From: a virus
Virus record (IMG/VR): IMGVR_UViG_3300044701_002446
Coordinates: 1 to 25,618 of that record
DNA length: 25,618 nucleotides
Strand: one strand, 5' to 3'
Shown here: piece after piece, positions 1 to 25,618 of the stretch
Layout: each line of letters begins with the position of its first letter
How positions within the stretch are numbered: position 1 is the first letter of the stretch
Made by a program: the position numbers and the translations under genes
Notes under the pieces: model-generated
What the model saw: only the letters and a program-made list of their open reading frames with translations
Databases searched by the model: none
Told to the model about the DNA's origin: nothing

Positions 1-569
1 ACCCGCCGGTGGATGGCTACCCTGGCAACCCGGACGGCGGCCTGCTGGCGGCATTCAACACAGCCCTGAACAACGCGTACCAGGTGGGCGGCGACGTGCT
101 CGCTGTGGACGAGCTGGTCACAAAGCTCTACAACACCTTCCAACCCGTAGGCGACGACTACGCCAGCACTAAGATTACCTACGAGGAGAGCAAGCTGGAC
201 GGCATGAACGTCGAGCTGACGCAAGGGCAGATTACCATGGCCTCCAGCTCCGGCAACACGCTTATGGGCCTGCGCGAATCTTCGCCCGGCACGTGGGACT
301 TGTACCTGCAGGACGACGCCACGCCTACACCGAACAGCGTGCTGACCATGACGGCCACCGCAGCGGCAGGCGTGGGCTACGTAGGCATCAACACCGAGAC
401 ACCCACCGCGCCGCTTGAGGTTACCGGCGCCGTCAAGATTACCGGCTCCATCACCATCACCGGAACCGTCGATGGCGTTGACGTCAGCGCCCTCAAGACC
501 ACCGTGGACGGGCTTTCCGTAGGGACCGGCGACACCTCCAACTTCTGGGCATTCTATCTTGCAGATTAA
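1..569 (+). CDS. Large tail protein, 3' end (first copy)
   Basis: This is the last 188 residues of a gene whose 5' part lies outside the window; the frame is open from base 3 and the GTG at 9 is internal, not a start. The protein is identical, residue for residue, to the C-terminus of the 827-residue tail protein at 22435-24918, although the DNA differs at about 16 third-position or synonymous sites. It contains a fibre-like stretch with the pattern VGINTETPTAPLEVTG, followed by a short predicted stalk (ITGSITITGTVDGVDVSALK). Such GINTxxPxxxLxV segments are common in phage tail fibres and in proteins with trimeric stalks. It ends TAA directly before the ATG of the fibre gene. As a gene end it is certain; the function is inferred from the full copy. 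Confidence 0.85.
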   Translation, partial: PPVDGYPGNPDGGLLAAFNTALNNAYQVGGDVLAVDELVTKLYNTFQPVGDDYASTKITYEESKLDGMNVELTQGQITMASSSGNTLMGLRESSPGTWDLYLQDDATPTPNSVLTMTATAAAGVGYVGINTETPTAPLEVTGAVKITGSITITGTVDGVDVSALKTTVDGLSVGTGDTSNFWAFYLAD

Positions 570-2261
570 ATGGCTATCAACTACAAGCTCGTCACTGCCA
601 CCAGTGACGCCTCCTCGCCGGACACCGTCTTCACAGCTACGGCAGTGGCGACGCACGTCAAGTCCATCCGGATCGCGAACGAAAGCGGCGGAGCGATGAC
701 CTACCACCTCGCCGTTTACGACAACAGCGCCAGCATCGAGGTGCCGCTGACGGTGCCTGCCACCAGCCTGCCGGACGACGACGTCGACGTGATGGTGGAA
801 CCCATCAACCTGCAGAACGGCGACTACATCAAGCTGTACAGCTCCGGCGCCGGGGTGAAGGTGGCGCTAACGCTGGCGGAGAATACGGACGTGGCCGGGG
901 CAACTACCTCGGACGACCTGGCGGAAGGCACCACCAACCTCTACCTCACAAGCGCGGAGCGGACAAAGCTGTCCGGCATCGCCACGGGTGCGGAGGTCAA
1001 CCAGAACGCATTCAGCAACGTCGCCGTAAGCGGGCAGACCACCGTCGCCGCTGACGCCAAGACGGACACGCTTACCCTCGTGGCCGGGACAGGTGTAACG
1101 CTTACCACTGATGCAGCCACGGACAGCATCACTATCGCGGCGTCCGGCTCTTCCTCCAACAGCTTCGAGACCATCGCCGTTGCAGGACAGAGCAGCGTGG
1201 TGGCCGACAGCGGCACCGACACGCTCACCCTCGTGGCGGGCACGGGCATAACCATCACCACAGACGCCGGTGCCGACAGCGTGACCATCACCAACAGCGC
1301 AACGGGTGCCAACGCCTTCGGCAACGTGGCGGTGAGTGGACAGAGCACCGTCGCGGCAGACAGCACGAACGACACGCTGACCCTTGCGGCAGGTACTGGC
1401 ATCACCTTGACGACTGACGCCAGTACGGACACCGTCACCATCACCAATAGTGTGACGGCGCCCAATACGTTTGGCACTATCGCTGTAGCTACGCAGTCCA
1501 ATGTGGTGGCCGACAGCACCACCGACACGCTGACCTTCGCCGTAGGAGGTGGTATGACCATTACCACCAACGCCACCACGGACACCATCACCTTTGACAG
1601 CGCCAACCTGGACAACGACGACGTGACCCTGCAAGGCGCCAGGGAAATTGAACTGAACGGCGAGACGCTGACCATCTTCGACGGCTTTGGTGACCTCGCT
1701 GTCTGGAACGCTGACACTTCGCTGCTTTACAACCTTGAGGTGAGCGCTCAAGTTGCGGCCAACGGGGCGGCGGTGAAGCTTTACGAAGCCAGCGACAACG
1801 GAACCAACTACGTTAGCCTGGCAGTCAACAGCACGCTTGCCTCGAACGTCACATTTACGCTGCCCACCAGCAACGGTACCAACGGCTACGTGTTGCAGAC
1901 CGATGGATCGGGGAACACGTCGTGGGTGGCAGCATCTGGCGGCGCGAGCTACAGCGCCGTCCGCACCCAGTCCGGCACCACCTACACCCTCGTCCTTGGA
2001 GATGCAGGCGACTACATCCAAACGACGAGCACGACGGCGGTGACTATCACCGTACCTCCACAGGCAGACGTGACATGGGCGGCAGACACGGAAATCTACT
2101 TCGAGCAGAACAACACGGGGCAGATAACTATCGCAGCCGGTAGCGGCGTGACCATAAACAGCAGCGAGACCCTCAAGAGTTTCGCCCGCTATTCGGTCAT
2201 CGCTCTCAAGCGGGTAGCGGAAAACGTCTGGACCTTAACCGGAGAACGCGCACTGGTATGA
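570..2261 (+). CDS. Tail fibre protein with four tandem 51-residue repeats
   Basis: A 563-residue structural protein. Residues 1-115 form a compact N-terminal domain, probably for attachment to the tail. Around 125-147 is the linker LTSAERTKLSGIATGAEVNQ, a type seen in many phage fibres before collagen- or beta-helix-like stalks. Residues 148-351 are four 51-residue repeats (F-x-x-[VI]-A-V ... AD..TDTLTL.AGTG.T.TT.A..D..TI), likely stacked beta structure. A further beta-rich part follows, then a C-terminal domain (about 466-563) with GDAGDYIQTTSTTAVTITVP and a final WTLTGE, a domain common at fibre ends. The ATG follows the preceding stop immediately, and the 3' end overlaps the next ATG by four bases. 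It probably contributes to host recognition. The 5' part recurs, diverged, at the right end of the window. Confidence 0.85.
   Translation: MAINYKLVTATSDASSPDTVFTATAVATHVKSIRIANESGGAMTYHLAVYDNSASIEVPLTVPATSLPDDDVDVMVEPINLQNGDYIKLYSSGAGVKVALTLAENTDVAGATTSDDLAEGTTNLYLTSAERTKLSGIATGAEVNQNAFSNVAVSGQTTVAADAKTDTLTLVAGTGVTLTTDAATDSITIAASGSSSNSFETIAVAGQSSVVADSGTDTLTLVAGTGITITTDAGADSVTITNSATGANAFGNVAVSGQSTVAADSTNDTLTLAAGTGITLTTDASTDTVTITNSVTAPNTFGTIAVATQSNVVADSTTDTLTFAVGGGMTITTNATTDTITFDSANLDNDDVTLQGAREIELNGETLTIFDGFGDLAVWNADTSLLYNLEVSAQVAANGAAVKLYEASDNGTNYVSLAVNSTLASNVTFTLPTSNGTNGYVLQTDGSGNTSWVAASGGASYSAVRTQSGTTYTLVLGDAGDYIQTTSTTAVTITVPPQADVTWAADTEIYFEQNNTGQITIAAGSGVTINSSETLKSFARYSVIALKRVAENVWTLTGERALV
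1011..1622 (+). repeat. Four tandem 153-bp repeats inside the fibre gene
   Basis: In-frame units begin with the Phe codons at 1011, 1164, 1317 and 1470; each is exactly 153 bp (51 residues). The units share the protein frame but have drifted at DNA level, with the fourth the most divergent. Unit length being a multiple of three and the conservation of AVxGQ, TDTLTL and AGTGxTxTTDA say that selection acts on the protein. Such repeats can expand or contract by recombination and so alter fibre length. Confidence 0.9.
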
Positions 2262-3055
2262 TGTTCCTCAAGGCAGTAAGCGCAGGGCGCCGCCGCTACC
2301 CTATCATCACCGACGGTCTCAAGCTGTACCTAGACGCGTACAACCTCGACAGCTACAGCGGCTCTGGAGGCACGTGGACAGACCTATCTAACAGCGGGTA
2401 CAACTTTACCATAACCGGGCCGACGTGGACCACAAGTGGAGACCGCAGATACTTCGAGTTTGACGGGGTGAATGATTACATGATAGGCAGCGCGTCAACT
2501 ACGCTGTTTGACTTAAACACTACAGGCTTTACGTGGTCCATTTGGATATACTATGTCACAAGTCCTGCGGTTCTTGATGCGCTTATATTTAGCGAGTTTG
2601 TAAGTGGCACAGGAATCGTAACGCGATACTACGATCTTGACAACAGAAACACAGACGCAGGCAGTGGAACCGGTGCAGGTTATTTTATGGGTATTGCTCG
2701 CTTTGGTGCAGGGGGTGCAAGTGTAGACACGCGTACCACCTACGCGGAGACCGTACCAACGGGTTCGTGGTTTCAGTTAAACATGGTTTTTATTTACAAC
2801 TCGAGCACGACAGCAACTTATAAAATATACAAAAACGGGGTTCAAGTGGTAACGGAAAATCATTCGATTAGCGGCACAACGTGGACCGATATACCTTCAT
2901 TCCTGAAGCCCGTGGTTGGTGCTGCTTCTATCAACAGCACATTGGGCAGATATAACAACATTCGCGTAGGCGAGATTACAAACTATAATCGACCCTTAAG
3001 CGCCACCGAAATAGACAACAACTATCAAAGCACAAAGTCAAATTACGGGCTATGA
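2258..3055 (+). CDS. LamG / concanavalin A-like lectin-domain tail protein
   Basis: 265 residues, most of them one LamG-like jelly-roll domain. Diagnostic segments are YFEFDGVNDYMIGS, FTWSIWIYY, WFQLNMVFIY, YKIYKNGVQV and the final YNRPLSATEIDNNYQS. These match the usual order of Laminin_G_3-type domains, which bind carbohydrates. There is no signal peptide; the protein is encoded in the tail cluster, so it most likely sits on the fibre or tail tip and binds host-surface glycans. It starts in an ATGA overlap with the fibre gene and ends in another with the next small gene. The DNA is visibly richer in A+T than its neighbours (for example around 2660-2900), suggesting recent acquisition. The domain call is secure; the role as receptor-binding protein is inference. 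Confidence 0.85.
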   Translation: MMFLKAVSAGRRRYPIITDGLKLYLDAYNLDSYSGSGGTWTDLSNSGYNFTITGPTWTTSGDRRYFEFDGVNDYMIGSASTTLFDLNTTGFTWSIWIYYVTSPAVLDALIFSEFVSGTGIVTRYYDLDNRNTDAGSGTGAGYFMGIARFGAGGASVDTRTTYAETVPTGSWFQLNMVFIYNSSTTATYKIYKNGVQVVTENHSISGTTWTDIPSFLKPVVGAASINSTLGRYNNIRVGEITNYNRPLSATEIDNNYQSTKSNYGL

Positions 3056-3276
3056 ACGAATACTGGTACCATTTGTACACCCTTGAGGAACTTCCAAGCG
3101 TTCCGTGGCTGCTGTTTAGGCAGACCGTTCTGTGGAACCTTGCGGGCACTGAATTTATTCTTGAGTACAAACAAGAACCAGCCGACAAGACCGGCGTGCT
3201 CACCCGCGAAGAGGCCGCATCCTTGAGCAAGACGGACGAATGGCAAAACAACGACCCCAACCTTGGCCAAGGCTAA
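3052..3276 (+). CDS. Small unknown protein after the lectin gene
   Basis: 74 residues, rich in aromatic residues at the N-terminus (MNEYWYHLYTLEELPSVPWL) and acidic or polar at the C-terminus. No signal peptide or clear membrane segment is seen. It overlaps the lectin gene by ATGA, shares the lower G+C of that gene at its 5' end, and overlaps the following short gene at its 3' end. I do not recognise the family. Its place between receptor-binding and lysis genes would fit a tail accessory protein or fibre-assembly helper, but that is a guess. The gene itself is likely real because of the translational coupling. Confidence 0.6.
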   Translation: MNEYWYHLYTLEELPSVPWLLFRQTVLWNLAGTEFILEYKQEPADKTGVLTREEAASLSKTDEWQNNDPNLGQG

Positions 3277-3403
3277 AGCACAAGCCCAGCCCGTCCGCAT
3301 AGAGCGGCAGGTGAGCAGGCCCGGCGTCCACGCTAAGACAAAGCAGGGCACACACAAGCGCGGGAAGAACTGGCGCAAGCCGTACAAAGGACAAGGCAGG
3401 TAA
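3263..3403 (+). CDS. Short basic protein (46 residues, TTG start)
   Basis: This small gene lies in another frame than its neighbour. It begins with TTG at 3263 (the only plausible start after the upstream stop at 3224-3226) and reads MAKAKAQAQPVRIERQ, then SRPGVHAKTKQGTHKRGK, then NWRKPYKGQGR. About a third of the residues are Lys or Arg. As far as I recall, Bacteroidota phages often carry very short proteins of this style, with an RPGxHAKTK core and a YKGQGR-like end, near the tail and lysis genes; their function is unknown. The strong bias and that resemblance support a real gene, while the non-ATG start is uncertain. It may bind nucleic acid or virion protein through its charge (inference). 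Confidence 0.55.
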   Translation: MAKAKAQAQPVRIERQVSRPGVHAKTKQGTHKRGKNWRKPYKGQGR

Positions 3404-3414
3404 TTCACTTGCAG

Positions 3415-3422
3415 TATATTCG
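3415..3422 (+). promoter_or_regulatory. Putative -7 box TATATTCG before the lysis cassette
   Basis: TATATTCG lies five bases before the ATG at 3428, in the short gap after the basic protein gene. It matches the TAnnTTCG pattern seen before several other genes here and resembles the Bacteroidota -7 box TAnnTTTG. No convincing -33 box is seen at the usual distance. Transcription would start at or next to the ATG, giving a leaderless message. Confidence 0.55.
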
Positions 3423-3427
3423 CCGCC

Positions 3428-3643
3428 ATGGGCATCGATACTGTCATCTCACTATTCGCGGCCCTTGGCGCCGTGGCTGGCATCTACGTCAAGATGAGCA
3501 ACGACGTCGCACGGCTGAAGTCACGCGTGATCCAGCTGGAGCTGAACGACAACGACACACGCAAGCAGCTCCGGGAGATAGTTGACAGCATCCACAAAAT
3601 TGAGCTCACGCTCGCGCAGCTGGTGGCTCGCCTCGAGCGTTGA
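3428..3643 (+). CDS. Small membrane-anchored coiled-coil protein (XhlA-like)
   Basis: 71 residues: an N-terminal hydrophobic segment (about 5-22, TVISLFAALGAVAGIYV) followed by a charged heptad-rich helix (about 23-70, VARLKSRVIQLELNDNDTRK...). This layout matches phage haemolysin XhlA-like and other holin-associated proteins, which sit in the inner membrane next to the endolysin gene, although XhlA itself usually has the membrane segment at the C-terminus. It precedes the M15 endolysin with a 17-base gap. A part in lysis timing or as a spanin-like partner is plausible; direct evidence is only topology and neighbourhood. Confidence 0.65.
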   Translation: MGIDTVISLFAALGAVAGIYVKMSNDVARLKSRVIQLELNDNDTRKQLREIVDSIHKIELTLAQLVARLER

Positions 3644-3660
3644 ACTGGTACACCCACCGC

Positions 3661-4029
3661 ATGAGATACTTCAAGCTGACCGAGTTCGACAGCCCCGACG
3701 CGCCCGGCTCCGGCGCCAAGATGGACAAGGAGTTCCTGGCTATGATTGACGAGGCCCGCCACCTCGCCGGGGTGCCCTTCAAGATTAACAGCGGCTATCG
3801 CACGCAGGCCCACCACAACAGCCTCGCGAAGAAGGGCTACAAGACAGCTAAGAACAGCGCACACCTGCGCGGATTCGCAGCGGACATCCACTGCCCCGAC
3901 AGCTCCAAACGCTACGCCATCCTCGCCGCCTGCATCAAAGCAGGCTTCAACCGCATCGGCGTGGCTAACACCTTCATCCATGTCGACAACGACCCCAGCC
4001 TCCCTGAAGACGTCATCTGGACATACTAA
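3661..4029 (+). CDS. Endolysin, peptidase M15 family
   Basis: 122 residues from the ATG at 3661, chosen because MRYFKLTEFDSPDAPGSG is the usual start of the family; a TTG 21 bases upstream would only add seven residues. The zinc-binding motifs of M15 (peptidase_M15_3/VanY-like) are present: SAHLRGFAADIH (His68 and Asp75) and FIHVD (His107). The fold also has the conserved SGYRT element at 44-48. These enzymes cut peptide cross-links of peptidoglycan, either as D-Ala-D-Ala carboxypeptidases or L-Ala-D-Glu endopeptidases; the exact bond cannot be told. There is no signal peptide, so export depends on a holin. It lies in a lysis cassette. The last 50 bases overlap the likely start of the next gene. 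Confidence 0.9.
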   Translation: MRYFKLTEFDSPDAPGSGAKMDKEFLAMIDEARHLAGVPFKINSGYRTQAHHNSLAKKGYKTAKNSAHLRGFAADIHCPDSSKRYAILAACIKAGFNRIGVANTFIHVDNDPSLPEDVIWTY

Positions 4030-4885
4030 GCTCAAGCAGCACGGACCCACCACGTGGTCGGTGGCCTACACCCGCAACGCATCCGACGGGCCGGCCAGGT
4101 TCCTCCTGCTGTCCGACGTCCACTTCGACAGCGTCAAGTGCGACCGAGACCGGCTGAAGCGGCACCTCGACGAGGCCGTGGCGAGAGACGCCGCGGTCTT
4201 TTGTTTTGGGGACTGGTTCGATTTGATGCAGGGCATGTACGATCCACGGCGCAGCTACAGCGGACTGCGACCGGAGTACAAGTCCATCACCTACCTCGAC
4301 GACGTCATCGAAGACAGCATCGAGTTCCTCAAGCCGTACGCTGACCGGTGGCTGTTCATGGGGCGCGGCAACCACGAGACCAACATCGAGAAGCGGCTGT
4401 CCACCTCACCCATCGACCGGCTGTGCCAGGGCATGGGCGGCATCGTTTCGCCAGGCAGTTACAGCGGGTGGATAAAGGTGCAGATTTCACGAGCCGAGAC
4501 CATCAACAAGATACCGATGCTCATGCACTTTCATCACGGCTACGGAGGCAACGCGCCACGCTCGAAGGGAGTGCTGAACGTCGACCTGGACCAGAAGGAG
4601 TGGCCGGATGCCGACGTCATCGTGAGCGGTCACACCCACCAGAAGTGGCACGTGCCGATGACGGTGGAGCGCATCGGCAGGGACATGCAGCTGCGCGAAG
4701 AGACCGTCCACCACGTGAAGCTGGGCAGCTACAAGATGCTCGACCGCTTCGCCGGGTGGGAGGTGGAAAAGGGCTTCGCTCAGCCACGCCTGGGCGGGTG
4801 GTGGATGGACGTGCTGTTCCACCGCGTGCGAACCGATGGCAGGGAAAAAATAAAGCACATCACTACCTTCACCGAAGCACACTAA
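3980..4885 (+). CDS. Metallophosphoesterase (calcineurin-like)
   Basis: 301 residues if begun at ATG 3980, which overlaps the endolysin by 50 bases; a GTG at 4061 is a later option. All five metallophosphoesterase blocks are present in order: SDVHFD (Asp46, His48), GDWFD (Asp78), GRGNHET (Asn131, His132), MHFHHG (His183-186) and GHTHQ (217-220). The full set of metal ligands predicts an active two-metal phosphodiesterase or phosphatase. The substrate is unknown: nucleic acid, a nucleotide second messenger and a cell-wall intermediate are all possible. The longer open frame upstream to 3746 is only a shadow of the endolysin. The position between the lysin and the small membrane proteins is unusual for a DNA enzyme. 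Family call secure; role open. Confidence 0.88.
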   Translation: MSTTTPASLKTSSGHTKLKQHGPTTWSVAYTRNASDGPARFLLLSDVHFDSVKCDRDRLKRHLDEAVARDAAVFCFGDWFDLMQGMYDPRRSYSGLRPEYKSITYLDDVIEDSIEFLKPYADRWLFMGRGNHETNIEKRLSTSPIDRLCQGMGGIVSPGSYSGWIKVQISRAETINKIPMLMHFHHGYGGNAPRSKGVLNVDLDQKEWPDADVIVSGHTHQKWHVPMTVERIGRDMQLREETVHHVKLGSYKMLDRFAGWEVEKGFAQPRLGGWWMDVLFHRVRTDGREKIKHITTFTEAH

Positions 4886-4898
4886 CCAACACCTCAAC

Positions 4899-5069
4899 AT
4901 GTGGGATTTTTTCGCAGACAACTGGGCAGAGCTGGCGCTGGCCCTGATCGGATTAATGGGCACCATCACGGCCCTCACCTCAACCACGAAGGACGACACG
5001 GTGGTGGACATTCTGAAGAAGATTCTGATGGCGGTGGTGGTGGGCAAGACGCCCACGCCAAAGCCGTGA
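4899..5069 (+). CDS. Small membrane protein, holin candidate 1
   Basis: 56 residues starting MWDFFADNWAELALALIGLM, with one membrane segment at about 11-28 and a second weakly hydrophobic helix at 37-49 (DILKKILMAVVVG), then a short charged tail. Size, topology and position next to the endolysin fit a holin or holin-like protein of the inner membrane. It overlaps the following gene by the four bases GTGA. It is preceded by an A/C-rich leader and a possible TACCTTCA box at 4864-4871. No family is firmly recognised; the lysis role is inferred. Confidence 0.65.
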   Translation: MWDFFADNWAELALALIGLMGTITALTSTTKDDTVVDILKKILMAVVVGKTPTPKP

Positions 5070-5290
5070 ACCCCGGCGTGCAGGCGCTCCTGAAGCTGGT
5101 CAGCCGGTTCGACTTTACGGAGGTGTTCAAGACAAAGGGCGACCTACGGCGGTGGTCGGCGAAGCGGACAGTGGGCGGCGTCATCGCGCTCACGGCATGC
5201 AGCGACATCATGGCCCATGGCATCACCTGGCAGGCCGTTGCACTTTGTGCGGTGGCTGTGACGCCTTTATGCCTATCTTTCGCGGAGTAG
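5066..5290 (+). CDS. Small membrane protein, holin candidate 2
   Basis: 74 residues starting at a GTG that overlaps the previous stop. The N-terminal half is amphipathic and basic (FKTKGDLRRWSAKR), the C-terminal half has two hydrophobic stretches (TVGGVIALTACSDIMAHG and WQAVALCAVAVTPLCLSF), suggesting a hairpin in the membrane. A pair of short coupled membrane proteins next to a lysin is typical of holin/antiholin or holin/accessory pairs, but which one makes the hole cannot be decided. This is the last gene before the terminator hairpin at 5330, so it ends the late transcript. Confidence 0.65.
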   Translation: MNPGVQALLKLVSRFDFTEVFKTKGDLRRWSAKRTVGGVIALTACSDIMAHGITWQAVALCAVAVTPLCLSFAE

Positions 5291-5329
5291 TACGCACACT
5301 ACACATAGGCGATTCTGTTTGATTTGGTG

Positions 5330-5357
5330 AGCCCTGCCCCCAACGGGGGGTGGGGCT
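5330..5357 (+). terminator. Strong hairpin ending the late operon
   Basis: A 12-base stem (5330-5341 with 5346-5357), containing two G-T wobble pairs, closes on an AACG tetraloop. It is very G+C-rich at the loop side and is followed by ACTTATTTGCCC, so the U-tract is poor. It stands 40 bases after the last lysis gene and before the early promoter, exactly where the rightward late transcript should end. Confidence 0.75.
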
Positions 5358-5378
5358 ACTTATTTGCCCTTACCTGTA

Positions 5379-5427
5379 AAAAAGTTTGCAAAAAGTTTGC
5401 AGGGATGCGGAACGGGCTGTAACATTG
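5379..5427 (+). promoter_or_regulatory. Early promoter with tandem AAAAAGTTTGC repeat
   Basis: Two directly adjacent 11-bp copies of AAAAAGTTTGC lie at 5379-5389 and 5390-5400. The second contains TTTG (5396-5399), and 20 bases further is TAACATTG (5420-5427), close to the Bacteroidota -33/-7 pair TTTG and TAnnTTTG at its usual spacing. A start near 5433 would give a leader of about 20 bases before the ATG at 5455. The 11-bp period puts both copies on the same face of the helix, so the repeat may also be a protein-binding site. Confidence 0.6.
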
Positions 5428-5454
5428 CCGAGTCAAATCAAACAGACACACATC

Positions 5455-5958
5455 ATGAACCTCTACGACGTAACCGTCAGCGCGTGCCGCGGTGCAATGA
5501 CACCACACGTGCACTCCGTCAACCTCGGCGAGTGGCTGGCCACCAACCACGAGCACCGGGCCAACAAGAAGGACAGCGCGGCCATCATGCCGCACGGCAT
5601 GTTCCACACCCGCCGGTCCGCTGACTTCCAATACAGCTCCGGCCTCGTGCAGGTCGACCTCGACGCCAAAGACAACCCCGGCATCAAGGACTGGCACGAG
5701 GTAGTTCACGCTTTGGGAACCCTCGACTCCGTGGCCTATGCCAACATCAGCGTCAGCGGCGCGGGCTGCTTTGTCCTGGTGAACGTGCTCGGCCTTGTGG
5801 GGCATCCGTTCGTAGCTGTGGCCAACCGTGCTATCGACTACATCACAGACCAGGGCTTCGTTGCCGACGAGAAGGTCAGCCGCAACCTCGCAAGCCTCCG
5901 CTTCATGCCATTCAGCCCCGACACCGCATACTGGAACCTCCAAAGCATCTCCCTGTGA
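5455..5958 (+). CDS. Stand-alone BT4734/VirE-N-like (PrimPol-related) protein
   Basis: 167 residues from ATG 5455; a longer frame upstream lacks a good start and runs into the promoter. The protein resembles the BT4734-like N-terminal domain (VirE-N group) that usually precedes a helicase in Bacteroidota mobile elements and is related to archaeo-eukaryotic primases. Visible marks are FQYSSGLVQVDLDAKD (Asp68 and Asp70, a DxD pair), SVSGAGCFVLV (99-109, the Ser/Gly-rich second motif), and SRNLASLRFMPFSPDTAYWN (142-161), close to the family ending that includes FxSxDPDxYxN. Here it stands alone, without the helicase part. As the first gene of the early operon it probably acts in replication, perhaps as a primase. 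The fold is a moderate-confidence call; catalysis is inference. Confidence 0.65.
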   Translation: MNLYDVTVSACRGAMTPHVHSVNLGEWLATNHEHRANKKDSAAIMPHGMFHTRRSADFQYSSGLVQVDLDAKDNPGIKDWHEVVHALGTLDSVAYANISVSGAGCFVLVNVLGLVGHPFVAVANRAIDYITDQGFVADEKVSRNLASLRFMPFSPDTAYWNLQSISL

Positions 5959-6194
5959 AAGATTACATCGCCATGACCATCGCCGACTTGGACGTCGACG
6001 ACGTGACGTTTGAGATTGAGTTTGAAGTGTGGACCGACACGAGCGGTCCGGGATCGGATGAAAGCTACATCGAGGTTACAAAAGCCACCCTGTGGTGCGG
6101 CAAGTTGAACATCGACGTGACGGAGCTCATGCAGCACAGCAGCGACGTGTTGGCGGTGATTGATAACTACCTCGACGAAACCAGCGGCGACTGA
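5955..6194 (+). CDS. Small acidic unknown protein
   Basis: 79 residues if started at the GTG that overlaps the previous stop (GTGA), or 73 from ATG 5973. Strongly acidic, with predicted beta strands (DVTFEIEFEVWTD, SYIEVTKATLWCGKLNIDV) and a final helix (LMQHSSDVLAVIDNYLDE). I do not recognise it. Its gene is coupled on both sides (GTGA before, TGATG after), so it belongs to the early operon that begins with the PrimPol-like gene. Confidence 0.65.
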   Translation: MKDYIAMTIADLDVDDVTFEIEFEVWTDTSGPGSDESYIEVTKATLWCGKLNIDVTELMQHSSDVLAVIDNYLDETSGD

Positions 6195-6349
6195 TGGACT
6201 ACCGAGCACTAGAGCAGGACTACATCAACCTGCGCAAGATGTACTCCATCGCCCACAGCTTCATCGTGGAGGTGGAGTCAGGCAGCATCGACTACCTCGT
6301 CGTGCAGAAGGCCAAACAAGTGTTAAACGACCTCAAAGACCTTGACTGA
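6194..6349 (+). CDS. 51-residue unknown early protein
   Basis: Starts at the ATG of a TGATG overlap and ends in another. Sequence begins MDYRALEQDYINLRKMYSIA and ends VQKAKQVLNDLKDLD; it looks mostly helical with a short strand in the middle. No motif or family recognised. The exact coupling on both ends is the main support for a real gene. Confidence 0.55.
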   Translation: MDYRALEQDYINLRKMYSIAHSFIVEVESGSIDYLVVQKAKQVLNDLKDLD

Positions 6350-6480
6350 TGGCACGGCACTACACACAGGAAGCGTATGAGGAAGCCCTCCGCTACGAGC
6401 AGCGCTTCACCGAACTGGTGCAGGAACTGAAGGAGCGCATCGAAGCCAAACACCCCGGACGATTCAATTTCAACAAGTGA
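6349..6480 (+). CDS. 43-residue unknown early protein
   Basis: Starts at the ATG of TGATG and ends in the same kind of overlap. It is almost entirely one charged helix (YTQEAYEEALRYEQRF, TELVQELKERIEAK) with a short tail HPGRFNFNK. No known family. Coupling on both sides supports translation. Confidence 0.5.
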   Translation: MARHYTQEAYEEALRYEQRFTELVQELKERIEAKHPGRFNFNK

Positions 6481-6716
6481 TGGCACACAACCACTACACC
6501 ACCAACGGCCCGCGCGTCGCGTCCACGTCGATGCCGGAGCGGGCGCCCGAAAGCTTCAACGCCTGGCAGGAGGAGCTGCAATGGGAGCGCGACCTCGAGC
6601 GCATCCTGGAGGACTTCAAGTATCAGCTGCGCGAGAAGCTGCGCACGGCGTACTACAACAACACGAGGTCACAATCTGTGATGTCAAACGACCACCAGCG
6701 TATCCAACAGTCATGA
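6480..6716 (+). CDS. 78-residue unknown early protein
   Basis: ATG 6480 sits in a TGATG overlap. The N-terminus is polar (MAHNHYTTNGPRVASTSM), followed by a long charged helix (FNAWQEELQWERDLERILED, FKYQLREKLRTAYYNN). No recognisable family. It overlaps the next gene by ATGA. A helical early protein of this kind could bind a host enzyme, but nothing in the sequence shows which. Confidence 0.6.
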   Translation: MAHNHYTTNGPRVASTSMPERAPESFNAWQEELQWERDLERILEDFKYQLREKLRTAYYNNTRSQSVMSNDHQRIQQS

Positions 6717-6973
6717 GCGAGTTCAAATACGGCGACATGGTGCAGGTGCGGGATGGGGAAGGAGCAATTTGGGAGCCACCTCGTTTTTATCTCTTGGGCA
6801 TCCCGACGCCAAATGGTGGTATGATGCACTATACAATGGGGTATGCCGAAGATGAATCAAACTTTTGCGGACGTCCAGTTTGCTGGAGATACGCCAGAAA
6901 GCTGACTATGGAAGAGCGGCTGGAGCGCATCAAGCGGGCGCTGGCTGGGCTGGGACCGCATCCGCAAGATTGA
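6713..6973 (+). CDS. 86-residue unknown protein, KYGDMVQVRD type
   Basis: Begins MSEFKYGDMVQVRDGEGAIW and continues with PPRFYLLGIPTPNGGMMHY, FCGRPVCWRYARKLTMEERL. The beta-rich N-terminal part with an early GD-x-V-x-V-R turn followed by W resembles small phage proteins of SH3-like type that begin FKxGDxVxVRD, whose function is unknown. The DNA is richer in A+T than the flanking genes. It is coupled to the gene before by ATGA; 18 bases separate it from the next. Confidence 0.6.
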   Translation: MSEFKYGDMVQVRDGEGAIWEPPRFYLLGIPTPNGGMMHYTMGYAEDESNFCGRPVCWRYARKLTMEERLERIKRALAGLGPHPQD

Positions 6974-6991
6974 CTCTAATAACAAGCAGCA

Positions 6992-7387
6992 ATGAGCCAA
7001 GACAAAGCACGCCACACTCCTGGCCCGTGGTTTATGAAGTTTGGGAAAGACCCCAATGCCGACTGCCATGAGTGGGCTATTGGTCCGGCATACGACAACC
7101 ACCCAAACGGGCTGGCATTGAAAACGCAGGTAGCACGCGTGAGCACCTGCTGCGGACCGGAGATGATAAAGAACGCAGAACTGGTGCAGGCCTCGCCTCA
7201 GCTACTTGAGGCACTTGTTCTTGTGAGGCGGAAATACCACAGCTTTCTAAATGCAGAGGACATGGGCCTCATTGAACGTGCTATCATGATAGCTGGCGAT
7301 GAGTTAGAACAACTGCCAGCAGACCCAAACAAAAAACACAATACAGCGCCTCCATTTCCGCCAAGCGTGTACACCATTGAGTGGTAA
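6992..7387 (+). CDS. HTPGPW-type phage protein of unknown function
   Basis: 131 residues with the pattern RHTPGPWFMKF near the N-terminus and ELVQASPQLLEALVLVRRKY in the middle. Both marks (HTPGPW and NAxLIxxAPxLLEAL) define a widespread family of small phage proteins without known function, usually encoded in early regions. Beta strands between them (HEWAIGP, LKTQVARVS) agree with the family. The last 25 residues are low in structure and rich in Pro, Asn and Lys. A+T content is above that of neighbours. No overlap with neighbours: 50 bases without a gene follow, in which I see no promoter or hairpin. Confidence 0.75.
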   Translation: MSQDKARHTPGPWFMKFGKDPNADCHEWAIGPAYDNHPNGLALKTQVARVSTCCGPEMIKNAELVQASPQLLEALVLVRRKYHSFLNAEDMGLIERAIMIAGDELEQLPADPNKKHNTAPPFPPSVYTIEW

Positions 7388-7437
7388 CCTACCCGAATGG
7401 GGCGAAATCCCATCATTAACGCTAAATCACACCCACA

Positions 7438-7695
7438 ATGTCTGACATTGACTTCACAACCTGGAAGCACTGGAAAGAGTTGCCTACACAGGAAACCTGG
7501 TGTCTCATCGCATACCGCTGGAAGGCCGTAGGAGACCCTTCGCGCATCCGGTACCAGGTAGATCGCACCATCCAAGGCGAGGCCCGCTGGTGGGGCACCG
7601 ACCCCCTCCGCGGACCCTTCGAGATTCTCGGATGGAAACCTTTTGACCCCATCTCCGTAGACGAGGCAATCAACCTTGAAACCATCAAGCAATGA
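7438..7695 (+). CDS. 85-residue protein, possibly DUF551-like
   Basis: Sequence runs MSDIDFTTWKHWKELPTQET, WCLIAYRWKAVGDPSRIRYQ, then WWGTDPLRGPFEILGWKPFD. The arrangement of an early W-x-x-W-x-E-L-P, a strand, and a closing GWKPFDP resembles the DUF551 pattern of small phage proteins (WxxVxxxLP ... VxHWxPLP), but the match is loose. Function unknown. Its stop overlaps the next ATG (ATGA). Confidence 0.65.
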   Translation: MSDIDFTTWKHWKELPTQETWCLIAYRWKAVGDPSRIRYQVDRTIQGEARWWGTDPLRGPFEILGWKPFDPISVDEAINLETIKQ

Positions 7696-7844
7696 CACCG
7701 GAAACAATCCAAGCCATGCGCGACCTCCGCGCAGAGTTAGAAGGCGTAAACAGCGCTATCAGCGCCCTCAACCCGCAGCTGTCGCTCGGCATCGGGATGG
7801 CACTCACCCTCATCGACCGACGCATCCATGGGACAGCCAGTTGA
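7692..7844 (+). CDS. 50-residue helical early protein
   Basis: Starts in an ATGA overlap and its end overlaps the next gene by 17 bases. Begins MTPETIQAMRDLRAELEGVN and continues with SAISALNPQLSLGIGMALTL; predicted as two helices. No known family. Support comes from coupling and from filling an otherwise empty space between two real genes. Confidence 0.5.
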   Translation: MTPETIQAMRDLRAELEGVNSAISALNPQLSLGIGMALTLIDRRIHGTAS

Positions 7845-8214
7845 GGAGTTCCGGAAGCTGGCAGCGGCGTACAACATGGCGCCGCACCACTTCCACAAGG
7901 ACAAACGCGGGTTTATCATCGTGACCCGCCAGGGCATCGACTACCTCCAGGCCCACCTCGGCATCGTGGTAACCTTTGAGACGGTGCTGGAGTGGTCCGA
8001 CCCAGAGGCCGGCCGGTACGTCATCAAGGCCACCGGCACCATCCTCCGCAAGGACGGCAGCAAGCACTTCATCTCCAGCTTTGGCGAGACGAGCAAGGCC
8101 AACAACACCAACCCCTACCCGGTCGCCATGTGCGAGAAGCGCGCGCTGTCGCGGGTGGTGCTCAAGCTGGTGGGCATGTACGAACTGGGCGCGGTAGGTG
8201 AGGACGAGCTATGA
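7828..8214 (+). CDS. Putative single-strand annealing protein (ERF/Rad52-like)
   Basis: 128 residues. The N-terminal half has KRGFIIVTRQGIDYLQAHLG, strands follow (VVTFETVLEW, YVIKATGTILRKDG), and the C-terminal half reads SSFGETSKANNTNPYPVAMC and EKRALSRVVLKLVGMYELGA. The last part, with an AExRAxxRAxLxLxGxY-like helix after a polar stretch naming Asn and Pro, is what I expect of the small phage recombinases of the ERF/Rad52-like (Sak) group, which coat single strands and promote annealing. The SSB gene lies 0.6 kb downstream, a usual partner. I am confident about a role in DNA metabolism, less about the exact family. Confidence 0.55.
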   Translation: MGQPVEEFRKLAAAYNMAPHHFHKDKRGFIIVTRQGIDYLQAHLGIVVTFETVLEWSDPEAGRYVIKATGTILRKDGSKHFISSFGETSKANNTNPYPVAMCEKRALSRVVLKLVGMYELGAVGEDEL

Positions 8215-8354
8215 GCCAGCTACGCAAGAACATGAAGGACATGCTCACTGAGACAGTGGGCTTCCTTGCACAGTTCCTTTTCATGGTCGGTATTTTCGTC
8301 ATTATTGGCCTCTTTCTGGTCCTTGGTTACCGCATAATCATGTGGCTGCTATGA
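8211..8354 (+). CDS. 47-residue single-span membrane protein
   Basis: Starts in an ATGA overlap with the annealing-protein gene. A basic, helical N-terminus (MSQLRKNMKDMLTETVG) is followed by a strong membrane segment (about 18-46, FLAQFLFMVGIFVIIGLFLV). The positive-inside rule puts the N-terminus in the cytoplasm. Function unknown; it is coupled by ATGA to another membrane protein. Confidence 0.6.
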   Translation: MSQLRKNMKDMLTETVGFLAQFLFMVGIFVIIGLFLVLGYRIIMWLL

Positions 8355-8551
8355 TAACCGAGCTGCACGCGATATGGGCATGGATTATAGGCGTTATCGT
8401 GCTCGGTTATTTGTTAGTGAATAACATCGACCTGCGGTGGAGATTAGCAAAAGCAAACGCACGCATCCGCAACCTGGAGAAGAAGCTGTGGACGAACGAC
8501 GTCGACGCTATCCTGGACGAAATCCTAGGCAATCCCGATGAGCGAGCTTGA
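8351..8551 (+). CDS. 66-residue membrane protein with coiled coil
   Basis: ATG 8351 overlaps the previous stop. One membrane segment at about 7-24 (AIWAWIIGVIVLGYLLVN) is followed by a charged heptad-like helix (RWRLAKANARIRNLEKKLW) and an acidic tail. The layout recalls i-spanin (Rz-like) proteins, but the gene is in the replication region far from the lysin, so a role in anchoring replication or in superinfection exclusion is just as possible. No family recognised. It overlaps the next gene by 14 bases. Confidence 0.6.
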   Translation: MITELHAIWAWIIGVIVLGYLLVNNIDLRWRLAKANARIRNLEKKLWTNDVDAILDEILGNPDERA

Positions 8552-8819
8552 CGATTTCTTCGACGAGGCAGAGCTGGACAGCACCACGCTCATCGAGGTG
8601 CGACGTGTTCGCCTCGAGTCACTTATGCAGTGCACCGTCCTGTGGGACGACGAGGCGACCCTCGACGCCATCATGTACGGGCCGATGGATGACCAGACCT
8701 ACCACCACCTAAACCTGCGCCTCATCGCGCACCTCGACCGGCCCGACTCACGCGGCCGATGGACACAAACACAAATGGCACGTTTTATTAAATCCTTTAC
8801 CCATGAAACTAACGATTAA
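8538..8819 (+). CDS. 93-residue acidic unknown protein
   Basis: Begins MSELDDFFDEAELDSTTLIE, with later stretches TVLWDDEATLDAIMYGPMDD and LIAHLDRPDSRGRWTQTQMA. Very acidic in the first third, more basic at the end. No motif recognised. Overlaps both neighbours (14 bases before, 17 after), which supports translation in the early operon directly before the SSB gene. Confidence 0.65.
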   Translation: MSELDDFFDEAELDSTTLIEVRRVRLESLMQCTVLWDDEATLDAIMYGPMDDQTYHHLNLRLIAHLDRPDSRGRWTQTQMARFIKSFTHETND

Positions 8820-9153
8820 CGGCACCGTCAAGGCGGTGCAAGAGCCCAAGACCTACCCCTCAGGTTTCACCGTCTGCGACGTGCTTATCGAGAGCGGTAG
8901 CAACGTCTACCCCGTCACGTTTAAGAAGGACGACGTGGATGAAGCCCTGGCACTGGTGCCCGATTACCCCATCACCCTCGAATGCTGGCTGAACAGCCGG
9001 GAGTGGCAGGGCCGCTACTACGTGGAGCTGAAGTACGCCGGGAAGCCGGAGGCCGCACCTGCTCCTGAGGCGGCCAAAAAGCCAGCCGCAGGACGCACCA
9101 CCAACCGGATGGCACCACCCTCAGCACCAGCGCCCAATGACCTGCCTTTCTGA
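8803..9153 (+). CDS. ssb: DUF3127-like OB-fold single-strand binding protein
   Basis: 116 residues. The first 85 have the strand order of the DUF3127 OB-fold: MKLTINGTVKAVQEPK, FTVCDVLIESGSNVYPVTFK, then NSREWQGRYYVELKYAG, where SREWxGRYY is the best match to that family. DUF3127 proteins are SSB-like proteins typical of Bacteroidota. A flexible Ala/Pro-rich linker (86-110) leads to an end APNDLPF, which matches the acidic-hydrophobic SSB tip (DDIPF type) that recruits partner proteins. Likely function: cover single strands at the phage origin and cooperate with the annealing protein and initiator. The gene symbol is used by function. Confidence 0.75.
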   Translation: MKLTINGTVKAVQEPKTYPSGFTVCDVLIESGSNVYPVTFKKDDVDEALALVPDYPITLECWLNSREWQGRYYVELKYAGKPEAAPAPEAAKKPAAGRTTNRMAPPSAPAPNDLPF

Positions 9154-9163
9154 CGAAAACTAC

Positions 9164-9397
9164 ATGATAGTGAGCAGCATGGAAGCGTTCCTCAACAAAC
9201 ACTACGGCAGCCTGACCATGGCGGCCGGCAAGCTCAAAGTCAGCCCGCAGACCATCACCAACTGGCTGAAGCGTAACCCGCGCGGGCTGCTCAAGCACAT
9301 GCCGACCATGGTGCAACAGTGCAACGTCACCGAGACCCAAATCATGGGCGAGGTGCTGTACCACGAGGAGTACCTGCAGAGCATCGGACAACGGTGA
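9164..9397 (+). CDS. Small helix-turn-helix protein
   Basis: 77 residues from ATG 9164; an ATG at 9137 would add nine residues and overlap the SSB gene by 17 bases. The core MEAFLNKHYGSLTMAAGKLK, VSPQTITNWLKRNPRGLLKH is a classic HTH: AAxKLxVSxQTIxNW. Proteins of this type are common in phages next to replication genes and may be Cro-like regulators. It ends in a GTGA overlap with the initiator gene. No dimerisation or protease domain is present, so it is not a full CI-type repressor. It is the only candidate transcription regulator I see in the window. Confidence 0.75.
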   Translation: MIVSSMEAFLNKHYGSLTMAAGKLKVSPQTITNWLKRNPRGLLKHMPTMVQQCNVTETQIMGEVLYHEEYLQSIGQR

Positions 9398-10158
9398 ACA
9401 ACTACCTCCAGCTACCGACAGAGGCTGCCGCGCACCTGCGGCGGCTCTCTGCCGTGCAGCTGTATATCTGGGCCGACGCGTGGACCTTCCAGCAGAACGG
9501 GCAGCAGGCCTACCGCTCCAACGCGAAGCTGGCGCATATGCTCGACATCTCACCGCGCAGCGTGTCACGGGCCATCCAAGGCCTGCACGAGGCGGGCATG
9601 CTGTCCGTACGTATCCAGCAGGAAGGCGAGACCATCAAGCGATACGTCACGGCGACCCTACCGACACGAACGTCACCCCCCGACACGAACGTCGTGGGGG
9701 TACCGACACCAACGTCGGGGGGGTACCGACACGAACGTCATGGGGGTACCGACACGAACGTCCACATAATAGATAAGAAGAATAAAGAAGTTAATAGAGA
9801 AGTTAAAAGAGAAACGCGCGCGCGCGAGGTGGTTTGGCCTTTCAATTCTGACCAGTTTATGAATGCCTGGAAGGAGTGGGAGGCCGATCGCCGCGAGCGA
9901 CGCATCAAGCCCTACACCACCCGCGGCCTCCAGACCGCACTACACCGACTCCAACAAATCAGCCAGGACAATGAGCACACAGCAACCCAAATCATCGCCC
10001 AGTCAATCGCCAACGGATGGCAAGGGCTTTTCCCTATCCGCAACGAACGGCAGCCAGCACGCCCTGAGCGCCCACGTGGACCAGACATCACTCCGGACGA
10101 TGTTGCGCGAATTGTGGCGACCCGATGGGGACCAAAATTTCCCCGAGCGGACAAGTGA
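9394..10158 (+). CDS. Replication initiator, winged-helix plus DnaD-like C-terminus
   Basis: 254 residues from the GTG at 9394, coupled to the HTH gene. Residues 18-72 are a winged helix (LRRLSAVQLYIWADAW, then SNAKLAHMLDISPRSVSRAI, QGLHEAGML). Residues 88-146 are a low-complexity linker encoded by the iterons. Residues 148-214 (WPFNSDQFMNAWKEWEADRR, then YTTRGLQTALHRLQ, SIANGWQGLF) match the C-terminal domain of phage replication organisers of the DnaD-like group, with the typical SIxNGWxGxF end. The protein should bind the repeats within its own gene and recruit the helicase loader, as lambda O does. The C-terminal 59 bases overlap the next gene. Function is a strong inference from domains and the embedded origin. 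Confidence 0.8.
   Translation: MNNYLQLPTEAAAHLRRLSAVQLYIWADAWTFQQNGQQAYRSNAKLAHMLDISPRSVSRAIQGLHEAGMLSVRIQQEGETIKRYVTATLPTRTSPPDTNVVGVPTPTSGGYRHERHGGTDTNVHIIDKKNKEVNREVKRETRAREVVWPFNSDQFMNAWKEWEADRRERRIKPYTTRGLQTALHRLQQISQDNEHTATQIIAQSIANGWQGLFPIRNERQPARPERPRGPDITPDDVARIVATRWGPKFPRADK
9659..9762 (+). repeat. Iterons of the predicted replication origin
   Basis: Five copies of CCGACACGAACGTC start at 9661, 9680, 9703, 9726 and 9749 (the third has one mismatch, CAC-C-AAC). Spacing is 19, 23, 23 and 23 bp, and copies 3-5 are each preceded by GGGGGTA. Because 19 and 23 are not multiples of three, the copies are read in different frames (PTRTS, PDTNV, TPTSG, RHERH, TDTNV), so conservation is at DNA level. 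This is the arrangement of lambda-type origins, in which the initiator binds repeats inside its own gene. Confidence 0.85.
9675..9701 (+). other. Hairpin within the iteron array
   Basis: ACCCCCCGAC (9675-9684) pairs with GTCGTGGGGGT (9691-9701) with one bulged T at 9695 and a loop of ACGAAC. The hairpin is centred on the second iteron. It could form when the strand is single, for example at initiation, and serve as a binding or priming site (inference). Confidence 0.6.
9763..9826 (+). other. A+T-rich stretch and CG run next to the iterons (predicted unwinding site)
   Basis: Immediately after the last iteron come about 50 bases with hardly any G+C clamp (CATAATAGATAAGAAGAATA and following, strongly purine-rich on this strand), in a genome of roughly 60% G+C, then an alternating CGCGCGCGCGCG tract ending near 9826. 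Iterons plus adjoining A+T-rich DNA are the usual parts of an initiator-dependent origin. The alternating CG tract could take left-handed form under strain. Confidence 0.7.
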
Positions 10159-10732
10159 CAGCCTGACCCTCCGTGCAGCGATGGAGCTGGGGCCGGAAGA
10201 CACCAGCGCTGCCCTGCTCTACACCCTGAAGGAGCTGGTCAACGCCCTCGAGTGCAAGGTGACCATGCGCACCGCCGTCGACTTCCAGGATGGCATGCTC
10301 GTGATGACTCAGCACTACGGATGGAGCATCGAGGAGGTGCGTCACTGCTTCGGTCTCATCCGCACCGGGCAGATCGGCCCCGACAACATGTACGAGCGCT
10401 TCAAAGCGCGCGAGCTGTACGCATGCATGCGCCAGTATGCCGACGAGCGTGCACGCCACCGCATGCGACACGCCGCCAAGTACGACCCCGACGTGCAGGA
10501 GGTGAAGCCAGCCACCGAGCGCACCGCACAGTCCCTCACCGCTATAGCCGACGTCCTCCAGCTGCAGCCATACAAACCAACACCCGGTATCTTCATGGCC
10601 GATGGCGAAAGACAGCAAGGCGTGCCGGCAGCTGCACACCAAACCCAAAGCGAAGCCCAAGGGCAGGAAGCTCACCCACGCCCAGGCAGTGAAGAAGGTA
10701 GACCTGTGGTTCAGCAAGCTGGTGCGATATGA
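10100..10732 (+). CDS. Replication-associated protein, loader-like
   Basis: 210 residues from ATG 10100; ATG 10181 is a later option that would remove the 59-base overlap with the initiator gene. The middle reads LECKVTMRTAVDFQDGMLVM, TQHYGWSIEEVRHCFGLIRT, GQIGPDNMYERFKARELYAC. An E-E-V/D-F-x-x-CF helix followed by G-x-x-G-x-x-Y-x-R is what I remember from proteins encoded just after initiators in Bacteroidota phages, thought to act like helicase loaders. The last 44 residues are rich in Gln, Gly and Pro and overlap the NinG gene by 131 bases, so the C-terminus may be little constrained. The gene is secure; function is weakly supported. Confidence 0.6.
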   Translation: MLRELWRPDGDQNFPERTSDSLTLRAAMELGPEDTSAALLYTLKELVNALECKVTMRTAVDFQDGMLVMTQHYGWSIEEVRHCFGLIRTGQIGPDNMYERFKARELYACMRQYADERARHRMRHAAKYDPDVQEVKPATERTAQSLTAIADVLQLQPYKPTPGIFMADGERQQGVPAAAHQTQSEAQGQEAHPRPGSEEGRPVVQQAGAI

Positions 10733-11111
10733 AGCGGCAGACAGACACGGCAACGCCCGCTGCTTCACCTGCGGCAAAGAAGACCACGTCAGCAACCTGC
10801 AGGCCGGACATTTCGCCTCTCGCCGCTTTTGGGCTACACGATGGGATCAGGATAACGTCCGCTCACAGTGCGTTTCCTGCAACATTTACCGAGCAGGAGA
10901 ACAGTGGCTTTTCGGATGCGCTCTCGAACGTGAGCAGCCAGGACGAGCTCATCAGGTTATGCAACGAGCGCAGCAGCACCGAGCGTACAAGGTGGAAGAG
11001 CTGGTGGACCTTGCATCCCGATACAAAGCGGCTGCTCTTCATCACGCCAGTATCAAGCGAGTGGTACATCAGGCCGGAGGACGAGATACAGGTGCAGGAG
11101 TTGAGGAGTGA
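10602..11111 (+). CDS. ninG: NinG-like recombination protein
   Basis: 169 residues. A basic N-terminus (MAKDSKACRQLHTKPKAKPK) leads to a zinc/HNH-like core: ARCFTCGKEDHVSNLQAGHF (first Cys pair, then AGHF), then WDQDNVRSQCVSCNIYRAGE with the second Cys pair. This is the NinG/Rap pattern, with DAGH-like and QCxxCN motifs. In lambda, Rap resolves or cuts branched recombination intermediates. Here it would work with the annealing protein and SSB to process replicating concatemers. It starts inside the 3' end of the preceding gene; a later start near 10690 cannot be excluded but no ATG supports it. Family call good, biochemical role from lambda. Confidence 0.8.
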   Translation: MAKDSKACRQLHTKPKAKPKGRKLTHAQAVKKVDLWFSKLVRYEAADRHGNARCFTCGKEDHVSNLQAGHFASRRFWATRWDQDNVRSQCVSCNIYRAGEQWLFGCALEREQPGRAHQVMQRAQQHRAYKVEELVDLASRYKAAALHHASIKRVVHQAGGRDTGAGVEE

Positions 11112-11253
11112 ACGCCTGCGCATCCTGCAATGGCTGGCTGACAACAGCGGCCTCACCAACAATTGTACCGAGTGGCAGAACCAGTGCACCCGCCTCGACC
11201 GCATCAAGGAGAAGCTGGTGGAGCTGACCGGCCATCAACCATTCGGCATCTGA
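11092..11253 (+). CDS. Small helical protein between NinG and HNH genes
   Basis: 53 residues from GTG 11092 (TTG 11101 is the other option): MQELRSERLRILQWLADNSG, then CTEWQNQCTRLDRIKEKLVE, ending LTGHQPFGI. The longer open frame back to 10729 is a shadow of NinG. Predicted to be two charged helices. It overlaps NinG by about 20 bases and the HNH gene by one (TGATG). No known family. The coupling to the HNH start is the best support. Confidence 0.5.
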   Translation: MQELRSERLRILQWLADNSGLTNNCTEWQNQCTRLDRIKEKLVELTGHQPFGI

Positions 11254-11531
11254 TGCCCACGATGCCTACATCCGGCAAGCCTAACAGGTGGCACGCCGCA
11301 CGGTCGCCTGAGCAGGCGAAGCTGCTGTACAACTCCCAGCGGTGGAGGAACTACCGCGAGGTGTTCCTGCGGCAGCATCCTGTCTGCGTCGTATGCGAAC
11401 ACATCGCTACAGTCGTGGACCACATACAGCCGGCAGCGTACCGTCCCGATCTCTTCTGGAAGAGCAGCAATCACCAGCCTATGTGCGCCGAGTGCCACAA
11501 CCGCAAGCGAGCGACCTCTGACAAGGGCTGA
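11253..11531 (+). CDS. HNH endonuclease of the packaging module
   Basis: 92 residues starting at the ATG of TGATG. Core: HPVCVVCEHIATVVDHIQPA (Cys pair plus VDHI), then SSNHQPMCAECHNRKRATSD (Asn-His and second Cys pair), the complete HNH motif with zinc-binding cysteines. In HK97-like cos phages an HNH protein of this size is encoded next to the terminase and is needed with TerL for specific cos cleavage. Here it lies 164 bases before the small terminase gene. It is the last gene of the continuous early block by overlap but functionally belongs to packaging. Confidence 0.88.
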   Translation: MPTMPTSGKPNRWHAARSPEQAKLLYNSQRWRNYREVFLRQHPVCVVCEHIATVVDHIQPAAYRPDLFWKSSNHQPMCAECHNRKRATSDKG

Positions 11532-11695
11532 CACCGTGTGCCTCATTCAATTCGCTGACCTACAACGCCTTGACGGGGTAGGGGGGTGGAGAAAATGGGG
11601 CGCGCGGAAGGTTTACACCGGCGCAGTTGGTGGGGCGAGGATGGTATCGGGACAAATTGGGACCAAAAAAGGAAAAGGGGAAATACCTTCGCGAT
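11532..11695 (+). other. Non-coding gap between HNH and small terminase; cos candidate
   Basis: No convincing gene lies here; a 66-codon open frame has unnatural composition. The stretch holds a run of G tracts (GGGGTAGGGGGGTGGAG followed by AAAATGGGG, 11575-11600) that could form a G-quadruplex, several repeated TTGG/GGGG words, and the TACCTTCG box at its end. In HNH-TerS-TerL phages the cos site commonly lies in this position, so this is the best place to look for the packaging start; I cannot see the actual cut site. Confidence 0.4.
11684..11691 (+). promoter_or_regulatory. Putative -7 box TACCTTCG before terS
   Basis: TACCTTCG lies four bases before the ATG at 11696 and is followed by C, giving the same nine bases (TACCTTCGC) as before the portal gene. 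A TTGG at 11657 is the nearest TTG, 24 bases upstream. Would start the packaging transcript at or near the start codon. Confidence 0.6.
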
Positions 11696-12019
11696 ATGGA
11701 GTACATGAACGACGCGCAACGGGCGCAGCTGGCTGAATTGGTGGCCAAATGGAGCGCCTACAAGACGCTGAAGGTGGACGACTACGTCCGTCTCGAGCTG
11801 CTGGCCTGCGTCCTGGTGGAGGTGAGCCAGCTGCAGGCGTACGTCAACACCAACGGCACGACCTACCAGGTGGTTGGCAAGAGCGGAGACACGTACAGCC
11901 GGGCGCGGCCGGAGTACCAGCAGCTGCAGGAGCTAAGGCAGCGGGCGTCGGTCATCATCGACAAGCTCGTGAAGGACGCCGCGCCGGTGGATGACGAATA
12001 CAGCGAGCTGCTTGCCTGA
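11696..12019 (+). CDS. terS: Terminase small subunit (P27-like)
   Basis: 107 residues from ATG 11696; frames extending further upstream enter the G-rich gap. Helical protein with YKTLKVDDYVRLELLACVLV, then a beta turn NGTTYQVVGKSGDTYSRARP, then EYQQLQELRQRASVIIDKLV. The order of helix, strand pair with a Gly-containing turn, P-E-Y and final helix fits P27-type small terminases. It binds the packaging site and activates the large subunit. Overlaps the large terminase by 29 bases. Call based on pattern and position; sequence match alone is modest. Confidence 0.75.
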   Translation: MEYMNDAQRAQLAELVAKWSAYKTLKVDDYVRLELLACVLVEVSQLQAYVNTNGTTYQVVGKSGDTYSRARPEYQQLQELRQRASVIIDKLVKDAAPVDDEYSELLA

Positions 12020-13544
12020 GTACTACTTCGACGACGCCGCTGCCGACCGCGCCGTCCAGTTCATCGAGACGTTCGGCTCCCACGTCAAGGGGCACAGTGG
12101 TCCGTTCCTGCTGGAGCCGTGGCAGAAGGACGACATCATCCGCCCGCTGTTCGGGTGGAAGCGTGCCGACGGGCTGCGCAAGTACCGCACCTGCTACGTG
12201 GAGATCCCGCGGAAAAACGGGAAGTCGAACCTGTCGGCCGTCATCGCCCTCTACCTGCTGCTGGGCACCAAAGAAGCAGGCGCCGAAATCATCAGCGCGG
12301 CCGGCGACCGCAACCAGGCGCGTATCGTGTACGACATCGCCGCCCAAATGGTCCGGCAGAACAAGACGCTGGCCAGCCGGTGCCGGGTGCTGAAGAACGA
12401 AATCCACTACAAGGGCAGCTTCTACAAGTCCATCAGCGCGGAGGCCTCCACCAAGCACGGCTTCAACTGCTCGGGCATCATCTTTGACGAGCTGCACACC
12501 CAGCCCAACCGCGACCTGTGGGACGTGCTCACCACGTCGGTAGGCGCACGGGCCGAGCCGCTCATCATTGCCCTCACCACCGCCGGACACGACACCGCCT
12601 CCATCTGCTACGAGGTGCACGAGTACGCCATGCGCGTAAAGCGCGGTGAGATTGACGACCCGACCTTCCTGCCGGTCCTGTACCACGCCGACCCCGGCGA
12701 CGACTGGACGCAGCCGGAGACGTGGAAGAAAGCCAACCCAGGTTTCGGCTCCATCTGCCGCGCCGAGTACTTCGAGCAGGAGGTGATGAAGGCCAAGGCC
12801 AACCCCAACCACGTGAACACCTTCAAGCGGCTGCACCTGAACATATGGACCGGCAGTTCGACCGCGTGGATCACGGACGACGAGTTCATGCGCGGCGGAG
12901 CACCGTTGCCCGATGACGACTACCTGGCTACGCTGCCCTGCTGGGGTGGCCTCGACCTCGCCAGCACGCGCGACCTCACCGCTTTCGCCCTGCTCTTTTG
13001 GGACGAGGAGAAGAATGTGCACTACCTCAAAGTGCACCAGTTCGTGAACGAGGAGCGGGCGCACAGCAAGAAGCTGGCGGAAGGCGTGGACTACCTGGCG
13101 TTTGAGCGCGACGGCGACTTGACTATCACGCCCGGCAACGTCACCGACTACCGCATCGTGCGCGACCACATCCTCACCGCCTGCGAGAAGTACCAGGTGG
13201 CGGGCGTCGCCTTCGACCGCAAGTTCTCCACCTACATCGTGCCCGAGCTCATCGACGCCGGGGTGGAGATGCTACCCTTTGGGCAGGGCTTCTACGACAT
13301 GAGCTATCCCACAAAGCAGTTCGAGATGAAGCTGGTGGCGGGCGAAATTATCCATGGCGGCAACCGCTGCCTACGCTGGCAGGTGGGCTGCGTCAAGCTT
13401 GACCGCGACCCTGCCGACAACATCAAGGTAGGCAAGAACCGCAACAAGCTCGGCCAGCAGGTGGACGGCGTCGTCGCCTCCATCATGGCTCTGGGCATCA
13501 GCGACAACGACGACAACCTCATCACAGAAGTGTTTACCCTGTAG
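11991..13544 (+). CDS. terL: Terminase large subunit (HK97/P27 type)
   Basis: 517 residues from ATG 11991; TTG 12012 is a possible later start. Signs of Terminase_1: GPFLLEPWQKDDIIRPLFGW, Walker A EIPRKNGKSNLSA (Lys78), Walker B GIIFDELHTQ (Asp166, Glu167), coupling motif LTTAG, and the RNase H-like nuclease beginning GGLDLASTRDLTAF (Asp322) with further acids downstream. It is the ATP-driven motor and DNA cutter of packaging at the portal. The PRKNGKS form of Walker A is typical of HK97-like cos phages. Start overlaps terS by 29 bases; 17 bases, including a promoter box, separate it from the portal gene. Confidence 0.95.
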   Translation: MTNTASCLPEYYFDDAAADRAVQFIETFGSHVKGHSGPFLLEPWQKDDIIRPLFGWKRADGLRKYRTCYVEIPRKNGKSNLSAVIALYLLLGTKEAGAEIISAAGDRNQARIVYDIAAQMVRQNKTLASRCRVLKNEIHYKGSFYKSISAEASTKHGFNCSGIIFDELHTQPNRDLWDVLTTSVGARAEPLIIALTTAGHDTASICYEVHEYAMRVKRGEIDDPTFLPVLYHADPGDDWTQPETWKKANPGFGSICRAEYFEQEVMKAKANPNHVNTFKRLHLNIWTGSSTAWITDDEFMRGGAPLPDDDYLATLPCWGGLDLASTRDLTAFALLFWDEEKNVHYLKVHQFVNEERAHSKKLAEGVDYLAFERDGDLTITPGNVTDYRIVRDHILTACEKYQVAGVAFDRKFSTYIVPELIDAGVEMLPFGQGFYDMSYPTKQFEMKLVAGEIIHGGNRCLRWQVGCVKLDRDPADNIKVGKNRNKLGQQVDGVVASIMALGISDNDDNLITEVFTL

Positions 13545-13548
13545 TTCC

Positions 13549-13556
13549 TACCTTCG
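13549..13556 (+). promoter_or_regulatory. Putative -7 box TACCTTCG before portal gene
   Basis: TACCTTCG five bases before ATG 13562, within a 17-base gap. Same box and spacing as before terS and other late genes. No clear -33 box. Confidence 0.6.
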
Positions 13557-13561
13557 CCACA

Positions 13562-14758
13562 ATGGCCACTATCCTCGAACGTCTCGGCATCCAAAAGCGG
13601 GCCCGCGTGGGCAAGTTCGACAGCCAAACCATAGGCGCAGAGCTGGGCGTCTACGGCATGACGGCGTCAGGCATCACCGTCAGCGAGCAGGGCGCCCTCG
13701 CCATCTCGACCGTATACGCCTGCATCTACCGCATCGCCTCCACCGTCAGCTCGCTGTCGCTGAACATCTACCTGCGCGAAGGCAACCGGGTGACGCTGGC
13801 GGAGTCGCACCCGGCCTACGACCTGTGCAAGTACGAGCCCAACAGCTACCAGACGGCTATGGAGTTTTGGGAGCGGCTGTACAGCTCGGCCCTCATGTAC
13901 GGCGTGGGCTATGCCATGATCACGCGCGACAACAGCGGCCGCCCTGTCGCCCTCGACCTGCTCGACTACTACGACGTGGAGCCGAAGCTGGTGGGTAACG
14001 AGAAGGTGTACAGCGTCCGCGATGTCGGCGTGGTCCGGCCGGAGAACATGCTGGAGCTGGCGAACATCATGCGCATGTCGCCGCTGCGCCTGCACCGGGA
14101 AAACCTGGGGCTGACGAAGGCCGCGCAGGATTTCGGGGCGGAGTACTTCGGCAACGGCGGACAGGCCACCGGCATCCTCAAGCCGAAGAACCCACTGAAG
14201 CCGGAGCAGGTGGACACGCTGCGCAAGTCGTGGAAGCACGGTGGCCCTGGCGTCAAGTTCCTCGGCGTGGACATGGACTACCAAAGCATCCAGCTACAGC
14301 CGGAGGAGGCGCAGTTCATCGAGACCCGCAAGTTCCAGGCGGAGGAGATTTGCCGCATTTTCAGCGTGCCACCCGACCTCGTGCAGGTCCCAGGACAGTC
14401 GACCTTCAACAACGTCGAGCAGCAGCACATCCAGTTTGCCCGCCACACGATTCAGCCGTGGGCCGTCCGCCTGCAGCAGGAGGTGGACCGCAAGCTCATC
14501 GCGAGCTTCGACCGGCCCCAGGTGTACAGCCGCCACGACATGACCGACCTGTACCGCGGCGACATGGCCGCCCGTGCCAATTTCTACACGCAGATGCTGC
14601 AGGCCGGGGTGCTGTCCATCAACGAGGCCCGCGCCAAGGAGGACCTGAACCCCGTCGCAGGCGGCGACATCCACACCGTCCAGGTCAACCAAATTGCCCT
14701 GTCGGAGTTCGGTGCATATTCGCAAAAAATAGCAAATGAAAACTCAGGAAGCATTTGA
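13562..14758 (+). CDS. Portal protein (HK97 type)
   Basis: 398 residues. Characteristic segments of Phage_portal are present: ALAISTVYACIYRIASTVSS near 45-65, SHPAYDLCKYEPNSYQTAME, then MYGVGYAMITRDNSGRPVAL, the clip/stem region LRKSWKHGGPGVKFLGVDMD, and the crown part EICRIFSVPPDLVQVPGQST, FNNVEQQHIQFARHTIQPWA. Twelve copies form the ring through which DNA enters and which later joins the tail. Length is normal for HK97-type portals. Its 3' end overlaps the protease-capsid gene by 23 bases. Confidence 0.95.
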   Translation: MATILERLGIQKRARVGKFDSQTIGAELGVYGMTASGITVSEQGALAISTVYACIYRIASTVSSLSLNIYLREGNRVTLAESHPAYDLCKYEPNSYQTAMEFWERLYSSALMYGVGYAMITRDNSGRPVALDLLDYYDVEPKLVGNEKVYSVRDVGVVRPENMLELANIMRMSPLRLHRENLGLTKAAQDFGAEYFGNGGQATGILKPKNPLKPEQVDTLRKSWKHGGPGVKFLGVDMDYQSIQLQPEEAQFIETRKFQAEEICRIFSVPPDLVQVPGQSTFNNVEQQHIQFARHTIQPWAVRLQQEVDRKLIASFDRPQVYSRHDMTDLYRGDMAARANFYTQMLQAGVLSINEARAKEDLNPVAGGDIHTVQVNQIALSEFGAYSQKIANENSGSI

Positions 14759-16637
14759 GCAGGAGGTCCGCGCCCAGTATGGGGAGGCGGTAGAACTGCG
14801 CGTCTCCGAGGTCCGTGCGGCCTCCGATGACACCCTAACCGTCAGCGGCTACGCTGCCATGTTTGACGACATCACCGACCTCGGATACTTCAAGGAGCGC
14901 ATCGCCCGCGGAGCGTTTGACGGGGTAATGGAGGACGACGTCCGGCTGCTCATCAACCACGCCGGCGTCCCGCTGGCACGGACGACTAACGGCACCCTCG
15001 ACCTCGAGGTGGACGAGACCGGCCTGCGCTACACGGCACGCCTGGCGGACACCACCGAAGGGCGCGACCTGTACAAGCTCATCAAGCGCGGCGACATCTC
15101 GCAGTCCAGCTTTGCCTTCACGATTGCAGACGAGGACTACGACCGCAAAGCCAACCTGCGCACGATTACCAAGATGGGCAGCCTGCTCGACGTCAGCCCG
15201 GTGACTTACCCAGCTTACCCCACTACCACGGTGGCGGCACGCATGAAGGCGGCTCAGCCCGATCCAGCCGACGAGGTGGCCGAGGAAATTGTGGAGGCTA
15301 TTGAGGAGACCCCGGCGGTAGCTCCGGAACCCGTAAAAGTGGAACGCAGTACATTCGCACAAACTAAACCCCAGACCATGAACTTGAATGAACTCAAGGC
15401 GCTCCGCGCCAAGCACTACGAGGAGCACGTTGCCCTCGTGGAGAACCCCGAGAAAGAAGGCCGCACCATGACTGAAGCTGAAGAGCAGCGGGCTGCATGG
15501 TTGGTTGGCGAGGTTGAATCTTTGGACAAGCGCATCAAGCACCGCGCGGACCACGAGAACATGGTCGCCCGCGTAGCTTACAGCGGCACGGCATCGACCA
15601 CCGAAAAGCGCGAAATCGAGCGCGTCAACGGTCACTTCAGCCTGTCGCGCGCTATCATGTCTGCAGCTAACGGCCGCAGCTTGGAGGGTGCAGAGGCAGA
15701 GTGGGCACAGGAGGCACAGCGTGAGATGCGGGCCCAGGGCTTGCAGGTTCTCGGCCAGGTGGCCATCCCGACCAAAGCTCTCCTCCGCGCATCTGCCGAC
15801 AACTTCACGGCCGGCGCTTACGGAGCTACCACCGACGGAGCGGCATTTGTTCCTGTGAACGTGGGCGGAGCTATCGAAGCACTGCGCGCACCGTCTGTCA
15901 TCGAGCAGTTGGGCACGACCACGCTGAGCAACCTCACCGGAAATGTGAAGTTCCCGCGCGTGTCTGTGAAGGCAGCAGGAACGGCTGAGGGCGAAGTTGA
16001 CGCGAATGCGGCATCGGGCCTTGAGATGGACGAGTTGACGCTGAGCCCGCAGCGGGTTTCTGCGAAGACCACCTACTCCAAGCAGCTCCTGCTCCAGGGC
16101 GGCGCAGCAGTGGACCTGGTCATCGCGCAGGAATTGCAGAACGCGATGAACGCATTCATCGACACCAAAGCGTTCGACACGCTCGACGGCGCAACCATCG
16201 ACAACCAGTCCACGGACGGCTCGACGACCCTCACCGCTGCCATCGCAGTGGCTATGGAATCGGCGGTACTTGCAGCAGGTGGAAACCTCGCAGCTGCACG
16301 GTACGTCATGTCTCCGACTGCTTACAAGTTCGCAAAGAACCTGGCGCAGGTAAGTTCTGTCTCTGCTCTGTACGACCTCGCCAGCAACACCTTCAACGGT
16401 TACCCGGCAGTGGCTACGCCGTACCTGGTGGACGCCAGCTCGGGAGTTGGACAGATGCTCTTCGGTAACTTCCAGCAGGGCTGCATCCTCGCCTACTTCG
16501 GAGGTATCGACCTGCTGGTTGACCCGTACAGCGCTGCCGGCAACGCGCAGATCGTCCTGCACGTCAACCGCTTCTTCGATTTCGACGTTCGCCAGGCTGG
16601 CGCTCTCTCGAAAATCATTGACATCAACGCTGCCTAA
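14736..16637 (+). CDS. Fused prohead protease and major capsid protein
   Basis: 633 residues in one frame. Residues 30-170 are an S78-type prohead protease: LTVSGYAAMFDD, INHAGVPLART with His75, ISQSSFAF with Ser125, and LLDVSPVTYPAYPTTTVAAR. Residues 171-214 are an acidic, Pro-rich linker. Residues 215-633 are a complete HK97-fold capsid protein with an N-terminal coiled-coil delta domain (LNELKALRAKHYEEHV onward) and a coat domain (PTKALLRASADNFTAGAY, then RVSAKTTYSKQLLLQG, ending NRFFDFDVRQAGALSKIIDI). Met215 lies where an independent capsid gene would start and has its own promoter-like box and leader (15350-15377). Codon use in the capsid part leans more to GCT, GTT and TCT. The fusion would require self-cleavage; free capsid protein may be made from the internal start. 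Confidence 0.92.
   Translation: MKTQEAFEQEVRAQYGEAVELRVSEVRAASDDTLTVSGYAAMFDDITDLGYFKERIARGAFDGVMEDDVRLLINHAGVPLARTTNGTLDLEVDETGLRYTARLADTTEGRDLYKLIKRGDISQSSFAFTIADEDYDRKANLRTITKMGSLLDVSPVTYPAYPTTTVAARMKAAQPDPADEVAEEIVEAIEETPAVAPEPVKVERSTFAQTKPQTMNLNELKALRAKHYEEHVALVENPEKEGRTMTEAEEQRAAWLVGEVESLDKRIKHRADHENMVARVAYSGTASTTEKREIERVNGHFSLSRAIMSAANGRSLEGAEAEWAQEAQREMRAQGLQVLGQVAIPTKALLRASADNFTAGAYGATTDGAAFVPVNVGGAIEALRAPSVIEQLGTTTLSNLTGNVKFPRVSVKAAGTAEGEVDANAASGLEMDELTLSPQRVSAKTTYSKQLLLQGGAAVDLVIAQELQNAMNAFIDTKAFDTLDGATIDNQSTDGSTTLTAAIAVAMESAVLAAGGNLAAARYVMSPTAYKFAKNLAQVSSVSALYDLASNTFNGYPAVATPYLVDASSGVGQMLFGNFQQGCILAYFGGIDLLVDPYSAAGNAQIVLHVNRFFDFDVRQAGALSKIIDINAA
15350..15357 (+). promoter_or_regulatory. 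Internal -7 box TACATTCG for free capsid protein
   Basis: GCAGTACATTCGC inside the protease-capsid gene nearly repeats GCAGTATATTCGC from the lysis promoter at 3411. It is followed by an A/C-rich, SD-less 20-base leader and ATG 15378 (Met215), at the start of the capsid delta domain. The layout equals that before the major tail protein gene. The bases also encode the linker residues RSTFAQTKPQT. Confidence 0.6.
15378..16637 (+). CDS. Nested major capsid protein from internal start
   Basis: 419 residues, the same frame and stop as the fusion gene, beginning MNLNELKALRAKHYEEHVAL. An HK97-fold capsid protein of about this length with an N-terminal delta (scaffold) domain is normal as a separate gene, and the start falls precisely at the domain border. 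The preceding promoter-like box and leader suggest separate synthesis, which would give the large excess of capsid protein over protease that an icosahedral head needs. Whether it is really made separately is inference. Confidence 0.55.
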   Translation: MNLNELKALRAKHYEEHVALVENPEKEGRTMTEAEEQRAAWLVGEVESLDKRIKHRADHENMVARVAYSGTASTTEKREIERVNGHFSLSRAIMSAANGRSLEGAEAEWAQEAQREMRAQGLQVLGQVAIPTKALLRASADNFTAGAYGATTDGAAFVPVNVGGAIEALRAPSVIEQLGTTTLSNLTGNVKFPRVSVKAAGTAEGEVDANAASGLEMDELTLSPQRVSAKTTYSKQLLLQGGAAVDLVIAQELQNAMNAFIDTKAFDTLDGATIDNQSTDGSTTLTAAIAVAMESAVLAAGGNLAAARYVMSPTAYKFAKNLAQVSSVSALYDLASNTFNGYPAVATPYLVDASSGVGQMLFGNFQQGCILAYFGGIDLLVDPYSAAGNAQIVLHVNRFFDFDVRQAGALSKIIDINAA

Positions 16638-16658
16638 TTAGGCAACGACCACACAGGC

Positions 16659-16687
16659 GAAGGCCCGGGGCACTCCCCCGGGCTTTC
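16659..16687 (+). terminator. Hairpin after the capsid gene
   Basis: GAAGGCCCGGGG (16659-16670) pairs with CCCCGGGCTTTC (16676-16687), 12 pairs with one G-T, loop of five bases (CACTC). A short T run (CTTTCGTACTTT) follows. It stands 22 bases after the capsid stop and just before the next promoter box, so it probably ends or reduces transcription from the strong capsid unit. Confidence 0.7.
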
Positions 16688-16688
16688 G

Positions 16689-16696
16689 TACTTTCG
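16689..16696 (+). promoter_or_regulatory. Putative -7 box TACTTTCG before connector genes
   Basis: TACTTTCG four bases before ATG 16701, directly after the capsid hairpin. It would restart transcription for the connector and tail-completion genes with no leader. Confidence 0.6.
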
Positions 16697-16700
16697 GGCC

Positions 16701-17267
16701 ATGGTTACCACCGTCAAGGTCACGGGCACCCCGGTGCTCAACGACATCATCACCGTCGCAGACCTCAAGACCTTCTGCCGCGTAGACAGCGCCGACGAGG
16801 ATACGCTGATGGACGCGCTGCGCCAGGCAGCTATCACCTGGTGCGAGGAGTATTGCAGCATCCGCCTCGGCGACGTCGCAGCCATAGCCTACGCCGACGC
16901 GTGGGCGCCGCTCGGCATCACCGTCGGTCCGGTGCAGAGCATCACCTCCATCACCTACCTGTCGACGGCCAACACGACGCAGACGCTCGGGGCGAGCTAC
17001 TACTACAGCGACCTGAATAGCCAAATCGCCCGCATCCGTTTCGTCAGCCCGCCGGACCTGTACGACGACGCGCTCAACCGGGTGCAGGTCAACTGCGTCA
17101 TCGGCTACCCCGAGGCGTCCGTGCCAAAGCCTATCCTGCAGGCCATCCGTATCCTCGTGGGACACTTCTACGAGAACCGCCAGCAGGTGGTCACGGGCAC
17201 CATCGCCACCGCCGTACCCTTTGCGGTGGAGGCCCTGCTCTCACCCTACCGTCTGCTGCACCCATGA
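16701..17267 (+). CDS. Head-tail connector, HK97 gp6-like
   Basis: 188 residues. Pattern of the gp6/QLRG group: ITVADLKTFCRVDSADEDTL near the start, AAITWCEEYCSIRLGD, then the PV-x-SI-x-SI-x-Y element GPVQSITSITYLS, the strand RVQVNCVIGYPEASVPKPIL, and the closing QAIRILVGHFYENRQQVVTG and LLSPYRLLHP. Such proteins form a ring under the portal and connect head to tail. Coupled to the next gene by ATGA. Confidence 0.9.
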   Translation: MVTTVKVTGTPVLNDIITVADLKTFCRVDSADEDTLMDALRQAAITWCEEYCSIRLGDVAAIAYADAWAPLGITVGPVQSITSITYLSTANTTQTLGASYYYSDLNSQIARIRFVSPPDLYDDALNRVQVNCVIGYPEASVPKPILQAIRILVGHFYENRQQVVTGTIATAVPFAVEALLSPYRLLHP

Positions 17268-17578
17268 GGATAGGAACGCTTGACCGCCGCGTAGAAATCC
17301 AAAGCCTGACCACGGTGAAGGATGACTGGAACTACGACGTGACGACGTGGGGCACGCTGGCGGAGGTGTGGGCGTCGCGCCGCGATCGCAGCAGCGGCGA
17401 AGTCACCGAGGTCATGAAGACGGTGCAGCTCAACCGCACCGAGTGGACGGTCCGCTACCGCTCCGACGTGGACACCACCATGCGCATCATGCATGACAGC
17501 GTATACTACTACATCGTGGGCGTGGTGCAGATAGGCCGCAAAGAAGGGCTGCTGCTCATCACCGAACTGCGCGACTGA
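17264..17578 (+). CDS. Head-tail adaptor (Phage_H_T_join, gp7/gp16-like)
   Basis: 104 residues starting MRIGTLDRRVEIQSLTTVKD, the typical beginning (M-x-x-G-x-LD-R-x-I-x-I-Q) of SPP1 gp16-like stoppers. It continues WGTLAEVWASRRDRSSGEVT, then WTVRYRSDVDTTMRIMHDSV and YYYIVGVVQIGRKEGLLLIT, matching the family order. It plugs the connector after packaging. Start overlaps the gp6-like gene, stop overlaps the next start (TGATG). Confidence 0.92.
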   Translation: MRIGTLDRRVEIQSLTTVKDDWNYDVTTWGTLAEVWASRRDRSSGEVTEVMKTVQLNRTEWTVRYRSDVDTTMRIMHDSVYYYIVGVVQIGRKEGLLLITELRD

Positions 17579-18219
17579 TGGACATCAGGCCCAAGTCCAA
17601 GGTCATTAAATCGCAGCTCGGCAGCTTCGGCTTTGACGGGCGCCAACTGAAGGCCATCGAGGACGAGCTGATGAGCATGCCGCTGCGCTACCGCGCCAAG
17701 GCACTTATCGGTCCTATGAAGACCGCGCTCGGCGTCACCAAACGCCAGGCACAGACGAACGCTATGGCCAGCGCCCGGACGGGCAACCTTGCCAAAGCTA
17801 TACAGGTGGTCGAAGGCAAGGACAAGCGCTACACCTACGTGGTCCTGCGCGTCAACCCGAAAACCAGCTACTACCTCCCGGCTCCTGCGTGGATGGACCG
17901 CGGCATGCCACAGCTGCAGCGTCCTATCAAGTACGCCCACCTCGTGGCCGGAGGCACAAAGCCAGGGCTGCGCATCAACCGCGAGCTACAGGACGGACGC
18001 CGCAAACACTTCACCGTACGCAACGAGGAAAGCGGCAAGGTGCACCGGCTGTCGCAGTGGCTGACCCCGAAGAAGCCAGGCATCCAGCACCCAGGCACCG
18101 AGGCCAACAACTTCATCGAGGACGCTTGGACCCTCACGCAGGACCAGGCGGAGGCCAAGTTCCGCGACATCGCCATCGACCGCATACTCAAGTTCAAAAA
18201 CAGGCAAGGCTTCACATGA
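17578..18219 (+). CDS. Tail-completion protein, HK97 gp10-like
   Basis: 213 residues. Key parts: LRYRAKALIGPMKTALGVTK, SARTGNLAKAIQVVEGKDKR, YAHLVAGGTKPGLRINRELQ and NNFIEDAWTLTQDQAEAKFR. The G-N-L-x-x-A-I helix, the YAxLVxxGT strand and the final F-x-x-AW are hallmarks of the HK97-gp10 group, usually encoded after the adaptor and before the tail terminator. There are extra basic residues in the middle. Role: completing the head-tail joint or tail end. Coupled on both sides. Confidence 0.8.
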   Translation: MDIRPKSKVIKSQLGSFGFDGRQLKAIEDELMSMPLRYRAKALIGPMKTALGVTKRQAQTNAMASARTGNLAKAIQVVEGKDKRYTYVVLRVNPKTSYYLPAPAWMDRGMPQLQRPIKYAHLVAGGTKPGLRINRELQDGRRKHFTVRNEESGKVHRLSQWLTPKKPGIQHPGTEANNFIEDAWTLTQDQAEAKFRDIAIDRILKFKNRQGFT

Positions 18220-18983
18220 TCAACCACATCATCGACATCCTGAAGGCCGACGCCGCCGTGACGGCTGTCACCACCGCCGACCGCATCTTCCCGCTCGCGC
18301 GCCTGCAAGGCAGCGCCGTGCCTGCTATTGTGGTGCAGCTGACCAACACCACGCCCGTAGACACGCACGACGCCCTCGCCACGGTAGATGAGCACCTCGT
18401 GCAGGTGACTGCCATAGGCACCACGCCGAAGCAGTGCTACGACCTGGGCGAGGTGGTGCGCCTGTCGCTTGACGGCTACCTCGGCGGCGACATCAGCAGC
18501 CTCCGCTTCGCGACGCAGGCCACCGACATCTTCGAGGCGGACGACCTGTTCACCATCACCATGCAGTTCGACGTGCACCTGCAGCGCGGCGAGGTGCAGC
18601 TGCCGACCTCTGCGGCCATGGGCTCGGACCTCAACCTGCGCGGAGCACTGTACTACCGCATCCAAGACCTGGCGCTGGTCAACGGCTACAGCTACACCTG
18701 CACCGCCGCCGACTACGTGCTCTTTGCTGACTACGCCACCGCCTCCGGCTCGGCTACCTCCACGCTGCGCCTCCCTGCCGTCGCGTCAAACGAAGGGCGC
18801 GTCATCCGCGTGAAGACCGGCAAAGGGCTGAGCAACCAGCGCACCCTCATCATACGCGGGAACGTAGCTGACGACGCAGAAATCGACGGGGCCGCTACCG
18901 TCACCATGGACCGCGACTACGACGGTATCACGCTCGTGTGCCACCGCACCGAGTGGTACATCGTACAGCGCAAAAGCAAATAA
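18216..18983 (+). CDS. DUF3168-like tail terminator with extra beta domain
   Basis: 255 residues from ATG 18216 (ATGA overlap). Residues 1-125 match gp17/DUF3168: MINHIIDILKADAAVTAVTT, RIFPLARLQGSAVPAIVVQL, HLVQVTAIGTTPKQCYDLGE, then FTITMQFDVHL. DUF3168 proteins usually stop there. Here a second domain of about 120 residues follows, with SYTCTAADYVLFADYATASG, LRLPAVASNEGRVIRVKTGK, and ending HRTEWYIVQRK. This resembles the beta domain at the end of many phage fibres, including the one at 570-2261 (YTLVLGDAGDYIQTTS, TITVPP, ending WTLTGE). It would decorate the tail terminator ring at the neck. The fusion is seen directly; its role is inference. Confidence 0.75.
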   Translation: MINHIIDILKADAAVTAVTTADRIFPLARLQGSAVPAIVVQLTNTTPVDTHDALATVDEHLVQVTAIGTTPKQCYDLGEVVRLSLDGYLGGDISSLRFATQATDIFEADDLFTITMQFDVHLQRGEVQLPTSAAMGSDLNLRGALYYRIQDLALVNGYSYTCTAADYVLFADYATASGSATSTLRLPAVASNEGRVIRVKTGKGLSNQRTLIIRGNVADDAEIDGAATVTMDRDYDGITLVCHRTEWYIVQRKSK

Positions 18984-19002
18984 TTGACACTCCCTATCTT
19001 CA
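18984..19002 (+). promoter_or_regulatory. Putative promoter before major tail protein gene
   Basis: TATCTTCA (18995-19002), a near match to TAnnTTCG, is followed by an A-rich leader of 18 bases without Shine-Dalgarno and ATG 19021. TTGAC lies at 18984, but too close to be a normal -33 box. The leader resembles the one before the internal capsid start. Confidence 0.5.
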
Positions 19003-19020
19003 CGAAAAATCTGAACCATC

Positions 19021-19551
19021 ATGGCAACTACTGGAAAAGTCCGCTCTAACGCCATCGGCGTGTACATCTCCAACACCGCCCTCCCGGACGCAGGGCTCAC
19101 CTACGCAGGCCCGACCTTCGGAGACGGCGCTACGGAAGACGACGACTTCGAGCTCATCGCCTGCGCGACTTCCGGCTCCTTCTCCGGATCTATGGAAGTC
19201 ATCGACGCGACGACCAAAGACAACGACGGCCAGCGCGAAATCCTGACCAGCGCCCTGTCGTGGTCCATGTCCTGCGACGGTCTCATCGAGTACGGCAGCG
19301 TCAGCGCCGGAGCGAAGAACACGGCCGAGCTGTTCGACATCTGGAAGAACAAGACCAAGGTGCGCATCGCATGGACCACGGGAGTAGACGGAGACGTCAT
19401 GCTGTGGGGCGACGCCTACATCACCAGCTACGAGGAGACCGCCGGCCTGAACGAGGTTGCCACCTTCGCGGTGCAGTTCGAGGGCGACGGCTCTATCACG
19501 AAGTCCACGATTGACGACACCAACGTAGCATTCACTACGAACAACGACTAA
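19021..19551 (+). CDS. Major tail (tube) protein
   Basis: 176 residues. The pattern of TP901-1-type major tail proteins is visible: CATSGSFSGSMEVIDATTKD, NDGQREILTSALSWSMSCDG, LFDIWKNKTKVRIAW, then WGDAYITSYEETAGLNEVAT and FAVQFEGDGSI. Hexamers stack to form the tail tube. It lies between the terminator and the tail chaperones as usual. It is a single-gene unit with a promoter-like box and short leader before it and another box after it, fitting a protein needed in large amounts. Confidence 0.9.
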   Translation: MATTGKVRSNAIGVYISNTALPDAGLTYAGPTFGDGATEDDDFELIACATSGSFSGSMEVIDATTKDNDGQREILTSALSWSMSCDGLIEYGSVSAGAKNTAELFDIWKNKTKVRIAWTTGVDGDVMLWGDAYITSYEETAGLNEVATFAVQFEGDGSITKSTIDDTNVAFTTNND

Positions 19552-19558
19552 CTCGCTG

Positions 19559-19566
19559 TAAATTCG
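19559..19566 (+). promoter_or_regulatory. Putative -7 box TAAATTCG before tail chaperone gene
   Basis: TAAATTCG four bases before ATG 19571 in a 19-base gap. Same box and distance as before portal, terS and connector genes. Confidence 0.55.
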
Positions 19567-19570
19567 GAGC

Positions 19571-19921
19571 ATGAATAACACGCTCCGCGGACAATTCGAC
19601 GTGAAGCTCGGGGGCGACCTCGAGCTTCCGTGCTTCCTGAACCTCCACGCCGTGAACCTCGTCTGCGAGGAGCACGACCTGTCGCTCACCACGTTTCAGG
19701 AGGCGCTGGCTGAGAAGCCCCTGAAGTTCCTGCCGCTCTTTATCTGGGCCGGGGTGCGGACGGCTGCCGTCCTGAACGACAGCGAGCCGCCTATCACCTT
19801 CGAGAAGTTCAGCGTGCTGTTTGGCTCTACCGACTGGTCAGAAATCACCGAGAAGGTGGGACTAGCTATGGCACTTGACGCGCCAAAAAAAGCGACGGCT
19901 CGGGGCCCACGGAAGAGCTAA
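19571..19921 (+). CDS. Tail assembly chaperone (gpG-like)
   Basis: 116 residues: RGQFDVKLGGDLELPCFLNL, HAVNLVCEEHDLSLTTFQEA, then PLFIWAGVRTAAVLNDSEPP and WSEITEKVGLAMALDAPKKA. Short acidic proteins with this layout, encoded between the tube and tape-measure genes, are gpG-like chaperones that hold the tape measure during tail assembly. Near its 3' end is a run of seven A in the correct phase for a -1 shift into a second open frame that lacks its own convincing start, as in the lambda G/GT pair. Confidence 0.85.
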   Translation: MNNTLRGQFDVKLGGDLELPCFLNLHAVNLVCEEHDLSLTTFQEALAEKPLKFLPLFIWAGVRTAAVLNDSEPPITFEKFSVLFGSTDWSEITEKVGLAMALDAPKKATARGPRKS

Positions 19922-20250
19922 CGCTTCGAGCCCTGTACGTCGAAGCTCTGCGCCGCGGCCTCAAGCCGCCCGACTTCTGGTGTAGTACCTTCGGGGAGGT
20001 GATGGTCATGCTACGCACATACGAGCACAGCGACGAGCTGGCGTGGATGCGGACCTCGGCGATGATGGCGATGCAGGCCAACATCCACCGCGGAAAGAAT
20101 TCACGGGCGTATGAGTGGAACGACTTCAACCCGTACGCTTCGCAGCGTCGCAGGGCCACGCCACCCCCGAAGATTACCCCCAAGATGGCCGACCTGTTCG
20201 GCCGCATGGGAAAAACTATGAAGCATGGCCAAGAGAAACGCGGTACTTAA
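19571..20250 (+). CDS. Tail assembly chaperone, -1 frameshift product (gpGT-like)
   Basis: Joined frames: 107 codons to the AAA ending at 19891, then -1 with the next codon at 19891 (AGC) through the stop at 20250, total about 226 residues. The T part continues SDGSGPTEELTLRALYVEAL, KPPDFWCSTFGEVMVMLRTY, then KNSRAYEWNDFNPYASQRRR. FW-x-x-T-x-x-E is the usual mark of the T domain in siphovirus chaperones. The joined form bridges tube and tape measure. The 3' end overlaps the tape-measure start by 26 bases. A GTG at 19999 preceded by TACCTTCG (19986-19993) is an alternative start for a short form. Confidence 0.75.
19885..19891 (+). promoter_or_regulatory. Slippery heptamer AAAAAAA for -1 frameshift
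   Basis: Seven A bases phased A-AAA-AAA in the chaperone frame, followed by GCG. This is a canonical -1 slippery site. About 10 bases later is a G+C-rich stretch with GCTC/GAGC arms and the palindrome GGGCCC that might act as a weak stimulator. It sits 30 bases before the frame-0 stop. Confidence 0.75.
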
Positions 20251-22435
20251 TATCATATTTGGCGCCGACACCAAGGAGCTGGACAAAGCTCTGCAGGGTG
20301 TAGCGAAGCGCCTGCGCAGCACGGCCGACGACCTCAACGGTCTGGGCCAGTCGCTGTCGCTCGGCCTCACCGCGCCGATTGTGGCGTTCGGGGCGCTGGC
20401 CACCAAGAACGCTGTCGACAGCGCCAAAGCTATCGCGCAGGTGGAGGCGGCGGTGGAATCTACGGGCATGGCCGCAGGCCGCAGCGTGGCACAGCTGGAG
20501 GAGTTGGCTGGCGGATTGCAGCGCATCAGCTTGTACGACGACGACCAAATCCTCAAGGAGGTCACGGCCAACCTGCTCACCTTCACAAAGGTCACCGGCA
20601 CGAACTTCGACAAGGCGCAGGTAGCTATACTCAACCTGTCGACCCGCCTGGGCACGGACCTGACGAGCGCGTCGGTGCAGGTGGGTAAAGCACTCAACGA
20701 CCCTATTAAAGGCGTGACGGCCCTCGGTCGCGCCGGGGTGCAGTTCACCGCACAGCAGAAGGAACTCATCACCACGCTCACGGAAAGCGGCGACGTAGCC
20801 GGAGCGCAGTCAATTATCCTTGCTGAGCTGGAGACCCAGTTTGGAGGAGCAGCGGAGGCAGCGGCCAACGTCGACCCCTACACGCAGCTGGCCAACGAGA
20901 TAGGCAACCTGTCGGAGGACTTCGGCGCCATCATCAACGATGCCATCAAGCCGCTCGTGCGTTTCGTGCGTGAAGCGGTGGACGCTATCAAAAGCTGGAG
21001 CGACGAGACAAAGGCAACGGTGCTCGTTGTCGGTGGTCTGCTCGCTGTCCTCGGCCCCACCCTCATCGCGGTGGCTGGCCTCATCAACGCCTACACCACT
21101 ATCAAGGGCGCCCTGCTGACGGCTAAGACCGCTCAGCTTGGATTTAACCTGTCCATTCTCGCCAACCCGTACGTGGCTGCAGCAGCAGCTGTCGGCGTGC
21201 TGGTGGCGGCCATGGTGCTGTACAAGACGGAGACCGACAACGCGCGCAAGGCGAAACAGGATTTCGACAACGTCGTCGCAGGGAAGTCGGGCCGCTCCGT
21301 CATGGACGAGGCCGCCAAGGAGTTGAGCCGCTTAAACGGTGAACTGCAGAACGCTCGCACCAAATACGACAACCTCAAGCGCGCCGCCGAGTCGCAGGGT
21401 GCCAACGTCACTGAGCGCACCGCGCGGCAGATCGTGGAGACGAGCAAGCTGGTCACCGAGCTGGAGCGCCAGCAGTTGGCTGCACAGAAGGTGTACCAAA
21501 CGGCCAGCAAACAGGAGCAGCAGCGCATCCAGGACACAAAGACGCTGCAGTCAAATACCGAGGCGCAGGACGAGAACACCGTCGCAGTCACCAACAACGT
21601 GACCGCACGCGACACCGCATACGAGACCTTCCGCCGCAACACGGCTGCCTACATGGCCGAGCAGCAGGCGCTGGAGGACCTGAACGCGGAGATGAACAAC
21701 ACCGCCCTGACGCTCGCCGACCTGGGCGAAGGGCCGTCGGTGGCGGAGGCTATCCTGGGCAAAGGGCCCGAAGCTCCTGCGCCTATGAACCTGATGGACC
21801 TCGAGCTGCCCGACGAGTCTGTCACCGAAGAGGCCATCGAAGGAGCGGACGCCTACGTCGCAGCCTTCAACCGGGCACGCGACGCAGCGGCAGAGTTCAA
21901 CAGCGCCGTAGCGCAGGCCGTGGAGCAGGCAGCCGAAAGCATGGCCTACAACTTCGGGGAGATGCTCGGCACGGCCATGGCTACAGGCGACGGCATGCAG
22001 GGCCTCGGGCGCATGGTGCTCGGCACCCTCGCCGACCTCGCCGTGCAGGTGGGTAAAATTGCCATCGGCGTAGGTATCTCCGTCGAAGGCATCAAGAAGG
22101 CGCTGCAGTCGCTGAACCCAGTCCTCGCCATTGCCGCAGGTATCGCCCTCGTGGCGCTCGGCTCCTATGCCCGCACCCGCCTGAGCGAAAGCGCCGGCGG
22201 TGGGGTGCCTGCCTTTGCGCAGGGCGGCCTCGTCACGGGCCCGACGCTCGCCATGGTGGGCGACAACAGGAGCGGAAAGGAGGCCATCATCCCCTTCGAG
22301 CGCATGGGCGAGTTCCTGCAGATGGCAGGAGCACAGCAGCAGAACGTCGTCGTGACCGGCCGTATCTCCGGCAACGATATCCTACTCACTAACGACCGGG
22401 CCAGCCGCGACCGGTCACGCATCCGCGGATTCTAA
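20225..22435 (+). CDS. Tail tape-measure protein
   Basis: 736 residues. Begins MAKRNAVLNIIFGADTKELD, KALQGVAKRLRS, the usual tape-measure start. Residues 60-250 contain the TMP core (VEAAVESTGMAAGRSVAQLE, GTDLTSASVQVGKALNDPIK, ALGRAGVQFT). Two hydrophobic segments (about 264-287 and 305-333) may enter the host membrane at DNA injection. Residues 340-480 are long charged helices. The C-terminus has further hydrophobic helices and a tail FAQGGLVTGPTLAMVGDNRS, GKEAIIPFERMGEFLQ, typical of phage and prophage TMPs. It sets tail length; by the rule of about 1.5 angstrom per residue the tail would be near 110 nm (inference). Confidence 0.92.
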   Translation: MAKRNAVLNIIFGADTKELDKALQGVAKRLRSTADDLNGLGQSLSLGLTAPIVAFGALATKNAVDSAKAIAQVEAAVESTGMAAGRSVAQLEELAGGLQRISLYDDDQILKEVTANLLTFTKVTGTNFDKAQVAILNLSTRLGTDLTSASVQVGKALNDPIKGVTALGRAGVQFTAQQKELITTLTESGDVAGAQSIILAELETQFGGAAEAAANVDPYTQLANEIGNLSEDFGAIINDAIKPLVRFVREAVDAIKSWSDETKATVLVVGGLLAVLGPTLIAVAGLINAYTTIKGALLTAKTAQLGFNLSILANPYVAAAAAVGVLVAAMVLYKTETDNARKAKQDFDNVVAGKSGRSVMDEAAKELSRLNGELQNARTKYDNLKRAAESQGANVTERTARQIVETSKLVTELERQQLAAQKVYQTASKQEQQRIQDTKTLQSNTEAQDENTVAVTNNVTARDTAYETFRRNTAAYMAEQQALEDLNAEMNNTALTLADLGEGPSVAEAILGKGPEAPAPMNLMDLELPDESVTEEAIEGADAYVAAFNRARDAAAEFNSAVAQAVEQAAESMAYNFGEMLGTAMATGDGMQGLGRMVLGTLADLAVQVGKIAIGVGISVEGIKKALQSLNPVLAIAAGIALVALGSYARTRLSESAGGGVPAFAQGGLVTGPTLAMVGDNRSGKEAIIPFERMGEFLQMAGAQQQNVVVTGRISGNDILLTNDRASRDRSRIRGF

Positions 22436-24918
22436 TGGCATACAACCTCCGACTATACAGCGAGTTCACGGACTACGAAGGCGACACGTGGCGCATCAAT
22501 ATCTACCAGGACAGCTACGGCGGCGCCAGCTCAAGCTTCACGCTCGGCGCCGACGGGTTTGTCCTGTCGTATGAAGGCGACAACCAAAGCCGATACCAGC
22601 CTATCATCGGCTCGTCCGTGGAGATACCGTTCACCGAGACGACCGCCGCTCACACCAACTTCCTCAACGCCATCGCCACCTCGGCCGAAGGCGACTTCAC
22701 GGTGGGCATCTTCCGCGATCCCGACGGAGCGAACACGCTCTACTGGGGTGGCGTCCTGCTCGGCGAGCAGTGCGTGCTGGTGGACGAGGCTATGCCGCGG
22801 CGGGTGCAGCTTAAGGCGGCCGATGACCTGGGCAACCTGCAGCAAATCCTATACAACAACGCGGGCGCAGGCTACGGAGGACACGACACCGTGCCGGAGC
22901 ACCTCATCATCGCCCTGTCGTGGGTGCGCCACAGCCACCTGTGGTCTTCCGACACGGTGATGCTCAAGTACGTGGACGACTTTTTCCCTGCGAACGCGCC
23001 CACCGCCAGCAACTACCTGAACCAGGTAACCGTCTACCACAACGGATTCTACAACCCCGACGAGGACGGCGTCAACCAGTTCCTGCCCATCTACACCATC
23101 CTCGAAAGTTTCGCTACCACCTTCAATGCCCGCATCTTCCAGGCGAACGGCACGTACTGGTTCCTGCCTATCGGCGCGCACCAGTACGACGACACCATCA
23201 ACTACTACACGGTCACCAAAGGCGGCACCATCAGCGGCTCGAGCACCAGCCTCGCCACCTCCCTGACCATAGACGGCGACGCTATCAAGCTCCGCGGCTA
23301 CGAGCACAGCTACCTGCCGCCGCTCAAGTCGGTGGTGCGGACGCAGAACTACAGCGGAAACATCCCGCGCATCTTTGACGGGCTGCACACCAAAGCTGAG
23401 TTTGGCACTACGCTCAGCGACGCTGACTTCGACTTCGACGCAGACAGCATCTTCCGCCTCACCGGCACGTTCCGCTGCACGCAGCCAGGCGACAACACGA
23501 CCACAGGCAACACGCGCCTGCGCCGCTTCCGCCTGCGCTTCACCCTCAAAGTCGGCAACTACTACCTCAAGCGGGTGGCCACCTTCGCAGGAACGGCCTA
23601 CGACTTCCAGATGGAGGCAGGCGAGGTGCTCACCTACACCCCATTCACATACGGGGCTACCTCGTGGGAACTGACCGCCAGCACCTACGACGTCATCACG
23701 CCATACTACGACGTCAACCGCGGGCTGACCGGGGATACCACTATGGTATTGCCGCTTGACTTCCTCACGCCCGAGCTGACGGCCGCCTCCAACGGCATGG
23801 ACCTGACTCTGGCCATCGCCAACATCAGCTTCAACGGCAGCGCCTCGTCTGTGACTAACGTCAACACCAACTACAACGTGCAGCTGCTCCGCGTAGATCA
23901 GGTGGACGAGGACGAAACCAACGGGGACGAGGTGACCTTCACAGCGACCGGCCTGTCGAGCAGCCGCGTAGAATACGAGCAGGCCAAAGTGTACGTCGGC
24001 GACGCTATCAGCACCAGCAGCCTCGGCGTCCTGCGCGTGGTCGATGCGCCGGACCTGCCGCTCGCGACGGGGTGGCAGTCGCTCAACTACACCAGCACGG
24101 CTATAGGCATTCACCTGCTCGGCGTGCGTGAGGTGCTGGGTGGGCAGCGGGTGCACACAAAGACGCAGCGCGGCACCTTTTACAAGGGGCCAATCGAGAT
24201 GTACAACCTGCTCAGCGATGGCGGCGACCTGTACCTCCCATTTCAGCTGACCTTCTACGCTAACCGGCGGCAGGTGGAGGTAGAGTCCTTCTTTGTCGCC
24301 CGCGACCTGACCGGCATCACGAGCGACGACGGCGGCCGCCGCAACGTCAACCCGCCGGTGGATGGCTACCCTGGCAACCCGGACGGCGGCCTGCTGGCGG
24401 CATTCAACACAGCCCTGAACAACGCGTACCAGGTGGGCGGCGACGTGCTCGCTGTGGACGAGCTGGTCACAAAGCTGTACAACACCTTCCAACCCGTAGG
24501 CGACGACTACGCAAGCACGAAAATCACCTACGAAGAGAGCAAGCTGGACGGCATGAACGTCGAGCTGACGCAAGGGCAGATTACCATGGCCTCCAGCTCC
24601 GGCAACACACTTATGGGCCTGCGGGAATCTTCGCCCGGCACGTGGGACCTGTACCTGCAGGACGACGCCACGCCTACACCAAACAGCGTGCTCACCATGA
24701 CGGCCACCGCAGCCGCAGGCGTTGGCTACGTAGGCATCAACACCGAGACACCCACCGCGCCGCTTGAGGTTACCGGCGCCGTCAAGATTACCGGCTCCAT
24801 CACCATCACCGGAACCGTCGACGGCGTGGACGTCAGCGCCCTCAAGACCACCGTGGACGGGCTATCCGTAGGGACCGGCGACACCTCCAACTTCTGGGCA
24901 TTCTATCTTGCAGATTAA
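22435..24918 (+). CDS. Large tail/baseplate protein with fibre-like C-terminus
   Basis: 827 residues, start ATG in a TAATG overlap with the tape measure. Residues 1-160 (YSEFTDYEGDTWRINIYQDS, then SYEGDNQSRYQPIIGSSVEI, FTVGIFRDPDGANTLYWGGV) fit the N-terminal domain of the large tail proteins that follow the tape measure in Bacteroidota siphophages, in the place of a tail-tip or hub protein. The middle (about 170-620) is beta-rich with no motif I can name. Residues 640-827 are fibre-like (FQPVGDDYASTKITYEESKL, YVGINTETPTAPLEVTG, stalk and FWAFYLAD end). Likely role: tail tip and link to the fibre encoded next. The last 188 residues equal the protein at 1-569. Confidence 0.8.
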   Translation: MAYNLRLYSEFTDYEGDTWRINIYQDSYGGASSSFTLGADGFVLSYEGDNQSRYQPIIGSSVEIPFTETTAAHTNFLNAIATSAEGDFTVGIFRDPDGANTLYWGGVLLGEQCVLVDEAMPRRVQLKAADDLGNLQQILYNNAGAGYGGHDTVPEHLIIALSWVRHSHLWSSDTVMLKYVDDFFPANAPTASNYLNQVTVYHNGFYNPDEDGVNQFLPIYTILESFATTFNARIFQANGTYWFLPIGAHQYDDTINYYTVTKGGTISGSSTSLATSLTIDGDAIKLRGYEHSYLPPLKSVVRTQNYSGNIPRIFDGLHTKAEFGTTLSDADFDFDADSIFRLTGTFRCTQPGDNTTTGNTRLRRFRLRFTLKVGNYYLKRVATFAGTAYDFQMEAGEVLTYTPFTYGATSWELTASTYDVITPYYDVNRGLTGDTTMVLPLDFLTPELTAASNGMDLTLAIANISFNGSASSVTNVNTNYNVQLLRVDQVDEDETNGDEVTFTATGLSSSRVEYEQAKVYVGDAISTSSLGVLRVVDAPDLPLATGWQSLNYTSTAIGIHLLGVREVLGGQRVHTKTQRGTFYKGPIEMYNLLSDGGDLYLPFQLTFYANRRQVEVESFFVARDLTGITSDDGGRRNVNPPVDGYPGNPDGGLLAAFNTALNNAYQVGGDVLAVDELVTKLYNTFQPVGDDYASTKITYEESKLDGMNVELTQGQITMASSSGNTLMGLRESSPGTWDLYLQDDATPTPNSVLTMTATAAAGVGYVGINTETPTAPLEVTGAVKITGSITITGTVDGVDVSALKTTVDGLSVGTGDTSNFWAFYLAD

Positions 24919-25618
24919 ATGGCTATCAACTACAAGCTCGTCACCGCCACGAGTGACGCCTCATCTCCGGACACGGTCTTCACCGCTACGGCAGTGGCAA
25001 CGCACGTCAAGTCCATCCGGATTGCAAACGAAAGCGGCGGAGCACTCACCTACCACCTCGCCGTCTACGACAACAGCGCCAGCATCGAGGTGCCGCTGAC
25101 GGTGCCTGCTACCAGCCTGCCGGACGACGACGTGGACGTGATGGTGGAACCCATCAACCTGCAGAACGGCGACTACATCAAGCTGTACAGCTCCGGCGCC
25201 GGGGTGAAGGTGGCGCTAACGCTTGCTGAAAATACTGACGTTGCTGGAGCGACCACCTCGGACGATTTGGCGGAAGGCACCACCAACCTCTACCTCACGA
25301 GCGCGGAGCGGACAAAGCTGTCCGGCATCGCCACGGGTGCGGAGGTCAACCAGAACGCATTCAGCAACGTCGCCGTAAGCGGGCAGACCACCGTGGCCGC
25401 TGACGCCAAGACGGACACGCTTACCCTCGTGGCCGGGACAGGTGTAACGCTTACCACTGACGCAGGTGCGGACAGCATCACCATCTCCGCAAGTGGCTCG
25501 GCTTCCAACAGCTTCGAGACCATCGCCGTAGCAGGACAGAGCAGCGTGGTAGCCGACAGCGGCACCGATACGCTCACCCTCGTGGCGGGCACGGGGATCA
25601 CCATCACCACAGACGCCG
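24350..25618 (+). repeat. Diverged terminal repeat, right copy (left copy 1-1269)
   Basis: Bases 24350-25618 align without gaps to 1-1269 at an offset of 24349. By hand I count about 63 mismatches, roughly 95% identity. Of these about 16 lie in the tail-gene part and change no residue; the fibre part has five residue changes. Stretches such as 1-126 and 955-1040 are identical. This defines a unit of 24349 bp but is not an exact repeat. Confidence 0.95.
24919..25618 (+). CDS. Tail fibre protein, 5' part (second copy, cut by window end)
   Basis: Starts at the ATG directly after the tail gene's TAA and stays open to the last base (233 codons). Compared with residues 1-233 of the fibre at 570 it differs at five positions: one Met to Leu in the N-terminal domain and four Ala/Gly/Thr/Ser exchanges in the first 51-residue repeat. 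The repeats (first two) and the LTSAERTKLSGIATGAEVNQ linker are present. It is truncated by the end of the sequence, not by a mutation. Confidence 0.9.
   Translation, partial: MAINYKLVTATSDASSPDTVFTATAVATHVKSIRIANESGGALTYHLAVYDNSASIEVPLTVPATSLPDDDVDVMVEPINLQNGDYIKLYSSGAGVKVALTLAENTDVAGATTSDDLAEGTTNLYLTSAERTKLSGIATGAEVNQNAFSNVAVSGQTTVAADAKTDTLTLVAGTGVTLTTDAGADSITISASGSASNSFETIAVAGQSSVVADSGTDTLTLVAGTGITITTDA

Follow-up and report, generated by a model that had tools for sequence, protein, structure and literature searches.

A stand-alone BT4734-like archaeo-eukaryotic primase core behind the early promoter of a small phage: a candidate accessory polymerase

Described relatives of the BT4734-like domain

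Archaeo-eukaryotic primases (AEPs) of the BT4734-like family (PF08800) are known from Bacteroidota elements and phages, either as proteins of about 300 aa in which PriCT-2 accompanies the AEP domain, or as proteins of about 700-900 aa in which the VapE helicase is added to these two. A helix bundle is present in the RepB' primase of RSF1010, which acts at plasmid origins. In ORF904 and in the PrimPol of NrS-1, the latter containing both a helix bundle and a helicase, the bundle (PriCT) is required for de novo priming and not for extension; furthermore, the NrS-1 loop SPS-G-x-G holds the gamma-phosphate of the nucleotide (PMC8718748). The PrimPol of cyanophage S-2L, a 737-aa protein of the all3500-like family with PriCT-2 and a helicase-like domain, is the replicative polymerase of its phage; it shows no primase activity in standard assays, and its isolated AEP domain of 190 aa still polymerises (PMC8065100). 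Finally, DbCAPP, a CRISPR-associated protein of the CAPP_B type that counts 337 aa and adjoins Cas1/Cas2, combines a VirE-N catalytic domain with a C-terminal region and no helicase fusion, and is an active polymerase and primase, activity being abolished by mutation of its DxD (PMC8211822).

The window described here, that is the whole stretch of 25,618 nucleotides analysed, carries at 5455-5958 (+) an intact ORF of 167 aa, which encodes a stand-alone AEP catalytic domain of the BT4734/VirE-N-like type. The protein shares with the PF08800 proteins motifs I-IV, the fold, the N-terminal K/PHGxF region and the SxSGxG loop without a motif II His; unlike them, it consists of the core only, with neither PriCT-2 nor helicase, has one more residue after motif III, lacks the arginine of SRLR and shows FS in place of YD. 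Its loop, SVS-G-A-G, resembles that of NrS-1 PrimPol. With DbCAPP it has in common the VirE-N catalytic domain, the DxD and the lack of a helicase fusion, but it is half as long and belongs to the early operon of a phage, free of CRISPR genes: no Cas protein is found among the Pfam and PHROG matches of the early genes, and the operon context of a CAPP, with Cas1/Cas2 or type III CRISPR, is therefore missing.

By Pfam, no PriCT-2 is matched in the 167-aa protein, whose C-terminus extends 17 residues beyond motif IV, and its whole length leaves no fused VapE, DUF5906 or AAA helicase; in six other loci (L072, L074, L028, L022, L019 and L071) PriCT-2 does follow the AEP domain. The domain is thus alone, as an initial annotation made from the sequence had described it. 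The further statement of that annotation, that a helicase normally follows this domain, holds only in part: of the 48 PF08800 frames found among about 296 Bacteroidota genomes, 27 lack a helicase. By length, 20 frames are of 531-1036 aa, 27 of 272-404 aa and one of 203 aa, with none shorter than this last, and the helicase-free proteins examined (L072 and L074) are AEP plus PriCT-2. Helicase-free BT4734 forms are common in Bacteroidota and AEP-only forms are nearly absent. A minimal free primase of this class had also been called unusual; it is the loss of PriCT-2 that is unusual, and the word primase is doubtful. Because the PriCT-2/helix-bundle module needed for de novo priming in published AEPs is missing, 'minimal polymerase' would be a likelier description than 'minimal primase'.

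Identity, predicted fold and active site

PF08800 matches the 167-aa protein with 18.0 bits (E=0.0033), under the curated cut-off of 22.4, so that the profile search proposed in the initial annotation gives a match that stays sub-threshold; a PHROG primase/helicase profile matches it with E=5e-4. In a tblastn search of annotated phages, BT4734-type proteins are found (E=4e-5), the matches being only parts of longer proteins, among them a 358-aa ORF of MT836914, whose C-terminal part resembles PriCT-2 by eye, and a twinkle-like protein of Tenacibaculum phage Larrie. The same gene occurs in five IMG/VR contigs at 95-100% identity, two of the five copies being cut by the contig end. Scans with a small alignment recruited 57 viral and 19 Bacteroidota loci, and all 28 members of the family alignment match PF08800. 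Moreover, divergent free AEPs were detected in three phages that are more distant but share the terminase type, and these AEPs score above the cut-off (G020, 24.9; G021, 37.4; G022, 23.5). Among PDB chains, phmmer gave zero matches for the 167-aa protein, and the profile matched only 7OLA, a DNA primase, weakly (E 0.29). No stand-alone homologue of this AEP group was detectable in INPHARED phages by the searches run; the G021-type AEP has no match there, and the G020-type has a weak one in Inoviridae records (E 0.02). Membership in the AEP superfamily is established and kinship with the BT4734-like family is very likely: although the PF08800 match is sub-threshold, the assignment is firm because of the profile alignment, the three stand-alone relatives above the cut-off, the AlphaFold2 model and the fold matches, and the domain named in the initial annotation is in this way confirmed.

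The AlphaFold2 model was obtained from the 28-row alignment (pLDDT 91.8, pTM 0.89); the single-sequence model is unusable (pLDDT 40), the prediction being usable only with that alignment. In BFVD, the model has 26 matches at E<=1e-3, led by phage primases of the VirE-N/BT4734 type (E=2.6e-10, TM 0.82). In comparison with solved structures by VIA-align, over residues 2-167, the best match is the S-2L PrimPol AEP (6ZP9, Z 7.5), followed by RepB' (3H20, whole length, 6.8) and archaeal PriS (6.6); Z scores of 6-7.5, being below 8, are moderate on their own, and the full-length rows are mostly AEPs. Ferredoxin-like and HMA rows, which cover only 60-80 residues, were set aside. With Foldseek, no PDB entry matched the model at E<=1e-3, human PrimPol coming closest (0.011), so that the evidence from the PDB is that of the VIA-align Z scores. 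The comparison with PrimPol cores that had been suggested thus points, for the predicted structure, to an AEP fold over the full length.

In the alignment of 28 sequences the invariant columns are G63, D68, D70, K72, S99, G102, D138 and R149, and the window protein keeps eight of eight; G63 and K72 are not retained in the stand-alone AEPs of G021 and G022. Motif I, D68-L-D70 (5656-5664, +), is predicted to bind metal, is invariant in the 28 sequences and corresponds to the DxD whose mutation abolishes the activity of DbCAPP (PMC8211822). The motif II region, S99-V-S101-G102-A-G104 (5749-5766, +), would form the loop for the nucleotide triphosphate; S99 and G102 are invariant and G104 is present in more than 90% of the sequences. 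Motif III is A137-D138, with the invariant third acid Asp138 at 5866-5868 (+), and motif IV, 'Rh', is R149-F150 (5899-5904, +) with R149 invariant, this motif having been defined for PrimPol-PV1, of another supergroup, and transferred here (PMC5862659). At the level of sequence, the motifs of the acidic triad (hhhDhD/E and hD/E) are therefore in place as D68, D70 and D138. The first two, together with SxSGxG, had been noticed in the initial annotation and are recovered in translation and alignment; the third acid had not been named.

The place of the His in the motif II sxH of classical AEPs is occupied by Phe106, so the protein does not conform to the His-type pattern; this His varies among AEP families (PMC5862659), and, since it is missing from every row of the BT4734-like alignment, its absence is a family trait rather than decay. 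At the C-terminus, LRF-x2-F-S-P-D-x2-Y-x-N agrees with the closing pattern already reported for the protein, but its Asp is off the family position, the canonical 'YD' being 'FS' (S154); likewise, the canonical 'SRLR' is 'ASLR' (S147). Loss of the SRLR arginine and a one-residue insertion after motif III are common to the other stand-alone AEPs, a subfamily pattern that explains S147, while S154 is peculiar relative to G020, which retains SYDP. Within the clade of the window AEP, dN/dS is 0.12-0.22: the gene is under purifying selection and its catalytic residues are retained. Decay of the gene was rejected on these grounds, in line with the earlier argument from the Asp/Asp and Ser/Gly residues. 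A non-catalytic remnant, surviving as a DNA- or nucleotide-binding protein, would account for the two changed family-typical residues (S147 and S154) and for the loss of PriCT-2 and helicase; we regard it as very improbable, the three acids, the motif II Ser/Gly and the motif IV Arg being kept across three deeply diverged stand-alone clades.

The early operon and the variable slot behind its promoter

The gene is preceded by an intrinsic terminator at 5330-5357 (+), with a 12-pair stem, a loop of 4 and a T-rich tail, which closes the upstream lysis/late unit and whose hairpin is also found in the leaders of sister phages, and by a Bacteroidota-type promoter at 5396-5427 (+), TTTG-N20-TAACATTG, the sole match to this pattern in the window (chance mean 0.24). 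The same promoter spacing and -7 element are found in the AEP-containing G003 and in the AEP-less sister G017; the pattern was not found in G008, which also lacks the AEP. Because terminator and promoter both precede the start at 5455, the AEP gene is the first of a new transcription unit, and its placement at the head of the early genes in the initial annotation agrees with this. An upstream TTG start (5386, giving 190 aa) was rejected, as it precedes the promoter.

Directly after the AEP gene, and overlapping its stop by 4 nt (GTGA), there is a gene for a 79-aa protein (5955-6194, +) with no match in Pfam or PHROG and no assigned function. Further downstream, the early region encodes an SSB-like protein of the DUF3127 type (8803-9153, +; PF11325 E=6e-6, just under the cut-off; PHROG SSB E=0.006), an O-like replication initiator (9394-10158, +; phrog_678 E=7.6e-21), NinG and HNH proteins. 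Inside the O-like gene, in the region 9655-9820, iterons with a period of 23 bp (CCGACACGAACGTC) occupy 9680-9762 and are followed by an AT-rich tract, an arrangement that resembles the lambda origin. Among the early proteins scanned with Pfam and PHROG, no helicase and no other primase are recognisable, as had been stated for the primase. The lambda-O-like arrangement would recruit the helicase and the primase of the host, which, judging from the promoter type, the DUF3127 protein and where the relatives of the AEP come from, is probably a member of the Bacteroidota, the phage being small and from freshwater.

A terminase scan retrieved 80 related contigs, and 20 records were then searched with the AEP profile, which matched in only four. 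It gave none in six sisters, all metagenomic records like the others (G006, G007, G008, G009, G017 and G018), the whole head of the early operon being present on the contigs judged. In these six, identity to the window proteins is 86-92% for the SSB, 96-100% for the annealing-type protein and 92-98% for NinG, and early genes are mostly 85-100% identical. In G007, G008 and G017 the leader joins directly to the gene that follows the AEP (ATGAAAGATTAC, compared with GTGAAAGATTAC behind the AEP); G006 and G009 have a different small gene in the slot and G018 another. With junctions that in the sisters are either empty or hold other genes, the slot is variable, and phages of this kind can replicate without the AEP. 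A role as sole or essential phage primase was rejected, since the AEP-less sisters share the rest of the early operon, and the implication of the initial annotation that this is the phage's own primase is contradicted by them. Nor is the AEP tied to the O-type initiator, since G008 has an O protein 88% identical to that of the window yet no AEP. The other small slot genes (L175 ~6220-6694, L177 ~2419-2754 and L180:5549-6052) have no assigned function, and the slot may be a good place to look for accessory early genes.

The 79-aa protein is 95% identical in the AEP-containing G003 and 57-63% in the AEP-less sisters, and the two genes may travel together as a cassette. This distinct form of the overlapping gene would fit a true minimal primase whose helix-bundle function comes in trans from another protein of the phage or its host (candidates include the O-like initiator, the SSB and the 79-aa protein itself), as would the stand-alone, early position, the full set of metal-binding residues and the lack of another phage primase in the early-gene scans. 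We nevertheless find this explanation unlikely: PriCT-2 was not matched among the scanned early proteins, sisters whose replication genes are the same live without the AEP, and the AEPs of ORF904 and NrS-1 lose priming without a working helix bundle (PMC8718748). The content of the slot, which holds different genes in sisters, also suits a gene for counter-defence or host takeover that employs the AEP fold with or without catalysis, is expressed immediately after DNA entry and is swapped between phages; in the same sense, the AEP is the first inward gene from a terminus-like contig end in G021 and G022 and lies between contig start and terS in G020. Purifying selection and the kept metal-binding residues point instead to catalysis, and by our estimate such a gene is also unlikely, ranking after a primase completed in trans and before a dead remnant.

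Proposed role and the stand-alone lineage

The gene is an accessory one and represents an AEP-only BT4734 lineage, a new variant among BT4734-like AEPs. Our preferred reading, to which we give a probability of roughly 0.6, is that the protein is catalytically competent, consists of the AEP core only and is carried as optional cargo after the early promoter, where it would serve as an accessory polymerase; we infer the activity and the role from the family, fold, residues, selection, position and presence/absence pattern. Made early in infection from the variable slot, the AEP would bind primer-template, with Asp68, Asp70 and Asp138 holding two metal ions and S99-x-S-G-x-G together with Arg149 holding the incoming nucleotide triphosphate, and would extend 3' ends with dNTPs. 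Alone it is expected to prime poorly or not at all, because the PriCT-2/helix-bundle module is absent, and it would most likely act as a gap-filling or primer-extending polymerase, possibly together with NinG, the SSB and the annealing-type protein. For bulk replication, the O-type initiator would use the helicase, primase and replicase of the host. Against this reading are the two family-common residues that differ (R to S147, YD to FS154), the about 120 residues beyond the AEP domain in DbCAPP, its closest tested relative by domain type, and the presence/absence pattern, which fits any accessory role and not polymerisation alone.

The free AEPs of the more distant phages are of similar size, 155 aa in G020 (L172:90-554), which has relatives at 65-88% identity, and 186 aa in G021 and G022 (L173:1318-1875 and L174:1321-1878, both on the - strand, ~62 bp from the contig end). 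In the tree, these and the window AEP fall on one side of a branch with support 92/90 (unstarred), the branches being long, so a single origin of the stand-alone clades is likely rather than certain; the G020 clade has a dN/dS of 0.07-0.22, and the G021/G022 pair one of 0.32. Taken together with the catalytic residues common to the three clades, these data indicate a long-lived stand-alone AEP lineage in related phages. More tentatively, and at somewhat less than even odds, this lineage may have kept, despite its deep divergence, a free AEP core of 155-186 aa, without a priming module, as a mobile accessory polymerase beside lambda-O-type replication with the host helicase. If true, it would be a stand-alone early polymerase for gap filling or end processing, or else a primase that a second protein of the phage completes in trans; we found no description of such a division of labour in the papers on AEPs that we read. 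The AEP polymerase core would here be naturally separated from the priming and unwinding modules, in a set of very small, apparently selected proteins suited to asking what the core does alone, and the sisters with and without the AEP, otherwise near-identical in their early operons, amount to a natural deletion series for its role.

Some minor observations concern the genome itself. At 3890-4882, after the lysis genes and ahead of the early operon, a calcineurin-like metallophosphoesterase is encoded, which is matched by PF00149 (E 2e-8) and by a PHROG profile for DNA repair exonuclease (E 1.9e-18). The contig ends, 1-1269 and 24350-25618, are 95% identical over 1269 bp, and the genome unit is therefore about 24.35 kb, the contig being permuted and slightly over-long, perhaps from mixed strains. 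In the distant phages, the AEPs of G020 and of G021/G022 adjoin opposite contig ends resembling genome termini. Many related contigs end at a position corresponding to ~11618-11635 of the window, ~366-375 bp upstream of terL, and what is missing between the two ends of G003 reads CGGCGCA in the window, which looks like a cos site with its cohesive end lost; the ends of the phage are thus probably cos-like.

Follow-up and report, generated by a model that had tools for sequence, protein, structure and literature searches.

Assemblers that work on de Bruijn graphs break contigs where multiple paths are available, which leaves sequences of the length of the largest k-mer (maxK) at the contig ends (PMC10914622), and in the JGI workflow metaSPAdes is run with k-mers up to 127 (PMC10604447). 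The lengths of DTRs cluster at k-mer sizes, according to the authors of CheckV (PMC8116208). The record considered here, IMG/VR virus record IMGVR_UViG_3300044701_002446, was analysed over its whole stretch of 25,618 nucleotides (the window), the last part of which is an inexact copy of the first. We argue below that the contig is very probably a strain chimaera written by a de Bruijn-graph assembler at k = 127, and hence an artefact of assembly rather than a novel form of genome. The coordinates of the features discussed are collected in Table 1.

Table 1. Features of the window; positions are those of the 25,618-nucleotide stretch
Feature	Position	Strand	Remarks
Shared 127-mer, first copy (proposed fork vertex)	1..127	+	identical to 24350-24476; first difference at base 128
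Allele A (proposed): 3' part of tail gene and start of next tail/fibre gene	128..1269	+	continues unbroken into 1270 onwards
Tail/fibre-like protein, 563 aa	570..2261	+	PHROGs tail fibre match; repeated part at 24919-25617
Probable physical end of the genome (CGGCGCA, 7 bases)	11619..11625	+	first base 11626 in contigs of six close relatives, last base 11618 in one
Terminase large subunit	11991..13544	+	Pfam PF20441 and PF03354, PHROG 9
Portal protein	13562..14758	+	Pfam PF04860
Prohead protease-major capsid fusion (HK97 type)	14736..16637	+	PF04586 and PF05065 in one frame
Tail protein, 827 aa	22435..24918	+	open frame across repeat boundary; repeated part at 3-569
Shared 127-mer, second copy	24350..24476	+	contig 3300043427_000879 ends exactly at 24476
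Allele B (proposed): sister-strain branch, dangling at contig end	24477..25618	+	95% identical to A; B bases in relatives

Two versions of one tail-gene segment

Direct alignment of positions 1-1269 with 24350-25618 gives 95.0% identity with 63 mismatches (31 transitions and 32 transversions) and zero gaps; alternative offsets of the two ends reach only 21-34% identity. The repeat takes in the 3' end of the gene for the 827-residue tail protein (188 codons) and the 5' end of the tail/fibre-like gene that follows it (233 codons). The differences are concentrated at the third codon position, which accounts for 54 of the 63. Within the tail-gene part (3-569) all 16 are silent, 15 at position 3 and one a silent change at position 1, and in the next gene (570-1268) 39 of 47 fall at position 3 and five amino acids are replaced. 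For the two genes together, comparison of the start copy with the end copy yields a dS of 0.19 and a dN of 0.008 (ratio 0.04). The initial annotation, which was made from the letters alone, had described a gap-free alignment with about 63 differences, had called every tail-gene difference silent and had seen in the two ends alleles subject to strong purifying selection. All of this is borne out, the figure of 63 being exact, and neither of the two outcomes that it had named beforehand as speaking against its reading, identical copies or an even spread over codon positions, is seen.

Relatives whose sequence spans most of this segment provide an independent view of the two copies, carrying the base of the start copy (A) at 26-36 of the 63 sites and that of the end copy (B) at 17-22. 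Among full relatives L005 is the nearest; it agrees with A at 36 of these sites, with B at 22 and with neither at five. Because L005 carries B at 22 of 63 sites yet departs from the bases common to both copies at only 20 of 1206, B is a natural allele and not a corrupted version of A. Measured against L005, dN/dS is as low as 0.01 and 0.03 for the two copies, and the pair therefore looks like ordinary strain variation. To judge from these comparisons, both end versions are natural alleles. Diversity-generating or phase-variable switching of the fibre was considered as a source of the differences and rejected, since they are almost all silent.

Phage genes and a probable physical genome end

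The window encodes the head genes, of HK97 type, and the tail genes of a tailed phage, with tape measure and major tail protein genes in addition to those of Table 1. No terminase at least 60% identical to that of the window is present among the INPHARED phage records. A protease-capsid fusion with 62% identity is found on JAGYIQ010000025.1 (L118), a MAG contig filed under Pirellulaceae, and offers no more than a hint as to host or habitat. The 827-residue tail protein has a weak PHROGs tail-fibre match at residues 767-816, and the gene downstream of it contains internal imperfect repeats at 1174-1574 (67-68% identity). DNA similarity to several distant relatives (L021, L022, L120 and L126) starts abruptly at about 24454-24464, which corresponds to residue ~675 of the tail gene. 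For L022 the two sides of this boundary were compared with the window, giving 40% protein identity before it and ~90% DNA identity after it, a contrast suggestive of cassette exchange at the tail tip/fibre end.

The relatives also bear on how this phage genome ends. In thirteen of their contigs, drawn from different samples, the first base corresponds to window position 11626 or lies no more than one base away from it, about 365 bases before terL (L026, L028, L029, L030, L032, L033, L036, L038, L039, L041, L046, L047 and L051). The contig of one relative, 3300034118_000624 (23,311 bp), runs from 11626 round to 11618, and thus lacks the seven bases CGGCGCA that are present in the window and in junction-spanning contigs. 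This contig is the only one in which the right-hand genome end is seen, and the arrangement suggests a linear genome with cohesive ends, the short 3' overhang, deduced from that single contig, probably having been lost in library preparation. The window passes through 11619-11625 unbroken, and its own ends are therefore not packaging ends. Headful packaging fits poorly on two counts. The terminal redundancy is not identical, the copies differing at 63 of 1269 bases, and the thirteen starts before terL point to a fixed physical end in relatives. The circularly permuted phage proposed in the initial annotation is accordingly not supported. A further relative, IMGVR_UViG_3300044617_000721 (L109, L110; 25,843 bp), has a 172-base terminal overlap with four mismatches that lies across the genome-end junction. 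Its longest identical run is 120 bases, so the 127 pattern described below is absent; this record, too, is a closed genome that would escape a test for exact end repeats.

The shared 127-mer

The first 127 bases of the end repeat are identical, a point absent from the initial annotation, and form its longest identical run, the next longest being 98. When the differences were placed at random, an initial run of exactly 127 arose in 0.04% of trials. Besides the window, only three IMG/VR contigs contain this 127-mer, as a scan of the whole viral collection showed. One of them, IMGVR_UViG_3300043427_000879 (L009; 10,714 bp), is 100% identical over its whole length to window positions 13763-24476, and terminates on the final base of the 127-mer. 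Its other end, at 13763, directly follows a base at which the window is unlike the relatives L031 and L098; from there on both match the window for 431 bases, a pattern as expected of another fork. The stretch shared by the two ends of the window is exactly as long as the largest k in the JGI workflow, and another contig of the same population breaks at the same vertex; together, the 127-base shared start and the contig that ends on it suggest that an assembly graph built at k = 127 forked here.

Such ends are not peculiar to this locus. For 64 whole contigs of relatives, each end was checked against the other loci of the analysis, and 15 of the 128 match another locus over exactly 127 bases, as against 3 of 3000 random internal cuts; the 15 involve 13 contigs and are not all independent, some being reciprocal matches between two contigs of one sample. 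Pairs from the same sample include L063/L064 (at both ends), L007/L022 and L055/L053. A search for further contigs that fork back onto their own start showed that, across all loci compared, the first 60-mer recurs internally in the window only; it also brought up one unrelated locus that repeats near its end.

These observations can be accommodated by a simple sequence of events. Two strains of one tailed phage would have been present together in the sample, sharing the 127 bases at 1-127 and 24350-24476. The genome of strain A would close as a loop of 24,349 bp that runs from the 127-mer back to the 127-mer. The assembler, whose identity and setting (k = 127) we infer for this record, would have written the loop once and then taken the other exit from the 127-mer, into strain B, for 1,142 bases. 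With high confidence, then, the contig comprises a closed 24,349-bp genome followed by 1,142 bp (24477-25618) that belong to a sister strain occurring alongside it. No 127-base fork is seen at 25618, the last 52 bases of the window occurring in no other contig among the viral contigs searched. Neither these 52 bases nor a degenerate pattern over the cluster of variable sites near 870-970 yielded a second contig with allele B, and the same pattern returned no contig with either allele. The stop of branch B at 25618 likely reflects coverage or the repetitive fibre gene.

Competing structures and known systems

One alternative, in which the terminal redundancy is an ordinary one and base errors of sequencing or assembly have gathered at a single end, draws on the fact that contig ends are sometimes poorly supported and on the four mismatches in the 172-base terminal overlap of 3300044617_000721. 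We give it almost no credence: with 54 of 63 differences at codon position 3, and B bases recurring in relatives at 17-22 sites, base errors are refuted as the source of the differences, just as the initial annotation had maintained in setting sequencing error aside. Alternatively, one genome might carry two diverged tail/fibre segments at its ends through recombination or duplication. Duplication and exchange of tail-fibre genes are common among phages, and distant relatives do share this segment at ~90% DNA identity, next to an N-terminal part that is 40% identical. However, what is repeated here is the beginning of the contig itself, and it lies in register with a closed genome of 24,349 bp; the near-complete contigs of relatives (22.6-25.8 kb) are similar in size and hold one copy each; and the contig ends break inside both genes, not at gene boundaries. 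Such a locus is extremely improbable.

The initial annotation had left a choice between the joining of two co-existing strains and a true tandem, in which two related genomes are covalently linked, as a mixed concatemer or as tandem prophages, and the second is represented by its first 1.3 kb. The copies are indeed in the right order and frame, and the alleles are as divergent as those of different strains. A tandem nevertheless would not lead one to expect exactly 127 identical bases where the contig starts, or an independent contig that ends on the same base, and a capsid-protein scan of bacterial genome contigs found no close prophage, only the 62% relative in the Pirellulaceae MAG contig. 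A true tandem is consequently very unlikely, and the exact 127-base start and the end of L009 point instead to the graph fork. A related possibility is that co-infecting strains were joined in a mixed concatemer by recombination in the tail gene, which would reduce the 127-base identity to coincidence; we consider the chance of this to be minute. It is the other option of the initial annotation, two co-existing strains joined in one sequence, that the 127-base identity and the end of L009 support, and the unit length of 24349 bp that it gave for that case holds.

If the contig is a strain chimaera, the biology behind it is ordinary, namely a phage represented by two strains whose differences are silent, and the artefact records true strain diversity. 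Its relevance lies in the handling of data. An exact end-repeat test would miss this record, which would be a complete 24,349-bp genome with 1,142 bases of another strain attached. Chimaeras of this kind could be caught by searching for the first k bases of a contig further inside the same contig.

The closest described systems are both products of the assembly graph. The maxK end overlaps described for COBRA (PMC10914622) resemble the present case in that breaks at forks leave identical ends of the largest k, which is 127 in metaSPAdes. They differ from it in that the overlap here is with the contig's own start, and is followed by 1,142 bases that lead into a sister strain. The DTRs of k-mer length noted by the CheckV authors (PMC8116208) are alike in another respect, since there too a repeat of the length of the k-mer is the mark of a circle closed in the graph rather than of a repeat with a biological origin.
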